Assembly (NCBI RefSeq): GCF_000025965.1
Contig: NC_006513.1
Location: 310,001 to 374,000 of the forward strand
From: Aromatoleum aromaticum EbN1
GTDB lineage: Bacteria; Pseudomonadota; Gammaproteobacteria; Burkholderiales; Rhodocyclaceae
DNA length: 64,000 nucleotides
Reading direction: 5' to 3'
Numbering within the stretch: the first letter of the stretch is position 1; each line of letters begins with the position of its first letter. A program made the translations under genes and the position numbers. Under the pieces are notes generated by a model. That model was not told the origin of the DNA and searched no databases. It saw only the letters and a program-made list of their open reading frames with translations. This document shows, piece after piece, positions 1 to 64,000 of the stretch.

Positions 1-271
1 AAATCAGCGTACGGAACGCATAATCAGTGTATCGGGTCAGTTGCATCGCGGGCTCTTCGCATGTCCCGGCACTTCTGCCCTCCTCCCGCTGGCAGACCCA
101 AACGGGACGGACCGGGCAATCGGCCGTACACGACAGATTAGCACGTGGCCATCGATAGGTGTATCTGGCATGCAGCTTATGAGGAAGCGAGCGGCCCTTT
201 CGAGCCGCCCGCATTCTGTTTCTGCTCGTCACCGAAGGCGACGCAGCGATCGTCGATAGCGCTAACGGGCC
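1..271. other. Intergenic, no gene seen
   Basis: No credible gene is visible here. On the minus strand just downstream of the flavorubredoxin gene (about 190-225) an imperfect GC-rich hairpin with GCGGC/GCCGC arms could slow transcription, but it lacks a T run, so I do not call a terminator. Confidence 0.4.
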
Positions 272-2935
272 TCAGAGCAGTGCCGGCAACTGTTGCAGCA
301 GCGCCATGCCGTTGCCGAGATGCTTGCCGGTCACGACGTATCCCACCAGTTCGCCCTCGTCATTGACCGCCTTGCCCGTCAGGCCGGTTTCATCGGCATC
401 CACCGTCCATTGAAGGCCGTCGGCGACCGTCACGCCGCCGACCTGGATCGGCATCGCGGGCGTTTTCACCATCGTCGGCATCGCCGGCAGGCGCAACCCG
501 GTGCGCTCGCCAGCGAGCGTTTTCGCCAGCGCCTGGGCCGCCAGCGACAGCGGATGCATGAACGGCAGCACCCGTCCTTCGATCTCGGCGCAGTCGCCCA
601 GCGCATAGATATGCGCGCTGCTGCTCTGCAACTGCGGATCGACCCGGATTCCCCGATTGACCTGGAGGCCGGCTGCCTCCGCGAGTTCAGTGCGCGGCCG
701 CACGCCCGCCGCCGACACCACCGTATCCACTTCAAACGTTTCCCCGTCCGAAAGCCGCACGGTGGCCCCTCCGGCGCTCGAGTCGATCGACACGATGTTT
801 TGGCCCAGATGCAGCCGGCACCCTTTCTGCACCAGCCTGGCTTCCAGTTCCTGGCTGACGAACTCGGGCAACACCTTGGCAAGCGTACGGGGGGCGATGT
901 CGGTCAGCCACACCTGCTGCCCGCCTTCGGCCAGATCGAGCGCAACCTCGGTGCCGGTCAGGCCCGCTCCGATCACCAGCACCCGCTTTCCCTGCGAGAG
1001 CTGGTGCAGATACGTTTCGTAGTCCGCGAGATTGTTCAGCGTGATCACCCGATCGACAGCGTTTCCTTCGAGCGGAGGGATCCACGGAGTTGCACCGAGC
1101 GCGAGGACGAGATCCCTGTAAGGCTGGATTTCGCCCGCGAAACTGATCGTCTTCGCTTCGGCGTCGATCGAATCCACCCGCGTATGCGTCTTGATCGTGA
1201 CGTTGAACTCGCGGGCGAGCTCTTCTGGTGAACGCTGCACCAGATCCGATGGCCCGAGCTTGCGGCTGAAGCCATGGACCAGTTGGGGCTTCGGATAGTC
1301 CGCGCCAGCGTCCGCGGTGATCACCAGCACCGGAGTGTCCTGATCCTGTGCGCGGAAAGCCCGGACCAGTTGGTAAGTGGCGCTGCCGCCGCCGATGATC
1401 ACGACCGGCGCGGGCTGCAGTCCGTCCCCCCGGGAAGCGTCCGCCGCGCCGTCCCGACGCGGATGCAGGGGCTCGAACTCGGTTTTGCCGAGGAGGCATT
1501 CGGGGCACAGGAACGTTTCCGGCACCTCGGACCATGGCGTGCCGGCATGGACGCCCTGCCCCGATTCTCCCTTGGCCGGGTCATAAACCCAGCCGCAGGT
1601 CCGGCACCTCATCGAACCGCCGTCAGCCTCCGCGACGTTCGGGGTCGCAGTCGCTGCTGCAACGGGCTTTGCGGCCGGGCGGACCGGTTGTCGGGCGAAC
1701 GCTGACGCAGGAGCGCTATCCCCGGCCTCGACAGGGACGTAATCGCCACGCCATTGCTGCGCAACGCGCCGGCCGAACGCGAGGCATTCGTCGAGCGCGC
1801 CGTCGGTGGGCTTCCAGACCGCTTCGATCCCGCCGCTGACCTTGAAGCCCGCCTCCTCCAGCCGCTGAGCGATCCGGTCCACGGCGCCGCCGGCCCAGCC
1901 GTGGCTGCCGAACGAGGCCGCGTGCTTGCCGCGGAAACGCAGGCCGCGCATTTCTTCGAGCAGCGCCGCGACATGGGGCAGCATGCCGTTGTTGACGGTC
2001 GGAGAGCCGACCAGAATGCCTTTCGACTTGAACACCTGCGTCAGCACGTCGTTCTTGTCCGAGATGGCGAGGTTGAACATCTTCACTTCCACCGACGGGT
2101 CGGCCGAACGAATCCCTTTCGTGATCGCCTCCGCCATCTGCCGGGTGCCGTTCCACATCGTGTCGTAGATCAGCGTGATCTGGTTTTCCTGGTAATCGTC
2201 GGCCCACGCCAGGTACTGCTCGACGATCTGCGCCGGATTGTCGCGCCAGATGACTCCGTGGGCCGTGCAGATCATTTCCAGCGGCAGCTTGAACGACAGC
2301 ACTTCGTGGATTTTCGCGGCAACACGCGCACTGAACGGCGTCAGGATGTTCGCATAATACTTGAGGCACTCGGCGCGCAGTTCCTCCTGGTCCACGAGGT
2401 CGTTGAACATCTGCTCGCTGGCGTAATGCTGGCCGAAGGCGTCATTGCTGAACAGCACTGCATCCCCGGCGAGGTACGTCATCATGCTGTCCGGCCAGTG
2501 CAGCATCGGGGCCTCGACGAATACGAACTGCTTGCCATTGCCCAGATCCAGCGTATCCCCGGTCTTGACGACTTTGAAATTCCAGTCCTTGTGAAAATGT
2601 CCTTTCAGGGACTTGACGCCGTTTTCTGTGCAGTAGATCGGCGTGTCGGGAATCCTCGCCAGCAATGCCGGCAATGCGCCGCTGTGGTCGATTTCGGCGT
2701 GGTTCGCGATGATGTAGTCGATCTTGTGAAGATCGATTTCCTTTTCCAGATTGTCGATGAACTCCTGTGCGTACGGGCTCCACACGGTATCGATCAACGC
2801 GACCTTTTCCTCACGCACGAGATAGCTGTTATAGCTCGAACCCTTGTGCGTCGAGTATTCGGCACCATGGAATTCCCGCAGCTCCCAATCCTGTTTTCCG
2901 ACCCACGTGATATTACTTTTCACAGCAAACGACAT
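272..2935 (-). CDS. norV: Flavorubredoxin fused to its reductase (NorV-NorW type NO reductase)
   Basis: An 887-residue cytoplasmic protein expected to reduce nitric oxide (possibly O2) at a diiron site with electrons from NADH. Residues 1-250 are a metallo-beta-lactamase-like diiron domain with the ligand motif NHAEIDH (H79, E81, D83, H84); about 255-400 is a flavodoxin (FMN) domain; about 440-490 is a rubredoxin with two Cys-x2-Cys pairs (CRTC, CPEC); about 510-887 is an FAD/NADH oxidoreductase with a GGGSA dinucleotide motif. E. coli splits these functions between NorV and NorW, so here the whole electron chain is one polypeptide. Start chosen at 2935 because AGGAG (2942-2946) lies six bases upstream; a longer in-frame start at 2977 lacks this. 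Visible domains make the family certain; the NO role is from family knowledge. Confidence 0.93.
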
Positions 2936-2946
2936 CGCACGCTCCT

Positions 2947-3559
2947 GATTATATAAAGGTGCCAGCCCCTGAAACACAGGGTGCTACCCATGAATTTTTA
3001 ATAAATAAGCTATATGCTTCTTTATCGTATCAACTTGCATTTAACGGCATGAAACAGAAACATGAGTATGCCCCCGTTATTCTGCCCATACACCGCTTAA
3101 AGCACCGATTTCACGCTACAACAAGCTACGACTGAAATCTTGCAGCCCTGCCGAAAGCAAGGATTGCAGGCTATCAGAAGATATATATTCCTTGCAACTT
3201 CAAATTGAATTAATTTCTGCCCTCTTTCCCCATAGCCGAAATCTGCAAGGATTTAAATTGACCCTCGTCAATTTCGGCCATGGCCCAGCCATCGTCATTA
3301 TTTACACATCATCAATCCCCTTGCGGGATCATCGTTTTTTCCCCGTGAAGCCGAAAGGGGTATTTTCGCGCCTTCCCGCAACATGACTCCCCCGCCTGTT
3401 TATGGGCGAATTTCCATGATGCCATGACGGTTTAATCCTGATTTGCAAAAAATAATCTAAATCAAAGCTTGCAATCACGGCAGCTCTTATTCTGAATCAC
3501 GACGCAACTGAATTGCGCCAACAATCATGTTAATTGTGACATTATCTTCGGAGCTAAAA
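2947..3559. other. Long divergent intergenic region
   Basis: About 600 bases, visibly AT-richer than the neighbouring genes, separating the flavorubredoxin gene (minus) from a small exported protein (plus). It carries an FNR-like site (separate entry). A half-matching NsrR-like sequence is discussed among the rejected items. The 64-codon open frame at 3192-3386 has no good ribosome site and no recognisable features, so it is not called. Confidence 0.5.
3452..3465. promoter_or_regulatory. FNR/ANR-like binding site (candidate)
   Basis: ATAATCTAAATCAA reads on the other strand as TTGAT-N4-ATTAT, matching 8 of 10 informative bases of the FNR/ANR consensus TTGAT-N4-ATCAA. It lies about 95 bases upstream of the small exported protein gene and could also serve the divergent NO reductase gene, which would fit anaerobic control. 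Single site, by eye; not proven. Confidence 0.4.
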
Positions 3560-3889
3560 ATGCAGAAATATCTGAAAAATACAGGCGTCGCTCTTGTCGC
3601 CGCATTGGGCGCCTCCGTCGCCATCGCCGATTCTTCATCGGCACCGGTGCGCATCGGGGCCGAAGCGGCGTCGCACAATCACGTTGTGCACGCGACCGCC
3701 GGATTCCAGAACGAAGCGGTGGTGAATGGGTGGCGCCGTGTCGAAGGAGAAGCCGTCTGGGTGCTCGACATGAAGACGCCCGCGGGCCCGGAAGGAAAAA
3801 CGCGCGCCCAGGTCCATCAGGAGCTGATCGCCTTTCAGAACGACCCGGAAGCGCTCCGGCGGCACGCCAGTTTCTATCAGTGGCCGTGA
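3560..3889 (+). CDS. Small exported protein, DUF4148-like
   Basis: 109 residues. Begins with a signal peptide (MQKYLKNTG, then an Ala/Val-rich core, cut probably near AIA-DSS), so the mature protein should be periplasmic. The C-terminal part (TRAQVHQEL, then a short helix ending FYQWP) resembles the small periplasmic DUF4148 proteins common in Betaproteobacteria; function unknown. Start chosen at 3560 because GGAG (3550-3553) precedes it; an in-frame earlier start at 3527 would spoil the signal peptide. An FNR-like box lies upstream. No downstream partner is evident. Confidence 0.7.
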   Translation: MQKYLKNTGVALVAALGASVAIADSSSAPVRIGAEAASHNHVVHATAGFQNEAVVNGWRRVEGEAVWVLDMKTPAGPEGKTRAQVHQELIAFQNDPEALRRHASFYQWP

Positions 3890-4055
3890 CGTCGGGGAGC
3901 CGCGCTCCTCGTAAGCCAAACCGATAACGCCGCCGGATTTTGCCGGTTTCACGCGTGAAGACGGACAGGCGGCGCGGGCCGGAAATTCACCCCAGGCTTG
4001 ACGGCACCTCTGTAGCGGCCATGCTGTACGGATCGACGCCTATGGAGTGCCGATC

Positions 4056-4757
4056 ATGAAGTTCGCGCGACGCCACACTGAACGTCACCGCACCGATCGC
4101 CTCGGCTGGATGCGTGCTGCCGTGCTCGGCGCCAACGACGGCATCGTTTCGACGGCCAGCCTCGTGGTCGGCGTCGCGGCTGCCGGGTCAGGTCAGGGGG
4201 CTGCCCTCGTGGCCGGTGTCGCCGGACTGGTGGCGGGAGCGATGTCGATGGCCGCAGGCGAATATGTATCGGTGCATTCGCAGGCCGATGCGGAAAATGC
4301 CGACCTGTCGCGCGAGCGCACCGAACTCGAGCGGCAGCCCATCGCCGAACACCGCGAGCTGGCCGCGATTTATATCGCGCGCGGCCTCGAACCGGGTCTC
4401 GCACACCAGGTTGCCGACCAGCTGATGGCACACGACGCGCTCGGCGCCCACGCGCGCGACGAACTCGGAATTTCCGCAACGCTGAGCGCACGGCCGGTCC
4501 AGGCCGCGCTGTCGTCGGCCGCGAGCTTCGCGGTCGGAGCAGCGCTGCCGCTCGCGGTGACGGCGCTGGCCCCTGCGCAGGGCCTGATCGCGTGGGTTTC
4601 GGGGACGTCGCTCGCGTTCCTCGCCCTGCTCGGCGCCGTTGCCGCCCGCGTCGGCGGCGCCTCCGTGCCGACAGGGGCCTGGCGCGTCACGTTCTGGGGC
4701 GCGCTCGCGATGGCCGTCACTGCCGGCGTCGGGGCGCTGTTCGGGGCGGTTGCTTGA
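4056..4757 (+). CDS. VIT1/CCC1-family membrane transporter
   Basis: 233 residues, a VIT/Ccc1 family protein; relatives move Fe2+ or Mn2+ across membranes. Visible marks are the N-terminal LGANDGIVSTASL signature in the first membrane helix, a second helix with GAMSMAAGEYVSV, a charged central segment (about 80-140, rich in Glu and His, the metal-binding domain region of this family) and two or three hydrophobic segments at the C-terminus. GGAG at 4044-4047 sets the start at 4056 rather than the GTG at 4047. Stands alone between a periplasmic protein and a convergent hydrolase. Substrate not determinable from sequence. Confidence 0.88.
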   Translation: MKFARRHTERHRTDRLGWMRAAVLGANDGIVSTASLVVGVAAAGSGQGAALVAGVAGLVAGAMSMAAGEYVSVHSQADAENADLSRERTELERQPIAEHRELAAIYIARGLEPGLAHQVADQLMAHDALGAHARDELGISATLSARPVQAALSSAASFAVGAALPLAVTALAPAQGLIAWVSGTSLAFLALLGAVAARVGGASVPTGAWRVTFWGALAMAVTAGVGALFGAVA

Positions 4758-4778
4758 GGCGGTGACGAACGACCGTTG

Positions 4779-5507
4779 TCAGGTTCCCGGCGTCTTCGGC
4801 GGCATCGCGAGCGCCGCCAGCCAGTCGCGCAGCAGCCCGGTCACCTGTTCGGGCTGCTCGAGCGGCACGAGATGCCCGCATTCCTCGATGACGTGAAGCC
4901 GCGCCCCGGAAATCCCCGCAGCCAGTTCACGGTGCACGTCCGGCGGCGTGATGACGTCATCCTGGCCGCACAGGACGAGCGTCGGGCATTCGATGTCGGC
5001 GAGCGTGGGCCGGCTGTCCGCGCGGCTGATGATCGCGCGCTGCTGGCGTACGAACACTTCGTACCCGAGCCCGGTCGCCATCGACTGGAACACGCCGCCC
5101 ACCTCGGGGGTGTTCGCATGGTCCGGGTGCGCCATGCGCGCCAGCAGTTTTTCGATGACTGCCGGAAAATCGGTGGCACCGAGTTCGATGAGCTCCTCGC
5201 GCGCCGCCGTGCCGTCGGGAGTGTCGGGGCGCGCGCTCGTGCTGAGCAGCGCCAGGGCACGTACACGGTGCGGTGCCCGGCGCAGGATCTCGAAGGCGAC
5301 ATACCCGCCCATCGACATCCCGGCGAGCACGAACGGACCATCCGGCGCTTGCGCCAGCGCATCGTCCGCAAGACCGCTCATCGAATCCGAACCGGTCAGG
5401 TCGGCGATCGTGATGCCGGCCACGTCCGCCAGCCCCTCTGCCTGGTGCTCGAACAGGCTCGCCCCGTTCAGCAGTCCCGGCAACAAAAGCAGGTTCATCT
5501 TTTCCAT
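4779..5507 (-). CDS. Alpha/beta-hydrolase fold protein
   Basis: 242 residues, alpha/beta-hydrolase family (probable soluble esterase or lactonase-like enzyme). The nucleophile elbow GMSMG puts the catalytic Ser at residue 65; the acid is probably an Asp in GQDDVITP and the His is in CGHLVPLEQP near the C-terminus, so the triad is complete. The short LLLLPG start supplies the oxyanion region. AGAGGAA precedes the ATG. Convergent with the VIT gene, 21 bases apart. Substrate unknown. Confidence 0.88.
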   Translation of the reverse strand: MEKMNLLLLPGLLNGASLFEHQAEGLADVAGITIADLTGSDSMSGLADDALAQAPDGPFVLAGMSMGGYVAFEILRRAPHRVRALALLSTSARPDTPDGTAAREELIELGATDFPAVIEKLLARMAHPDHANTPEVGGVFQSMATGLGYEVFVRQQRAIISRADSRPTLADIECPTLVLCGQDDVITPPDVHRELAAGISGARLHVIEECGHLVPLEQPEQVTGLLRDWLAALAMPPKTPGT

Positions 5508-5633
5508 GTCGATTCCTCTCTCGATCTGTCACCAGGACGGCAGTGCGCCCCCGAAACCCTGAATCCAGTCTAGTCCCCCCGGCCGGCCGAGTCGAACCGC
5601 CGCAAGGTGCGGGATTTGCGCGCCCCGGCCCCG

Positions 5634-6926
5634 TCACAGCTGCGACTTCAGCGGCAGCACGAATTTCTCGATCAGCTTGTCCTTCATCGGCCGCTGTTGC
5701 CACATTTCATAGGTGTAGCGCTGCGCCTGCGCGAGGTCGGACTCGAAGACCGCGATCATTTTCTCGGCGAACGGCCGGTCGTAGAGATTGAGGCTCGCCT
5801 CATCGTTGAGGCGGAACGAACGGATGTCGAAATTGGTGGATCCGACCGACACCACCTCGCGGTCGATCACCAGCAGCTTCGTGTGCAGCATCGTCGGCTG
5901 GTATTCGTGGATCTCGATGTCGGCCTGCAGCAGCGGCCCCCATCCGGCTTTCGACGCGAACCGCACTGCGTCCGAATCGATGTACGGGCCGGGCAGCAGC
6001 ACGCGGACGCGCACCCCGCGTTCCCGGGCGGCGATCAACGCCTTGACGATCAGCTCGTCCGGCACGAAGTACGATGCGGCGAGGTCGATCGAATGTTTCG
6101 CGGCGCTCACTGCCATCATGTACATCAGGTGCATGCTCTCGCTGCCGCCCGACGGCGACGCGAGGAAGAGATGCGCGGCCACGTCTCCGACCGGCGACAG
6201 CTCCGGGAAATAGGCCGGACCGCTGAGCACTTCGCCGGTCGTCTTGATCCAGTTGTCGTTGAACGCCGCCTGCATCTGCGCGACGGCCGGGCCCTCGATG
6301 CGGTAATGGGAATCGCGCCAATGTTCGGGATCCTGCGCGTGTCCGAGCCATTGGTCCGCGACCCCGACGCCGCCGGTGAAGCCGATGCGTCCGTCGACAA
6401 CCAGCAACTTGCGGTGCGTACGGTTGTTGAGCCGGTCGAGCGAGTACCAGTGCAACGGCCGGTAGCGATGGACCCGCACCCCGGCCTGCTCCATCTTCCG
6501 CAGCAGGCGCTCGTCCATCTTGATGCTGCCCGCCCAGTCGATCGTGACATGGACCGGAATCCCGGCCTGCGCGCGCTCGGCCAGCGCATCGGAGAATTCC
6601 CTGCCGATTTCGCCGGACCAGTAGATGTACGTCTCGAACGTGATCGAAGTGCGAGCGCCACGAATGGCCTGCAACATCGCCGGGAATATCTCATCACCGT
6701 TCTGCAGTGCAGTGACGCGATTGCCCGCGATGATCGGCGGCCCGAGCAGCACCGACATCTCGCGCCGGAACTGCGGCGCGGCGACGGGGAAGCGGTGCGC
6801 GAGCACCTGTTCCAGCTTCTTTTCCGGCGTGGAGAAGTTCATCCCCACCAACGCCACGACTCCGGTGCCCACCGCCGTGATCGCGGCGGTCCAGAGCATG
6901 CGTTTGGACATCCATTTTCGTGGCAT
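5634..6926 (-). CDS. Phospholipase D-like protein, cardiolipin synthase type
   Basis: 430 residues with an N-terminal membrane anchor (MPRKWMSKRM followed by a hydrophobic stretch) and two PLD-type HKD motifs: HRKLLVVDG near residue 171 with GFTGG after it, and HTKLLVIDR near 347 followed by GSTNFD. This two-motif arrangement is that of bacterial cardiolipin synthases (ClsB-like), which join phosphatidylglycerol or phosphatidylethanolamine molecules at the inner membrane. An upstream in-frame start at 7016 exists, but the 6926 start has AGGG at a reasonable distance and gives a normal anchor. No operon partner. Confidence 0.88.
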   Translation of the reverse strand: MPRKWMSKRMLWTAAITAVGTGVVALVGMNFSTPEKKLEQVLAHRFPVAAPQFRREMSVLLGPPIIAGNRVTALQNGDEIFPAMLQAIRGARTSITFETYIYWSGEIGREFSDALAERAQAGIPVHVTIDWAGSIKMDERLLRKMEQAGVRVHRYRPLHWYSLDRLNNRTHRKLLVVDGRIGFTGGVGVADQWLGHAQDPEHWRDSHYRIEGPAVAQMQAAFNDNWIKTTGEVLSGPAYFPELSPVGDVAAHLFLASPSGGSESMHLMYMMAVSAAKHSIDLAASYFVPDELIVKALIAARERGVRVRVLLPGPYIDSDAVRFASKAGWGPLLQADIEIHEYQPTMLHTKLLVIDREVVSVGSTNFDIRSFRLNDEASLNLYDRPFAEKMIAVFESDLAQAQRYTYEMWQQRPMKDKLIEKFVLPLKSQL

Positions 6927-7295
6927 CGAAAGGCCCTTTCGGCGAGATGCAGACAGTCCGACGCGGCAGGCTCGCGTTCTGCCGGTCACGTGGGAAATTG
7001 AAACACAGAAGCGCATGAGGAGGTGAGGCCTGCTTACCCGAAGTGACCTCTCCAGCCCGGTGCGGGGGCGGCTCGGCAGCGTATCTGCACCAGTCGGTTG
7101 TCAAAACGCTCTCATAACGCCCCCCGGCGGGGTTCGGCCTTGCGGAGGGCAGTGCGTGAGGCCGTCCAACCGTGCAAGAATCTCGTCCACCCGTCGCATG
7201 CCCGCCGCGCTCGATCGCGGGCTCAGGTGACGGCCGGATGTGTACGCGAACGGCAGCCGCAGTCCCCGATCGCGCTTTCAGGAGTCCTCCTCGCG
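6927..7295. other. Divergent intergenic region, cls-like / putA
   Basis: 369 bases between two divergent genes, so it must hold both promoters, but I see no convincing -35/-10 pair, operator or structure. Reading frames through it are extensions of the neighbouring genes without their own ribosome sites. Confidence 0.4.
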
Positions 7296-10200
7296 ATGAA
7301 GCCCGAAATCCCTGATCCCGCCACTGCCGCCCTCCCCGCCGCTGCCCGTTCCGAACTGCGCCGGCGCATCGACACTGCCTGGCGAACGCCCGAACCCGAA
7401 TGCGTGCCGCCGCTGATCCGCGCCGCGCGGATCGATGCCGCACTGCAGGCGCGCATTCGCGCGCAGGCACGCGAGCTGGTCGCAGGCCTGCGCGCGACGC
7501 GCACACACTCCAGCGGCGTCGACGCGCTGATGAAGGAGTTTTCGCTGTCGAGCCAGGAAGGCGTCGCGCTGATGTGCCTCGCCGAAGCGCTGCTCCGCGT
7601 GCCGGACTCCGCGACTGCCGACCGGCTGATCCGCGACAAGCTCGCCCACCGCGACTGGCACGCGCACCTCGGCCACAGCCCGTCGTTGTTCGTCAATGCC
7701 GCGACCTGGGGCCTGCTGGTGACGGGACGGCTGGTGGGGACGAGCAGCGCGCAAGGGCTTTCGAGCGCTCTCACGCGGATGCTCGCGCGCGGCGGCGAAC
7801 CGCTGATCCGTCGCGGCATGGACCTGGCGATGCGCCTGCTCGGCGAACAGTTCGTCACCGGCCGCAACATCGCCGAAGCGCTCGAGCGCAGCGCGGCGGC
7901 GCGCCGGCGCGGCTACCGCTACTCGTTCGACATGCTCGGCGAAGCGGCGATGACGGCGGCCGACGCGCAGCGCTACCTCGCCGGCTACGAGCAGGCGATC
8001 CACGCCATCGGCAAGGCGTCGGCCGGCCGTGGCGTCGTCGACGGCGACGGCATTTCGGTCAAGCTGTCGGCGCTGCATCCGCGCTACGTGTGGTCGCAGC
8101 GCGGGCGCGTGCTCGCCGAGCTGCTGCCGCGGCTGAAGTCACTGTGCATGCTGGCAAGGCACTACGACCTCGGCCTGAACATCGACGCCGAGGAAGCCGA
8201 CCGCCTGGAGCTGTCGCTCGACCTGCTCGAAGCGCTCGCGCTCGACGACGAGCTCGCCGGCTGGCAAGGCCTGGGCTTCGTCGTGCAGGCGTACCAGAAA
8301 CGCGCGCCGCGCGTCGTCGACTGGATCATCGAGCTGGCCCGGCGCAGCGGCCGGCGCCTGATGGTGCGGCTCGTCAAGGGCGCGTACTGGGACGCAGAAA
8401 TCAAGCGCGCCCAGGTCGAGGGCCTCGCCGGCTACCCCGTGTTCACGCGCAAGCTCTACACGGATGTCGCTTACCTCGCATGCGCCAGACAGCTGCTCGC
8501 AGCACGCGACGTCCTCTATCCGCAGTTCGCGACGCACAACGCCCACACGCTTTCGGCGGTGTTCCAGCTCGCGGGCGACGACTACGCGGCCGGCGACTAC
8601 GAGTTCCAGTGCCTGCACGGCATGGGCGAGCCGCTCTACGACCAGGTCGTCGGCGACACCGGCTCACGGCGCAGGGTACGCATCTACGCTCCGGTCGGCA
8701 GCCACGAGACGCTGCTTGCGTACCTCGTGCGGCGCCTGCTCGAAAACGGCGCGAACTCGAGCTTCGTCAATCGCATCGTGGATGAAAACGTCAGCATCGA
8801 CGCGCTGGTCGCCGATCCGGTCGAGGAAGCGCTGCCGCTCGCCGGCGCACCTCACCCGCGGATTCCGCTGCCGGCCGACCTGTACGGCAGCGAGCGGCGC
8901 AATTCGGCGGGCCACGACCTCGCGAGCGAGCCGGTCCGGCAGCGCATCGGCGCTGCGCTGCAGCTCAGCCGCAGCGTCGTGCGCCGCGCCGGACCGCTGC
9001 TCGCGAACGGGCCAGCATCCCCGGCCTCGCGCGACAACGTGCTCCCTGTGCGCAATCCGGCGGATCACTCCGACGTCGTCGGGATGGTCGTTCACGCCGA
9101 TGAGATCGACGTCGAACGGGCGCTCGCGGCGGCATCCGGCGCCGCGCCGGGCTGGGCGATGCGGGCCGCGGCGGCGCGCGCCGCCTGCCTCGAGCGCGCT
9201 GCCGAACTGATCGAACGCGACACGGACGAACTCGTCGCGCTGGCGGTCCGCGAAGCGGGCAAGTCATGGGCCAATGTCCTCGCGGAAGTGCGCGAGGCCG
9301 TCGATTTCTGCCGCTACTACGCTGCCCGGGTGCGCGACTTCGACAACGCGAGCCATGCCGCGCTCGGACCGGTGCTGTGCATCAGCCCGTGGAATTTCCC
9401 GCTGGCAATTTTCACCGGCCAGATCGCGGCGGCGCTCGCCGCAGGCAACCCGGTGCTCGCCAAACCGGCCGAACAGACTCCGCTGATCGCCACCGCGGCA
9501 GTGGCCCTGTTCCGCGAAGCCGGCGTGCCCGCGGCCGTCCTGCAGTTGCTCCCCGGCCGCGGCGACATCGTCGGCGCCGCGCTGGTGGCCGACCCGCGCG
9601 TGCGCGGCGTGCTGTTCACCGGCTCGGTCGAGGTCGCTACGCGGATCAATCGCGCGCTCGCCAGACGTGGGGGCGACGTGCCGCTGATCGCCGAAACGGG
9701 CGGGCAGAACGCGATGATCGTCGATTCGACGGCGCTCGCCGAGCAGGTGGTCGCCGACGCGATTGCGTCGGCCTTCGACTCCGCCGGCCAGCGCTGCTCG
9801 GCGCTGCGCGTGCTGTGCCTGCAGGACGATGTCGCCGACGCCGTGCTCGCGATGCTGCGGGGCGCGCTCGATGAAATGCGGCTCGGCGACTCGTCGGATG
9901 TGCGCAACGACATCGGTCCGGTCATCGACGCGGACGCGCAGGCGGCGCTCGAGCGCCACGTCGCCGCGATGCAGGCAAGCGGCGCGAGAATCACCCGCCT
10001 CGCGTTGCCGCAGCGCTGCAGCCGGGGCACTTTCGTCGCGCCGACGATCATCGAGGTCGGCGACATCCGCGACGTCGGCGACGAGCACTTCGGTCCGATC
10101 CTGCACGTGCTGCGCTACCGCGCTGAGGAGCTCGACCGCCTCCTCGACGCGATCAACGCGACCGGCTACGGCCTGACGATGGGCGTGCATTCGCGCATCG

Positions 10201-10973
10201 ACGAGACGATCGATGCCGTCATCGCGCACGCCCGCGTCGGCAACCTCTATGTCAACCGCAACATGATCGGCGCCGTCGTCGGCGTGCAGCCTTTCGGCGG
10301 CGAAGGCCTGTCCGGCACCGGACCGAAAGCGGGCGGCCCGCTGTACGTCCATCGCCTGCTGCGCCGCAGCCCGGGGCCGGCGTTGGAGGGCCGCGACCGG
10401 CTCCCGGACGGCGAGGCGTTCGGCTGCCTCGTCACCTGGCTCGACGGTGCAGGGCGGACGCTGATCGACGACGCCGGCCGCGCATTCCTGCACGAGCGGA
10501 TCGCCGCCTGCCGCGCGACGCGCCTCGCTGGCCTGCGGCTCGCCCTGCCCGGGCCGACCGGCGAAGACAACAGCCTGCGTTTCGTCCCGCGCGGCCTCGT
10601 CGCCGGCGTCGCCACAACCACCGTCGGACGCCTGCACCAGCTCCTCGCCGCGCTCGCGAGCGGCAACCGCATCGTATTCACGGACGATGCCGCGCATCGC
10701 GCGCTGTTCGACGCGCTGCCGGGCCCGGCCCGAAAGGCGGTGACGCTGGACACCGACTGGCCAGGACACCCGTTCGGCGCGCTGCTGCTCGACGGCACCG
10801 CGGCAGAGGCCGACGCGTGGCGCGTCCGCCTCGCCGAACGCGACGGCCCGATCGTGCCGCTGCTGCAGCCCGAACCCGACTATGATGCGGCGCGGCTCGT
10901 CCATGAGCGCACCGTCAGCATCAACACCGCCGCCGCCGGAGGCAATGCCAGCCTGATGGCGCTCGGCGCCTGA
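7296..10973 (+). CDS. putA: Bifunctional proline dehydrogenase / P5C dehydrogenase
   Basis: 1225 residues; oxidises proline to glutamate in two steps at the membrane face. The FAD-dependent proline dehydrogenase barrel occupies about 170-500 (LNIDAEEADRLE near 290, LVKGAYWDAEIKRAQ, YEFQCLHGMGEPLYDQV). The aldehyde dehydrogenase domain follows from about 590, with ISPWNFPLAIF, FTGSVEVA, AETGGQNAMIV and the catalytic Cys in SAGQRCSAL (C834). A further C-terminal domain of about 200 residues is the extra domain of long PutAs. The N-terminal ribbon-helix-helix DNA-binding domain of E. coli PutA is absent, so it is probably not its own repressor. AGGAG at 7280-7284 supports the 7296 start. Confidence 0.95.
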   Translation: MKPEIPDPATAALPAAARSELRRRIDTAWRTPEPECVPPLIRAARIDAALQARIRAQARELVAGLRATRTHSSGVDALMKEFSLSSQEGVALMCLAEALLRVPDSATADRLIRDKLAHRDWHAHLGHSPSLFVNAATWGLLVTGRLVGTSSAQGLSSALTRMLARGGEPLIRRGMDLAMRLLGEQFVTGRNIAEALERSAAARRRGYRYSFDMLGEAAMTAADAQRYLAGYEQAIHAIGKASAGRGVVDGDGISVKLSALHPRYVWSQRGRVLAELLPRLKSLCMLARHYDLGLNIDAEEADRLELSLDLLEALALDDELAGWQGLGFVVQAYQKRAPRVVDWIIELARRSGRRLMVRLVKGAYWDAEIKRAQVEGLAGYPVFTRKLYTDVAYLACARQLLAARDVLYPQFATHNAHTLSAVFQLAGDDYAAGDYEFQCLHGMGEPLYDQVVGDTGSRRRVRIYAPVGSHETLLAYLVRRLLENGANSSFVNRIVDENVSIDALVADPVEEALPLAGAPHPRIPLPADLYGSERRNSAGHDLASEPVRQRIGAALQLSRSVVRRAGPLLANGPASPASRDNVLPVRNPADHSDVVGMVVHADEIDVERALAAASGAAPGWAMRAAAARAACLERAAELIERDTDELVALAVREAGKSWANVLAEVREAVDFCRYYAARVRDFDNASHAALGPVLCISPWNFPLAIFTGQIAAALAAGNPVLAKPAEQTPLIATAAVALFREAGVPAAVLQLLPGRGDIVGAALVADPRVRGVLFTGSVEVATRINRALARRGGDVPLIAETGGQNAMIVDSTALAEQVVADAIASAFDSAGQRCSALRVLCLQDDVADAVLAMLRGALDEMRLGDSSDVRNDIGPVIDADAQAALERHVAAMQASGARITRLALPQRCSRGTFVAPTIIEVGDIRDVGDEHFGPILHVLRYRAEELDRLLDAINATGYGLTMGVHSRIDETIDAVIAHARVGNLYVNRNMIGAVVGVQPFGGEGLSGTGPKAGGPLYVHRLLRRSPGPALEGRDRLPDGEAFGCLVTWLDGAGRTLIDDAGRAFLHERIAACRATRLAGLRLALPGPTGEDNSLRFVPRGLVAGVATTTVGRLHQLLAALASGNRIVFTDDAAHRALFDALPGPARKAVTLDTDWPGHPFGALLLDGTAAEADAWRVRLAERDGPIVPLLQPEPDYDAARLVHERTVSINTAAAGGNASLMALGA

Positions 10974-10992
10974 TGCGGCGGTCAGCCCGGCT

Positions 10993-11553
10993 TCACTCGC
11001 CGGCGAGTTCCGGATATTCGCCGCGCAGCGTCTCCCCGTCGCGCCGCCATGCGAGGCACTCGCCGACGAAGGCGACGGCACGCGCATCCGGCCAGCGTCG
11101 CGGGTCGGGGTCGATGGCGATCTGGCGGGCGACGCGGTCCGGCCAGGAAGCCTGCGTGTAGGTGTTACCGACCTGGGTGATGAGGTCGGTCAGATGCGCA
11201 CATCCTTGCGTCCCGCCGACGCGCTCGCGGACCTGCCGGCCGAATCCGGGCCCGATGTGGAGCCCGATGAGGCGACGATAACCCTCAGCGGCTTCCGGAC
11301 ACACCGGCCACGGCACCGCCATCATCCGCGCCTCGACGTCGAGGATCGTGAAATCCCCGTCGATCAGGAACGCGATCGTCATGTGATGGATCAGTTCGCC
11401 GGGACGGATCGGCTCGCGCGAGCGAAAAATCATCTCCTGCGCCTTCTCGTCCGCGACCGTCGCTTCGACTTCATACAGGCCGTCCTTGCGGCGATAGGCG
11501 CGGCAGGTGATCTGTCGCGTATGCACGAGTTCGCGCTCGCTTTCCCCAAGCAT
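10993..11553 (-). CDS. DUF2889 family protein
   Basis: 186 residues of the uncharacterised DUF2889 family. Visible family features are the start region ELVHTRQITCRAYRR, the central LIDGDFTILDVEA and the later segment around GGTQGCAHLTDL. No membrane segment or signal peptide, so probably cytoplasmic. A very strong ribosome site (AGGAGG on the minus strand) fixes the start at 11553, 18 codons inside the longest frame. It ends 19 bases from the end of putA on the opposite strand. Molecular function unknown. Confidence 0.85.
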   Translation of the reverse strand: MLGESERELVHTRQITCRAYRRKDGLYEVEATVADEKAQEMIFRSREPIRPGELIHHMTIAFLIDGDFTILDVEARMMAVPWPVCPEAAEGYRRLIGLHIGPGFGRQVRERVGGTQGCAHLTDLITQVGNTYTQASWPDRVARQIAIDPDPRRWPDARAVAFVGECLAWRRDGETLRGEYPELAGE

Positions 11554-11646
11554 TCCAGCCTCCTCCGGAGCGGTGGCCGCCTCCGCCACCGCGATGGCAA
11601 AAGTCAATGGTAATCGCAGCCGGCGGGGATCGACAGCACAGGCTGT

Positions 11647-11958
11647 TCAACCGCGGCGGCGGTAGATCGAGGCACGCATCAGCAGCATCGCGGTCACCGG
11701 CGACGTGAGGACGACGAACACTGTGATCAGCAACTCATGGACCACCGGCCGTTGCGCGAGCACCGACGAAACCAGGATCGAGGCAAGCAGGATGCAGCCG
11801 GTGCCCAACGTGCTGCCCATCGTCGGCGCGTGGATGCGGGCGTGGAAATCTTGCAGCCGCAGCAGTCCGAGCGAACCGACGAGCGTCAACAGGCCTCCGA
11901 CCACCAGCAGCGCTGCCGCGGGGAGCGCCGCCCACAACGGCACGTTCATCGCGTTCAT
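11647..11958 (-). CDS. mnhG: Na+/H+ antiporter subunit G
   Basis: 103 residues, last gene of the mnh/mrp operon. Three hydrophobic helices and the MnhG core RLQDFHARIHAPTMGSTLG. MrpG is a small obligatory subunit of the multisubunit Na+(K+)/H+ antiporter in the inner membrane. Its ATG overlaps the mnhF stop by four bases (ATGA), a coupling seen at most junctions of this operon. A second in-frame Met three codons later is possible. Confidence 0.93.
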   Translation of the reverse strand: MNAMNVPLWAALPAAALLVVGGLLTLVGSLGLLRLQDFHARIHAPTMGSTLGTGCILLASILVSSVLAQRPVVHELLITVFVVLTSPVTAMLLMRASIYRRRG

Positions 11959-12236
11959 GGCTCGATGACCTCGCCGCGGAGCAGGAACTTGGCCATCGCG
12001 GTGGCGCCGACGAAGCCGAACAGCGCGATCAGCAGCGCGATGTCGAAGTAGATGCTCGAGCCGAAGCCGATCCCCAGCGTGAGCACGACGAGCATGCCGT
12101 TGATGTACAACGTGTCGAGGGCGAGCACCCGGTCCTGCGCCTGCGGGCCGCGCAGCAGGCGGAGCGCGGCGCATCCCATCGCGACCGAAACGCACATCAG
12201 GGCGAAGTACACGGCCCACGGAAGGACATTGTTCAT
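11955..12236 (-). CDS. mnhF: Na+/H+ antiporter subunit F
   Basis: 93 residues, three membrane helices; RLLRGPQAQDRVLALDTLYIN is typical of MnhF/MrpF, with an acidic pair in the conserved loop. MrpF relatives have been linked to cholate efflux but normally act as part of the antiporter complex. Start and stop both overlap the neighbouring genes by ATGA. Confidence 0.93.
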   Translation of the reverse strand: MNNVLPWAVYFALMCVSVAMGCAALRLLRGPQAQDRVLALDTLYINGMLVVLTLGIGFGSSIYFDIALLIALFGFVGATAMAKFLLRGEVIEP

Positions 12237-12715
12237 TCGAAGATCTCCATCAGAGGTCGTTCGTAGCGCTGCTTGACCGTTCGTATCCACGCGGCTTCGT
12301 CCTGCAGGTCGAGGATATGCAGCGTCAACACGTTGCTCTCCCTGTCGTATCCGGCCCAGACGGAGCCTGGACAGGCGGTGATGATCATCGCCAGCACGGC
12401 GAGTCCGTGCGGATCGCGCAGTTCGAGCGGAATCTTCATGAAACCGATGTGCGGCTGCCGCTTCGACGCGCCCACGATGATGCTGCCGACTGCAATGTTG
12501 GAGCGGATGATATCGACGAGGACGTCGAAGAACAGGAAGACTGCGACGTCGAAGCGCCGCGGCCACGCGGACACCGGGCGCAGGGCCGCGACGGCGAGCG
12601 TGACCAGGCCCGCGAACAACACGCCGAGCGCGATCTGCCCCGGCGCGAGGCTGTCGTTGAGGGACAGCCACATCACCAGCAGGAAGATCGGCAGAGTCGG
12701 CAGTCTGCGCTTCAT
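12233..12715 (-). CDS. mnhE: Na+/H+ antiporter subunit E
   Basis: 160 residues. Two N-terminal membrane helices (after MKRRLP and around VTLAVAALRP) followed by a cytoplasmic domain with NIAVGSIIVG, LAMIITACPGS and LHILDL, the MnhE pattern. Start overlaps the mnhD stop by ATGA, its stop overlaps the mnhF start the same way. Essential subunit of Mrp complexes by family knowledge. Confidence 0.93.
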   Translation of the reverse strand: MKRRLPTLPIFLLVMWLSLNDSLAPGQIALGVLFAGLVTLAVAALRPVSAWPRRFDVAVFLFFDVLVDIIRSNIAVGSIIVGASKRQPHIGFMKIPLELRDPHGLAVLAMIITACPGSVWAGYDRESNVLTLHILDLQDEAAWIRTVKQRYERPLMEIFE

Positions 12716-14328
12716 CGCCCAAAACCTTCCGTCGCCGCCGGCAGCACTGCTTCCACGTAGCCACTGCCTTCGAGGTATCGGGCGGTCGCGTTGAAATACG
12801 TCATTGCCGGCCCGGCGCCTCCCGCGAGCGCGACGCACAGCAGCAGCAGCGCGGTGACGGGAACGGCTTCGATCCATTGCAGCCGCGGCACGCTGCGCTC
12901 GGTGCTCCAGAAAATGCGTACCCCGATGCGCGACAATGCGACCACGCCGGCGAAACCGGAAATCAGCAGCGCGGCAATGAACAGCCCGGGGTGCGGGGCG
13001 TTGGAGCCGGGTCCCGGTTCGAAAGCGATTGCCGCGACGAGCAGCGTGAACTTCCCGACGAACCCCGACAGCGGCGGCAACCCTGTCAGCAGGACCGCGC
13101 ACAAGACGAACGCCAGGCCGAGGAAAGCCATCGCGGCCGGGATCGGAAAGCCGACGACGCTCTCGATCTGTCTGGGGTCCTGGGGATCCTGGAGCCCGAA
13201 GGCTTCGAAGCTGACCGCGAGGAGGTCAGCGGCGATCGCCCGGCCGCGCTCGGCCATTTCGATGACCATGAAGAACGCCCCGCTCGCGAGCACCGAGCTG
13301 ACGAGATAGAACAGGCCGGGACCCGTCAGCGCGTAGCCGTCGAAGCCGAATGCCGTCAGCAGCGTTCCCGACGAGACGATCACCGTGCAGCCGGCGAGGC
13401 GGTCCAGCTGCTGCGCGGCGAGCATTCCGAGCGTCCCGGTCGCGATCGTCGCGAGGCCGGTGTAGAACATCCATTCCCCGCCGAACGGAGCCGGCGCGGC
13501 GTCGCCGAGCAGCGTTTCGAAGCGCAGCAGCCCATAGACGCCGACTTTCGTCAGGATCGCGAACACGCCCGCCACCGGCGCAGCCGCCGCGCCGTAGGCG
13601 GCGACCAGCCAGAAGTTCAGCGGCCACGCACCCGCCTTGACGAGGAACACGACGCCTAGCAGCGCCGCGGCCGCATCCACCAGCGCCCGTTCGTCTCCTG
13701 TGAGGAGCGGGATGCGCAACGCCAGTTCGGCCATGTTGAGCGTGCCGGTGACACCGTAGATGAGGGACGCCGCGACCAGGAAAAGCAGCGACGCGACGAG
13801 ATTGACGACGATGTAATGCAGCCCGGCCTTCACCCGCGTCGCGCCCGAACCGTGCAGGACGAGCCCGTACGACGCGGCGAGCAGCACTTCGAAAAAGACG
13901 AACAGGTTGAACAGATCCCCGGTCAGGAAGGCGCCGCTGATCCCCATCAGCAGGAACTGAGAAAGCGGCAGAAAATGCGTGCCGGCGCGCTCCCACCGCG
14001 CGAGCGAATATACAAGCGTCGCGAGTCCCAGCGTCACGCCCAGCGTGAGCATGATCGCCGACAGGCGGTCGACGACCAGCACGATACCGAACGGCGCGGC
14101 CCAGTCGCTGAGCGCATAAACGCCGACCTCGCCGCTCCACGGCGCGGCGATCAGGCCGCCGCTCATCCCCAGCAGCATGATCGCGACGACCAGCTGCGCG
14201 ATCGTCGATGCCAGCGCGAGAATCGTGCGCGCGCGCCGCCGCGTTTCGCTGAACAGCAGCATCGCCGCTCCCGCGAACAGCGGCAGGACGACCGGCAGGA
14301 TCGGCAGATGCTGCAGCCAGCCGCTCAC
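12712..14328 (-). CDS. mnhD: Na+/H+ antiporter subunit D (NuoN/NuoM-like)
   Basis: 538 residues with about 14 hydrophobic helices; a proton-pumping subunit homologous to complex I NuoM/N. Visible is the conserved quinone/proton-path region with LFNLFVFFEVLLAASYGLV (functional Glu in FFEV) and a Lys in VFLVKAGAWPLNFWL. The start is GTG at 14328 with GAGGG upstream. Unlike every other junction of the operon, 141 bases separate it from mnhC. Confidence 0.94.
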   Translation of the reverse strand: MSGWLQHLPILPVVLPLFAGAAMLLFSETRRRARTILALASTIAQLVVAIMLLGMSGGLIAAPWSGEVGVYALSDWAAPFGIVLVVDRLSAIMLTLGVTLGLATLVYSLARWERAGTHFLPLSQFLLMGISGAFLTGDLFNLFVFFEVLLAASYGLVLHGSGATRVKAGLHYIVVNLVASLLFLVAASLIYGVTGTLNMAELALRIPLLTGDERALVDAAAALLGVVFLVKAGAWPLNFWLVAAYGAAAAPVAGVFAILTKVGVYGLLRFETLLGDAAPAPFGGEWMFYTGLATIATGTLGMLAAQQLDRLAGCTVIVSSGTLLTAFGFDGYALTGPGLFYLVSSVLASGAFFMVIEMAERGRAIAADLLAVSFEAFGLQDPQDPRQIESVVGFPIPAAMAFLGLAFVLCAVLLTGLPPLSGFVGKFTLLVAAIAFEPGPGSNAPHPGLFIAALLISGFAGVVALSRIGVRIFWSTERSVPRLQWIEAVPVTALLLLCVALAGGAGPAMTYFNATARYLEGSGYVEAVLPAATEGFGR

Positions 14329-14469
14329 TGGAGCACCCTCGCGCTACGCGCGGTCCCGCCAAGCGGGCCTGAGCGCTTCTTGGGGCGGCCCGGCGAAGTG
14401 CTCATGCCGGAGCTCCGCCAAAAGGGCAATCGGCCAGGCGTGATGCGGCCGCGGAACGCATCGGCTTCG
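14329..14469. repeat. Structured spacer inside the mnh operon, possible dispersed repeat
   Basis: 141-base spacer between mnhC and mnhD where all other mnh genes overlap. Its mnhD-proximal half (about 14340-14400) has several short inverted repeats, such as CGCGCTACGCGCG and the arms around CCGCCAAGCGGG. It may be an intergenic repeat inserted in the operon. I cannot see a second copy in this window, so this is a low-confidence call. Confidence 0.3.
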
Positions 14470-14817
14470 TCATTCCTGCTCCGGCTCCCTTCCGTCGACA
14501 TGGTCGGTGCCCGTCAGCCCGCGCGAGGCAAGCAGCACGACGAGGAACAGTGCGGTCGTCGCGAAACCGATGACGATCGCAGTGAGCACCAGCGCCTGCG
14601 GCACCGGATCGGCGTAAAACGCGGGGTTGCTGCCGTGGGACGGCGCGATCACCGGTGCACGGCCGAGATTGAGTCGTCCCATGCCGAAGATGAACAGGTT
14701 CACCGCGTAGGCCAGCAGCGACAGGCCGATGATGAGCTGGTAGGTGCGGGGGCGCAGCAGCAGGTACACGCCCGAGCCGCCCATGATCCCGATCGCCAGC
14801 GCAAGGACGATTTCCAT
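14470..14817 (-). CDS. mnhC: Na+/H+ antiporter subunit C (NuoK-like)
   Basis: 115 residues, three helices, NuoK-like; GVYLLLRPRTYQLIIGLSLL and the PVPQALVLTAIVIGFA segment are diagnostic for MnhC/MrpC. Its ATG overlaps the mnhA stop (one shared base at 14817). The hydrophilic tail after residue 105 is ordinary for the family. Confidence 0.94.
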   Translation of the reverse strand: MEIVLALAIGIMGGSGVYLLLRPRTYQLIIGLSLLAYAVNLFIFGMGRLNLGRAPVIAPSHGSNPAFYADPVPQALVLTAIVIGFATTALFLVVLLASRGLTGTDHVDGREPEQE

Positions 14818-17720
14818 CAGACGAACCCTCCGCGAGCAAGCATCGCCTTGCGGTGATGGCTGCGCAGCGACTGGTGCGCGATCGCGACCAGCATCAGCAC
14901 TGTCGCCCCGACGACGAGCAGGTAGACCCCGAGATCGAACAGCAGCACTGTCGACAGATGGATTTCACCGAGCAGGGGCAGCTTGCCGTGCCACGACTGG
15001 TTCGACAGGAACGGCTCGGCGGCGAACCACGCGCCGGCCCCGGCAATCCCGGCCCCGAGCAGCCCGAACGCAATCCAGTATTGGGGATGGATGCGCAGCC
15101 GCGACTCCACCCATACCGTGCCGCCGACGATGTACTGCAGGATCACTGCGGTCGCGAGCACGAGCCCGCCGACGAAGCCGCCGCCCGGCGCATTGTGCCC
15201 GCGCAACAGGAAGAACAGCGACACCAGCGTCGCCAGCGGCAGGAGCAGTCGCACGATCACCGCCGGCAGCATCAGGTAACCGTCCGGCAGCGGCGCGCCG
15301 GGGTCCGGCAGCCGCTCTTCACTGTCTCCGTCCGGTCCGTCCTGCTCGCTTTGCTGGCGCGGCAGCGCGACGCTCTCGGGCGCCGGGCGGAACCGGCGCA
15401 GGAGCGCATACACGGTCAGCGCGACGATCCCGAGCACGGTGATTTCGCCGAAGGTGTCGAACCCCCGGAAGTCGACGAGGATCACGTTCACGACGTTCAG
15501 GCCGCCGCCGTCCGGCAGCGCCCGTTCGACGAAGAACGGCGAGATGCCACCGTCGGTCGGAGGGCGTGTCAGGATGGCATAGGCTAGACCGGCGAGTCCG
15601 AGTCCCGCTGCGGCTGCGACGAGGGTGTCCCGGGCACGCCGTACGTGCGTGCTCAGCGGCACCCGCTCCCCCATCCGGAAACGCTCGTCGCGCCGCGGTA
15701 ACCACCGCAGCCCGAGCAGAATCAGCACTGCAGTGACGACCTCGACGGTGAGTTGCGTGAGCGCGAGATCGGGCGCGGAGAACCAGACGAAGGTCAGGCT
15801 CGTCGCAAGCCCGGCGCCCCCGGACAGGATCAGCGCCGCGAAACGGTGATGCTTGGCCTGCCACGCGGCGGCGACGGCGCACGCCGCGCCGATGACCCAC
15901 ATCAGCACGAAAGCCGGGTGGGGAGGAAGGATCGGACGCGTGCCCCACGACCACCCTGCGGTCAGCGCCGGATAAAGCGCCCCGACGACCGCGACCCCGA
16001 CCACCAGCAACAACTGCGTCTGCAGGCGGCGCGAGGACAACGCACGCAGCACACGCTCGGAACCCGACATGATTCCGGTCTGCGCCACATCGAACGCCCG
16101 CTTGCCATCGAAACGGCCGAGGAGCGGCGCGCGGATCCCCGGATAGCGCCGCAGCAGAATGGTCAGCAGGATTCCGCCGGCGAGCGCGCCGAAGCTCATC
16201 AGCACGGGCAGGTTGAACCCGTGCCACACCGCCAGGCTGTAGGCGGGCGCATCGGCGCCGAGGATCGCCGTCGTCGCCGTCTTCAGGAACGGACCGACAG
16301 TGTGCGCCGGGAAAACGCCGACCAGCAGGCACATCAGCACCAGCAGCGCGCTCGGCAGCAGCATCCAGCGCGTCGGTTCGTGCGGCGCGCGCGGCAGGTC
16401 GGTCGCCTTCGGGCCGAGGAAGACTTCGTCGATGAAGCGCAGCGAATAGGCGACGCTGAACATCCCTGCGACCGTTGCCGCGAGCGGCAGCCCGATCCGC
16501 TGCACGTCGGGGCGCTGCAGGAAGACGGTTTCGGAGAAGAACATCTCCTTCGACAGGAAGCCGTTGAGCAGCGGCACGCCGGCCATCGACGCGGCAGCGA
16601 CGAACGCCAGCGTCGCCGTGAGCGGCATTGCGCGGTAAAGACCGGACAGACGTTTCAGGTTTCGCGTGCCCGTCTCGTGGTCGACGATGCCGGCCGCCAT
16701 GAACAGCGAAGCCTTGAACGCGGCGTGATTGACGATGTGGAACACTGCTGCGACCAGCGCCAGTTGCGTGTTCATCCCGAGGAGCAGCGTGATGAGGCCG
16801 AGATGGCTGATCGTCGAGTACGCGAGCACGCCCTTCATGTCTTCCTGGAACAGCGCCAGATAGGCGCCGATCACCAGCGAGAACAAGCCGGCGCCGCCGA
16901 CGATCCAGAACCATGCGTCGGTCCCCGAGAGCACGGGCCACAGCCGCGCCAGCAGGAACACTCCGGCCTTGACCATCGTCGCCGAGTGCAGATAGGCCGA
17001 AACCGGCGTCGGCGCCGCCATCGCGTGCGGCAGCCAGAAATGGAACGGAAACTGCGCGCTCTTCGTCAGCGCGCCGAACGCGATCAGCGTGAGCGCCGCC
17101 GGATACCAGGGATGCGAACGGATCACCGCCCCCGAATCCAGCACGACATCCAGATCGTAGCTTCCCGCCATATGGCCGAGCAGGAGCACGCCGCCAAGCA
17201 GCGAAAGTCCGCCCGCTGCCGTGACGGTGAGCGCCATGCGCGCGCCCCGGCGAGCATCCACGCGGTGGTGCCAGTACGCGATCAGCATGAACGAGGCGAG
17301 GCTCGTCAGCTCCCAGAACATCGTCATCTGGATCAGGTTGCCCGACAGTACCACGCCGAGCATCGCGCCCATGAATGCGAGAAAAAAGGAGAAGAACCGC
17401 GGCACCGGATCGGCCGGCGACATGTAATAGCGCGCATATACGACGACGAGGGTCCCCATCGCGGCGACCAGCATCGCGAACAGCCACGCGAAGCCGTCGA
17501 GCCGCAGCGAGAAGCTCAGGCCGAGTTCCGGGGCCCACGGCAGCGACGCACGCACGACGCCTCCGTCGGCGACCTGCGGGTACAGGCTCGCAGTCAGCAG
17601 GGTCGTCGCGAGCGCAACCAGCCCGGCGAGCCATGCTTCGGCGTTTCGGGCGTTCGACGGGAGGAAGGCGGCGCACAGGCTGCCGGCGAACGGCAGCAGT
17701 ATGATCAGGAGCAGAGTCAT
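14817..17720 (-). CDS. mnhA: Na+/H+ antiporter subunit A fused to subunit B
   Basis: 967 residues, first gene of the antiporter operon. About 1-520 is the NuoL-like ion-translocating part with [35 protein letters not shown] and [10 protein letters not shown]. About 570-780 is the C-terminal MrpA extension, and the last part (from about 825, with a [14 protein letters not shown] motif) is an MrpB domain. The A-B fusion is standard in Gram-negative 'group 2' Mrp operons. GGAG lies five bases before the ATG. The complex exports Na+ or K+ in exchange for protons, for pH and salt homeostasis. Confidence 0.95.
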
Positions 17721-18392
17721 TTTGCTCCAATGCTAACCCGTAATTGCGTATCCCGGCGAGCCACCATGCCGTAATGCTAAAAGACGCGCACAGACGCAGT
17801 ACCCCTCGTCCTCGCCTGCGCCCTGATACGTTGATCGAAAGCCTTCGACCCCGTACGGGTAGCGGATTTCAACGGCAGACTTCAGAAGGACAAGCGAGAA
17901 AAACCTGATCGAGAGGCTCATCGCTGGCTCGTCGACATGACGTCGAGGACGAGCAGGAATCCAGAGACGACTGGAAGATGAACCGAGGGCGCAACTAGAA
18001 CAACGGCGGGAAAGCAAAGCATGATCGTTTCCCTCATAGGCGGAAACGCCCTCTCTTAGCAGTATTTTTACGCCCCCCGCAAGCTGTGGCGAAATCCGGG
18101 ACAAGAAATAATTCTACCATTGAACTTGGTAGAAAGTCTAGTCCCATACGACTTCCAAAAGTCAAAAACATGGAGGGATCATGAGGGCAAGACTTCGAAG
18201 GTAGGAGTGCGCGACGACGATGCGCAGCAGATCGCCAATCAACACATGATAGCCAGTGGGTGCGGTACTTAGCCGTTTGAGCTTATGTGCAAGTGGTGTT
18301 CCGGAAGGAAATATGAGAGAAATAGCCAATGGCATTACTCAGAAGACAGGAACTTACTAACTCTCAAGAAACAGAACTGACGGCAGCGGTTT
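17721..18392. other. Gene-free flank of the IS cluster
   Basis: 672 bases without a convincing gene, visibly less GC-rich than the mnh operon. A perfect 7-base inverted repeat, TCTACCA (18113-18119) and TGGTAGA (18127-18133), forms a short hairpin. The mnh promoter must lie near 17725-17850. The right part probably includes the non-coding end of the IS110-type element; no boundary could be placed because that family has no terminal repeats. Confidence 0.45.
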
Positions 18393-19715
18393 TCATGCGG
18401 CCACCGCGGTCGGTTGAAGTTGAAACCCGAAGGCAGCGGCGCGGCGCTTGAGGGCGGCGATACTACGTTGCCGCTGCTGTTCCTCGTAACGTTGTTGCCC
18501 CTGATCGACGAATTGTTCGCCGCGCGTGAGCATGAAGTAGACCAGGCGGGCCAGTTTGTGGGCGACAGCGGTATTGGCGCGGGGTTTGTCCATGCGTGCG
18601 CACAGCCGGTGGTAGAAGGCGCCGAGGGCTGAGTTGCTGTGCGAGAGCGTCATGGCCGCCATCTTCAGCGCATGCCGCGCCCGATTGGCTGAGCGCTTGG
18701 TGCTGGACGCGAGCACCTTGCCGCCGCTGATCTTGGTGCCCGGACAAAGCCCGAGCCAGGAGCAGAAGTGCTTGACGCTGGCAAAGCGACTCAGATCGGG
18801 CCCGATCTCCGACAGGAGCTTCATGACAACGGTGACGCCCAGGCCATTGATGCGCGTCAGATCGACGCCGGCCCAGTTAGCCAAGGCTTGACGAAGGCCG
18901 AATGCCGTCGCCAGTTTGCTGCCGCTGCGCGGCGCTTGGCCGAGATCAAGCTGGGTTTGACCGCGTTCGGCCAGCAGCGTCTGCAGCTTGGCATCGCACT
19001 CGGTGAGGCGACGCGCAATGTCGTCGTACATCGCTAGCGCCTGGCCGAGCACGAACAGATGTTCCTCGCGCCAGTTGCCGGTCAGTGCCTTGACCACGTC
19101 CTCGGAGCTGGCCTTGACCCGACGATGGCGAAGCCGAGCCAGCACCTGCGGATCGCGCTCGCCGGCGACAATGGCGCGGATGATCGCCTCCCCGGTCATG
19201 CCCATGATGTCGCTGAGCACTTCGGTCAGCTGGAGGTTCATCTGCACGAGCGCCTTCTGCATGCGCTGCACCCAGCGCGCCTGCTCGGTCAGGAGGACCT
19301 CGCGTTGGCGCACGATCGCGCGCACGACGCATACCTCGCCCGCCGGACGCCAGGCGGCGCGCAGCAACCCGAGGCTCATGAGTTTCTGCAGCCACTGGCA
19401 ATCCTGCACGTCGCTCTTGCGGCCGGGCACGTATTTCAACTGCCGCGCATCGACCAGCCAGACCTTCAGCCCGCGCTGTTCCAGCACCTCATGCACCGGA
19501 ATCCAGTACACCCCGGTCGATTCCAGCGCCACGGTATCGACACCACAGGCCAGCAGCCAGTCGGCCATCCCGTTCAAGTCGTCGGTCATCGTCCCGAATT
19601 CGCGCACCGAATCCTCGGCCACATGCGGCGGCACCGCCACCCAGTGACTCGATGCGCCGACATCAATCCCCGCCGCATTGGGAAAGACTTCCTCGTTTCG
19701 CTTGCGCATTGCCAT
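18393..19715 (-). CDS. IS110-family transposase (DEDD recombinase)
   Basis: 440 residues. The N-terminal RuvC-like DEDD domain shows GIDVGASSHWVAV (first Asp), ALESTGVYWIPV (Glu) and GRKSDVQD (Asps). The C-terminal Transposase_20 domain includes INGLGVTVVMKLLSEIG and the FCSWLGLCPGTKIS region, which carries the expected nucleophilic Ser. These enzymes move without inverted repeats and, in characterised members, are guided by a bridge RNA from a non-coding end. Start set at the Met of MAMRKRNEE (19715); the frame stays open upstream but that part looks non-coding. Confidence 0.92.
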   Translation of the reverse strand: MAMRKRNEEVFPNAAGIDVGASSHWVAVPPHVAEDSVREFGTMTDDLNGMADWLLACGVDTVALESTGVYWIPVHEVLEQRGLKVWLVDARQLKYVPGRKSDVQDCQWLQKLMSLGLLRAAWRPAGEVCVVRAIVRQREVLLTEQARWVQRMQKALVQMNLQLTEVLSDIMGMTGEAIIRAIVAGERDPQVLARLRHRRVKASSEDVVKALTGNWREEHLFVLGQALAMYDDIARRLTECDAKLQTLLAERGQTQLDLGQAPRSGSKLATAFGLRQALANWAGVDLTRINGLGVTVVMKLLSEIGPDLSRFASVKHFCSWLGLCPGTKISGGKVLASSTKRSANRARHALKMAAMTLSHSNSALGAFYHRLCARMDKPRANTAVAHKLARLVYFMLTRGEQFVDQGQQRYEEQQRQRSIAALKRRAAAFGFQLQPTAVAA

Positions 19716-19990
19716 GGTCTGCCTCACGATCGTTGATGAACGGCAGCGCCAGGGGAAGCGTCGAATTCGACTCGATCTCTCAAACGGGATGCGGCTCTCA
19801 CCGCTCACCACTGTCACCGACGATTCCCGGACCATGCTCAGTAACGGGCTCGCACAACGGCGTCGGCTAACGCCGTGTACTTGCACCAATGACGGGTCGG
19901 TCATCTCGGCGCTGCCGTTCACTTTGTAGCGCATCGTCGTTTCTTCGCGAACACCGGGCACGGTCACGGGCTTGGGATGCTCAGTAATGA
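19716..19990. other. Non-coding flank upstream of the IS110 transposase
   Basis: About 275 bases upstream of the transposase start and ending at the IS200 left hairpin. It holds a perfect 12-base palindrome GTCGAATTCGAC (19760-19771), a hairpin ACGGCGT/ACGCCGT (19857-19876) and an 11-base direct repeat ATGCTCAGTAA (19834-19844 and 19977-19987). In the IS110 group a structured bridge RNA is made from the end upstream of the recombinase, so this is where it would lie. A weakly protein-like minus-strand frame also runs through it and could be a broken gene. Confidence 0.4.
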
Positions 19991-19996
19991 GGTAAG

Positions 19997-20596
19997 CCCC
20001 CGGCTTTGCCGGGGGACTCACAGAGGTTTGACCTATACGACGGTCAGCGTGAATTTTCGATCTCCGCCAAGAGAAGGAGATTCACGATGAAAGAGTATCA
20101 GAGCCTGAGTCACACGAGATGGGACTGTAAGTATCACGTGGTGTTCATACCGAAGAGGCGCAAGAAGAAGCTGTTCGGGGCGTTACGTCGGCATCTTGGG
20201 GAGATGCTCCACGAGTTGGCGGCACACAAGGAGTCGAAGATTGTGGAGGGGCATCTGATGGGCGATCACGTGCACATGTGCCTGAGCATTCCTCCCAAGT
20301 ATGCGGTCTCAAACGTGGTCGGGTATCTGAAGGGCAAGAGTGCGATCCAGATCGCGCGACGGTTCGGCGGCCGACAGAAGAACTTTACTGGCGAGAACTT
20401 CTGGGCGCGCGGCTACTTCGTTTCTACGGTTGGTCTGGACGAAGCGATCGTGCGGGCGTACATCCGCGCTCAGGAAGAGGAGGACGAGCGTTACGATCAG
20501 ATGAGGCTTCCGATGGCGTAGCCGCCAGGGGCGGCCCACGGTTTCATGGGCGCCTTTGAGGCGCTCACAAAATCAAGCCACCGGCTTTGCCGGTGG
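19997..20596 (+). mobile_element. IS200-type element with terminal hairpins
   Basis: A single-gene IS200/IS605-type element. The left end carries the hairpin CCCCCGGC-TTT-GCCGGGGG (19997-20015) and the right end CCACCGGC-TTT-GCCGGTGG (20578-20596), the imperfect palindromes that TnpA recognises. Real cleavage sites lie a few bases outside these hairpins and are not determined. A further hairpin GCGCC-N5-GGCGC lies after the gene. Confidence 0.75.
20087..20521 (+). CDS. tnpA: IS200-family TnpA (HUH/Y1 transposase)
   Basis: 144 residues. Contains the HUH motif in MGDHVHMCLSI and a C-terminal segment NFWARGYFVSTVG followed by a helix holding the candidate catalytic Tyr. It cuts and rejoins single-stranded DNA at the terminal hairpins. 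AAGGAG sits just before ATG 20087; the open frame reaches back to 20006 but that part overlaps the left-end hairpin. Length is normal and there is no accessory tnpB. Confidence 0.92.
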   Translation: MKEYQSLSHTRWDCKYHVVFIPKRRKKKLFGALRRHLGEMLHELAAHKESKIVEGHLMGDHVHMCLSIPPKYAVSNVVGYLKGKSAIQIARRFGGRQKNFTGENFWARGYFVSTVGLDEAIVRAYIRAQEEEDERYDQMRLPMA

Positions 20597-20617
20597 TATT
20601 TGACTTTTTAAAAAGTA

Positions 20618-21681
20618 ATGTCAGATAAGGGCGTACTGGCACTCGGGCTGAAGGAAGAACGATTTGACGAGGCTGGGCAGTCGTTGAATCCGGCGCAGCG
20701 CGCCCAAGGCCAGGCGCTTCATTTCGTCCTTGTCCTGCACCAGGCGCTTCGAGACCTGACGCTTCACGTGCGCCCAGACCTGTTCGTCGGGGTTCAGTTG
20801 CGGCGAGTACGGCGGCAGGTAGAAGAGCCTGAGTTGGCCTTCGAGGCTGTCGACGTAGGCCCGAACCAACTTGGCCTTGTGAATGGGGTGGCCGTCGACG
20901 ATGACGAAGACCGGTTTGTCGGCGCCGATCATCAACCGCTTGAGGAACTCGCGAAACACCGTGGCGGTGACCGAGCCTTCGTGCAGCATGAAGCGAAATT
21001 CGCCCTGCGGGCTCACCGCCGAGATCATGTTCAGCGAGAAGCGCCGGCCGGTCACTTCGACCACCGGCGTCTGCCCACGCGGCGCCCACGTCGTGCCGGT
21101 GTGGTAGTCGGAACGGATGCCCGACTCGTCGGCGAAGTAGATCGTCGCGCCTGTCGCACGCGCTTCGGAGCGGATCGCCGGATAGGTTTCCGCCTCCCAT
21201 TGCCGCACCAGCGCGGCGTCCTGTTGCCAGGCTTGGTAGAGCGGCTTCTGCGCGCTGAAGCCGAGTCCTTTCATGAGCCGGCTGACCGTGGCGATCGACA
21301 GCGCCTTGCCGAACTGCCGAATGATCAGCGCGCGGATCAGCGACAGCGTCCACAGCCCGAACTCGAACTTGTACTGCAGCGGCGTGTGGTCCCGCACCGC
21401 CTGCGCGAGCCAGCGCATCTCCTCCGTGCTCACTTTCGACGGGCGCCCGGGAATCGGCTTGGCGAGCAACGCGTTTTGCCCGCCCTGGGCGAAGTCGGCC
21501 AGCCACCGAAAGACGCTGCGCACATTCACGCCGAAGGCGGCCGCTACGCTTTGCACCGTCTGGCCTTCCCGAACCGCCTTGATCGCCTGCTGGCGCATCA
21601 CCTGAAGCGAGTGGTGGTCGATCGCACGACCGTCCGAGTTCCGTTTGCATTTCATCCGCGTATTGTCTCATGGTGTGACAA
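20618..21681 (-). mobile_element. IS630-family element flanked by TA
   Basis: About 1064 bp. The proposed ends ATGTCAGA (left) and the right end read inward TTGTCACA are imperfect inverted repeats, and both are bordered by TA (20616-20617, 21682-21683), the target IS630 elements duplicate. The right end is part of a longer hairpin GTATTGTC/GACAATAC (21660-21684). The end assignment is moderately secure; the enzyme family is clear. It lies only about 20 bases from the IS200 right hairpin. Confidence 0.6.
20621..21655 (-). CDS. IS630-family transposase
   Basis: 344 residues. N-terminal helix-turn-helix (QSVAAAFGVNVRSVFRWL), an arm with GRPSKVS, then a DDE/D domain: Asp in YFADESGIR, Asp in VFVIVDGHPIHK and the acidic end in YSPQLNPDEQVW. 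Complete, with a normal C-terminus. One gene per element, as usual for the simplest IS630 relatives. Confidence 0.92.
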   Translation of the reverse strand: MKCKRNSDGRAIDHHSLQVMRQQAIKAVREGQTVQSVAAAFGVNVRSVFRWLADFAQGGQNALLAKPIPGRPSKVSTEEMRWLAQAVRDHTPLQYKFEFGLWTLSLIRALIIRQFGKALSIATVSRLMKGLGFSAQKPLYQAWQQDAALVRQWEAETYPAIRSEARATGATIYFADESGIRSDYHTGTTWAPRGQTPVVEVTGRRFSLNMISAVSPQGEFRFMLHEGSVTATVFREFLKRLMIGADKPVFVIVDGHPIHKAKLVRAYVDSLEGQLRLFYLPPYSPQLNPDEQVWAHVKRQVSKRLVQDKDEMKRLALGALRRIQRLPSLVKSFFLQPECQYALI

Positions 21682-21683
21682 TA

Positions 21684-21983
21684 CTTACGAGAATGTTAGT
21701 AAGCGACAAATTCAAACTGGAAAGCTAATGATTTCAATCTATTGCGATGAATATATGGGCCGACGGTGTCGTCCTACTTGCTGACTTCTGAGTAAGGTGA
21801 CACTGAAAAAATGGTGAAACGCCGTTGTTGGGTAAGCGCTCGACATGCTAATATCGTAAGCATGACGAGAACGTTTAGGCGCGATGCCTCGTCTGAGGCT
21901 ACCCAGATCGAGTCGTTTAACCACGATACCGAACGGGTGATTGTGCAACGAAAGCATTTTCGTGATGAAAGTCACGACACGCT
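21684..21983. other. Short unassigned segment between IS630 and IS5
   Basis: 300 bases of AT-richer DNA with no credible gene. Short inverted repeats are visible (for example ATTTTCGTGATGAAAGT near 21955). The IS5 element sits inside the sequence continuing from here to 22861. Confidence 0.4.
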
Positions 21984-21987
21984 CTAG

Positions 21988-22856
21988 AGCGTGTTATGAA
22001 CTTATGCAGCTGATATAGTTGATGTTTTTTGATCACTGTGAGCAGAAAACCCTACCCGAGCGATGTCAGTGAAGAGGAGTGGCATTTCGTGGCGCCGTAT
22101 CTGACGCTGATGACCGAGCAGGCGCCGCAGCGCAGCTACCCCTTGCGCGAAGTGTTCAACGCGTTGCGCTGGCTGGCTCGGGCCGGCGCGCCATGGCGAC
22201 TCTTGCCGAATGATTTTCCGCCCTGGCAGATGGTGTATCAGCAGTTTCGCCGCTGGAACGATGCGGGCTGTTTCGAGGCGATGGTGAGCGACATGCGTTC
22301 GATCATCCGAGTCGGCGACGGTCGCAAGGCCCAGCCCAGTGCCGTGATCCTCGATGGGCGAACGCTGCAAAGCAGCTGCGAAAGCGGGCCGCGGGCCGGC
22401 TACGACGGCTACAAGCGGCGTCGGGGCAGCAAAGTACATATGGCCGTGGATACGCTGGGGCAACTCATTGCGCTGACCGTCACGCCGGCCAATGAACAGG
22501 AGCGCGCGCAGGTCAAGGACCTGTGCGAGGCGGTGCAGCAAGCCACGGGCGAAACGGTCAAAGTGGCGTGGGCCGACCAGGGCTACACGGGCGACGAAGC
22601 TCGGAAAGCGGCCAAGGCGGCGGGTATCGATCTTCAAATCGTCAAACTTCCCGAGGCGAAGAAGGGATTTGTATTGCTGCCCCGGCGCTGGGTCGTCGAG
22701 CGCAGTTTCGGGTGGCTGTCCCGATTCAGACGACTGAGTCGGGATTTCGAGCGGATGCCGCAAGTGCTGGCCGGATTGCATTTCGTCGTCTTCTGCATCC
22801 TCATGCTGCCCAAGGCCGCGTTCTGGCTGGCACTGGAAGCAAGTTCATAACACGCT
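21988..22856 (+). mobile_element. IS5-family element with perfect 16-bp inverted repeats
   Basis: 869 bp. Left repeat AGCGTGTTATGAACTT (21988-22003) is the exact reverse complement of the right repeat (22841-22856). Both ends are bordered by CTAG (21984-21987, 22857-22860), a palindromic target that is probably duplicated (4 bp, or TA within it). The transposase stop codon (22848-22850) lies inside the right inverted repeat. Confidence 0.9.
22038..22850 (+). CDS. IS5-family transposase
   Basis: 270 residues from a GTG start (SRKPYPSDVSEEEW follows); a TTG nine bases earlier is an alternative and neither has a good ribosome site. DDE domain: Asp in AVILDGRTLQSS, Asp in VAWADQGYTGDEA, and Glu in RRWVVERSFGWLSRFRRL, the Y-(2)-R-(3)-E-(6)-K-like signature of IS4/IS5 enzymes. 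Appears intact. Confidence 0.9.
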   Translation: MSRKPYPSDVSEEEWHFVAPYLTLMTEQAPQRSYPLREVFNALRWLARAGAPWRLLPNDFPPWQMVYQQFRRWNDAGCFEAMVSDMRSIIRVGDGRKAQPSAVILDGRTLQSSCESGPRAGYDGYKRRRGSKVHMAVDTLGQLIALTVTPANEQERAQVKDLCEAVQQATGETVKVAWADQGYTGDEARKAAKAAGIDLQIVKLPEAKKGFVLLPRRWVVERSFGWLSRFRRLSRDFERMPQVLAGLHFVVFCILMLPKAAFWLALEASS

Positions 22857-23011
22857 CTAGGCTTGACTGGATAAGTGCCGAGGGATCCCGTTACGGTGTT
22901 TTGCAAACAGGGGAAACTACTTCGCCCGATTTGCGACAAGACGGATCACACGAAACTAACTTCGGGGCAGCCCGTGAGCCTAGAGAGGCACCAAACCATG
23001 AGGAAAATAGA

Positions 23012-24082
23012 ATGTTGAGGAGAATCGACCGGAAACGGCTAGCTTGCAGCCTGTTTTTCACCCCACTTGCAGCGGCCGCTAGCGGATATCTTGAGAATCC
23101 ACAACCTGGATCGATTGAGTCGGGAATCGGTCTCGTTTCAGGCTGGCACTGCACAGCCAAAGAGATAGTTGTCTCGGTTGACGGCGTCTCGCTCGGGAAG
23201 TCCGGCGTGGGCAGCATCCGCAACGATACCGAGAGCATCTGTGGGCACCCTAATACAGGGTTTTCCCTGCTTTACAACTACAATATCCCGCAGCCTGGCA
23301 CCCATGTCATTAGGGTATATGCCGATGGTGCTCTGATGGAGACAAGGACTTTCACCAGCATCCGATCCGCTGGAGTTCCGTTTATGAGTGGGGCTAATAA
23401 GCGAATTGAAGCTGGCGATTTTCCGCAGGTTGGTTCAACGGCGATACTGGACTGGAGTCAGGCGAAACAAAGTTTCGTGGTGACGGAAATCCGCACCAGC
23501 GGCAGCGGCGCCAGTGACCCGGAGAGCGCTTGCGGTAAAACGGCGCTTCTTGCCGGATCATGGAAGATGGACTTCACAATTATCTCCAAATTCACCGAGA
23601 ACTATAGCTTTGACGCTGACAGTCTCGCAGTAACTGGCGATAGTGATCTGCCTTGCCTGATCCTCGGCTATGATAGTTATGGTAATTTTGACGTCAGTGG
23701 CGCCTATGCATCTTCGCTCGGACGGTGGCTGATCTTGGATGAGGGCATCTCCATGGATGAAGCCTTTGAAATGTCTTTTACGACTTCCTCGAGAATGGAC
23801 GGCTTCTATCGTCAGCGTTACAGTGACGGCTCGCTCAGCAGTAGGTATGCCGCTGTCGCCACGCGTACCGCAGCCCCCTTAAACCTTGAAACGCAGTCTC
23901 TTTCGAACATGGACGCAGGTTCTGCTGAGAAGAATGCATTATCCGAAATGTCCGTTATGGACACGCTGAAAGCGAAGGCTGCCTCCACCGTTTCCAAACA
24001 GGCGGATTTCTCGGACGATACTCCTGATCTCGGAGCCATTGTCGAACGGCTTCAAGAATTGACGAGATCTGCAGCCCATTAA
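23012..24082 (+). CDS. Exported protein with an Ig-like repeat domain, function unknown
   Basis: 356 residues. Signal peptide MLRRIDRKRLACSLFFT... cut near AAA-SGY, then a domain of about 90 residues (LENPQPGSIESGIGLVSGW, Cys in WHCTA and ICGHPNTGFSLLYNYN, then GTHVIRVYADG). This resembles an uncharacterised beta-rich domain found once or several times in secreted bacterial proteins. The rest (about 130-290) has two Cys and beta-rich sequence, and the C-terminus is Ser/Ala-rich and helical. AGGA precedes ATG 23012. Base composition is clearly lower in GC than the chromosomal genes around the cluster, and it is enclosed by IS elements, so it was probably acquired. Confidence 0.75.
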   Translation: MLRRIDRKRLACSLFFTPLAAAASGYLENPQPGSIESGIGLVSGWHCTAKEIVVSVDGVSLGKSGVGSIRNDTESICGHPNTGFSLLYNYNIPQPGTHVIRVYADGALMETRTFTSIRSAGVPFMSGANKRIEAGDFPQVGSTAILDWSQAKQSFVVTEIRTSGSGASDPESACGKTALLAGSWKMDFTIISKFTENYSFDADSLAVTGDSDLPCLILGYDSYGNFDVSGAYASSLGRWLILDEGISMDEAFEMSFTTSSRMDGFYRQRYSDGSLSSRYAAVATRTAAPLNLETQSLSNMDAGSAEKNALSEMSVMDTLKAKAASTVSKQADFSDDTPDLGAIVERLQELTRSAAH

Positions 24083-24321
24083 TCACTAGGCGACAACCTT
24101 GACGATGCTCCCCTTCGCACACCATTGACGACGGGAGCGTCGTGCTGCTTAAGTCTCCGGCGCGGAGTTCTGGTAGCGGCAGCCTGTTATTGACACTCGA
24201 GCCTCTTGCAAAAGGAGCTCTGCACGGGGGATTTTTTGCGGCGGGAGGCAAAGGCGGAGGGTGCGGGCGGCCATTTCTGGCATGATGCGGTTATCGAAGC
24301 CAACATCATAACGCCCGCCCC

Positions 24322-25497
24322 ATGGATGCTATCCGACGCGAACTGATCCTGCAACGCTGGAACGTGATTCAGCACGAACTGCTGCCCGAGTTGAAGAACG
24401 AGGTGGGCGCGCTGACGCCGAAGCTGGAGAAAGTCATCCACACCCTGGAATGGGTGCGCATCGAGGAATTCACGGCGTCGACATGGTGTCGGGTGGGGCG
24501 TCCGCCCTGTGAGCGGGCCTGGCTGGCGAACGCTTTCGTCGCGAAGGCGGTGCTGGGACTGACGACCACGGTGGGGCTGATCGAGCGCCTGACGGTGGAT
24601 CGTGCGCTGCGGCGCATCTGTGGTTTCCCGCTGTGCCGCAAGCTGCCCTCCGAAGCCACGTTCTCGCGCGCGTTCGACGAGTTTGCCGCGGCGCGTCTGG
24701 CCGAACGGGTGCATGAGGCGCTCATCAAGGAACACCTTGGGGATGAACTGATCGGGCACCTCAGCCGCGATGGCACCGCGATCGAAGCGCGCGAGCGCCC
24801 GGCCCACACCAGGGGTGCGGCGGCGACACCGGCGCCTGCGGCCCAATCGTCCCTGAGCATCGAGGAAGAAACCGCCGCGCCAACGCCACCGGTGCCGGCG
24901 AAGAAACGCGGCCGCGGCCGCCCCCGGCGCGGCGAAGTCCGTGCCCCCGCCAAGGTTTCGCCCATCCAGCGCCAACGCCAGCAGCGCCTAGCGCAGAGGC
25001 TCGAGGACATCCCCACGGTGTGCGACCGCGGCACCAAGTGCAATGCCCAGGGGTACAAAGTCAGCTGGAACGGCTACAAGCTGCACCTGGACACCGCCGA
25101 CTGTGGCGTGCCGATTGCGGCGCTGCTGTCGTCGGCCTCGATGCACGACAGCCGCGCCGCCATCCCCCTGTCGCTGATCAGCGCTCAGCGCGTCACCAAC
25201 CTCTACGACGTCATGGATGCCGCCTACTGCAGCTTCGCGTTGCATGAGCACTGCCGCAGCCTCGGCCATGTCCCCTTGATCGACCACAATCCGCGCGGCG
25301 GCATGAAGGAGGAGTTCGAGCCTGCCGACGCGATCCGTTACAACGAACGCACCGTCGCCGAGCGCAGCAATGCACGGCTCAAGGATGAGTTCGGCGGCAA
25401 CACCGTCCGCGTCAAGGGCGGCACCAAGGTCATGGGACACCTGATGTTCGGTGTCCTGGCGCTGTCTGCCGATCAGTTGATGCGATTGCGACAATGA
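24322..25497 (+). CDS. DDE transposase of the outer IS (IS4/IS5 superfamily)
   Basis: 391 residues. N-terminal helical domain, then LSRDGTAIEARERP (first Asp of the triad), a proline- and basic-rich insertion (about 155-225, KKRGRGRPRRGE), YDVMDAAYCSFAL (second Asp) and a final AERSNARLKDEFGG (Glu). The family within the superfamily is not certain; a 4-bp target duplication and 16-bp inverted repeats belong to it. Reads through without defects. Confidence 0.85.
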   Translation: MDAIRRELILQRWNVIQHELLPELKNEVGALTPKLEKVIHTLEWVRIEEFTASTWCRVGRPPCERAWLANAFVAKAVLGLTTTVGLIERLTVDRALRRICGFPLCRKLPSEATFSRAFDEFAAARLAERVHEALIKEHLGDELIGHLSRDGTAIEARERPAHTRGAAATPAPAAQSSLSIEEETAAPTPPVPAKKRGRGRPRRGEVRAPAKVSPIQRQRQQRLAQRLEDIPTVCDRGTKCNAQGYKVSWNGYKLHLDTADCGVPIAALLSSASMHDSRAAIPLSLISAQRVTNLYDVMDAAYCSFALHEHCRSLGHVPLIDHNPRGGMKEEFEPADAIRYNERTVAERSNARLKDEFGGNTVRVKGGTKVMGHLMFGVLALSADQLMRLRQ

Positions 25498-25698
25498 CAC
25501 GCCGCACCTCAACGCCTGCCCTGACACCCTTGCCGTCGATGACGCAGGACTCGCTCCGTCCAAAAATGGCAAAAACATGCCAATGACCTAGCCGGAAAGC
25601 CCTGCCGACTTCGCCGACGAGAAAATCTCGCTCCCCCGAGTTCGACAGTTACGCTCGCAAGTGCTTGTTTTTGCTACAGCGAACTTTCAAAAATGCCA

Positions 25699-27399
25699 CT
25701 ACAACAGCGCCAACTGCTCCGGCGCCGCTGGTTTTCCTATCCCCAGTGCATGAAGTACCTCGTTCTGCTCGGTGCTGATCGTCGACACCCCGGCCACCGG
25801 CTCGCCGCCGTTCAGGCGCACGCGGTGATGCTGGATGCGCTGCAGTTGCTCGAGCGCCCGCTCGGGCGTGTAGCCCGCATCGGCGGCCTTCAGCCGGCTA
25901 CGCATCACCCGGTGCAGGATCAGCGCCATGAAGCAGATCGACGCATGCGCGCGAATCCGCTCGGGCAGGCGGTGATACACCGGGCCGATCTCGATCTCGG
26001 ACTTGAGCACCTTGAAACCGCGCTCGATGTCGGCGAGCGACTTGTAGCGCTGAATCACGTTCTGCGCGGCGAGGCCCTCGGCGTTGGTGACCAGCAGCAG
26101 CTTGCCGTCCATCATTTCGGCAAGACGCTTCGCCTTGTCGTCGATGTGGTAGCTGAAGAGCTCCTCACCCAGATCCACCTTGAGAATGCGCGACAGGTGC
26201 GCTTCGCTGACCGCGTGGTAGAAGCGCGCCTTGGCACCGCTGTCCGAGAGCTTGCGCCCCCTGTGCTTCACGCCTTCGTCCTGCTCGGTGAGCTTGCCCG
26301 ACCATTCGTCTGCCTGGCGGATCAGCGCGTCGATGCGCTCGTTGCGCTGCCCGGTCTTGGCAGCCGCTGTTACCGGGTCGTGCGCGACCACCAGCCGCAG
26401 ATCGTTCCAGGCGTGCTCCGAGACCACTTCCTGCGTGGCGGTGGCGCACTGTTGCTCATGGAACGGTTCGAGCAACTCGATGAACTCGTTGTAGCGCCGG
26501 CCTGGCACCGCGACGATGAATTCGAGCGGCTTGCCACTGGCCAGGCGCACGGCCTTGAGTGCCTCGAGATTATCCAGGCTGAGCAGTCCCCGGTCGGCGA
26601 CCAGCACCAGGCGCTGCACCGACGGGAAGCGCTCGAGCACCTTGGTGAGCGTGGGCAGCAAGGTGCGCGTCTCGGCCGTGTTGCCGTCGAACACCTCGTG
26701 GTAGATCGGCAGCCCCTCGGCGGTCTGCACCACGCCGAGCATGAACTGGCGGGCAATCAGCCCCTCCTTGGCCATGCCGTACTGGCGCACGTCGCCGGCC
26801 TGCTGGCTGAGCCCCTCGCTGCGGATCGTGGTGAGGTCGTAGAAGACCACCGACAGATCCTGGTCGATCAGCGGGCGCAGCAGCCCGGCGACCACCGCAT
26901 CGACCTCGTCCTGATAATCCACCAGCGCATCGAGGCTGCGCAGCAACTGCTGGTGCGTGACCACCTTCGGCCCGAACTCGGGCAGCGCCACCGTCTGCAC
27001 CCAGCGCAGCACGCCGAGCTTGGATTCGGGGTCGCACAGGCGGTTGAGCACCATCAGGCGGATCAGCGCTTCCACGTCGGTGGTGCGGCGCGTGCGGCGA
27101 AACACCCGGCGCAGCCCGGAGAAGCCCAGCGACCGCCACAACTCCGTGAGTGCCCACACATTACCGAGTGCCCGCGCGGACTCGAACGACACCGTCGGCG
27201 CCGGTGGCTTGGCACCCATCGGCTCACGGCCGGTGATCTTCAGCAGGCCATTGATCACTGCGTCGAGCGAACCATCGACCTGCTCGGCGCGGCCAAGCGT
27301 GGCGACGGTGCGCTTCTTTACCCGTCCGGCCTCGTCGCGATAGGACTCGACGAGCTGGACGTAGCGGCGGCCTCCGGAGGTAGTGAGCTTGACGTGCAT
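25699..27399 (-). CDS. IS1634-family transposase
   Basis: 566 residues. Long DDE transposase: VVFYDLTTIRSEG (first Asp), LVLVADRGLLSLDNL (second Asp), and a C-terminal YKSLADIERGFKVLKSEIEIGPVYHRLPERIRAH region with the Glu and the Y-R-E-K type signature. Size and motifs fit IS1634. Encoded opposite to the outer transposase. Its stop codon is close to the inner element's proposed left end. Confidence 0.88.
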   Translation of the reverse strand: MHVKLTTSGGRRYVQLVESYRDEAGRVKKRTVATLGRAEQVDGSLDAVINGLLKITGREPMGAKPPAPTVSFESARALGNVWALTELWRSLGFSGLRRVFRRTRRTTDVEALIRLMVLNRLCDPESKLGVLRWVQTVALPEFGPKVVTHQQLLRSLDALVDYQDEVDAVVAGLLRPLIDQDLSVVFYDLTTIRSEGLSQQAGDVRQYGMAKEGLIARQFMLGVVQTAEGLPIYHEVFDGNTAETRTLLPTLTKVLERFPSVQRLVLVADRGLLSLDNLEALKAVRLASGKPLEFIVAVPGRRYNEFIELLEPFHEQQCATATQEVVSEHAWNDLRLVVAHDPVTAAAKTGQRNERIDALIRQADEWSGKLTEQDEGVKHRGRKLSDSGAKARFYHAVSEAHLSRILKVDLGEELFSYHIDDKAKRLAEMMDGKLLLVTNAEGLAAQNVIQRYKSLADIERGFKVLKSEIEIGPVYHRLPERIRAHASICFMALILHRVMRSRLKAADAGYTPERALEQLQRIQHHRVRLNGGEPVAGVSTISTEQNEVLHALGIGKPAAPEQLALL

Positions 27400-27630
27400 G
27401 CCGCCACTTTAGCGACCTACAAAGTACCGTCAAGTTTGGGCGTGGCTGTTACAAACGTGCCACCACAGCACTTTTGCGGTCGCGGCCGTCAAACCCGCGC
27501 CGGCGCTGGAGGCACTTTCCGAAAAGGGGCGAAAATCGGGGTTAAGTGTCGAACCCCGGCGCTCCCGGCGGGCGAGCGCCTCAGCTTCACAATTCCGAAG
27601 TCGGACTTTTGCAAGAGGCTCACTCTGCTG

Positions 27631-29754
27631 TCAAAACTGCCCATGCCAACTCATTGCCCCGCCGATCTTGCTCGCGTCGTTAACGTTGTCTGCGTTGTCG
27701 CGCCAATGAAAGCCGAACGATAAATAAGCGTTTACGGCTAACGGATACAGATACGCCGCCGAAAGCTTGATCTCTCTTTTTTCGGAGACCATGGATGCCA
27801 TGTGGCGTTCGATGCGTTCGCTGCCATCTTCATTGAAGCCATTGACCCATTGCGCTGTCAGTGCTCCAGCCGTCACCGCGACAGGCCTTGACAACTCAAG
27901 AAGCAGGCGGTCATTCTTTCGCCAGTGATGCTCGCCAATCAAACCTAACGTCCATGCGTCAGAATACGAGTTCACATCATAAAAAATGCCGGTCTGACGC
28001 ATCGAATTTCTTGCGCCACTGTAGCTAACGAATGAAGTAATTGTATTTGACCATTTGTGCGCCGCCCGGAAGGTCATTACCCTTCCCCGTGAGTACTGAC
28101 TCCCCTGCTTAAGACGAGTTCCCAGAATACCCTGCTCCGTGAACAGGGACCCCTGAATACTAATCCAGAGGTCAGATCCAAAAGTTCTGCTGATCTCGGC
28201 GATTGACGCCCCGGATCCACCGGACTCTCCTCCGCGATTATCACGTGTCAGGAATCCAACTTTCGTCTTCCAAGCGCCAGCGAGTTGAACGCCGATCCCA
28301 GCATGTCGTGTTGCGTTGACGAATCCGAAGTACGGATTATCTGACAGCCCAAAAGCTGCAGATCCCATGCCCGGCAGGGCCGAGTCAGCGAGCCCATGCC
28401 AGACTCCAGTCAAGGCGCCAGTCGCGAAAGTAATTTCGATCGGACTGCCCGAGAAATGCTGTACAAGGTACGTACCTCCTGCTCTAGAGCCACTTGCCGC
28501 CGGGCCAGATCGAGCAAGAAAAAGGCGGCCATTGGTAACGGGGATCCGTTGACTACCCAGTACGGCTACAGCTTTTTGTAACGTGTTCGTCTCCAACTCG
28601 CCAGAACGCATTCGAACTAGTGGGATGTCAGTTTTAAAATCTCTTCCGAAATGGTCAAACCCGGATAGGCTGATGCCCTGCAGTCGCTTCGCCGCACCTG
28701 CTGCCGCGGGCGAAAGCTGTGCCTGCGCCTGGCTCACCGGAATAGTGCCGGCATGAGTCAAAAGGCCCAAACCCCCAACCGGCCGCATCGCTTTCTCGAC
28801 ATTGAGAAGACCCCAACCGTACATCGGGTCAACTCCTGGCTCCCCCAAATCCGTTGCCGTACTAAAAAGAATCTCTGCGGTTTGCCTGGCGTTTAGCGCT
28901 GGCCACCTTGATTTCAATAGCGCTGCTGCACCGCTCACGACGGGGGCGGCCATTGAAGTTCCACTCATGTGCCCGTAACCGCTCGCGGATGCATTGTAGG
29001 TCGACATCAGGCCGACACCGGGTGCGACGATATACCGATTTGCTGTATCACCGGCGCTGTTTGAAAAACTGGTGAGTTGATTATTTTCGTCAACGGCGCC
29101 CACAACGATAATCTGGCCGTTCACAGGTGCCTCTTTTGCGTATCGTGCTGGCCAAGTCGGATTTCTTCCACCGCCATTGCCAGCGGCAACGACGACAAGC
29201 TTGCCGGCTTGAATGTTGCCGAGAAGCGCTGACTCGAAGTAAGCATCCAGTGGTCTCGGCGCGCCAAGACTGAGGTTTACCACAAACGCTGGGCTGTCAT
29301 TCACGTATCTGAGCCCATTTCCAAGGGAAGAACTAGTTGCGATGCCGTCATCGTCGAATACACGTACCGGAAGGAGACTGACCTCCGGGGCTATTCCGTG
29401 CATTCCTCGACCGTCTCGCGCCGCTCCAATCACGCCCGCCACGTGCGTACCGTGGCCATCACGATCTGCGAGGAAGGGGGCCGCAATCGTGATTTTGGTC
29501 GTTGCGTCGAATCCGGTAAGCAATCGGCCAAAAAACTCCGGATGCAGCCCTTGCACCCCGGTATCAAGGACTGCGACCGTAACTCCCTTCCCTCGAACAC
29601 CGGAATCGACCGCCGCGATGCCTTTGACCTGCGTCACGAAGGCGCTGTTGTTGCGTTCGGCCTGTCTCGCCAAATTGAGCCACGTGAGCGACTGTGACGC
29701 AAATACAGGACAACTCGCGACAGAGAGTGTGAGCGCGAGAAAGAGCTTTTTCAA
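27631..29754 (-). CDS. Subtilisin-like serine protease with autotransporter-type C-terminus
   Basis: 707 residues. Signal peptide KKLFLALTLSVASCPVFA. Subtilase S8 domain about 45-325 with a full triad: Asp in VAVLDTGVQ, His in DGHGTHVAGV and Ser in SGTSMAAPVV, plus AAGNGGG as the oxyanion region. A linker follows, then a C-terminal third rich in alternating strands ending in Phe (SWHGQF), typical of an autotransporter beta-barrel. The protein should be exported and displayed on or released from the outer membrane. Start is TTG at 29754 with a poor ribosome site, so the exact start is uncertain. The gene ends ten bases from the nested IS and appears intact. AT-richer than the chromosome genes; probably acquired. 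Confidence 0.82.
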   Translation of the reverse strand: MKKLFLALTLSVASCPVFASQSLTWLNLARQAERNNSAFVTQVKGIAAVDSGVRGKGVTVAVLDTGVQGLHPEFFGRLLTGFDATTKITIAAPFLADRDGHGTHVAGVIGAARDGRGMHGIAPEVSLLPVRVFDDDGIATSSSLGNGLRYVNDSPAFVVNLSLGAPRPLDAYFESALLGNIQAGKLVVVAAGNGGGRNPTWPARYAKEAPVNGQIIVVGAVDENNQLTSFSNSAGDTANRYIVAPGVGLMSTYNASASGYGHMSGTSMAAPVVSGAAALLKSRWPALNARQTAEILFSTATDLGEPGVDPMYGWGLLNVEKAMRPVGGLGLLTHAGTIPVSQAQAQLSPAAAGAAKRLQGISLSGFDHFGRDFKTDIPLVRMRSGELETNTLQKAVAVLGSQRIPVTNGRLFLARSGPAASGSRAGGTYLVQHFSGSPIEITFATGALTGVWHGLADSALPGMGSAAFGLSDNPYFGFVNATRHAGIGVQLAGAWKTKVGFLTRDNRGGESGGSGASIAEISRTFGSDLWISIQGSLFTEQGILGTRLKQGSQYSRGRVMTFRAAHKWSNTITSFVSYSGARNSMRQTGIFYDVNSYSDAWTLGLIGEHHWRKNDRLLLELSRPVAVTAGALTAQWVNGFNEDGSERIERHMASMVSEKREIKLSAAYLYPLAVNAYLSFGFHWRDNADNVNDASKIGGAMSWHGQF

Positions 29755-29841
29755 AGACTGTACTCGATCTTAGAATTTTCATTATGCAGCGGTGGGTAGT
29801 TGAGGGCACCCACAGCTATTCGCAGGTAGCCCTTTTCGCCT

Positions 29842-29863
29842 ATGGCTACCAAATGGCTACCAA
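29842..29863. repeat. Tandem 11-bp direct repeat beside tRNA-Arg
   Basis: Two perfect, adjacent copies of ATGGCTACCAA (29842-29852, 29853-29863), about 70 bases beyond the tRNA-Arg 3' end, with a related AGGTAGCC at 29824. Position and exact 11-bp phasing suggest leftover integrase or excisionase arm sites from an integrated element; no integrase gene is present. Confidence 0.5.
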
Positions 29864-29886
29864 AACGTCGGGGCATGCACCAAAGC

Positions 29887-29911
29887 AAAAAGGCCAGTCT
29901 TTCGACTGGCC
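29887..29911 (-). terminator. Rho-independent terminator of tRNA-Arg
   Basis: Perfect hairpin, read on the minus strand GGCCAGTC-GAAA-GACTGGCC followed by TTTTT, starting about 18 bases after the tRNA 3' end. GNRA-type tetraloop and T run make it a strong terminator. Confidence 0.92.
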
Positions 29912-29928
29912 TAAGTGCTTGATTATTC

Positions 29929-30005
29929 TGGCGCGCCCGGAGAGATTCGAACTCCCTACCCCTTGGTTCGTAGCCAAGTACTCTATCCAGATGAGCTACG
30001 GGCGC
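29929..30005 (-). tRNA. tRNA-Arg (ACG)
   Basis: 77 nt including encoded CCA. Acceptor arms GCGCCCG and CGGGCGC pair fully; anticodon stem CTTGG/CCAAG holds the loop CTACGAA with anticodon ACG (wobble A, later inosine); the T loop has TTCGAAT. Tract on its 3' side is IS-rich, as expected for an island insertion point. Confidence 0.97.
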
Positions 30006-30214
30006 CTTGTGAAGAAGCGAGATTTTAACAGGTCTCGCTGCTGCGTCAACCACCTCACGGTATTTTTTCGGAATCACCGCAATTTCATCGAAAACCCTGT
30101 CGAATCATCGATTTGATGAACTTTTCCCGCTCTTGCGAGCTACCGTGAGACGCGCAGGCCGGCATTATGGACAGGCCCTGCGCGCCGCGCAAGCACTTTC
30201 GCGGGCGGCGCGGC

Positions 30215-31102
30215 TCAGCGGGTGTAATAGCCCACGCCGACGATCTTGTCGCCGACCTTGCGGAAAAAGCTGTGTTTCGACTCGAGCTTTTCCGTCAGCG
30301 GATTGCGCCAGGCGTAATCGAGTTCCCCTTCGCCCTTGCGCCCAACGATGTTCAGCATGTCGGTGACGACGGCCTTGCCTTTCGGGTCGCGCAGCGCGCT
30401 GCCGTCGGTGCCGACCATTGCGGGAGAACCGCCGTGGGCGACGAAGCGCCGGGTCGGGATATCGATGACGAAGACGTAGAGATCGTCCTGAATGAAACCG
30501 CCGTCGACCGCATTGAAAGCGTCCAGCGCGGCGTCGCCCTTTTCGTTCAGCGCGGTCACGGCGCGCTCGAGCAGGCCTTTCGCCTGCTCGGCAGTGGCGC
30601 GCGGCGTGTAGTAGCCGACGGCGATGATGCGATCGTCTACCCGCTCGAACAGCGTGACCTTCGGCTCGATGCGGTTGTCGACGCGGTTGAGCCAGCGGTA
30701 CTCGATACGGCCGTGGCCTGTTTTCGCCGCCGTGTCGAGCATGTCGCGAAAAAACTCCTTGCCGGAGCCATCCTTCATCGTCGCGACGTTGCGTCCGACC
30801 AGCGCAACGGACGGCCCGCCGCTCGCGAGCATGTCGCCATCCAGGGTCAGCACATAGACGTACAGCTCCTTGTCGCTGAACGCCGGCGACCGGTTGAAAT
30901 CGGTCAGCGCGGCTTCGCCCTTCTCGCGATAGTGCGTGACGGCCTTCTCGAGCAGGCGGCGGCTGCGGTTCTCGTCGGCGCGCTGGACGAGATCGGCCTG
31001 TGCGGCCGGAGCTGTTGCGGCGGATGCGAGCGCGGCGGCGTGAGCCGTCGGAAACGCGAGGCTGCACAGGCACAGGGAAACGATACGAAAAGTTGTTTTC
31101 AT
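30215..31102 (-). CDS. Exported protein with two Cache (sCache_2-like) domains
   Basis: 295 residues with a signal peptide (MKTTFRIVSLCLCSLAF, cut after AHA). Two similar halves: about 45-165 and 170-295. Each runs from LLEKAV..YREKGEAALTDFN or LLERAVTALNEKGDAALDAFN, through a YVYVLTLDG / YVFVIDI strand, to a final VGYYTPR / VGVGYYTR. These are sCache_2-type periplasmic ligand-sensing folds, usually attached to chemoreceptors or kinases; here there is no membrane or output domain, so it may be a soluble binding partner. Ligand unknown. No clear ribosome site. Confidence 0.85.
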   Translation of the reverse strand: MKTTFRIVSLCLCSLAFPTAHAAALASAATAPAAQADLVQRADENRSRRLLEKAVTHYREKGEAALTDFNRSPAFSDKELYVYVLTLDGDMLASGGPSVALVGRNVATMKDGSGKEFFRDMLDTAAKTGHGRIEYRWLNRVDNRIEPKVTLFERVDDRIIAVGYYTPRATAEQAKGLLERAVTALNEKGDAALDAFNAVDGGFIQDDLYVFVIDIPTRRFVAHGGSPAMVGTDGSALRDPKGKAVVTDMLNIVGRKGEGELDYAWRNPLTEKLESKHSFFRKVGDKIVGVGYYTR

Positions 31103-31220
31103 GGTCTGGAATCAGTTTCAGCAATGATTGGATGCACAAAAATTATCGGATATGACGGTGATTGTCGAGACATGCTCGTCGCACGCCTCCCGACGCCCTC
31201 CACAGCGGCCGCCCGTTCGG

Positions 31221-32909
31221 TCAGCGAAAACGGTACACGCGCGCCTCGTACGGCTCGAGCAGCAGACTGTCGGTCGGGGTGTGCGGCTCGACCGGCTGGT
31301 TCGCGAGCAGCAATCCGCCGCCGTCCAGCAGCAGGTCCGGCTGGTGGTATCGGGCTTCGTCGCGCGTCATGTTCGTGATGATCACGTAGCGCTGCGAACC
31401 ATGCGTTCGGCTGTAGGCATAGATCTGCGCGTCGTCCTCCATCAGCAGCTCGCAGTGGCCATGGACGAGCCCGGGCTCGCGTTTGCGCAGCGCGATGAGG
31501 CGGCGGTAATGGTTCAGCACCGACGCGGAGTTGCGCTCCTGCAGCTCGGCGTTGATCTCGTTGAAGTTCGGATTAACGCGCAGCCACGGCGTGCCGGAGC
31601 TGAACCCGCCGTTCGCCGACCCGTCCCACTGCATCGGCGTGCGTGCGTTGTCGCGCGAGACGATCGACAACAGGTCGATGATGTCGCCCTCGGCGAGCCC
31701 TTCACGCTTCATCGACGCGAAGCGATTTTTCGTCAGGACGTCGTTGAAATCATCGAGCGCCGCAAAGCGGCTGTTCGTCATGCCGAGTTCCTGCCCCTGG
31801 TAGATGAACGGCGTGCCCTGCATCAGGAAATACATCGTTGCCAGCGCAGTCGCGCTCTCACGCCAGTAGCGGCCGGTGTCGCCCCAGCGCGAAACGACCC
31901 GGGGCAGATCGTGGTTTTCGAGGAACAGCGCATTCCAGCCGGTGCCGTCGAGACTCTTCTGCCATTTCGTCAGCACGGCCCTGAGCGCCGGAAGGTCGAG
32001 CCCGTTGCGCGGCGCCTTCTTCCACAGCGCGGAATGCTCGAACTGGAAGATCATGTTGAGCCGCCGGTGCTCCTCGCCCACCCAGGCTCTGGCCTGCTCC
32101 GGCGACACGCCGTTGGCTTCGCCGACGGTCATCACGTCGTAGTGGTCGAACGTGTGGCGGCACAACTCGTCCAGGTAGTCGAGCACGCCATCGACGTTCA
32201 TGTGCTTCTCGAACGACGGCACGTAATCGAGGCCGTGCGGATTCGGCATGTCGGGCAGCCCCGGCTCCTTCTTCTTGTGGCTGACGGCGTCGAGCCTGAA
32301 GCCGTCGACGCCCTTGTCGAGCCACCAGCGCACCATTTCGTAGATCGCGGTCCGCACTTCCGGGTTGTCCCAGTTCAGGTCCGGCTGCCGCTCCGAGAAC
32401 AGGTGCAGGAAATACTGGCCGGTCTTGTCGTCGTATTTCCACACCGAGCCCTTGAAAATGCTCTCCCAGTTGTTCGGCTCGCGCCCGTCCTTGCCGTCGC
32501 GCCACAAGTACCAGTCGCGCTTCGGGTTGTTCAGCGACGCGCGCGATTCGAGAAACCACGGGTGCAGGTCGCTGGTGTGGTTCGCGACGAGATCGAGGAT
32601 CAGCCGCATGCCGCGGCGGTGGACTTCGGCGAGCAGGCAGTCGAAATCCGCCATCGTGCCGAAGTCGTCCATGATCGCCCGGTAGTCGCTGATGTCGTAC
32701 CCGTTGTCATCGTTCGGCGAGCTGAACACCGGGCAGATCCAGATCACGTCGACGCCGAGCGACTTCAAGTAGTCGAGCCGCACGGTGATGCCGTTCAGAT
32801 CGCCGATCCCGTCGCCGTTCGAATCCATGAAGCTGCGCGGATAGATCTGATACACGACGGCCTCCTTCCACCATGCCCTGCCACCCGCGTTGTCGCCTGC
32901 CGTCCTCAT
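31221..32909 (-). CDS. Alpha-glucosidase / oligo-1,6-glucosidase (GH13)
   Basis: 562 residues, cytoplasmic GH13 family enzyme hydrolysing alpha-glucosides. Domain A barrel motifs: DLVANHTS (region I), GFRLDAVSH (nucleophile Asp, region II), VGEANGV (acid/base Glu, region III) and LENHDLPR (region IV). GMDSN-type calcium site at SFMDSNGDGIGDLNGI. The C-terminal beta domain ends VYRFR. GAGGAG precedes ATG 32909; the frame extends 46 codons further without a start signal. Divergent from glucokinase, 155 bases apart, consistent with release and phosphorylation of glucose. Could also act as a trehalose synthase relative, but length favours a glucosidase. Confidence 0.92.
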   Translation of the reverse strand: MRTAGDNAGGRAWWKEAVVYQIYPRSFMDSNGDGIGDLNGITVRLDYLKSLGVDVIWICPVFSSPNDDNGYDISDYRAIMDDFGTMADFDCLLAEVHRRGMRLILDLVANHTSDLHPWFLESRASLNNPKRDWYLWRDGKDGREPNNWESIFKGSVWKYDDKTGQYFLHLFSERQPDLNWDNPEVRTAIYEMVRWWLDKGVDGFRLDAVSHKKKEPGLPDMPNPHGLDYVPSFEKHMNVDGVLDYLDELCRHTFDHYDVMTVGEANGVSPEQARAWVGEEHRRLNMIFQFEHSALWKKAPRNGLDLPALRAVLTKWQKSLDGTGWNALFLENHDLPRVVSRWGDTGRYWRESATALATMYFLMQGTPFIYQGQELGMTNSRFAALDDFNDVLTKNRFASMKREGLAEGDIIDLLSIVSRDNARTPMQWDGSANGGFSSGTPWLRVNPNFNEINAELQERNSASVLNHYRRLIALRKREPGLVHGHCELLMEDDAQIYAYSRTHGSQRYVIITNMTRDEARYHQPDLLLDGGGLLLANQPVEPHTPTDSLLLEPYEARVYRFR

Positions 32910-33064
32910 CCGTGCTTCTCCTCGCTGTCGAGTGCCAAACCGTCGATTGTCGCAGTTCCGGCCCGTTCCGCGAGTTGCCGCGTCTACGTCCGGGCAGGCA
33001 AGGTGGACACTTTTGCGCGCGGCGGGCACTCTCCCGGTTCTGTCCATCCGCTTCGATCGCCCCG

Positions 33065-34060
33065 ATGCCCACTGGCTGCTCCGACACCTACCCCCGGCTG
33101 ATCGGCGACATCGGCGGCACGCACGCCCGCTTTGCCGTCATCGACTCGCCGGGCAGCCCGCCGACGCGCTTTCGCACGCTGTGCTGTGACGATCACGCCG
33201 GACTCCTGGAGGCCGTCCAGGCTTACCTGCTGCTGGAACGGGGACTTGCCGGGCCGCGTGTCGCCGCGTTCGGCATCGCGAATCCCGTCGAGGGCGATCG
33301 GGTACGGATGACGAATCACGACTGGTCGTTTTCGATCGAGCAGCTGCGCATCGAGCTCGGGCTCGCGCGGCTCGTGGTCCTCAACGACTTCACCGCGCTC
33401 GCGCTGTCGCTGCCCCGACTGCAGGCCGGTGAACGGCGTCAGATCGGCGGCGGCAACGAGTGCGCCGGGCGGCCGGTCGCGCTGATCGGACCGGGCACCG
33501 GTCTCGGCGTGTCGGGGCTGGTGCGCTGCGGCAACGGCTACGCGCCGCTCGAAGGCGAAGGCGGCCACGTCACGCTGGCGGCGTCCACGCCACGCGAAGC
33601 GGAGCTCATCGCAGTGCTCGCCGCGCGCTTCGACCACGTGTCGGCCGAGCGGGCGCTGTCGGGACCGGGGCTGATCGCCCTGCACGACGCGATCCGGCAG
33701 CTCGCGGGCGCCCCGCCGCTGGCCCTCGAAGCGGACGAGATCAGCGCCCGGGCGATGGCCGCGAGCTGTCCATGGTGCGCCGAGGCGCTGCAGGTCTTCT
33801 GCGGGATGCTCGGCAGCGTCGCCGGCGACCTCGCGCTGACGCTGGGCGCATTCGGCGGCGTGTATATCGGGGGGGGAATCGTGCCGAAGCTCGGCGACTT
33901 CTTCGATCGATCGGATTTCCGCCGGCGCTTCGAACAGAAAGGACGGTTTTCCGAATACCTCGCGCGCATCCCCTGTTACGTCATCCTCGCCGAATATCCT
34001 GCGCTGCTCGGCGCCGCGACGGCGCTCGACAACGCGCTCGCCGGCGAAACGGGCACCTGA
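33065..34060 (+). CDS. glk: Glucokinase
   Basis: 331 residues, bacterial glucokinase (ROK-unrelated Glk family): ATP plus glucose to glucose-6-phosphate. LIGDIGGTHARFAV is the N-terminal phosphate motif, VLNDFTALAL contains the catalytic Asp, GPGTGLGVSGL is the second ATP motif and LEGEGGHVTL the sugar-binding segment. Start taken at ATG 33065; no ribosome site is visible and the frame is open further upstream. Pairs with the divergent alpha-glucosidase. Confidence 0.93.
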   Translation: MPTGCSDTYPRLIGDIGGTHARFAVIDSPGSPPTRFRTLCCDDHAGLLEAVQAYLLLERGLAGPRVAAFGIANPVEGDRVRMTNHDWSFSIEQLRIELGLARLVVLNDFTALALSLPRLQAGERRQIGGGNECAGRPVALIGPGTGLGVSGLVRCGNGYAPLEGEGGHVTLAASTPREAELIAVLAARFDHVSAERALSGPGLIALHDAIRQLAGAPPLALEADEISARAMAASCPWCAEALQVFCGMLGSVAGDLALTLGAFGGVYIGGGIVPKLGDFFDRSDFRRRFEQKGRFSEYLARIPCYVILAEYPALLGAATALDNALAGETGT

Positions 34061-34092
34061 CGGGGATAACGCCCGGCAATCGGCCGTGCCGC

Positions 34093-34950
34093 TCAGCCCG
34101 GCAGCGGAACCGCGCCCTGCGACAGCAGGCTCCAGCCCGATCCGGTGCACACCGCCTCGCGACACGTCACGATCGTGAAGCGGCCGATGCGCGCGTCGTG
34201 ATCCCGTTCCTCGATTTCGATACGCCGCAGGCCCGCCTCCCCTGCGCCGCGCAGCGCGATCGGCACGAAACGCACCAGATTGTAGGAATTGGGCCGACCG
34301 TTGCGACGCCGGGTCGACATCGATGTGCCGGCCTGCAGCACCAGCGCATCGCGCGAGCCATCGCCGGTCGCCACGCAGTACGGCAAATGGATGTGTCCGC
34401 CGAGAAACAGGTCGGCTCCGGCGGCGATCCAGGCGGCGAGCGCCGCATCGGCACCGCGGACGCGGTTGCGCCGGTCGGAAGGCTCGATGATCTCGAGCGG
34501 GTGGTGCAGTGCGACGACCTTGAAGGACTCGCCAAGGGCCGCAAGCTGGCGAGCGACCTGCTCGACGAGCGGCGCCGGCAGTTCGCCATGTTTATGGCGC
34601 AGCATGCGGGTCGAATTGACGCCGACGACCGCAACACGGCGGCCCCGCCACAGCGGGGAAAGCGACGCGCAGATATGGCGACGGTAGTGGCGGTAAGGCG
34701 CGGTGAAGCGGGTGAAGAGGTCGAACAGTGGCAGATCGTGATTGCCGGGCAGCGTCAGCACCGGAAGCGGCGCGAGACTGTCGAGGAAGGCTCGCGCAGC
34801 GCGAAACTGCGCCTGCCGGGCGCGCTGCGTGATGTCACCGGTCAACACGACGAGGTCCGGCGCTTCGCGCAGCAGATCCTCACGCAGCGCATCGCGGACC
34901 GGCGCCTCCTCGGTGCCGAAATGCGGGTCCGAAATATGGGCGAGCCGCAT
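34093..34950 (-). CDS. Metallophosphoesterase
   Basis: 285 residues, calcineurin-like phosphoesterase. All metal-binding motifs are visible: ISDPHFG, LVVLTGDITQRA, LPGNHD, HHPLE and GGHIHLP. Substrate (cyclic nucleotide, phospholipid or nucleotide-sugar) cannot be told; the preceding gene is a lipid kinase whose stop codon overlaps this start (TGATG), so a lipid phosphomonoester is plausible. Confidence 0.9.
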   Translation of the reverse strand: MRLAHISDPHFGTEEAPVRDALREDLLREAPDLVVLTGDITQRARQAQFRAARAFLDSLAPLPVLTLPGNHDLPLFDLFTRFTAPYRHYRRHICASLSPLWRGRRVAVVGVNSTRMLRHKHGELPAPLVEQVARQLAALGESFKVVALHHPLEIIEPSDRRNRVRGADAALAAWIAAGADLFLGGHIHLPYCVATGDGSRDALVLQAGTSMSTRRRNGRPNSYNLVRFVPIALRGAGEAGLRRIEIEERDHDARIGRFTIVTCREAVCTGSGWSLLSQGAVPLPG

Positions 34951-35933
34951 CACGCGCGCACCTCGGGCACTGCCGGCACGAGAACCTGCAGCGCCTCCGG
35001 CACCGATCTCACGACGAGCGGCAGCTCGCAGTCGACGAGTTCGCCGTCGAGCGCGACGCGGATATGCGGCGTGCCCTCGTCGAGCCGCTCGATCTGCACC
35101 GTCAGCGCGCAATACTGGCGCAGGTTTTCCGCGGTCTCGAGGCGGGCCAGCGCACCGCGCAGCACCAGCGCCAGCAGGTCGTGGCGGCCGACCTCCCGCA
35201 ACGCGAGCACGGCCAATTCGCCGCGCGCGACGCACACCGCCTCGTCCAGGCCGAGGTGCTCCATCTGCAACGCGTTGCGGCCGAAGAACACCGTCAGCGT
35301 CGACAAGTTCAGCGGCCGGCCGTCGATCTGCAGGGCCAAACGGTACGGACGGTGCTCACGCATCAGCGTGACGAGCCCGGAGACGAACGCGACGAAGCGG
35401 TTGCGCCCGAAGCGCCGCTTGTGCACCTCACGCGTTTCGAGAAGACGACGGTAAAGGCCGATGCTCGCGTTGTTGAGGAAGAGCCTGCCATTGACCTCGC
35501 CGATCGGGACGCGGCGAATCGACCCGTCCACGGCCACTTGCGCCGCAGCCGCCGGATCGAGCGGAATGCCGAGTTCTCGAGCGAAGTAGTTGAAGGTCCC
35601 GAGCGGGATGACCGCGAACGGCAAACTGCGCTGGTACGCGACCGAAGCCACGGCATTCAGCGTGCCGTCGCCACCGGCCGCCGCGAGGATGCCCGGGCGC
35701 CGATCGGCCGCCGCGCGAACGAGCGCCGCCAGTTCGCGCGGCCGCTTCGCGACCAGCAGCTCGACGTCGCGGCCGCTCGCCTCCAGCACTTTTTCGATCG
35801 CCGCGCCGGCTTCGGACTTGTCCTCGCGGCCGGAGCCGGCGTTCATCACGACGGTGATCGGCAACTGCCGCGGCCCGGCGGCCAGCGGCGAGGCGGGAGG
35901 CAGCGGATGAAGGGACAGGCTCTGGCGAGTCAA
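34950..35933 (-). CDS. Diacylglycerol/sphingosine kinase-like lipid kinase (DAGK_cat)
   Basis: 327 residues. DAGK catalytic domain with VVMNAGSG (nucleotide loop), AAGGDGTLNAVAS (GGDGT signature) and PLGTFNYFARELG; a C-terminal beta-sandwich follows. Phosphorylates diacylglycerol or a related lipid at the inner membrane. I place the start at TTG 35933 because GGAGG lies five bases upstream; an ATG 28 codons earlier (36017) is possible but has a poor signal and adds a non-conserved tail. Translationally coupled to the phosphoesterase. Confidence 0.85.
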   Translation of the reverse strand: MTRQSLSLHPLPPASPLAAGPRQLPITVVMNAGSGREDKSEAGAAIEKVLEASGRDVELLVAKRPRELAALVRAAADRRPGILAAAGGDGTLNAVASVAYQRSLPFAVIPLGTFNYFARELGIPLDPAAAAQVAVDGSIRRVPIGEVNGRLFLNNASIGLYRRLLETREVHKRRFGRNRFVAFVSGLVTLMREHRPYRLALQIDGRPLNLSTLTVFFGRNALQMEHLGLDEAVCVARGELAVLALREVGRHDLLALVLRGALARLETAENLRQYCALTVQIERLDEGTPHIRVALDGELVDCELPLVVRSVPEALQVLVPAVPEVRA

Positions 35934-36117
35934 CGTTTCCTCCAGTGCGACCGGGTGGTCGAGCAGTTCGGCTCGACGTAATGACGGCACGCTGCGCCGG
36001 CAGTTCCAGAAACACACTGGGGCAAAAGCAGCCGTCCGCGGGCCAACGGCGAGTCCCGCGTCACCGCAACGAGTGCCGAATGGGGCGGCCGTAGCAATAG
36101 CATCGACTGCCCTCCGA

Positions 36118-36621
36118 TCAGAACCCGATCGCCGGTCCGCTCCACCTCCCGTCTCTCGGTCGCGCCCGGCCCATCGCTTCGGCGGCTTCGCACCAGCCTT
36201 CGCAGGCGTTGCGCCCCGCCCGGCCCCGCCACAGGTTCAGCAGCGCCTTGCAGCGGGCATAAAGATGAAAGAAACGCAGCACCGCGCGGCACTCGGCCGG
36301 ACTCGGGCGACGCGCGGCGCACACCAGCTTGTCGTCGGTCATGCCGCGGTCCCTCAGGATCACCGCGCCCCAGGCCCTCGTCACGACCCGGCTGCCGAGC
36401 GCCAGGCGCGGCCCGAGCACGAGCGCGTCGAGCAGGTCGCCTTCGCATCCGAGGTAGGCCGGCACTGAGCCGTAATTGAACGGACAGGGCAGCGGCGAGA
36501 TGAAATCGACGTGACCGGTCGAACCGCGTTTTACGAAGCTGCCTTTCGGAATCTCGATCAGGACTTCGAACTCGGGCGGCTCCTGATCGAAAAAAAAAGG
36601 ACTCGAAGTTGCGTCGTTCAT
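36118..36621 (-). CDS. Inorganic pyrophosphatase, diverged
   Basis: 167 residues, type I soluble pyrophosphatase family. Retained: EIPKGSFVKR, the YGSVPAYLG strand and acidic residues in CEGDLLDALVL and RGMTDDKL. In the family signature D-G-D-P-x-D the first Asp is Glu and the Pro is Leu. The C-terminal helix is present but unusual (WRGRAGRNACEGW). It is therefore a paralogue of uncertain activity rather than an obvious housekeeping Ppa. Stands alone, divergent from trmA. Confidence 0.8.
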   Translation of the reverse strand: MNDATSSPFFFDQEPPEFEVLIEIPKGSFVKRGSTGHVDFISPLPCPFNYGSVPAYLGCEGDLLDALVLGPRLALGSRVVTRAWGAVILRDRGMTDDKLVCAARRPSPAECRAVLRFFHLYARCKALLNLWRGRAGRNACEGWCEAAEAMGRARPRDGRWSGPAIGF

Positions 36622-36789
36622 TGCGCAAGCCTACGCCGTTCCGGCGTGCGGGCACGGACAAGGGTATATTTCGTCCTCGGCCGGTGGCCCGGGCCACCGG
36701 GCCCTGCGGCTTTTTCGCCGTTTCGCGCGCTTCGCCCGGAAACGACCTCTCTTCGACACGGCAATACCCTCGCAATACCCACGGATTTC

Positions 36790-37896
36790 ATGCCTCTACC
36801 CGCCATCGACCCCGCCGAGTACGCGTCGCAGCTCGCGGATAAAGTGACCCAGTTCAAACACGCTTTCACCCCCTTCGCCGTCCCCGAGCCGACGGTCTTC
36901 CCCTCCGCGCCGCTGCACTATCGGCTGCGCGCCGAATTCCGCATGTGGCACGACGGCGAGCGCATCGATTATGCAATGTTCGACCCCGCCGAGCCGAAGC
37001 AACCGATCGCAATCGAACAGTTCGACATCGCCGCGGAGCCGATCTGTGCGGCGATGCCTCGGCTGCGCGAACGGCTACGAGCCAGCGAAACCCTGAAGCG
37101 CCGCCTGTTCCAGGTCGAGTTCCTCGCCACGCTCAGCGGCGAACTGATGATCAGCCTGATCTATCACCGTCCGCTCGACGAAAGCTGGGAAGCGGCAGCA
37201 CGGGAACTGGCGGCCGAACTCAACGTGCAGTTGATCGGGCGCAGCCGCAAGCAGAAAATCGTGCTGGACCGCGACTGGGTACTGGAACGGTTCGCGCTCG
37301 ATGGCCGCCCGCTGCAGTACAAGCAGATCGAAGGCAGCTTCACGCAGCCCAACGGCGGCGTAAACCGGCAGATGCTCGGCTGGGCGTGCGAACAGGTGCG
37401 CGGAGTCGGCGGCGACCTGCTGGAGCTGTATTGCGGCAACGGCAACTTCACCGTCGCGCTGGCGCCTTTGTTCGATCGGGTGCTCGCCACCGAAGTCAGC
37501 AAGACGTCGGTCGAGGCCGCGCACTACAACCTCGCCGCGAACGACATCGGCAATGTCGCGATGGTGCGCATGTCGAGCGACGAGATCAGCGCCGCGCTCG
37601 CCCGCACGCGGGAATTCCGGCGCATGAAGGACGTGGACCTCGACCGCTACCGGTTCTCGACGCTGTTCGTCGATCCGCCGCGCAGCGGACTGGACGCGCC
37701 GACGGTCGAGCTCGCGCGCGGTTTCGACCGCATCCTGTACATCTCCTGCAACCCGCAGACGCTGCAGGAAAACGTCGCCGCGCTGCAGGCGACGCACGGC
37801 ATCGCCGGCGCAGCGGTGTTTGACCAGTTTCCGTACACCCGGCACCTGGAGTGCGGGTTGCTGCTGACACGGCGCGGGGGTCCGCGAGCTCCTTGA
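36790..37896 (+). CDS. trmA: tRNA (uracil-5-)-methyltransferase
   Basis: 368 residues; makes m5U54 in tRNA (and U341 of tmRNA) using S-adenosylmethionine. Diagnostic features: [15 protein letters not shown] (SAM site), [19 protein letters not shown] with the catalytic Cys, and the terminal [12 protein letters not shown] with the proton-abstracting Glu. The N-terminal half matches TrmA, not RlmD (no Fe-S Cys cluster). Start at ATG 36790 gives the usual length. Confidence 0.95.
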
Positions 37897-37963
37897 CTTA
37901 TGCGGGGCGAACGGCACGATGATGTCCGATCCAACCACACCACTGCAAAGGACCCGCTTTCCC

Positions 37964-39178
37964 ATGTTCGAGCACGTCGACGCCTATCCCGGCGACCCCA
38001 TCCTCTCCCTCGTCGAAACTTTCCACCACGACCCGCGCCCGCGGAAGGTGAACCTCGGCATCGGGCTCTACTACGACGAAGAGGGCCGCATCCCGCTGCT
38101 CGGTTCGGTCGAGAAGGCCGAGGCAGCGCTGGCGGCAAATCCCGGTCCGCGGCCCTACCTGCCGATGGAAGGAGCGGCCGACTATCGCGCCGCTGTCCAG
38201 AAACTCCTGTTCGGTCCCGACAGCGCAGCGTTGCGCGCGGGCCGCATCGCGACGATCCAGACCATCGGAGGCTCGGGCGCATTGAAGGTCGGCGCCGACC
38301 TGCTCAAGCGGTATTTTCCGGCGAGCGAAGTGTGGGTCAGCGATCCGACCTGGGACAACCATCGTTCGATCTTCGAGGGCGCCGGCATCGAAGTGCACGA
38401 CTACCCGTACTACGACGCGGCGAGCGGCGGCGTGCGCTTTGACGAGATGATTGAGACCCTGCAGTCGCTGCCCGCGCAGAGCATCGTGCTGCTGCACCCG
38501 TGCTGCCATAATCCAACGGGCGTCGACCTGTCGACAGCACAATGGCAGGAAGTGATCGCAGTGGTGGCGTCGCGCGGACTGATCCCGTTCCTCGACATCG
38601 CGTACCAGGGCTTCGGCGACAACCTCGACGACGATGCGTACGCGGCCCGGGCGATGGCCGACGCAGGGGTGAGTTTCTTCGTCAGCAACTCGTTTTCCAA
38701 GAACCTGTCGTTCTACGGCGAGCGCTGCGGCGGCCTGTCGGTCGTGTGCCAGGATGCCGATGAAGCCGAGCGCGTGCTAGGCCAGCTGAAATTCACCGTG
38801 CGCCGCAACTACTCGAGCCCGCCCGTGCATGGCGGCCGGGTCGCTGCCGCAGTCATGAACGATGCCGGACTGCACGAGGAATGGGTCGGTGAAGTGCGTG
38901 GCATGCGCGAGCGCATCAAGGCGATGCGCGAGAAGCTCCACGAAGTACTGAGCAGCACCTTGCCGGGGCGGGATTTCAGCTATTTCGTCAAACAGCGCGG
39001 CATGTTCAGCTATACCGGGCTGACTCCCGAGCAGGTCGATCGCCTGCGCGAGGAGTTCGCCGTGTACGTCGTGCAGTCCGGCCGCATGTGCGTCGCTGGT
39101 CTCAACCGGGGCAACGTCGATTACGTCGCGAAAGCGATGGCTGCCGTGCTGCAGGAGGCCGGCACCGCCGCTGCCTGA
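37964..39178 (+). CDS. Aromatic/aspartate aminotransferase, class I
   Basis: 404 residues, PLP-dependent class I-alpha aminotransferase (AspC/TyrB type). N-terminus [14 protein letters not shown] is typical; HNPTGVDL and [11 protein letters not shown] hold the PLP contacts; the Schiff-base Lys is in [14 protein letters not shown]; the substrate-carboxylate Arg is in [10 protein letters not shown]. Substrates likely aromatic amino acids and oxaloacetate/2-oxoglutarate. Start chosen at the MFEHV Met (AAGGA about 12 bases upstream); the frame continues 15 codons upstream. Confidence 0.92.
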
Positions 39179-39927
39179 TCCTTCCTTCCGCGCGCCGCGT
39201 GCGGACGCAGCGGCGCTCGTCGCCGCGCCGCGCGCCACGATTCCATTCGCCGCGGCGCATATCCTGACGCAGGTGCTCGCCTGTCAGCACCGGCCGTTCT
39301 ACACCTTCACGCGCGCCGGTGACGACGCCAACCAAACGTTCGCGAGAGCACTCGTCGCCAATTGGGCAGGCGCCGCAGGCGAGAACCCGCCCGACGAACT
39401 CGACGTGGCGCTGATCTTCGCCCCCGCGGGCGAATTCGTTCCGGCACCGCCGGACACACGCGGCACAAACGGTCCCGCCGCGTTCCGCCCCGCCCCCCGG
39501 CGCTCCTTCACTTTCGATCTTCTGCGCCGGGAAACCTCGCGCCATGATTGCAGCGCGAGCAGGCAGTTCATGTTTTGTTCATGTTCACGCGTTTAGATTC
39601 TGCCCGTGCCCCGACCTGGGTGCGCTAACCAAGTCAGGACGCGCGTATGAAAAAGCTGCTCGCATCGGGGCGATGTTCACGGAAATCAAAGTCCGTTCCG
39701 GAGCGAATCGGCAGCGAGAACGACCTGCCTTGCCTCGACGCCGGCTTTCCCGTTTGCCACCCACTCCTTCGCCAAGCGCAGCTCATCGCGGCTCAACGAA
39801 ATTTTCACCTGCATTGCCCCAAAGTCGCGGCGCACCGGCCGCCATGCCTGACTACGGCGGCTTCGCGTGGCGGGCCGGACGCAACCGTATCCACGGCATC
39901 GGGCCTCACCAGACTGGATCTTTCGAC
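39179..39927. other. 749-bp region without a confident gene
   Basis: Three weak frames are visible: a plus-strand GTG frame at 39273-39596; a plus-strand frame at 39647 that begins like an exported protein (MKKLLASG) after AGGA but soon loses sense; and a minus-strand 42-codon frame at 39686-39814 (QVKISLSRDELRLAKEW) that is protein-like. These look like decayed genes. A tandem regulator box and promoter (separate entry) lie in the middle. Confidence 0.4.
39566..39599 (+). promoter_or_regulatory. Tandem response-regulator box with a -10
   Basis: GTTCATGTT occurs at 39566-39574 and again at 39577-39585, exactly one DNA turn (11 bp) apart, and a -10-like TAGATT (39594-39599) follows nine bases later. 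This is the geometry of OmpR/PmrA-class activator boxes, which replace a -35. Downstream is the envelope gene cluster starting at 39928. Confidence 0.45.
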
Positions 39928-42000
39928 ATGAGTCAACCGCAACTCCCGGAACCGCAGCAGCCCTCCGCTGCGGCGTCTGCGCCCACGCTCGGTTCCCACC
40001 TTGCATTCACGGCATTGTCCGCAATCGCCTTGCTGCTGATGTTCGCCGCGCTGCGCCTTGCGCTGCTCGTCTACAACCGGGCGTTGATCGGCGACACCGG
40101 GGTCGCAACCTTCACCGAAGCTTTCCTGACCGGGCTGCGATTCGACCTGCGGCTCGTCGTGTACCTTTGCGCGCCGCTGATTCTGGCAATGGGGGCCGTG
40201 CGGGCGATGGCAGCGCGAAGCGCGCACAGGGCCTGGCTGACCGCGGCGGCGAGCATTGCGCTGTTCCTCGGCCTGATCGAACTCGATTTCTACCGGGAAT
40301 TCCACCAGCGCCTCAACAGCCTGGTCTTCCAGTACCTGCGCGAAGATCCGGCAACTGTGCTGAGCATGCTGTGGCACGGCTTCCCGGTGCTGCGCTACCT
40401 CGCGGCCTGGCTGCTGGCAAGCTGGGGACTGTTCCGGCTCTTCGCCGTCATCGACCGGCTGACTGCGCCACGGCGCGATGATTCCCGCAGTGCACGCCGC
40501 TTCGGTCCCGGCCCGCGCTGGCTTGCGCTGGTGCTGTGCCTCGCGGTTTCGGTCGTTGCCGCGCGCGGCACGCTGCGCCAGGGACCGCCGCTGCGCTGGG
40601 GGGACGCGTATACGACCGATTCGATGTTCGCGAACCAGCTCGGGCTCAACGGCACTCTCACTCTCATCGCCGCGGCGAAGAGCCGATTCTTCGAGTCCGG
40701 CGACAAGATGTGGAAAACCTCGATGCCGCAATATGAGGCGACCCGGATCGTGCGCAGCATGTTGCTGACCCCGGGCGACCGCCTCGTCGACGCCGAGAGC
40801 GCGAACATCCGCCGCGACGTCACTCCGCCCGTCGCCGGCACGTTGCCGATTCGCAACGTCGTCGTGATCCTGCTCGAGAGCTTCGCCGGGCATTATGTCG
40901 GCGCACTCGGCAGCAAGGACGGCATCACGCCGCAATTCGACCGGCTCGCGCGCGAAGGCGTGCTGTTCACGCGCTTCTTCTCGAACGGCACGCACACCCA
41001 TCAGGGCATGTTCGCGACGATGGCATGTTTCCCGAACCTGCCCGGCTTCGAATACCTGATGCAGATGCCCGAAGGGGGACATCGTTTTTCCGGTCTCCCG
41101 CAGCTGCTGCGGGCGCGCGAGTTCGACGACCTCTATGTGTATAACGGCGATTTTGCGTGGGACAACCAGTCCGGTTTTTTCAGCAACCAGGGCATGACGC
41201 GCTTCATCGGCCGCAATGACTTCGTCAACCCGGTGGTTTCGGATCCGACCTGGGGGGTGTCGGACCAGGACATGTTCGACCGCGCAGCCGAAGAATTGCA
41301 GAAGAATTCCGACGGCAAGCCGTTCTACGCGCTGCTGCAAACGCTGTCGAACCATACGCCGTACGCGTTGCCGCAGACGCTGCCCGTGGAACCGGTCACC
41401 GGCCACGGTTCCCTCGACGACCATCTGACCGCGATGCGCTATTCGGACTGGGCGCTCGGGCAGTTCTTCGAGAAAGCGCGCAAGTCGAAATATTTCCGCG
41501 ACACGCTGTTCGTGATTGTCGGCGACCACGGTTTCGGTGCCGACGAACAGATCACCGAGATGGATCTTCACCGCTTCAACGTGCCGCTGTTGCTGATCGG
41601 ACCCGGCATCCAGCAGGCTTTCGGCATGCGTCGCGATACGGTCGGAACGCAGACCGACATCGTCCCGACGATCATGGGACGTCTCGGCGGCGAGGTGCGT
41701 CACCAGTGCTGGGGGCGCGATCTGCTCAACCTGCCGGCAGGAGACGAGGGCATCGGCGTCATCAAGCCGTCGGGAAGCGACCAGACGGTCGCGATCCTCA
41801 AGGGAAGCCGCATCCTCGTCGAACCGAAGGGCCTGGCACCGCGGCTCTATGACTACCGGCTCGGCGACGCTGCGGCTAGCACGCGGGTGATCAACGCCGC
41901 GGACGAAGCGCAGCTGCGCGGCATGCTGCACGCGTTCGTGCAGACTGCCACGCAGAGCCTGGTCGGAAACACCGCGGGCGTAGCCGCGCAAAGCCGGTGA
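39928..42000 (+). CDS. LtaS/OpgB-like sulfatase-family membrane phosphotransferase
   Basis: 690 residues. Five predicted N-terminal membrane helices (about 25-200), then a periplasmic alkaline-phosphatase-fold sulfatase domain. Visible are VVVILLESFAGHYV (metal Glu and adjacent core), SNGTHTHQGM (the nucleophile Thr position), FVIVGDHGFGA and HRFNVPLLLIGPG. These enzymes transfer phosphoglycerol or phosphoethanolamine from phospholipids to envelope glycans or lipid A. Ends about 180 bases before a glycosyltransferase, so it may be expressed with the next genes. Confidence 0.88.
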   Translation: MSQPQLPEPQQPSAAASAPTLGSHLAFTALSAIALLLMFAALRLALLVYNRALIGDTGVATFTEAFLTGLRFDLRLVVYLCAPLILAMGAVRAMAARSAHRAWLTAAASIALFLGLIELDFYREFHQRLNSLVFQYLREDPATVLSMLWHGFPVLRYLAAWLLASWGLFRLFAVIDRLTAPRRDDSRSARRFGPGPRWLALVLCLAVSVVAARGTLRQGPPLRWGDAYTTDSMFANQLGLNGTLTLIAAAKSRFFESGDKMWKTSMPQYEATRIVRSMLLTPGDRLVDAESANIRRDVTPPVAGTLPIRNVVVILLESFAGHYVGALGSKDGITPQFDRLAREGVLFTRFFSNGTHTHQGMFATMACFPNLPGFEYLMQMPEGGHRFSGLPQLLRAREFDDLYVYNGDFAWDNQSGFFSNQGMTRFIGRNDFVNPVVSDPTWGVSDQDMFDRAAEELQKNSDGKPFYALLQTLSNHTPYALPQTLPVEPVTGHGSLDDHLTAMRYSDWALGQFFEKARKSKYFRDTLFVIVGDHGFGADEQITEMDLHRFNVPLLLIGPGIQQAFGMRRDTVGTQTDIVPTIMGRLGGEVRHQCWGRDLLNLPAGDEGIGVIKPSGSDQTVAILKGSRILVEPKGLAPRLYDYRLGDAAASTRVINAADEAQLRGMLHAFVQTATQSLVGNTAGVAAQSR

Positions 42001-42181
42001 GCCTGCGGCAGCCGGACCGGGCCAATGCAAAATCCGGATAAAATAATACCCTCGTCCGAAGTCGGGATATTTTCTTGCGAAAAATTGCCTCATCCCGGCC
42101 GCAATGCCGGACGTACTTTCGTCGGCAGCTTCGCGCACCGACTGGCGGGGCAACAACCTGTCGCAACAATCGAGTCACCCC

Positions 42182-42925
42182 ATGCACGATAACGTTTATG
42201 TTTCCGTCCTTATTCCTGCGAGGAACGAAGCCGGCAACCTTGCGCCGCTCCTCGAAGAAGTGCGCAGCGCGCTCGCCGGCGAAGCCTACGAGGTCATCGT
42301 CGTCGATGACGGCAGCACTGACGGCAGCGCGTCCGAGCTGCGGGCGCTGAAAAGCGCGGGCTTCCCCCAGTTGCGCATCCTCAGCCATCCCCGCTCGCTC
42401 GGGCAAAGCACGTCGCTCTATCACGCAGTGCTCGCGGCGCGCGGCCCTTGGCTCGCGACGCTCGACGGCGACGGCCAGAACGACCCGGCCGACATTCCCG
42501 GCATGCTCGCGCTGGTGCGCGGCACCGAAGGTCGGCCGGACGGCATCAAGCTGGTGGCGGGCCACCGCGTCACTCGCCGTGACACGGCCAGCAAGCGCTG
42601 GGCGTCGCGCTTGGCCAACGGGCTGCGCAGCAGGCTGCTGAAGGACGCGACGCCCGATACCGGCTGCGGCCTCAAGCTCATCGAACGGGAAGCGTTCTTG
42701 CGCCTGCCTTATTTCGATCACATGCATCGTTTCCTGCCGGCGCTGATCCAGCGCCACCGCGGGCGAACGGTGGTTCATCCCGTGAATCACCGGCCGCGCA
42801 GAACTGGCACCTCCAAATACGGAAACCTCGACCGGGCCCTGGTCGGCATCCTCGATCTGTTCGGCGTGTGGTGGTTGATCAGGCGCACCCGCCTGGATGC
42901 GGTCGCGACCGAAACGGAGGGCTGA
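42182..42925 (+). CDS. Family 2 glycosyltransferase (dolichol-phosphate-mannose-synthase-like)
   Basis: 247 residues. N-terminal GT-A fold with SVLIPARNEAGNL, VIVVDDGSTDGS and the nucleotide-sugar/metal site ATLDGDGQNDP; the later GTSKYGN is typical of GT2 enzymes making polyprenyl-phosphate sugars. Ends with a possible amphipathic segment, no strong C-terminal helices. It would provide the lipid-linked sugar donor for the ArnT-like transferase two genes downstream. Weak ribosome site; ATG 42104 is an alternative. Confidence 0.9.
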   Translation: MHDNVYVSVLIPARNEAGNLAPLLEEVRSALAGEAYEVIVVDDGSTDGSASELRALKSAGFPQLRILSHPRSLGQSTSLYHAVLAARGPWLATLDGDGQNDPADIPGMLALVRGTEGRPDGIKLVAGHRVTRRDTASKRWASRLANGLRSRLLKDATPDTGCGLKLIEREAFLRLPYFDHMHRFLPALIQRHRGRTVVHPVNHRPRRTGTSKYGNLDRALVGILDLFGVWWLIRRTRLDAVATETEG

Positions 42926-42926
42926 G

Positions 42927-43199
42927 ATGGGCAAGGAAACACTCTGGCTGGTGATCGGCTTCGCCGGCCAGCTGACGTTCACCGGCCGCTTCGCGCTGCA
43001 GTGGCTGTACAGCGAATACAAGAAACGCAGCCTCATTCCGGTCGGCTTCTGGTACCTGAGCCTGGTCGGCAGTGCGCTGCTGCTGGCTTACGCGATCTAT
43101 CGTGAGGATCCAGTGTTCATCGTCGGGCAGTCGTTCGGCTTCATCGTCTACCTGCGCAACCTGCAGCTGATCGCGCGACAAAAAGAGCAGGAAACTTGA
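42927..43199 (+). CDS. Lipid-A-disaccharide-synthase N-terminal (LAB_N) domain protein
   Basis: 90 residues with three hydrophobic helices and the LAB_N pattern (FTGRFALQWLYSEYKKRSLIPVGFWYLSLVGS, ending IVYLRNLQLI). Such small membrane proteins accompany ArnT-type lipid A glycosylation genes; exact role unknown. CGGAGG precedes its ATG, which sits one base after the previous stop, and its own stop abuts the next start. Confidence 0.88.
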   Translation: MGKETLWLVIGFAGQLTFTGRFALQWLYSEYKKRSLIPVGFWYLSLVGSALLLAYAIYREDPVFIVGQSFGFIVYLRNLQLIARQKEQET

Positions 43200-44726
43200 G
43201 TGGTACGCAACACTTTTTCGCCGCGTGTGGAGCTCCTCGGCCTGATGCTGCTGGCGTTGCTGATGGTTGGCGCCGGACTGGGCCTGCGACAGCCGCTGAA
43301 CGTCGATGAAGAGCGCTTTCTCGGCGTCGCGCTGGAAATGCTGCAGGACGGGTCGTGGTTCATTCCGCATCGCGCCGCTGAAATCTATCCGGACAAACCG
43401 CCGCTGTTCATGTGGACGGTGGCGCTGTTCGTTCAGCTCACCGGCTCGCCGGTGGTCGCGCTGTTCCTCCCGGCGCTGCTCGCCGGCGTCGTCGCGACAG
43501 CGTGCCTGTACGATCTCGGGCGACGCTTGTGGCATCGGCGCATCGGGATCATCGCCGCACTGCTGTTTCTCGCGAGCTACCAGACTTACAGCATCCTGAG
43601 GGCCGGGCAGATCGACGGTTTCCTGTGCCTGTGGATCGTCCTCGCCGTGTACGGCCTCGTGCGCCATCTCATGCTCGGCCCAGCGTGGGGGTGGTTCTAT
43701 GTCGCGTGTGCCGCGATGGGACTCGGCGTCATCAGCAAGGGCGTCGGCTTCCTGCCGGCCCTGATGCTGATTCCGTACGCCTGGGCCGTGCACGCCGGCT
43801 GGTCGGGCGTCACCCGCATGCCTGGCGAGGGTGTGCGCTGGTCCCTCGGCCTCGCCGCGACGCTGGCAGCGATATCGCTGTGGCTGTTGCCGCTGGTCGT
43901 CATGGTGTTGCTGCAGGCGGACGCCGACAGTCTCGCGTACGTGAAAGAGATCCTGCTGCGACAAACGGCCGAGCGCTACACGAAGGCCTGGGCGCACCAA
44001 GAGCCGTTCTGGTATTTTTTTGCCGAAGTGATCCCGAAGTACTGGCTGCCGATCGTGCCGGCGCTGCCGTGGCTCATCCCGGCGTGGCGGCGCCAGCTGG
44101 CGAAGCGGGACGGCCGCACGCTGGTGCTGCTGGGCTGGGTCGCGCTGGTGCTGCTGTTCTTCTGCCTGAGCAGCGGCAAGCGCAAGCTGTACATATACCC
44201 GGCGTTGCCCGGCCTGGTGCTGGCGGTTGCACCCCTCGTGCCGTGGCTGCTGCGCCGCTGGTTTGCCCACCGCCCGCGCGCGCGAAAGATCTTTCTCGGT
44301 GCCGCCCTGCTCTGGTTCGTCGCCTGGTTCGTGGAAGGTTTCATCGAACCGGTCCGCGACGGCCTCAATCCTCACGAAGGCATCATGCGCCAGGCGGCCG
44401 AACTGACGGGCGGAGCGGAACTGGCACTGATCGACTGGCGCGAAGGGCACTGGTTGTTTGCGCGCCAACCGATCGTGCATTTCGGCTTTCAGTCGGAGGT
44501 CACGATGGACGATGCCGCAAGTTGGCTGCGAAGCCATCCGCAATCGTTCGCGCTCGTTCCGCTGCGGGATCTGGCACGATGCTTCCGGCATGACAGGGCG
44601 CGCAGGCTCGGCGAGACTTCCCGCGCCGACTGGTTTCTGGTCGGATTGGACGCGGATAACGGGCGATGCGGCGGCAAGCCGCCAGCCAGGGTGTACCGAT
44701 TCACCTGGCACTCGGCGTTGCAGTAA
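43200..44726 (+). CDS. ArnT-like lipid A glycosyltransferase (GT39/GT83 family)
   Basis: 508 residues, about 11 membrane helices. The first periplasmic loop carries LNVDEERF and later YPDKPPLFMW, the acidic and substrate-loop features of PMT/ArnT enzymes, which move a sugar from polyprenyl phosphate onto lipid A in the periplasm. GTG start directly after the LAB_N stop, with AGGAAA upstream. With the GT2 and LAB_N genes it forms a three-gene envelope-modification operon; polymyxin-type resistance is an inference from the family. Confidence 0.9.
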   Translation: MVRNTFSPRVELLGLMLLALLMVGAGLGLRQPLNVDEERFLGVALEMLQDGSWFIPHRAAEIYPDKPPLFMWTVALFVQLTGSPVVALFLPALLAGVVATACLYDLGRRLWHRRIGIIAALLFLASYQTYSILRAGQIDGFLCLWIVLAVYGLVRHLMLGPAWGWFYVACAAMGLGVISKGVGFLPALMLIPYAWAVHAGWSGVTRMPGEGVRWSLGLAATLAAISLWLLPLVVMVLLQADADSLAYVKEILLRQTAERYTKAWAHQEPFWYFFAEVIPKYWLPIVPALPWLIPAWRRQLAKRDGRTLVLLGWVALVLLFFCLSSGKRKLYIYPALPGLVLAVAPLVPWLLRRWFAHRPRARKIFLGAALLWFVAWFVEGFIEPVRDGLNPHEGIMRQAAELTGGAELALIDWREGHWLFARQPIVHFGFQSEVTMDDAASWLRSHPQSFALVPLRDLARCFRHDRARRLGETSRADWFLVGLDADNGRCGGKPPARVYRFTWHSALQ

Positions 44727-44809
44727 GCGCCTGAGGGGATCCGGCTCAGCGGGGGCCCCAAAGAGTGCAGGAAGCACCGAGCGTTGTTTTCGGCAGCGCC
44801 CGGCTGGGG

Positions 44810-45013
44810 TTACGTGCTGCCGGACTCTGTCCCACCGTTCGCGGGTGGGGGCCGCAAGCCGGCGTCATCGGCCGACGGCGCTTCGTCGATGTCGGCCGGA
44901 GCTTCGCCAGCGCCGGCTTTAGCGGCGAGCTTCTGCCGGCGTTTTTCTTCCTGCCGGCTTTTCTTCGCCAGATCCCGCTGGCGCTTTTCGAACTGGTAAT
45001 TTGGTTTTGCCAA
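44810..45013 (-). CDS. Small conserved charged protein
   Basis: 67 residues; basic helical N-terminus (AKPNYQFEKRQRDLAKK, then many Lys/Arg/Glu) and an acidic, Pro-rich tail. This N-terminus recurs in a widespread betaproteobacterial small protein of unknown function. TTG start at 45013 with AAGGGA in front. Between two plus-strand genes, alone. Confidence 0.7.
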   Translation of the reverse strand: MAKPNYQFEKRQRDLAKKSRQEEKRRQKLAAKAGAGEAPADIDEAPSADDAGLRPPPANGGTESGST

Positions 45014-45289
45014 GAGATTCCCTTTGGTTCGGCCAAGCCGATTGAAACGAGGTGGACGCGGGCCCGCGATCGAGCCTCCCTCCGCCGACTATGCCACAAC
45101 CGCCCCGCCTGCGCTCGGCCGTACGGGTTTCATACCGTCTCTGCTGCCGTTCCCGCGGCGTGACGAAACGGCAAGGATCGTTCCGCGTTTGGTCCACCGC
45201 AACAGGCAGGGGATAATCGCCGCCGGCAATTCTTCCCTCGAGAATCGATTGCTTCACCCCGAAATTCCACAGCATCCGGAGGCAACAAC

Positions 45290-46738
45290 ATGGCACAGGT
45301 GAAGTTTTTCAGCGGAGAGCAGGTTCCGCTGGAAATGCACAAGGTACGCATCGTACAGAAGCTGAACCTTCCGCCGGTGGAACACCGGCTCAAGGCGATC
45401 ACCGAAGCAGGCAACAACACTTTCCTGCTGCAGAACAAGGACGTCTTCATGGACATGCTCACCGACAGCGGTGTCAATGCCATGAGCGATCAACAGCAGG
45501 CCGCGATGCTGATCGCCGACGACAGCTACGCCGGCAGCGCGACCTACACCCGGCTCGAAAGCAAGCTCCGGGAAATCTTCGGCATGGCCTATTTCCTGCC
45601 CGCCCATCAGGGGCGCGCCTGCGAAAACATCCTGTCGCAAGTGCTGGTATCGCCGGGCTCGATCGTGCCGATGAACTATCACTTCACGACCACCAAAGCG
45701 CACATCACCCTGAACGGCGGGGTCATCGAAGAGCTGGTCTCGGATGCCGGCCTCGAAGTCGTCAGCGTCCATCCCTTCAAAGGGAACATGGATATCGCCA
45801 GGCTGTCGGCGGTCATCGAAGAGCACGGCAGCAACAAGATTGCGTTCGTCCGCATGGAAGCGGGCACGAACCTCATCGGCGGACAACCGTTCTCGCTCGA
45901 GAACCTCACCAACGTGCGTCGCGTGTGCGACAAGCACGACGTCCTGCTCGTGCTCGACGCGAGCCTGCTCGCCGATAACCTCCACTTCATCAAGAACCGC
46001 GAGGAAAGCTGCAAGGATCTGAGCATTCGCGAGATCACGCGCAAGATGGCGGACCTGTGCGACATCATCTATTTCTCGGCACGCAAGCTCGGCTGCGCAC
46101 GCGGCGGCGGCATCTGCATCAGGACCGAGGAGCTGTACCGCAGGATGCGCGGGCTGGTCCCGCTGTACGAAGGCTTCCTCACGTACGGCGGGATGTCCGT
46201 GCGCGAAATGGAAGCGCTGACGGTCGGCCTCGACGAAACGATGGACGAGGACGTGATCAACCAGGGGCCGCAGTTCATCGGCTTCATGGTCGACGAGCTG
46301 CAAAAACGCGGCGTTCCCGTCATCACGCCGGCCGGCGGCCTCGGTTGCCACCTCAACGTCATGCAGTTCCTCGAGCACGTCCCGCAGGCGCAATACCCTG
46401 CCGGCGCGCTCGCCTCGGCGCTGTATATCGCCAGCGGCATACGCGGCATGGAGCGCGGCACGCTCTCCGAGCAGCGCGACCCCGACGGCAACGAAGTCTT
46501 GGCCAACATGGAACTGGTCCGGCTGGCGTTGCCGCGCCGGGTATTCACGCTGTCGCAGGTCAAATACGCGATCGACCGGATCTCGTGGCTGCACGAGAAC
46601 CGCCACCTCATCGGCGGCCTCGTGTTCACCGAAGAGCCTGAAATCCTGCGTTTCTTCTATGGCCGGCTGAAGCCCGTTTCGGATTGGCAGCAAAAGCTGT
46701 TCGAGAAATTCCGCGAGGACTTCGGCGACAGCCTGTAG
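45290..46738 (+). CDS. Tryptophanase / tyrosine phenol-lyase family enzyme
   Basis: 482 residues, PLP beta-eliminating lyase. Family features: TDSGVNAMSD near residue 60, ADDSYAGSATYTRLE, LPAHQGRACEN, RLALPRRVFT near the C-terminus, and the Schiff-base Lys in FSARKLGCARGGG. In characterised tryptophanases and tyrosine phenol-lyases that Lys is followed by Asp or Asn (KKD) rather than Leu. It could thus act on a different amino acid; choice between indole- and phenol-forming activity cannot be made. CCGGAGG precedes the ATG. No leader peptide or transporter is beside it. Confidence 0.85.
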   Translation: MAQVKFFSGEQVPLEMHKVRIVQKLNLPPVEHRLKAITEAGNNTFLLQNKDVFMDMLTDSGVNAMSDQQQAAMLIADDSYAGSATYTRLESKLREIFGMAYFLPAHQGRACENILSQVLVSPGSIVPMNYHFTTTKAHITLNGGVIEELVSDAGLEVVSVHPFKGNMDIARLSAVIEEHGSNKIAFVRMEAGTNLIGGQPFSLENLTNVRRVCDKHDVLLVLDASLLADNLHFIKNREESCKDLSIREITRKMADLCDIIYFSARKLGCARGGGICIRTEELYRRMRGLVPLYEGFLTYGGMSVREMEALTVGLDETMDEDVINQGPQFIGFMVDELQKRGVPVITPAGGLGCHLNVMQFLEHVPQAQYPAGALASALYIASGIRGMERGTLSEQRDPDGNEVLANMELVRLALPRRVFTLSQVKYAIDRISWLHENRHLIGGLVFTEEPEILRFFYGRLKPVSDWQQKLFEKFREDFGDSL

Positions 46739-46837
46739 GACTGGGCCCAGTAACCGGCGGCCGTGCGGAAGGGGTGGCGGCCGCCGCAGCGGCCCCGTCG
46801 GCCGGATGCCTCCTGTTCTCGAGCGGCCATTTCAGTC

Positions 46838-47200
46838 TCAGGACCAGCCGCGGAACCACTGTGCGGCGAAAACGATCCCGACGACGAACGCCGTCGCGGT
46901 GGCGACAAGCACCGCGCCTGCCGCGATGTCCTTGCATGCGCCGATCTCCGCATGCCGTTCCGGGTGAAGATGATCGGCCAGCGTCTCGAGTGCGGTATTG
47001 ACGAGTTCGGTCACCATGACGAAACCGGCCGTCAGCGCAAGCACCGTCCACCATACGAGAGGCGGCCGGGCCACCAGCAGAACGCACAGCACGCCTCCGC
47101 CAGCCAGAACATGCACGCGAAAGCTCCGCTCCCGACTGATCGCGAGCTGCAGGCCATGCAGCGCGAAACCGAGGCGTTCGCGGAAACAACGGCCCTTCAT
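46838..47200 (-). CDS. dgkA: Diacylglycerol kinase (prokaryotic DgkA)
   Basis: 120 residues with three membrane helices and the DgkA core ELVNTALETLADHL..KDIAAGAVLVA (Glu catalytic/metal ligands). Recycles diacylglycerol to phosphatidate at the inner membrane. Last gene of the minus-strand run; its ATG overlaps the PAP2 stop by ATGA. Together the two enzymes interconvert diacylglycerol and phosphatidate, which could matter for a lipid-bounded compartment (see findings). Confidence 0.93.
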   Translation of the reverse strand: MKGRCFRERLGFALHGLQLAISRERSFRVHVLAGGGVLCVLLVARPPLVWWTVLALTAGFVMVTELVNTALETLADHLHPERHAEIGACKDIAAGAVLVATATAFVVGIVFAAQWFRGWS

Positions 47201-47880
47201 TCGCGCTCGCCGTTGCGGATTTTCACGAGCTCCGCTGCGCCCCACCACCCCAGCGCCCACGCGGCCCCCGCAGCCCAACCGGCGAGAACGTCGGTCGGCC
47301 AGTGCACGCCCAGATAGATCCGGCTGAGACCGACGATCACGGTCAGCGCCAGCGCGATCGACATCACATAGAGCTTGAGCCCACGCCGCGGCACCAGCCG
47401 CGCCAGCAAGGCTCCGAGTGTCAGATACACGACTGCCGAGAGCATTGCATGCCCGCTCGGAAAGCTTGCCGAGATGACGAAGTCGCCATGCGGAAAGATA
47501 TCCGGCCGGGGCCGGGAGAAAGCACCTTTCAGCAAGACGGAAGCCAGCGTCCCGCTGCTCGTCCCGAACAGCACGAACATCGCCATGCGGTGCCGCTTGG
47601 CCAGAAGGAGAAAGACCGTCACCGCCGCAACCACCAGGCCCAGCACGCTGAAGCTGCCCAGCGCCGTGATGTCCCGCGCGACCGCTTCGATCCATGGCGG
47701 ACCCAAGGGAGCGTCGGCGTCCCCGGGCGCCCGCAAGGCCATCAGGAGCGCGTTGTCGAGGGCGTGCGTATCCCCTTCGACAACGTCTTCCGCGACCTCG
47801 ATGAAGATCCACAGCGCGGACGTCACGGCAGCGACTATGCCGAGTATCCGCGGCTCCAGCCAGTTCCGAAGAAAACGCAA
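47197..47880 (-). CDS. PAP2-family membrane phosphatase
   Basis: 227 residues, about six helices. The three PAP2 motifs are intact: KGAFSRPRPD (KX6RP), PSGHAMLS (PSGH) and SRIYLGVHWPTDVLAG (SRX5HX3D). Dephosphorylates phosphatidate, phosphatidylglycerol phosphate or undecaprenyl pyrophosphate at the outer face of the inner membrane. TTG start at 47880 with GGAGG about eight bases upstream. Lies 83 bases after the ATPase gene and is coupled to dgkA. Confidence 0.9.
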   Translation of the reverse strand: MRFLRNWLEPRILGIVAAVTSALWIFIEVAEDVVEGDTHALDNALLMALRAPGDADAPLGPPWIEAVARDITALGSFSVLGLVVAAVTVFLLLAKRHRMAMFVLFGTSSGTLASVLLKGAFSRPRPDIFPHGDFVISASFPSGHAMLSAVVYLTLGALLARLVPRRGLKLYVMSIALALTVIVGLSRIYLGVHWPTDVLAGWAAGAAWALGWWGAAELVKIRNGERE

Positions 47881-47963
47881 ATTATTGCCTCCGACGAACC
47901 ACCGCCGGGCAGGTTGAGGTTCCTGCCGGTTCGGTTCCTTCTGGATTTGCGCTGCCGCGGCGT

Positions 47964-50048
47964 TCAGACGCTGCTGCGGCGCAAGGCGTTGAGCAGGATC
48001 GCGATCGTGCTGCCGTTGTGCAGCATGGCCGTGGTGATCGGCGACAGCAGCCCGGCCGCCGCGGCGGCGAGAATCCCCGTGTTGAGTCCTACCGTCAGTC
48101 GATAGTTGGAACCGATGAGCGCCATCGTGCCGTTTGCAAGGGCCTTGGCGTCGGCCACACAGGCGATGTCGTCCTCGAGCAGCGCCACGTCGGCCGTGAG
48201 GCGCGCAATATCCGCCCCCTTTTGCATTGCAATGCCGACATGGGCACCGGCGAGCGCAGGAGCGTCGTTGATGCCGTCGCCGATAAAGGCGATGCGCGCG
48301 CCTTGCCGCGAAAGTTCTTCGACGATCCGCGCCTTGTCCTCCGGCAGCAGCTCGGCATGGCAGCCATCGAGCCCGAGGTGCTCCGCAAGTTCTTCGGCCC
48401 GCTCGCGGTGGTCCCCGGTGAGCATCAATATCCGCCTGGCGCCCAATTCGCGCAGCCGGAGAATGGTCGCCGCGCTGTTGGCGCGTACTTCGTCCTTCAG
48501 CGCCAGCACGCCGAGGAACCTGCCGCCGAAGCCGATGTAGAGCAGCGTCTTGCCTTCCTCGTAAAGTCGGTCGACGGTCTCGAGATGTGCCGAAATGTCG
48601 ATCCCTTCGTCATCGGCGACGAAATGTCGCGAGCCGATGACGATGCGCTGGCCATCGATGACGCTCGCGACGCCGTGGGCGACGATGAACTGCACTTCCT
48701 GGTGATCGAAATGCTGCCCGTGTATCGCGCGCGCCGCGGTGACGACCGCATGTGCGAGTGGATGGACGTAGTGCTCCTCGACCGAAGCCGCGAGGCACAG
48801 CAGATCTTCCGCGGTGTAGGTGCTGTCGAACGCGATCGAGTCGGTCACGGCGAGCGTGCCTGCGGTCAGCGTGCCGGTCTTGTCGAAGATGAAGGTGTCG
48901 GCATCGGCGAGACGCTCGAGGGCGCTGCCCCCCTTGACGAGGATTCCGGCACGCCCCGCCCCGTACATCGCTGACTTGAAAGCGACCGGCGTCGCGAGCT
49001 TGAGCGCGCAGGAATAGTCGGCCTGCAGCACCGACGCGGCCCGACGCCAGTCGCCCGAAATAAAATACGTGGCACCCGCCAGCCCCAGCACGATCGGCAC
49101 GAGACGGTCGGCGAGGCGCGCGGCGTCGAGTTGTGCCGCGCTTTTCGCCGTCAGCGACTGTTCGACGTAGTCGGCGATGCGTGCAGCGGCCGTGCGGCTG
49201 CCGACCTGTTCCGCATACACTCTCAGGCGGCCCTCTTCGACCAGCGTCCCGGAAAGAACTGCGTCGCCCCGCCCCTTCGCTACCGCGGCGCTCTCGCCCG
49301 TCATCGTCGCTTCATTGACGGTGGCTTCGCCTCCCAGCACAGTGCCGTCAACGGGAACGACAGCGCCGTCCGCGACGATCACCGTATCGCCGACCGCAAC
49401 TTCACCGGCCGCAACCAACACTTCCTGCCCGCCGCGCTCGATCCAGATCTCGTCGCTTGCCGGACGCAAAAGGTGTTTGAGCAGATCGTCCGAACGCCGG
49501 GCGATGGAAATCTCGAGGTACTCCCCCAACGCCAGCATGAAAGTGGTCGTATTGGCGGCCGTATAGTCACCACGCGCGAGCGAGATCGATACCGCCATCG
49601 CCTCCAGCACATGCGACGAAATGCCGTTGGCGACGAGGTCCTCCAGCGCATGCCTGAGCAGGGGCGCGGCCGCCCCGAGCGTCACCGGAAGCTGCAGCGG
49701 CTGCGGCAGAAAACGCGTGACGGCCAGTGTCACGAGACTCGCCACCATCGGCGCCGGTCCGCCCTGCTCGACAACGGCCGATCCTCGTGCGGCCGGAATC
49801 GGCGCGGACAAGGCTGCGAGCGCCGTGCGCAAGGTCTCGAGTTCGACCTCCTTGTCGTCGAAATGCAGCACCAGCGAACGTGCCGCGCGATTGACTCGCG
49901 CTTCGAGCACGCCGGGGATGTTTTCGGCCGCCCGCTCGATCGTCCTGGCATCGGTCGGCGTGCCCTTCCGGCAGCGGTAGCGAAAGCGCGCGCGCCCGCG
50001 CGTGCGGTGGGCGAGTTCCAGCGTGCCGAACCACGAACCCGAAGTCAT
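47964..50048 (-). CDS. fezB: P1B-type metal ATPase with SCALK motif (FezB-like, P1B-6)
   Basis: 694 residues. N-terminal HMA_2-like domain of about 80 residues beginning HRTRGRARFRYRC, with no CxxC pair. Membrane helices, then the actuator TGE loop (ATMTGESAAV), the metal-site motif SCALK at 346-350 in place of the CPC/SPC/CPH of common types, the phosphorylation site DKTGTLT (D389), HPLAHAV of the nucleotide domain and GDGINDAPAL. SCA in this position is the P1B-6 class, whose known members (FezB) sit in ferrosome membranes and are thought to load iron. Translationally coupled (ATGA) to the small gene upstream. Confidence 0.9.
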   Translation of the reverse strand: MTSGSWFGTLELAHRTRGRARFRYRCRKGTPTDARTIERAAENIPGVLEARVNRAARSLVLHFDDKEVELETLRTALAALSAPIPAARGSAVVEQGGPAPMVASLVTLAVTRFLPQPLQLPVTLGAAAPLLRHALEDLVANGISSHVLEAMAVSISLARGDYTAANTTTFMLALGEYLEISIARRSDDLLKHLLRPASDEIWIERGGQEVLVAAGEVAVGDTVIVADGAVVPVDGTVLGGEATVNEATMTGESAAVAKGRGDAVLSGTLVEEGRLRVYAEQVGSRTAAARIADYVEQSLTAKSAAQLDAARLADRLVPIVLGLAGATYFISGDWRRAASVLQADYSCALKLATPVAFKSAMYGAGRAGILVKGGSALERLADADTFIFDKTGTLTAGTLAVTDSIAFDSTYTAEDLLCLAASVEEHYVHPLAHAVVTAARAIHGQHFDHQEVQFIVAHGVASVIDGQRIVIGSRHFVADDEGIDISAHLETVDRLYEEGKTLLYIGFGGRFLGVLALKDEVRANSAATILRLRELGARRILMLTGDHRERAEELAEHLGLDGCHAELLPEDKARIVEELSRQGARIAFIGDGINDAPALAGAHVGIAMQKGADIARLTADVALLEDDIACVADAKALANGTMALIGSNYRLTVGLNTGILAAAAAGLLSPITTAMLHNGSTIAILLNALRRSSV

Positions 50049-50428
50049 GCCTCGTCGCGGCGCTCCGCTTCTGCTTCGGCCTTGAGGTCGGCCATCTGCT
50101 CCTTCATCTCCTCGAAGCCGCCGACCACGTTCGAATAGAGCTTGATGCCGGTTTTCACCAGCTTGGCGCGCAGTTCTTCGTCACTGAGCACGTACGCGGC
50201 CGCGGCCCCGATTACCGCGCCCATCACGAACTGTTCGTACTGGCCCGACTTGAGCCGGCCGGGAAGCCCACGCAGGAAATCCTCGTCGACCAGTCCGGCG
50301 CCGAAACCGCCCGCATGATGGCCCTGCGCGCCGAAACCGCTGTAATGCGGGTGTTCACCCCAGGATCCGCCGGCGTAAGCCGCGGCCTTGTCGCGGTGCT
50401 TCGCCTTCTTATGCTTTTTCTTGCCCAA
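50045..50428 (-). CDS. Small membrane protein, Lys/Gly/His-rich N-terminus (YtxH-like)
   Basis: 127 residues. Very basic start (GKKKHKKAKHRDK), then a Gly/His/Tyr-rich stretch (HPHYSGFGAQGHHAGGFG), one hydrophobic helix at about 68-82 (VMGAVIGAAAAYVL) and a charged helix ending EAEAERRDEA. The His-rich part could bind metal. TTG start with AAGGAGA in front. ATGA overlap with the ATPase. No family function known; resembles small scaffold-like proteins of fez clusters in position, not in proven homology. Confidence 0.75.
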   Translation of the reverse strand: MGKKKHKKAKHRDKAAAYAGGSWGEHPHYSGFGAQGHHAGGFGAGLVDEDFLRGLPGRLKSGQYEQFVMGAVIGAAAAYVLSDEELRAKLVKTGIKLYSNVVGGFEEMKEQMADLKAEAEAERRDEA

Positions 50429-50753
50429 GAGCCTTCTCCTTGTTGTCTTTGCGCGCGGGTTTGCGCAACAGGTAATCGACGGCGACTACCGCGGCCGCGC
50501 CGCCGGTGACAGCCACTACGGTCGTCCGGTAATCGCGACGCTGCAGGGCGTCTGCTGCCGTCCCGCCTGCCGCGAGGGCGATTCCGCCTTGCAGTGCCTG
50601 ACACAGGATGGCTTTGCCGGCATTCGGCGCCGTGGCGCTTGCCGCCCCACTCGGCAGCGCTGCAAGGAGGCCGGTGGCGACGAATCCGCGGACAAAATTC
50701 GCCGACGCGGGATCTGTGGCGGGGGCCGGATAGGGGCGCAGCCGCCGCTTCAC
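50409..50753 (-). CDS. Small membrane protein of the fez-like operon
   Basis: 114 residues: basic/Pro-rich start (MKRRLRPYPAP), two hydrophobic Ala/Gly-rich helices (GFVATGLLAALPSG and about 75-95), basic Lys-rich tail. No recognised family. Overlaps the genes on both sides (start ATGA with the upstream gene, stop 20 bases into the next), so it is made with them. Confidence 0.7.
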   Translation of the reverse strand: MKRRLRPYPAPATDPASANFVRGFVATGLLAALPSGAASATAPNAGKAILCQALQGGIALAAGGTAADALQRRDYRTTVVAVTGGAAAVVAVDYLLRKPARKDNKEKALGQEKA

Positions 50754-51112
50754 GACTGGTCCTCGTCGGGCTTGTCGGCTTGCGCGCGTTGACCGGCGGA
50801 CTCGGCCCTACCGGGTGCGGGTTTGCGCCGGCGGCGTGGAGCCGCCTTCGATTGCGGTGCTGCCTTGGACTCCGCCTGGTTTGGCGCCGCTTGCGCCTGG
50901 GCTGCCGTTTCGAGCGGCGGTTCGGCGTCTGTGGCGAGCTTCGCGCGCAAGTGGGCCGACGAATGTTCGATCGCGCTAAGACTCGACACGGTCGCCTCCC
51001 GCAGGCGCTCCTGGGCTTTGTCGAGCGTGGCGCGGGTCTTGCCCGCCTTGAACAGCCGGATGCCCAAGGCACCGGTCACCAGGCCGACGGCGAATGGAAG
51101 CAAGGGGTACAT
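50750..51112 (-). CDS. Small membrane protein with basic Ala-rich tail
   Basis: 120 residues. One N-terminal membrane helix (YPLLPFAVGLVTGALGIRLF), then a charged helix and a long Ala/Pro/Lys/Arg-rich, probably disordered tail (SKAAPRRRRKPAPG). AAGGAGGG precedes ATG 51112, two bases after the ferritin-like stop. Unknown family. Disordered tails of this kind are common in organelle-coating proteins, which is speculation here. Confidence 0.72.
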   Translation of the reverse strand: MYPLLPFAVGLVTGALGIRLFKAGKTRATLDKAQERLREATVSSLSAIEHSSAHLRAKLATDAEPPLETAAQAQAAPNQAESKAAPQSKAAPRRRRKPAPGRAESAGQRAQADKPDEDQS

Positions 51113-51113
51113 G

Positions 51114-51815
51114 TCATCCCTCCTTTTCTTGTTGACTGAGTTTGCGCTTGCCCTTGACGAACAGAACGCCTGCCCCACCCGCCACGAGCCCGGCGATCAT
51201 CGCGGGGCGAGTGTTGCGCAGGAGCGGGCCGACGACGCCGATGGCGTGGTGCTGGCTCCCAAGCACGGCGAAGGTTTTCTCGAGAAAATCGGCGAATAGA
51301 CCATGCTGGATATACGCCTGTTCGGGTGCGACGCCCTGCCGCGCATGAAGCGCTTCCTGCCGCAGCGCATCGGCCACGGCGCGTTGCAGCATCGGCAGAT
51401 GACGTTCCAGCGCGCTCGCCTGCAAACGCTGGAAGGTCCGGCGCACTTGCGGCTCGGCGATTCCCGTCAGGAGCGATTCGTAAAGGCGCACCCGTCCGAT
51501 CTCGCCCGCCACCGCCCGCTCGCAGTTGGCGCGCCAGTCGGGCGCCAACGCGGTTTCGAGAGGAAATGGATCGAGCGGGAGCGGCACGCCGAAGCGCCGT
51601 GCGAGCGTGGAAAGGGTCGCCGTATGCTTCTCTTCCGATTTAGCGAGATCGGCGAACGGAGCACGCGGCCCGAACGCCTCGACCATCTTCGTGTAAAAGG
51701 CCCGCGCCGCATAGGCGTCGTAGAGCGCAATGCGCAGCCCCTGCTGCAGCGACGCAAACGGCGCAGCGGGGTCGATTCGCCGGCTGCGCAGGATCGCTTC
51801 GTCGTAGTTACGCAC
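51114..51815 (-). CDS. Ferritin-like protein with a C-terminal membrane helix
   Basis: 233 residues. Four-helix bundle of the ferritin-like superfamily: helix 1 ALYDAYAARAFYTKMV (a Glu is not obvious, Asp may replace it), helix 2 DLAKSEEKHTATL (ExxH), helix 3 AVAGEIGRVRLYESLL (Glu), helix 4 ASALERHLPML (ExxH). A 20-residue hydrophobic segment near the end (MIAGLVAGGAGVLFV) plus basic tail would anchor it to a membrane, unusual for ferritins. Start GTG 51815 (GGGAG seven bases before) or TTG 51818; overlaps the upstream gene. Likely handles iron for the ATPase-bearing compartment. Confidence 0.78.
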   Translation of the reverse strand: MRNYDEAILRSRRIDPAAPFASLQQGLRIALYDAYAARAFYTKMVEAFGPRAPFADLAKSEEKHTATLSTLARRFGVPLPLDPFPLETALAPDWRANCERAVAGEIGRVRLYESLLTGIAEPQVRRTFQRLQASALERHLPMLQRAVADALRQEALHARQGVAPEQAYIQHGLFADFLEKTFAVLGSQHHAIGVVGPLLRNTRPAMIAGLVAGGAGVLFVKGKRKLSQQEKEG

Positions 51816-52143
51816 CAAGCAGCTCCCGATGCTTGGTCACCAGTATGTCCAGCAGTGTTTCCGCCGCGCTCGAGCGCACGCCGCCCAGCAGATCCGGCCA
51901 GGCGGCGGAGGGAATCGTGCTCGTGTCGTATTCGATCGTGCAGGAGCGGGCCAGAATATTGAGCTTGACCGAATGCACGCCGGAGATGCTGTCGAGCGCA
52001 CGCCCGAAGCGTTTTGCGTCGCCGATTGCCGCGAGCCGAGCCGAGTCCAGATCGCCCTCGAGCTTGAGCCGTATGCGCCCCGGGATGTGGTGCGCGATAC
52101 GCAGGTAGCCGGTGAAGCGTTGCAGTTGATCGAATTCGTCCAT
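51808..52143 (-). CDS. HMA_2-like domain protein
   Basis: 111 residues. The motif HHIPGRIRLKL and the later SGVHSVKLNILARSCTIEYD form a ferredoxin-like beta-alpha-beta fold resembling HMA domains but with no CxxC; the same PGR-x-R pattern occurs in its neighbour and in the N-terminus of the P1B ATPase. In fez systems such proteins are thought to work with FezB. No membrane segment. Start by ATG 52143; a GTG five codons upstream has no better signal. Confidence 0.75.
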   Translation of the reverse strand: MDEFDQLQRFTGYLRIAHHIPGRIRLKLEGDLDSARLAAIGDAKRFGRALDSISGVHSVKLNILARSCTIEYDTSTIPSAAWPDLLGGVRSSAAETLLDILVTKHRELLGA

Positions 52144-52169
52144 GGGGGATTCCAACACGGTATTTCGAG

Positions 52170-52685
52170 CTATTTCAGCAAGTGGCGCCGGTGCACGGCC
52201 ATGTGAATCGCAAGCAGCGCCGTGAACACGCCTCCGCTGGCCGCGTGCAGATGCTTGTTCCCCACCGCGGCCAGCGCAAGCGACGCACCGAGACTGCCGA
52301 GCATGCCGATCTTCGAGTAGGTGTTGAGCCGCCGCGCGATTGCACGCCTCGAACCGAGCTTCCAGCGCCCGGGGGAAGGCGGCTGCACCGCGTTCGGCGC
52401 GCCCCGCACAGTCTCCGGGACTCCTCTCAGCACCTTCCCGGCCGCGGTCGTCACCTGCGCTTCCATCGTCGCCCTGTCGATCCGGGCGGTGTCGTAGCGC
52501 ATCAACAGGCTGCCGGCGTTGATGCTCCCTTCGACGGCCAGAGTCCCATCGAGCCCCTCCAGCAGCGCTTGCAGGCGAGCATGTCGATCGGGTTCACGCA
52601 ATGCCCGGTTGCGAAGCCGCAGCCGGCCCGGTATCGAGGAAACGATGCAATTCATGCGAGTCAACTGTGTCGATATTTCGAACAT
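52170..52685 (-). CDS. HMA_2-like protein with C-terminal membrane segment
   Basis: 171 residues. HMA_2-type domain (SSIPGRLRLRNRAL, then a strand GSLLMRYDTARID), a Pro/Arg linker, and two hydrophobic segments at the C-terminus (GMLGSLGASLALAAVG and GVFTALLAIHMAVH), ending HRRHLLK. First gene of the fez-like operon. Start uncertain: ATG 52685 or 52655, neither with a clear ribosome site. No cysteine metal pair. Confidence 0.72.
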   Translation of the reverse strand: MFEISTQLTRMNCIVSSIPGRLRLRNRALREPDRHARLQALLEGLDGTLAVEGSINAGSLLMRYDTARIDRATMEAQVTTAAGKVLRGVPETVRGAPNAVQPPSPGRWKLGSRRAIARRLNTYSKIGMLGSLGASLALAAVGNKHLHAASGGVFTALLAIHMAVHRRHLLK

Positions 52686-52842
52686 TATGCTCGACTTTAC
52701 CGCTCGATGCCCGGGGCGAAGGCGTTCCGGGGTGAAGGACAAACCGGGTCTGCCCGGGTGGCCCAGCGACCATATCGGGCGGTTGGCGCTTCGAGCGCCA
52801 TCCGGCACCGATCCGCGACGCTGGAACCGAAAGACCTGAGCA

Positions 52843-53769
52843 TCATTCCACGCCCTGGCCCAGCATCCTGCCGTTGACGACCATACCGTACAGGTTCACG
52901 CCGTCGTTCGCGTGGTACTTGTCGCGCGTCTTTTCGACCGACCCGTCGATCAGCCGCGGGTCCTGCGGCCGCTCGTGGCTGTTCATGAAAGCCGCGACGT
53001 GCCAGGCGTCCTCGTCCGACAGCGTGCCCCCCTTGCCCAGCGGCATGTTCTCCTTGATGAAAGCCGCGGCAGTGTTGATTCGGTGCATCCCGGCTCCCCA
53101 GTTGAACGAGTCGGGCCCCCACAGCGGCGGGAAGATGAAGTTTTCGCCCGATTTCTGGCCCTCGCCATCGGCGCCGTGACATATCGCGCACTGGTCGGCG
53201 TAGATCTGTCTGCCCTTCGCGAGATCGAAGCCGCCTGCCGGCGGCGGCACTTCCGGATAGGCACGGCCGGGCAGCTCCTGTCCGGTCGGCGCCCCCATCG
53301 CGAGCCAGTACGAATATGCAGTAAGCGCAGCGATGACGCGGCCTTCGGCTTCGGGCGCCTTGCCGTTCATGCTGAACTGGAAACAGCCTTGCAGGCGCTC
53401 GGTGTAGCTGTTAACCCTGTCGTTTTTCTTGCGATAAGCCGGGTACATCGTGTAGGCGGCCCACAGCGGCGCGGAGTTCGCCCTTCGCCCCTGTTCGAGG
53501 TGGCAGTTGCCGCAGCTGAGCCCGTTGCCGACGTACTCCGGCGCGCGGTTCTTCGTATCCACGAAGATCGCGCGCCCTTCCTGAACCAGCTTGCCAAAAG
53601 CGTTGTCCGGGATTTCCCTTTCCAACGGCGGCCTGAAATAGCGCTCGCTCGCGGGCGAACCCGGGCGGGTGAGAATCTGCGACTGGTCTTCCGCGATTTC
53701 GGCGCCGTGCGCCACGAAGGAGGCAAAGCCGAAGGCGCTGAGCAGCACCGCCGTGCACGAGGTTTTCAT
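52843..53769 (-). CDS. tsdA: Diheme cytochrome c, TsdA-type thiosulfate dehydrogenase
   Basis: 308 residues with signal peptide. Two haem c motifs, CGNCH (near residue 87) and CAICH (near 200). The NGLSCGNCH context, the PAYRKKNDRVNSYTERLQGCF segment and the SMNGKAP that follows match TsdA, in which the Cys of GCF is an axial ligand of haem 1. TsdA oxidises thiosulfate to tetrathionate or runs in reverse. AGGAG precedes the ATG; ten bases after the partner cytochrome. Downstream (73 bases) of a tetraheme-free c4-like gene, upstream of the fez-like operon. Confidence 0.85.
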   Translation of the reverse strand: MKTSCTAVLLSAFGFASFVAHGAEIAEDQSQILTRPGSPASERYFRPPLEREIPDNAFGKLVQEGRAIFVDTKNRAPEYVGNGLSCGNCHLEQGRRANSAPLWAAYTMYPAYRKKNDRVNSYTERLQGCFQFSMNGKAPEAEGRVIAALTAYSYWLAMGAPTGQELPGRAYPEVPPPAGGFDLAKGRQIYADQCAICHGADGEGQKSGENFIFPPLWGPDSFNWGAGMHRINTAAAFIKENMPLGKGGTLSDEDAWHVAAFMNSHERPQDPRLIDGSVEKTRDKYHANDGVNLYGMVVNGRMLGQGVE

Positions 53770-53779
53770 GTCTGCGCTC

Positions 53780-54406
53780 CTATTTCTTCAGGCCGGCGAA
53801 GTATTTCGACACGGCCTCGATCTCGTCGGCTGTCAGGCTGCGCCCGATATGCCCCATGAGATCGTTCGGATCGTTCTTGCGCGTGCCCTGTTGCCAAGCT
53901 GTCAGCTGAGCGGCGAGGTACTGCGCGGGCTGGCCGGCGAGCGGCGGAAAGGCATTGCCGACTCCGCGTCCACCCGGCGCGTGACAGGCCACGCATTCCG
54001 GGATGTTGCGATCCCACGCGCCGCGCAGCGCCAGCGTTTCTCCCGGCTCCTGCACCTCGGCCGCCTTGCCGACCGGCGGCACCTCGGGATAAGCCTTGGC
54101 GGCAAGCATCGCGGCCAGAGCGTCGATCTCTTCGCGCATCAGCGCCGAAGCAATCGGCTGCATGAGCGGATTCGCGCGAGCGCCGGAAGCAAAGTCGGCG
54201 AGCTGTTTCCTGATGTAGTCGGCGGGCAAGCCCGCGAGTCGCGGGAAGCCGCCCGCTTCCATACCCTCCCCCTGCGCGCCGTGGCAGGTTGCACATGCCA
54301 CGGCAGCGGGATCCGCGCCGCCGCGGCTGTAAACGTCGGCTGGAGCCTGCGCGTGCACCGCACAAGCGAGGAAAAGCCCGACGATAGGCCCATATCTGAG
54401 AATCAT
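53780..54406 (-). CDS. tsdB: Diheme cytochrome c4-like protein (TsdB-type)
   Basis: 208 residues, signal peptide ending AHA, two haem motifs CATCH (near 38) and CVACH (near 131) with the paired Met ligands in PLMQP and DLMGH. Size and duplicated fold are cytochrome c4/TsdB-like. It would take electrons from TsdA to the respiratory chain. GGAGG sets the ATG; immediately precedes tsdA, forming a tsdBA operon. Confidence 0.83.
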   Translation of the reverse strand: MILRYGPIVGLFLACAVHAQAPADVYSRGGADPAAVACATCHGAQGEGMEAGGFPRLAGLPADYIRKQLADFASGARANPLMQPIASALMREEIDALAAMLAAKAYPEVPPVGKAAEVQEPGETLALRGAWDRNIPECVACHAPGGRGVGNAFPPLAGQPAQYLAAQLTAWQQGTRKNDPNDLMGHIGRSLTADEIEAVSKYFAGLKK

Positions 54407-54803
54407 GAACGCCTCCGCGCAGTTCCGATCGAGCCATGACGGCCGTCACTGCACCGACAACCGCTGCCACCGAAAAGTGCCCTTCCGCCGCAGCATAGCC
54501 GCGGCGGGCGGATCCTCCCAGCGGGGAAAGGCCAGTCGGGACGAATATGTCGGCCGCGGCGGACTCCATTATTCCGGGTCGCTGCAGCTCAGGCTGACGG
54601 TTGCGCTGCATCGAGCAGCATCCGCTCGACCATGATGACGAGTTCCTTGCGCCGCGCGGTCAGGCCGGGCAGGCACTTGCCGGGCGAGCCCAGCGGCTTC
54701 AATCCTGTTGCCCGTCGCCGCGCGGCCGTATGGCGAGTCGGTCGGCTACAATCTGCGCCTCGCGGCCGGTGCCCGGGTCGCAACTCAGATCCTTCCGACG
54801 CCG

Positions 54804-55364
54804 ATGACAGAGATTCTTCCCCAATGGGCCCTTCCCTGGCTCGCCACCATCACCCTCGGCCTGCAGGTCTTTCTGATCTTCATCGGCGCGGGGGTGCTGC
54901 GCATGGTGGTGAAACGCCTGATCCGGCGGATCGGCGATCGTTACAGCCTGCCGGCGGAAATGGTCATCGGCGCACGCAGAGGGAGCACGTTCCTCATCTA
55001 CTCCGGCGCCCTCCTGCTGACCCTCGATCGCCTCGGCGTATCGGCCACCGTCCTGTGGACCGCGCTGACGGGCTTCGCCGCCGTTGCAGCGGTGGCCTTC
55101 TTCGCCGCGTGGAGCGTGCTGTCCAACATCTTCTGCACCCTGCTGATCCTCACCGCCCGGCCGTTTCGCCTCTTCGATCAGATCGAGGTGCTGGAAAACG
55201 GCGAAAAACCCGGACTCAAAGGCCGCGTGATCGATATCAACCTGATCTACACGACATTGCAAGAAACCTCCGCCGAGCAGGTCGAAACGGTGCTGCGAGT
55301 GCCCAACAGCCTCTTCTTCCAGCGCACGATCCGCTGTTGGGGGCGGGAATCGGCATCGGGATGA
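54804..55364 (+). CDS. Small MscS-family mechanosensitive channel
   Basis: 186 residues. Three hydrophobic helices, the last (VAAVAFFAAWSVLSNIFCTLLILTARPF) being the Gly/Ala-rich pore helix of MscS, then the beta-domain opening (RVIDINLIYTTL) and VPNSLFF. Releases solutes at hypo-osmotic shock. It lacks the usual C-terminal cage and the last residues (RTIRCWGRESASG) look atypical, so the end may be altered. Start ATG 54804 without a clear ribosome site; the frame is open from 54708. Confidence 0.82.
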   Translation: MTEILPQWALPWLATITLGLQVFLIFIGAGVLRMVVKRLIRRIGDRYSLPAEMVIGARRGSTFLIYSGALLLTLDRLGVSATVLWTALTGFAAVAAVAFFAAWSVLSNIFCTLLILTARPFRLFDQIEVLENGEKPGLKGRVIDINLIYTTLQETSAEQVETVLRVPNSLFFQRTIRCWGRESASG

Positions 55365-55559
55365 TCGGAGAGCGACGACGGCCTTGGCGATGTCGGCCGT
55401 GGTCGTCCTATCGTAGCCTTGCCATCGACCTGACCGGCGAGATGTCCGAGAACGCGCTCATCCTCCGCCCACCCTCGCATCAGCGTCCGTTACCTCCAGT
55501 TGCATTCCTTGTGAGTATGGAAATACGATAAGTAAGTTTGACCGGCCAACGAGGGAGCC

Positions 55560-56642
55560 ATGGAATTCATTGATAAGCTGAAGGGACTTGCCGCGAAGAT
55601 CCGCCAGCAAGCCAGCGCGATTCAAACAGAGGAGGCGACCAAGAACGCCTTCGTGATGCCCTTCATCAGTTCGGTACTCGGATACGACGTCTTCGACCCG
55701 ACCGAAGTGATTCCCGAGTACGTGTGCGACGTGGGCACGAAGAAGGGCGAGAAGATCGACTATGCGATCCTGAAGAACGGCGAGATCCAGATACTTGTCG
55801 AGTGCAAGAAGATCGGCGAGCCGCTGAACATCGGTCATGCTGGACAACTGTTCCGGTACTTCCATGTAACGAGCGCGAGGATTTCGATTCTCACCAACGG
55901 GCAGGTTTACAAGTTCTTCACGGACCTCGACGCGCCCAACAAGATGGACGAGAAGCCGTTTCTTGAGCTAGACCTTCTCGACATCGATGAACACTCGGTC
56001 CCTGAACTTCTCAAGCTGACCAAGTCTGCCTTCGACGTCGAGTCGATTCTCAGTGCTGCGGGAGAGCTGAAGTACGTCAGCCAGATCAAGAAGCTCATCG
56101 GCTCCCAATTCACTACGCCGGAGGACGACTTCATTCGATTCGTTGCCGCCCGCGTGTACGAAGGTGCGATTACCCAGAAGGTGCGCGAACAGTTCGCCAT
56201 CCTCACCCGGAAGGCCACCATTCAGTTCCTGAGCGATCAAGTGAACGAGCGGCTCAAGTCCGCCATCAGCACTGGTGCGGTGGCGGGCACACCGACTCAG
56301 ACGCCGACCCCGGAAGAAACCAGCAAGGAACCCACGCCCAACGATGCGGACAAGGTCGCTACCACGCTGGAAGAACTCGAAGGGTTCCACATCGTCAAGG
56401 CGATTGTTCGCTCTGTGCTGGACGCGAAGCGAATCGTGATGCGCGACACGCAGAGTTACTGTGGGGTCTTGGTGGACGACAACAACCGGAAGCCGATCTG
56501 TCGGCTGCACTTCAACCGCAGCCAGAAGTACCTGGGGCTGTTCGATGAAGCGAAGAACGAGACTCGGCACCCAGTAAGCTGCCTCGACGACATCTACCAA
56601 TTTTCCGAGCAGTTGAAGACCGCAGCCAGCATTTACGCATAG
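55560..56642 (+). CDS. Orphan HsdR-N-type nuclease (type I restriction R-like)
   Basis: 360 residues. The N-terminal 130 residues are a PD-(D/E)xK nuclease of the HsdR_N_2 type, with D67 in EKIDYAIL and E81-x-K83 in LVECKK. A helical middle and a C-terminal segment with repeated His/Glu (about 255-355) follow. No helicase, methylase or specificity gene is near, so it is a stand-alone nuclease, perhaps a defence factor. GAGGGAG precedes ATG 55560. It starts the accessory tract beside tRNA-Ser. Confidence 0.83.
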   Translation: MEFIDKLKGLAAKIRQQASAIQTEEATKNAFVMPFISSVLGYDVFDPTEVIPEYVCDVGTKKGEKIDYAILKNGEIQILVECKKIGEPLNIGHAGQLFRYFHVTSARISILTNGQVYKFFTDLDAPNKMDEKPFLELDLLDIDEHSVPELLKLTKSAFDVESILSAAGELKYVSQIKKLIGSQFTTPEDDFIRFVAARVYEGAITQKVREQFAILTRKATIQFLSDQVNERLKSAISTGAVAGTPTQTPTPEETSKEPTPNDADKVATTLEELEGFHIVKAIVRSVLDAKRIVMRDTQSYCGVLVDDNNRKPICRLHFNRSQKYLGLFDEAKNETRHPVSCLDDIYQFSEQLKTAASIYA

Positions 56643-56794
56643 CCGAGGGAGGGGGGCATAAATCGCAGGCCCCCGTACTACCGCTGCACGCCCGGAATAA
56701 CGCACCAGAACATCCCGTACCCACCAGGGCGAACTTGGACGCGACCGAAAGGGTGCAAGTAAAACTGACAACCTCTCTCGCTATCCCGCGCCCG

Positions 56795-57147
56795 TCATTC
56801 GTCGTGGATCACTCGATGGACTTGAATGATTGCCGGTACGTACTTCTTCCCCGACGGCGGTCTCTTGTAGTGGACCGTCACATCGGCCCGAACTTGAAAC
56901 CGACCAGCAACATCGCGTGGTGAAACTCCGTCGTCAAGCTCCATCCGGACGCGGCGGTCCACCCGCCCGGGAATGAGAGCAGCCCAGCCCCGGGTGGGGT
57001 GATCCAAGTTGGTGGCTCGAATTTGCAGATCGACATCGAGGAGGCGTTCGCTGGTTTCATCCGGCTCAACCTCCAGCATGGCGGGAGTCGCCTTGATGGC
57101 TTCGGGCGAAATTTGCAGCGCATCGTTACCATCGAATCGGAGACTAG
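56795..57147 (-). pseudogene. 3' part of a gene split by two IS elements
   Basis: Minus-strand frame ending TGA at 56795. It lacks a start: its coding sense begins at the IS1182 boundary. Joined across the CTAG target duplication to the middle fragment (58697-59066) it continues ...LDPEA-SLRFDGNDA... without a frame change. C-terminal half is beta-rich, ending QVHRVIHDE. The other fragments lie at 58697-59066 and 61824-62012. Confidence 0.8.
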
Positions 57148-58692
57148 CAGCGTGTCGGACTTGAGCACCGCCGGCGCTGTATCCGGGGGCTTGATTTCAC
57201 AATGTGAGAAACGGTCGGCATTTCAGGTTCCAATCAGCGGTTTCCTGTCCGAAATCGCAATGCCCCTGTCCTTTTTTCTCACTGCGGACGCAATACGGCC
57301 ATGCGCTTCAAGTTCCACGCCAAGCACACCAGGGTCCACTCGGCGCGCACGTTGTCGAGCCCGCGCAGCAGGAACTGGCGAAATCCCATCACCGACTTGA
57401 TGATGCCGAACACCGGTTCCACGGTCTGTTTCCGGAGCGCGTAGGCGGCGCGGCCGGCCCGGGTCTTGAGGGCGTGCTTCATCTGTTCGACGGGGCTGGC
57501 GGGCTGCTCGAGCGGGGCGGGCTCTTCGAAGCGGCGGCGCCAATCCGGATGGTGCTCGTCGCGCCCGACCGCGATCAGCGGTTCGATCCCGGCGGCCTGG
57601 CAGCGCTCGACGTTGCGCTCGCTGAAGAAACCGGTGTCGGCCAGCAGTTGGTCGGGCTGATTGAGCCCTTCGGGCAGGGCCGCGATGCGGGCCAGCATCG
57701 GCTCGACCTGCTCCTTGTCGTTGCCCGCCTGGGTGAGGTGGGGCACCATCACCAGCATCGACTCCGTATCGACCAGCGCCTGCGCGTTGTAGCACTGCTC
57801 GAAGCCGCCGCCGGTCACTTTCATGATGCGCGAGTCTTCGTCGGTCAGATTGAGCTGGTCGTCCGCGCGCGGACCGGGGGCAGGCGGGGTCGGCGGCTTG
57901 CCGCCGGGCTTCTTGCCGGTGGCCGCCGCCTTGGCCTGACGCTTGGCCAGCTTGGCATCAAACTCGGCCTGTTCGCGCTCGAAGCGCTCCTTGGCGCGCG
58001 CTTCGATCTTGGCCTTGGCGGCCGCGATGGCGGCCAGCCGGTCTTCTCGGCGCTGGATCTCCGCGGGCAGATCCACGCCCTCGGGCACGCAGCTCCGATC
58101 GGCCGCTTCGGCCAGCGCGAGCATCTCCTGCACTTCGGCCTTGAGCTGGGCCTCGATCTTCTCGGCGTGCCCATACGAGAGCGCGCTGTGTCGGCTGGCG
58201 TTGGCGTGGATCTTGGTACCGTCCAGGCTCACGGTGCCAAAGCGCGAGAGCTGGTTCTCGCGGGCGACTTGCAGCACCTGCACGAAGGCATCGGCGAACT
58301 GATCGCCGAAACGGCGGCGGAACGTCGCCAGCGTGTCGTGGTCCGGATGCTGGTCGCACGCGATGAAGCGGAAGGCCAGCGAGTCGTACGTGGCCCGCTC
58401 GATCTTGCGGCTCGAATGGGTTCCCGTCGCGTAGCCGTAGATCAGCAGCGACAGCAGCAGCGCCGGGTGGTAGGCATCGCTACCGCGACCCGCGTAGGCG
58501 CGCTCCAATGCCGACAGGTCCAGCCCTTCCACCACATCGACCACGTAGCGCGCCAAGTGCGATTCGGGCAGCCAGTCCTGCACCGACGGTGGTAGCAGGT
58601 AGTCCGTTTGGCGATCGATCGGGCGGAAGCGGCTCATGCTCTCGGGTTCCAGGGGCGACGCGTCATTTTACAGGGGATAGTCCGACACGCTG
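57148..58692 (-). mobile_element. IS1182-family element
   Basis: 1545 bp. Inverted ends CAGCGTGTCGGACT (57148-57161) and its reverse complement (58679-58692), bordered on both sides by CTAG (57144-57147, 58693-58696), the palindromic target. Inserted in the middle of a coding sequence (see pseudogene fragments). Confidence 0.9.
57279..58637 (-). CDS. IS1182-family transposase
   Basis: 452 residues. Starts MSRFRPIDRQTDYLLPPS. N-terminal DUF772 domain (HPALLLSLLIYGYATG), then TVSLDGTKIHANAS (first Asp), a basic/Lys-Ala coiled insertion (about 185-265), LLADTGFFSERNVERC (second Asp) and KQTVEPVFGIIKSVMGFRQF (Glu). Reads without defects, so probably active. Confidence 0.93.
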   Translation of the reverse strand: MSRFRPIDRQTDYLLPPSVQDWLPESHLARYVVDVVEGLDLSALERAYAGRGSDAYHPALLLSLLIYGYATGTHSSRKIERATYDSLAFRFIACDQHPDHDTLATFRRRFGDQFADAFVQVLQVARENQLSRFGTVSLDGTKIHANASRHSALSYGHAEKIEAQLKAEVQEMLALAEAADRSCVPEGVDLPAEIQRREDRLAAIAAAKAKIEARAKERFEREQAEFDAKLAKRQAKAAATGKKPGGKPPTPPAPGPRADDQLNLTDEDSRIMKVTGGGFEQCYNAQALVDTESMLVMVPHLTQAGNDKEQVEPMLARIAALPEGLNQPDQLLADTGFFSERNVERCQAAGIEPLIAVGRDEHHPDWRRRFEEPAPLEQPASPVEQMKHALKTRAGRAAYALRKQTVEPVFGIIKSVMGFRQFLLRGLDNVRAEWTLVCLAWNLKRMAVLRPQ

Positions 58693-58696
58693 CTAG

Positions 58697-59066
58697 CTTC
58701 GGGGTCAAGCCTCGCGGGTTTCAGCACGAGAGCCGTAGCCGACGCGAGTTCCTTCCTGCTCGACACGGCGGCCTCCACGACCGATTTGAACTGCTCGGGT
58801 GAAAGACTCGTTTCGCCCGCGCCGATGGTCATGATCACGTTGTTTGTTGCGGTGATCGTCGTTGTGTTGCCGCCCGCCGGGGCTGCAAGGAAGTGCATAC
58901 CCAGACCAACGAGAGCAGCCACAACGGCACCTATCAGTACGACTTGACCCACGCCAGGCTTCCTCACGACGTTTTCACGTACCCATTCGACAAACCGCTC
59001 GAGCTCGTCTTCGTTCCGAAATACGAGGCGGATGCCCAGCTTCTCAAGCAACGACCCCGATTCGAG
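58697..59066 (-). pseudogene. Middle part of the split gene
   Basis: Encodes (with the flanking fragments) GSLLEKLGIRLVFRN, a hydrophobic membrane helix (VVLIGAVVAALVGLGMHFL) and an extracytoplasmic segment. Its upstream side ends at the IS21 boundary and its downstream side at the IS1182 boundary; no start codon of its own is needed once the IS are removed. Target duplications CTAG (58693-58696) and TTCGAG (59061-59066) flank it. Confidence 0.8.
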
Positions 59067-59272
59067 TGCGCATTCCGACGAACGTGACCGCCTGCACCGA
59101 CGAACGTGACCGGGGGGTCTGCGCGCGAAGCGTGGTGTTCAGATTCTAACCGCGTCGGTCACGATCACGGTCAATTCGAGGCACGGCGCAGGCTTATCCA
59201 CAGGCGGCCGCCAGCGCGCCTCATACGCTGGCGGGCGGGCGCCTGTGGGTAAGGCGTCTCGCGCGCACGGCC

Positions 59273-60007
59273 TCATGCCTTTTCCTTTCTTCTCATCGAC
59301 TCGCCCTTGAGGGCGAGCTTGTGCGCGGCGTGCACGACGCGATCGAGGATCGCATCGGCGAAGGTCGGGTCGCCCAGGTAGGTGTGCCAGTGCTCGATCG
59401 GCAGCTGGCTGGTGATCACGGTCGAACGCGTGCCGACGCGGTCGTCGAGCAGCTCCAGCAGGTCGCTTCGCTCCTGCGCCGACGGCGCGGCCAGGCCCCA
59501 ATCGTCGATGACGATGAGATCCATGCGCGCGAGCTGCATGAGGCGTCGGCTGAAGCTGCCGTCGGCATGCGCGATGCGCAGCTCTTCGAAGAGCCGCGGC
59601 AGACGCACGTAATAGGCCGCGAGGCCCTGCCGGCACGCGGCATTGGCGAGCGCGCAGGCGAGCCAGGTCTTGCCGCTGCCGGTGGGCCCGGTGATGAGGC
59701 AGTTCTGGTGATGGCGAATCCACTGGCCGGTTCCGAGCGCGGCGATCTGACTGCGCTCGAGGCCGCGCCCGGCGCGGTAGTCGACGTCCTCCAGGCAGGC
59801 GGCAGCGGCTTTGATGCGGGCGGCCTTGAGCAGCCGATCGATGCGTTTGCCGTCGCGCAGCAGGATCTCGCGATCGATGAGCTGGGCGAAACGCTCCTCG
59901 AAGCTGAGCGCGGTGATGGCGGGCTGGGTGAGCTGCTCCTCGAAGGCGCGGGCCATGCCTTCCAGGCGCAGGGTGCGCAGTTGTTGCAGGCTGTGTTGCA
60001 TCAGCAT
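59273..60007 (-). CDS. istB: IS21-family helper ATPase IstB
   Basis: 244 residues. AAA+ ATPase with Walker [10 protein letters not shown] and Walker B-type LIVIDDWGL; starts [13 protein letters not shown] with GGAG upstream. It assists IstA in target choice and strand transfer. Follows istA with a short gap, minus strand. Confidence 0.94.
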
Positions 60008-60029
60008 CGATGTTCTCCGGTGGGTGGAA

Positions 60030-61589
60030 TCAGTGGTAGTAGCGCGCACCGCGCAGGTTCTCGTGAGCGGCCGGTAGCGCGAGCTCGCTTTGCTGCGCAG
60101 TGGATGCGGGGAGCGGTGCGCGGTCGAGCCCGCTCTTGAGGATCGAGGCGACGTTGCGGTAACGCATCGCCCCGAGGGTGACGGCGCGGGTCGCCGCGGC
60201 TTCGAGCCGTTCGTTGCCGTATTGGCGACCGAGGCGCATCAGCCCGAGGCACGCCCGGTAGCCCTGCTCGGGGTGCGGCATGCGTTCGAGTTGGTGGCTG
60301 ACCACCTGCTCGGTGTGCGGGCCGACGGTGGCGCCCCAGGCGATGAGTTTGCCGGGCGACCACTGGCGATGCGCCTGATGGGATGCGGGCATGTGTTCGG
60401 TGAGCGTGGAGTAGACGCCGGGCCGGTGGCTTCTCGCATGCACCGCGACGCGACGGCCCGCGGCAAAGCATTCGATGCTGCTCGCGGTGATGCGCAACTC
60501 CACCGCTTGGCCGGCGAGCGCATACGGCACGCTGTAGTAATGCCCGTCGAACTCGACGTGGTAATCGATATTGGGCTTGGCCCGTTTCCACTGGGCGAAC
60601 TGGAACGCGGTGGCGGGCAACGGGCGCAGCGCCGGCCGATCGAGCGTCTCGAACGCTTCGTGGCGCGAGCCTGGCAGGCGCCGGAAGGCACGCGTGTTCA
60701 GCGGCTCGAGTAACGCGGCGATCGCCTCGTTCAACTCCCCCAGCGAGAAGAAACGCTGATGCCGCAGCCGCGCCAGAATCCAGCGCTGCACGATCTGCAC
60801 GCCGACTTCGACCTTGGCCTTGTCCTGCGGCTTGTAGGGGCGCGCGGGCAGGATCGCCACGCCGTAGTGCGCGGCGAACTCGGCGGTGGTGCGCTGCAGT
60901 TGCGGCTCGTAGCGGTCGGCCTGCCCGACGAGCGAGCGCGTATTGTCGGGCACCACGAGCTCGGGCACGCCGCCGATGAAGGCCAGCGCCCGGGCGAGCG
61001 AGCCCAGCCAGTCGGCCTGCGACTGCGTCGCCGTGGCGCAGGCGAACGTATAGCTCGAGGCGCCGAGCACCGCGACGAAGATCTGCGCGCGCGAAATCTC
61101 GCCCGTGTCGGCGTCGACGATCGGCACCGTGTCGCCCGCGTAATCGATGAAGAGTTTCTCGCCGGCGCGGTGCACCTGGCGCATCGAGCGCTTGAGCGTG
61201 CGGGCGAACGCGCGGTACAGGTCGCAAAAGCGCGAGTACTGATAGCTCGGCCCGTCGGCCGTCTGCACGTACTCTTCCCACAGCAGCGCCAGCGTGACGT
61301 TCTTTCGCTTGAGCCCCTGATGCACCGCCGCCAGATCCGGCGGCACATTCGCGACGCTCGCGCCACGTCCACGCCGGGCGACCCCCAGCACCCGGCGCAA
61401 CTCGGCCTCGTCGGCCGCCGACAACTCGGCCCACGGCCGGCCGCACTCCTCGGCCGCCTTCACATACTTGGCGACCACTCCTTTGGAAATCGACAGCGCG
61501 CGGGCAATGCGCTCGTGCGACAGCGCGCAGTCGTATTTGAGCCGCAACAGCTCCCTGATCTTGTGCATGGCAATCCGCTCCGCCGGCAT
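60030..61589 (-). CDS. istA: IS21-family transposase IstA
   Basis: 519 residues. N-terminal helix-turn-helix ([15 protein letters not shown]), then rve-type DDE core: Asp in LFIDYAGDT, Asp in LVVPDNTRS, Glu in [14 protein letters not shown]-terminal Mu-transposase-like beta-barrel (HYYSVPYAL). GGAG before ATG 61589; the open frame extends 23 codons upstream. Intact. Confidence 0.94.
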
Positions 61590-61823
61590 CCTCGGTCTCC
61601 GCGCAAAGCGCGCGAGGGTAGCCGGCCTGACAAACGACGTTGCCACGCTTGGCCTCACAAACCCGTTCCGATTTGATCGTGACCATTGATTCCGACATCG
61701 TGACCGCCCATTCCGACAACTCGCCGAAATCGGTCACGATCAAATCGGAATCCGCGGTCACGACCGCGGATTCACCGGTCACACTATTTCGGAATCAGCG
61801 GTCACGTTGGGTCGGAATCCGCA

Positions 61824-62012
61824 TTCGAGCTGTTCTACAATTACTTCAGCGTGGTCGATCGGGACGCCCGTAATAGCATGGAGCGCCTTCGGGCACATCT
61901 TAACGATGCGCTCGATGCCGAGGAGGGACTCGACGATCTCTTTGATCGGCACCGGCTCACGGTTGGAGAAGAAGATCTCGTGAGTCGTGGTGAAGACAAA
62001 CTGGTCTGACAA
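61824..62012 (-). pseudogene. 5' part of the split gene, TTG start
   Basis: Starts SDQFVFTTTHEIFFS from a TTG at 62012 with AAGGAA eight bases upstream. Fused in frame across TTCGAG to the middle fragment (VEQLE-SGSLLEKLG), then through CTAG to the 3' fragment: 302 codons including the stop. A cytoplasmic N-terminal domain, one membrane helix, and a C-terminal region are visible in the whole. No family name known to me. Lies right next to tRNA-Ser on its 3' side. Confidence 0.8.
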
Positions 62013-62133
62013 GGCGATCGTTCCTTATAGCCGGTTTCGCCCTTCACCTGGTGGCCGCGTCGCGTGTGACCACAGCGGGAGGATCAGGTCGGCTAAACGC
62101 TTTTTCTTTGATGGGCCGGTTGATGGGTGCAAG

Positions 62134-62157
62134 AAAAAAGCGGCCCGGAGGCCGCTT
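62134..62157 (-). terminator. Rho-independent terminator of tRNA-Ser
   Basis: Minus-strand hairpin AAGCGGCC-TCCG-GGCCGCTT followed by a T run (A run 62134-62139 on the plus strand), just beyond the tRNA 3' end. Confidence 0.9.
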
Positions 62158-62171
62158 GTTTCTTCATCGAT

Positions 62172-62265
62172 TGGCGGAGAGTGAGGGATTCGAACCCTCG
62201 ATGCGAGTTTTAGCCCGCATGCTCCCTTAGCAGGGGAGTGCCTTCGACCTCTCGGCCAACTCTCC
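62172..62265 (-). tRNA. tRNA-Ser (GCU)
   Basis: 94 nt with encoded CCA and a long class II variable arm. Acceptor GGAGAGT and ACTCTCC pair; anticodon stem CTCCC/GGGAG with loop CTGCTAA, anticodon GCT. T loop TTCGAAT. Confidence 0.97.
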
Positions 62266-62325
62266 AACCTTTAGAGGCCGTGATCATAACGATTCTGCGG
62301 CCACCGGTCAAACTTCGGCAGCAAT

Positions 62326-63549
62326 TCAGGCGGATTCGAGACCGAAAGCCTTGTGCAGCACGCGCACGGCGAGTTCGAGATACTTATCCTCGATCACCAC
62401 TGAGATCTTGATCTCGGACGTCGAAATCATCTGGATGTTGATGCCCTCTTCGGCGAGCGTGCGGAACATTTTCGATGCGACACCCGGATGCGAGCGCATC
62501 CCGACGCCGACAACCGACACCTTCGCCATCGCCTTGTCGGCCTCGATCGCCCGCGCACCGATGTGCGCCTTGACGCCCTCGAGGACCTTCGCCGTCTTGT
62601 CGAGCTCGCCGCGCGGAATCGTGAACGAGAAGTCCGTCGTGCCGTCATGGCCGATATTCTGGATGATCATGTCGACGTCGATGTTGGCGTCGGCGACCGG
62701 CCCGAGGATCTGATAAGCGATGCCGGGCTTGTCGGGCACGCCGAGTACCGTGAGCTTGGCCTCGTCGCGCGTGAAGGCGATGCCGGAGATGACGGGTTGT
62801 TCCATGTTCTGATCTTCCTCAACTGTGATGAGCGTGCCCTCACCTTCCTCCTGGAAGCTCGACAGGACGCGCAACTTGACCTTGTACTTGCCGGCGAATT
62901 CGACTGAGCGGATCTGCAGGACCTTCGAGCCGAGGCTCGCGAGTTCGAGCATTTCCTCGAAGGTGATCGTATCGAGCTTGCGGGCTTCCGGGACGACGCG
63001 CGGGTCGGTCGTATAGACGCCGTCGACGTCGGTGTAGATCTGGCATTCGTCGGCCTTCAGCGCCGCAGCGAGCGCCACGCCGGTGGTATCCGAACCGCCT
63101 CGGCCGAGCGTGGTGATGTTGCCGTGCTCATCCACGCCCTGGAAGCCCGCGACGACGACGATATTGCCTTCGTCCAGGTCCTTCTTGATCGGGGCTTCGT
63201 CGATATTGAGGATCCGCGCCTTGGTATGGGCGCTGTCGGTGAGGATGCGGACCTGGCCACCGGTATAGCTCTTCGCCTTGACGCCGATGTCGTGCAGGGC
63301 CATGCACAGCAGCCCGATCGTGACCTGCTCGCCGGTCGATACGACGACGTCGAGTTCGCGGGCATCGGGGTGCGTCGCGACCTCCTTGGTCAGCGCGATC
63401 AGACGGTTCGTCTCGCCGCTCATCGCCGACACCACCACCACGACCTTGTGCCCCTGCGCCTGGAACTTCGCCACTTTGCGGGCGACGTTCTTGATGCGCT
63501 CCGGGTTACCCACCGAAGTGCCGCCGTATTTCTGAACTATCAGTGCCAT
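62326..63549 (-). CDS. lysC: Aspartate kinase
   Basis: 407 residues. Kinase domain about 1-240 with [20 protein letters not shown] and [11 protein letters not shown]; two ACT regulatory domains about 265-405 ([33 protein letters not shown]) that bind lysine and/or threonine. First step of lysine, threonine, methionine and diaminopimelate synthesis. Start at ATG 63549; the longer frame adds four codons. No downstream partner. Confidence 0.97.
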
Positions 63550-63685
63550 CGTCGTATCCAAGTGCCTGTGGATAAAGGGAGGAATTCTATCGAATGCGGC
63601 GAAAATTTGCAGGCCGGCGTCGTGCCCCCTCCCGATCGCACGATTTATTTATTTTGACTAGGTTAGGATGCGCCGGCTTTTTTCA

Positions 63686-63715
63686 TTGTATGTGGAAAGA
63701 ATAGTGATCTATACT
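63686..63715 (+). promoter_or_regulatory. Sigma-70-type promoter of the XRE regulator
   Basis: TTGTAT (63686-63691), 18-base spacer, TATACT (63710-63715). The -10 matches 5 of 6. Expected start site near 63722, in front of the regulator gene at 63805. Not tested. Confidence 0.55.
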
Positions 63716-63723
63716 TCGGCCAT

Positions 63724-63743
63724 CCTACAACTTAAGTCGTAGG
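63724..63743. promoter_or_regulatory. Palindromic operator candidate
   Basis: CCTACAACTTAAGTCGTAGG, 9 of 10 pairs match around the centre ACTTAAGT. It spans about +2 to +21 of the predicted start site and lies 61 bases before an XRE-type regulator, so autorepression is a simple idea. Confidence 0.5.
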
Positions 63744-63804
63744 AACTCGGCTACGTACCGCGTTGTCTTATAAGCGGGCTGGATACCCTACAGAGGATGT
63801 GAGC

Positions 63805-64000
63805 ATGAAAAACACCGACACCATCGACGTTCGCGAGATCCGGCGCAAGCTGGGTCTGAACCAATCGCAGTTCTGGTCGAAAATCGGGGTCACGCAGAGC
63901 GGCGGCTCGCGCTACGAGAGCGGACGCAACATTCCGCGCCCCGTGCAGGCCCTGCTGCGCCTCGTGCATATCGAGCAGATCGACATCAACAAGGTCAAGA
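63805..64000 (+). CDS. XRE-family helix-turn-helix regulator (cut by the window end)
   Basis: At least 65 residues; the window ends inside the gene. MKNTDTIDVREIRRKLGLNQ opens a Cro/C1-type helix-turn-helix: LGLNQSQFWSKIGVTQSGGSRYESGRNIPRPV. AGAGGA lies upstream of ATG 63805. A short DNA-binding regulator; target unknown. Palindrome and promoter in front (above). Confidence 0.85.
   Translation, partial: MKNTDTIDVREIRRKLGLNQSQFWSKIGVTQSGGSRYESGRNIPRPVQALLRLVHIEQIDINKVK

Follow-up and report, generated by a model that had tools for sequence, protein, structure and literature searches.

A fez-like gene cluster with candidate ferritin-like and lipid-enzyme additions in Aromatoleum aromaticum EbN1

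Introduction

Does a nine-gene cluster in the betaproteobacterium Aromatoleum aromaticum EbN1 encode the machinery of a ferrosome, and if so, what might its additional genes contribute to such an organelle? To our knowledge, ferrosomes have been demonstrated in only a small number of species. Aromatoleum strains are culturable denitrifiers. The cluster occupies positions 46838-52685 on the minus strand of the window, by which we mean the entire 64,000-nucleotide stretch of DNA that was analysed.

The comparisons described below make it very probable that the cluster is a fez operon of the Rhodopseudomonas palustris six-gene kind, enlarged to nine genes in this Aromatoleum lineage. The cluster supplies a conserved six-gene core and, as candidate accessories, a ferritin-like protein and a pair of lipid enzymes (phosphatase and kinase); these two accessories would connect iron loading with membrane supply.

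Results and Discussion

Organization of the Locus

All nine open reading frames proposed in the initial annotation are present at their positions (Table 1), and the Pfam families agree for genes 1, 2, 7, 8, and 9. Two genes have alternative start codons, at ATG 52685 or ATG 52655 for gene 1 and at GTG 51815 or TTG 51818 for gene 3. Most gene junctions had been described as ATGA overlaps. Five of the eight junctions do overlap (genes 2/3 by 8 nt, 4/5 by 4, 5/6 by 20, 6/7 by 4, and 8/9 by 4), but the other three are separated by gaps of 26 nt (genes 1/2), 1 nt (genes 3/4), and 83 nt (genes 7/8), and the overlap is ATGA at only two junctions and GTGA at one. A scan of positions 46500-53100 for sigma-70-like promoters found 0, compared to 0.6 expected. 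Because the gene order recurs in related loci, the cluster is not a chance arrangement.

Table 1. Genes of the fez-like cluster, with window coordinates and the evidence for each assignment.
Gene	Coordinates	Strand	Evidence
1, HMA2a	52170..52685	-	Pfam HMA_2, 31.4 bits (cut-off 30); homologue in 51/85 loci
2, HMA2b	51808..52143	-	Pfam HMA_2, 34.1 bits (cut-off 30); homologue in 77/85 loci
3, ferritin-like, tail weakly hydrophobic	51114..51815	-	AlphaFold2 model, Foldseek; homologue in 32/85 loci
4, small protein smA	50750..51112	-	hydropathy; homologue in 81/85 loci
5, small protein smB	50409..50753	-	no Pfam match; homologue in 77/85 loci; model mean pLDDT 66
6, YtxH-like small protein	50045..50428	-	YtxH and DUF5132 below cut-off; homologue in 85/85 loci
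7, FezB-type P1B ATPase	47964..50048	-	TIGR01525, 472.7 bits; FezB clade 100/100
8, PAP2 phosphatase	47197..47880	-	PF01569, 83.9 bits
9, DgkA-type lipid kinase	46838..47200	-	PF01219, 97.1 bits

A Six-Gene Core Probably Shared with the fez Operon of Rhodopseudomonas palustris

Genes 1, 2, 4, 5, 6, and 7 form the order HMA2a-HMA2b-smA-smB-YtxH-FezB, and exactly these six genes are found in 32 of the 85 loci compared. The expectation that the small proteins have homologues in fez clusters agrees with this recurrence, since their order next to the FezB homologues is unchanged. Among named genomes, the scan covers the best 80 of at least 564 confirmed relatives. The same six-gene order occurs in four of the five matching genomes (L139-L142) of one Rhodopseudomonas-like phototrophic genus, whereas the FezB of the fifth, G786, is of another type (41%). 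In one of the six-gene phototroph genomes, the reaction-centre M protein differs at 7 of 307 positions from that in PDB 6z5r, which we take to be R. palustris, and we infer that the genus is Rhodopseudomonas.

Ferrosomes have been reported from six fez genes in R. palustris CGA009 (PMC12016538), and its genes rpa2333-2338 are reported to decrease in low light together with iron genes (PMC6879726). The window cluster probably resembles this operon (RPA2333-2338) in its six genes, with the order of genes 1, 2, and 4-7 matched through the four Rhodopseudomonas-like genomes and not through CGA009 itself. Compared to the R. palustris type, the window cluster has extra genes in two places: a ferritin-like gene follows HMA2b, and PAP2-DgkA closes the cluster.

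Other fez systems can be likened to the cluster by gene description. The fez genes of Desulfovibrio magneticus are presumably FezA, FezB, and FezC. As in the window, this set includes a FezB pump, described as a putative ferrous iron transporter, but its FezC is described as a DUF4405-related cytochrome (PMC11334425), and no match to DUF4405 was found in the window's genome. Likewise, the FezA/FezB system of Clostridioides difficile has a FezB transporter in common with the window, as judged by description only. That transporter is reported to be required for ferrosomes and repressed by Fur (PMC12574912), whereas the window shows no convincing Fur site.

Among the matches listed, related clusters are found in Azospirillum, Azotobacter, Azomonas, Magnetospirillum, Aeromonas, and several purple phototrophs. 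This distribution suggests that ferrosome formation may be widespread in diazotrophs and phototrophs. A limited literature search found no paper joining Aromatoleum and ferrosomes, nor one joining YtxH, a P-type ATPase, and iron.

The FezB-Type ATPase

Gene 7 matches the Pfam E1-E2 ATPase and Hydrolase families and encodes an HMA_2-like N-terminus without CxxC, a DYSCALK metal helix, and the DKTGT motif. The SCALK metal motif noted at the outset can be read directly in the protein, where it stands within 'ADYSCALKLATP'. We presume that P1B-6 is the class name for this motif. The gene 7 product and the ATPase encoded in the Rhodopseudomonas-like six-gene operon share 68-69% identity.

In a phylogenetic tree, the 21 FezB rows form one clade with support of 100/100. 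The P1B rows in this tree comprised Escherichia coli CopA and ZntA, two copper-type pumps from the same genome as the window, CSC-type pumps, and the TPCP pump of Sinorhizobium meliloti pSymA, which is probably Nia. The FezB clade is marked by [SA]C..K in the metal helix and stands apart from CopA, ZntA, and the probable Nia pump. The proposal that the ATPase falls outside the other P1B classes agrees with its separation from all rows tried, which covered P1B pumps other than named P1B-3 and P1B-4 ones. No FezB open reading frame scoring above 1000 bits contains CxxC in its first 110 residues. The tally of SCALK motifs is biased, because [SA]CA was part of the pattern used to choose the loci, and 3 of its 91 rows are not FezB.

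The sister clade of FezB consists of GTGIR-type P1B ATPases, found on a Gloeothece plasmid (L154) and in L125-L128. These pumps are similar to the window system in that HMA_2 and DUF5132 genes lie near the L154 pump, but they are ~31-37% identical and carry GTGIR in the metal helix, with no Cys.

HMA_2 Domains and Small Proteins

Genes 1 and 2 had been read as HMA_2-like proteins without Cys pairs, and both indeed score just above the Pfam cut-off with one Cys apiece and no CxxC. The first carries a PGRLRLR motif and a weakly hydrophobic C-terminal part, and the second carries HHIPGRIRLK and a conserved Cys (LARSCTIEYD) that is kept in 95% of 79 rows. CxxC occurs in 2 of 78 open reading frames of the gene 2 family. 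All three HMA_2 matches in the genome lie within this operon.

Genes 4 and 5 yielded nothing significant in Pfam. The product of gene 4 has a single N-terminal hydrophobic stretch followed by a Pro/Ala/charged tail, and that of gene 5 is Gly/Ala-rich, with three helices predicted at low confidence (alignment of the window sequence with 35 homologues out of 77). Gene 6 encodes a Gly/Ala-rich stretch and a charged tail, and scores 25.6 bits against YtxH (cut-off 37.5) and 20.4 bits against DUF5132.

Linkage to Iron Metabolism in Related Loci

The neighbours of FezB genes in related loci include FeoB in 20 of 88 loci, always on the same strand, FTR1 in 5 of 88, and one type of TonB receptor in 5 of 88. 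On a Cereibacter plasmid, FeoA and TonB receptors surround the FezB gene. Judging from these neighbourhoods, fez-type clusters in the relatives are genomically linked to iron metabolism. In the window itself, no FeoB gene was seen next to the cluster.

Upstream sequences in the relatives contain an FNR-like site with at most one mismatch in 13 of 81 loci, some of them near-copies, compared to 0.5 in control stretches, and a Fur-like site with at most six mismatches in 8 of 82 loci, compared to ~1 in shuffles. Upstream of the window cluster there is no clear site of either kind: the best FNR candidate has two mismatches and sits at the start codon, and the best Fur-like candidate matches at 8 of 19 positions.

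The PAP2-DgkA Pair

The assignment of PAP2 and DgkA to the end of the cluster is upheld by Pfam, with PF01219 corresponding to DAGK_prokar. Gene 8 contains KGAFSRPRP, PSGH, and SRIYLGVHWPTD stretches. The description of a nine-gene operon holds for one sub-clade only, that of the window: PAP2-DgkA stands next to the fez genes in 2 of the 85 loci and in four congeners, and was seen in no other sub-clade. PAP2 lies beside fez in L033, L034, and L162-L164. One of the four congeners is probably the same genome as L033.

The chances are nearly balanced, leaning slightly against, that PAP2 and DgkA are mere neighbours with a housekeeping lipid job, such as undecaprenyl or lipid phosphate recycling, outside the iron system. 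Their rarity at fez loci would fit this explanation, as would the 83-nt gap after the ATPase gene and the failure to find the pair in the flanks fetched for the other fez type of Aromatoleum (L035, L037, L040, L165, and L166). However, this gap is only ~41 and ~51 nt in L164 and L034, respectively, where the nine-gene block is intact even though the cytochrome c genes and lyase gene that flank it in the window are absent from the fetched flanks. The change of flanks in these two loci is perhaps one relocation event. A housekeeping role is also disfavoured by gene 9 being one of three DgkA copies in its genome, and by the lack of any match to the gene 8 PAP2 at 1e-40 in the five congeners without a gene 6 match; G012 likewise gave no match.

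A Ferritin-Like Protein with an Incomplete Di-Iron Site

The product of gene 3 scores 19.6 bits against Pfam Rubrerythrin, below the cut-off of 22.8. Its AlphaFold2 model is a four-helix ferritin-like bundle, confident for residues 1-160, and Foldseek matches this model to ferritin-like proteins at probability 1.00 (best E 1.6e-3, none at or below 0.001). We are confident that the predicted fold is of the ferritin-like four-helix type. Of the membrane-tailed ferritin-like protein initially annotated, the bundle is recovered in the model, but the tail is weakly hydrophobic with pLDDT below 50. No 19-residue stretch of the tail reaches 1.6 on the Kyte-Doolittle scale, which is a weak test because the same scan picks up only a single helix in the ATPase and nothing in gene 1 or gene 6. 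A membrane anchor is therefore a guess.

The complete E, ExxH, E, ExxH ligand set is absent, since Ala34 replaces the helix-1 Glu and helix 4 has no ExxH at the usual place. Ala is also present at the helix-1 position in L033 and L097, and this residue is Gly in L034 and Gln in L047 and L085. Ligand counts are based on 33 rows in addition to the window, including one fragment that is gapped at most sites; the ferritin-like alignment holds 29 of 34 rows, omitting L021, L024, L033, and both L046 fragments. That the protein is a working ferroxidase, oxidising iron at the granule membrane, is unlikely. The modelled bundle favours such an activity, as do the E61xxH64 motif on helix 2, E105, and H139 that the window retains and the helix-1 Glu of 27 of the 33 other rows. 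In contrast, the non-Glu residues at helix 1 and the altered helix 4 argue against it, and E61xxH64 is kept in only 16 of 33 other rows, E105 in 22, and H139 in 21. Moreover, neither the helix-2 nor the helix-3 ligands survive in five loci belonging to the other Aromatoleum fez type, and four other residues are better conserved than the di-iron ligands: E154, H157, and H171 (each 30 of 33) and E179 (32 of 33). This pattern suggests that the di-iron site is decaying.

Across 81 loci, 14 have both HMA2a and the ferritin-like gene, 18 the ferritin-like gene only, 38 HMA2a only, and 11 neither (Fisher p 0.004). An apparent association of the ferritin-like gene with loci that lack HMA2a was rejected, as independent pairs on the tree gave it no support (median p 1). 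In this tree, the L066 and L111 branches are wrong (wrong minus-strand ORF), although their labels are right, so the tally of 8 changes may be inaccurate.

Proposed Function

An ordinary metal-efflux operon, in which surplus metal is exported across the cytoplasmic membrane by the P1B ATPase, with the small proteins as its chaperones and scaffold and without any organelle, is improbable, because although the ATPase fits the normal pump profile (TIGR01525) and HMA_2 and DUF5132 genes also accompany the GTGIR pump of L154, the gene set matches the Rhodopseudomonas-like six-gene set, the high-scoring FezB proteins lack an N-terminal CxxC, FeoB neighbours in relatives indicate iron uptake, and Pfam reveals no regulator among the nine genes. 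The fez-like reading is instead supported by the six-gene order in relatives, the separate FezB clade, and the FeoB neighbours. On these genomic grounds, Aromatoleum is a promising candidate to add a new bacterial group to those with iron organelles.

We propose that the ATPase of this fez-like system would pump cytoplasmic Fe(II) into the lumen of small membrane vesicles. Rather than carrying metal, the HMA_2 proteins that lack Cys pairs, together with the helical proteins rich in Gly and Ala, may help to assemble the vesicles and shape their membrane. At the vesicle membrane, the ferritin-like protein could handle or nucleate iron, or it may be structural by now, given its incomplete di-iron site. 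PAP2 and DgkA would interconvert phosphatidic acid and diacylglycerol and thereby tune the vesicle membrane. The iron store would be drawn on when iron supply changes, most likely during anaerobic growth.

More speculatively, the operon could be a variant that unites both known modes of iron storage, the protein fold and the lipid vesicle. A ferritin-derived protein would reside at the vesicle membrane, with the Glu/His set E154, H157, H171, and E179 replacing its old, decaying di-iron site, and a dedicated PAP2/DgkA pair would supply or reshape vesicle lipid. We consider this arrangement rather doubtful, if conceivable.

Genomic Surroundings

The nearest named locus is that of A. buckelii, whose ATPase is 98% identical to the window's. 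A recent foreign island was rejected on the basis of base composition, as the GC content of the operon is 0.65-0.66, that of adjoining 2-kb steps is 0.63, and values across the window range from 0.54 to 0.71. This rejection notwithstanding, the flanks of L164 and L034 differ from those in the window.

A nine-gene cluster, probably of the fez kind

On the minus strand, nine open reading frames (ORFs) span 52685-46838, as the initial annotation had placed them: HMA2a, HMA2b, a ferritin-like gene (Ftn), smA, smB, a YtxH-like gene, a FezB-type ATPase, PAP2 and DgkA (genes 1-9). Pfam and NCBIfam assign genes 1 and 2 to HMA_2, gene 7 to the heavy-metal P-type ATPases, gene 8 to PAP2 and gene 9 to the prokaryotic diacylglycerol kinases. 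Scores for gene 6 (YtxH-like) and gene 3 (weak, rubrerythrin-like) fall under the cut-off, and genes 4 and 5 receive no name from these libraries. Genes 1 and 2 were indeed found to be of an HMA_2 type lacking a Cys pair, with one Cys each and no CxxC, and most gene junctions do overlap (five of eight, by 4-20 nt); the remaining three are gaps of 26, 1 and 83 nt, the last separating PAP2-DgkA from the ATPase gene. Across the whole genome (4.73 Mb), HMA_2 has three matches: gene 1, gene 2 and the N-terminal part of gene 7. After gene 7 itself, the three best P-type ATPase matches in that genome share 35-38% identity with it. Elsewhere in the window, AT skew peaks at 12001-18000, with values of 0.22-0.26 across three successive 2-kb steps.

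The cluster is best classified as a six-gene fez set with additions. What this analysis establishes is homology, gene order, ATPase clade, modelled fold and linkage. The original proposal of a fez-like cluster was right in substance.

Gene order at related loci

The ORFs of 85 loci, comprising the best 80 of at least 564 relatives from a scan of named genomes and five plasmid loci, were scored with profiles built on the proteins of the window. Since the N-terminus of FezB is related to HMA2a and HMA2b and the three profiles overlap, each ORF was assigned to its best-scoring profile. FezB and YtxH are present at all 85 loci, smA at 81, and HMA2b and smB at 77 each, so the companion genes do have homologues beside other FezB genes. 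HMA2a occurs at 51 loci, the ferritin-like gene at 32, and PAP2 and DgkA at two. The exact order HMA2a-HMA2b-smA-smB-YtxH-FezB is found at 32/85 loci, HMA2b-Ftn-smA-smB-YtxH-FezB at 15, those six plus HMA2a at eight, and all nine genes at two (L033 and L034, of the window's sub-clade); the leftover loci are partial, shifted in order by ORF overlap, or broken off at contig ends. The ferritin-like gene follows HMA2b in 31 of 32 cases, the exception being L053, where an over-long ORF sorts ahead of HMA2b.

Phylogeny of the ATPase

The ATPase stands apart from the other P1B pumps sampled: in a careful tree of 35 rows, all 21 with an [SA]C..K metal helix form one clade (support 100/100), named P1B-3 and P1B-4 rows being absent from this and the quick tree. 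GTGIR-type pumps are its sister. The clade is separate from E. coli CopA and ZntA, two copper-type pumps of the same genome, CSC-type pumps and the TPCP pump of S. meliloti pSymA. The last, at which the pSymA record carries no annotation, is probably Nia, which we take to carry the TPCP motif. FezB is again one clade in the quick tree (47 rows), and no CxxC occurs in the first 110 residues of FezB ORFs scored above 1000 bits. Bit scores in the genome searches are at least 412 for FezB-clade rows, 357-373 for GTGIR sister rows, and at most 285 for other pumps among the matches listed. In the sister clade (L154:3899-9381; L125-L128), GTGIR stands in place of SCALK in the metal helix, and at L154 DUF5132 and HMA_2 genes lie close to the pump.

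Relation to Rhodopseudomonas-like and other fez operons

R. palustris is reported to form ferrosomes with a set of six fez genes, which are recorded for strain CGA009 (PMC12016538); the operon there is RPA2333-2338. Within one alphaproteobacterial family, 16 of 341 genomes pass E 1e-105 with gene 7, four of them with the GTGIR type. In four genomes of one genus of that family, the ATPase is 68-69% identical to gene 7 over its whole length; a fifth, G786, carries a different FezB type (41% identity). All five have photosynthetic reaction-centre genes. In one, the M protein departs at 7/307 positions (hand count) from PDB 6z5r, which we take to be the R. palustris complex. On these grounds we regard the genus of the L139-L142 genomes as Rhodopseudomonas, an assignment from sequence that is strong but not proven. 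These four loci have exactly six genes in the order of window genes 1, 2 and 4-7; the window differs by its ferritin-like, PAP2 and DgkA genes.

In the two genomes of ~5.3 Mb in that genus, the ATPase gene sits 47-48% of the way along the chromosome and pufM 30-31%, which fits the positions of RPA2333 and RPA1528 (compared with pufM) among what we take to be ~4,836 R. palustris genes. The corresponding values in G730 are 31% and 15%, with a similar spacing. The genes rpa2333-2338 have been linked to metal ion transport and are reported to drop in low light, as iron genes do (PMC6879726). The D. magneticus FezC is described as DUF4405-related (PMC11334425); DUF4405 has no match in the Aromatoleum genome.

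The ferritin-like protein

In the predicted structure of gene 3 (numbered from GTG 51815), residues 1-160 form a confident four-helix bundle. Matching solved structures are mostly ferritins, bacterioferritins and relatives (probability 0.97-1.00), with none at E 0.001 (best E = 1.6e-3). A helix-1 position that is Glu in 27 of 33 other rows is Ala in the window, L033 and L097, Gly in L034, and Gln in L047 and L085. The window retains E61xxH64, E105 and H139, which are kept in 16, 22 and 21 of those 33 rows, respectively; L035 (titled Azoarcus), L036, L037, L039 and L040, the five loci here that carry the other Aromatoleum fez type, have lost the helix-2 and helix-3 ligands, and ExxH was not found at its usual place in helix 4. 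E154, H157 and H171, in contrast, are retained in 30/33 rows (two Arcobacter rows are without them) and E179 in 32/33. Given this uneven retention, the classical di-iron site is, judging from the alignment, decaying while the other Glu/His set is held. Presence of the gene on the FezB tree requires ~8 changes, six forced by supported branches, with two rows wrongly placed. As far as the text of the ferrosome literature covered extends, we found no mention of such a gene in published fez clusters.

PAP2-DgkA and the flanking genes

PAP2-DgkA adjoin fez in L033, L034 and the congeners L162-L164 (L163 and L033 are probably the same genome), and were not found in the stretches fetched around L035, L037, L040, L165 and L166, all of which have the other Aromatoleum fez type. 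In congener G008, PAP2 lies ~2.1 kb from its gene 6; at E 1e-40 it has no match in five congeners without a gene-6 match, nor in G012, which has the other fez type. At L164 and L034, the ~4-7 kb fetched per side hold neither of the neighbours that flank the cluster in the window, the cytochrome c genes and the gene for a beta-eliminating lyase, a difference that perhaps goes back to a single event; yet the nine genes stay together there (gaps before PAP2 of ~41 and ~51 nt). This persistence despite changed flanks, with the PAP2 distribution, argues from gene linkage for one nine-gene unit in the window's sub-clade, which need not imply lipid-enzyme action on an organelle; DgkA is one of three copies in the genome. 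The upstream cytochrome c genes accompany the cluster in L162 and L163/L033, and are probably not part of it, since they were not found beside L164 and L034.

Iron and anaerobic context

In 20/88 loci the fetched flanks contain FeoB, always on the FezB strand; whether it lies upstream or downstream depends on the genus. FTR1 occurs in five of the 88 loci, as does one type of TonB receptor. FNR-like sites (<=1 mismatch) precede the first fez gene at 13/81 loci, where control stretches within FezB predict 0.5; of the 13, three in Aeromonas are near-copies, as are two in Rhodoblastus. These sites suggest anaerobic control in the 13 relatives. Fur-like sites (<=6 mismatches) were found at 8/82 loci versus ~1 in shuffles. 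The region upstream of the window cluster has no FNR-like site at <=1 mismatch (best, two mismatches, overlapping the start) and no Fur-like site at <=6 (best, eight).

Flanking genes and FNR-like sites
Feature	Location	Strand	Remark
Two cytochrome c genes	window 52843-54406	-	directly upstream of cluster; one SoxA/TsdA-like
FNR-like sites, <=1 mismatch	upstream of first fez gene: L054, L056, L057, L065, L069, L070, L072		
FNR-like sites, <=1 mismatch	upstream of first fez gene: L086, L091, L096, L105, L141, L142		

By analogy with the ferrosome literature, FezB would load Fe(II) into membrane vesicles that the HMA_2 and Gly/Ala-rich proteins may build or shape. Any ferrosome roles of the ferritin-like protein and PAP2-DgkA are proposals.

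Distribution in genomes and plasmids

The closest named locus among the matches listed is that of Aromatoleum buckelii (gene 7 98% identical, full length). Gene 6 has a match in 12/17 genomes of the genus (own counted) and 1/44 others in the family and order; with gene 7, 2/369 genomes pass E 1e-105 in the class sample and 5/200 pass 1e-150 in the phylum sample (own counted in both). Genera among the best 80 of at least 564 relatives include Aromatoleum, Thauera, Azoarcus, Magnetospirillum, Azospirillum, Rhodoblastus, Rhodocyclus, Rubrivivax, Ectothiorhodospira, Azotobacter, Azomonas and Aeromonas. FezB homologues are also plasmid-borne in Azospirillum, Arcobacter, Cereibacter and one Vibrio.

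Several loci have individual features. In gammaproteobacterium G494 (L032 / L143:6960-9045), a stop splits the FezB gene into two reading frames, and frames just upstream look FeoC-like and FeoB-like by eye. On an Arcobacter plasmid (L024:6639-8752), the HMA-like N-terminus and ATPase core of FezB are two ORFs; in the closely similar plasmid stretch L021 they are one. A DUF2325 protein lies near fez in distant lineages (L021, L024, L065 and others, including an 11-locus cluster). The L022 stretch of Cereibacter plasmid pORIO2, typed conjugative, combines FezB with HMA_2, FeoA, a sigma factor, FecR and TonB receptors, and is a mobile iron island.
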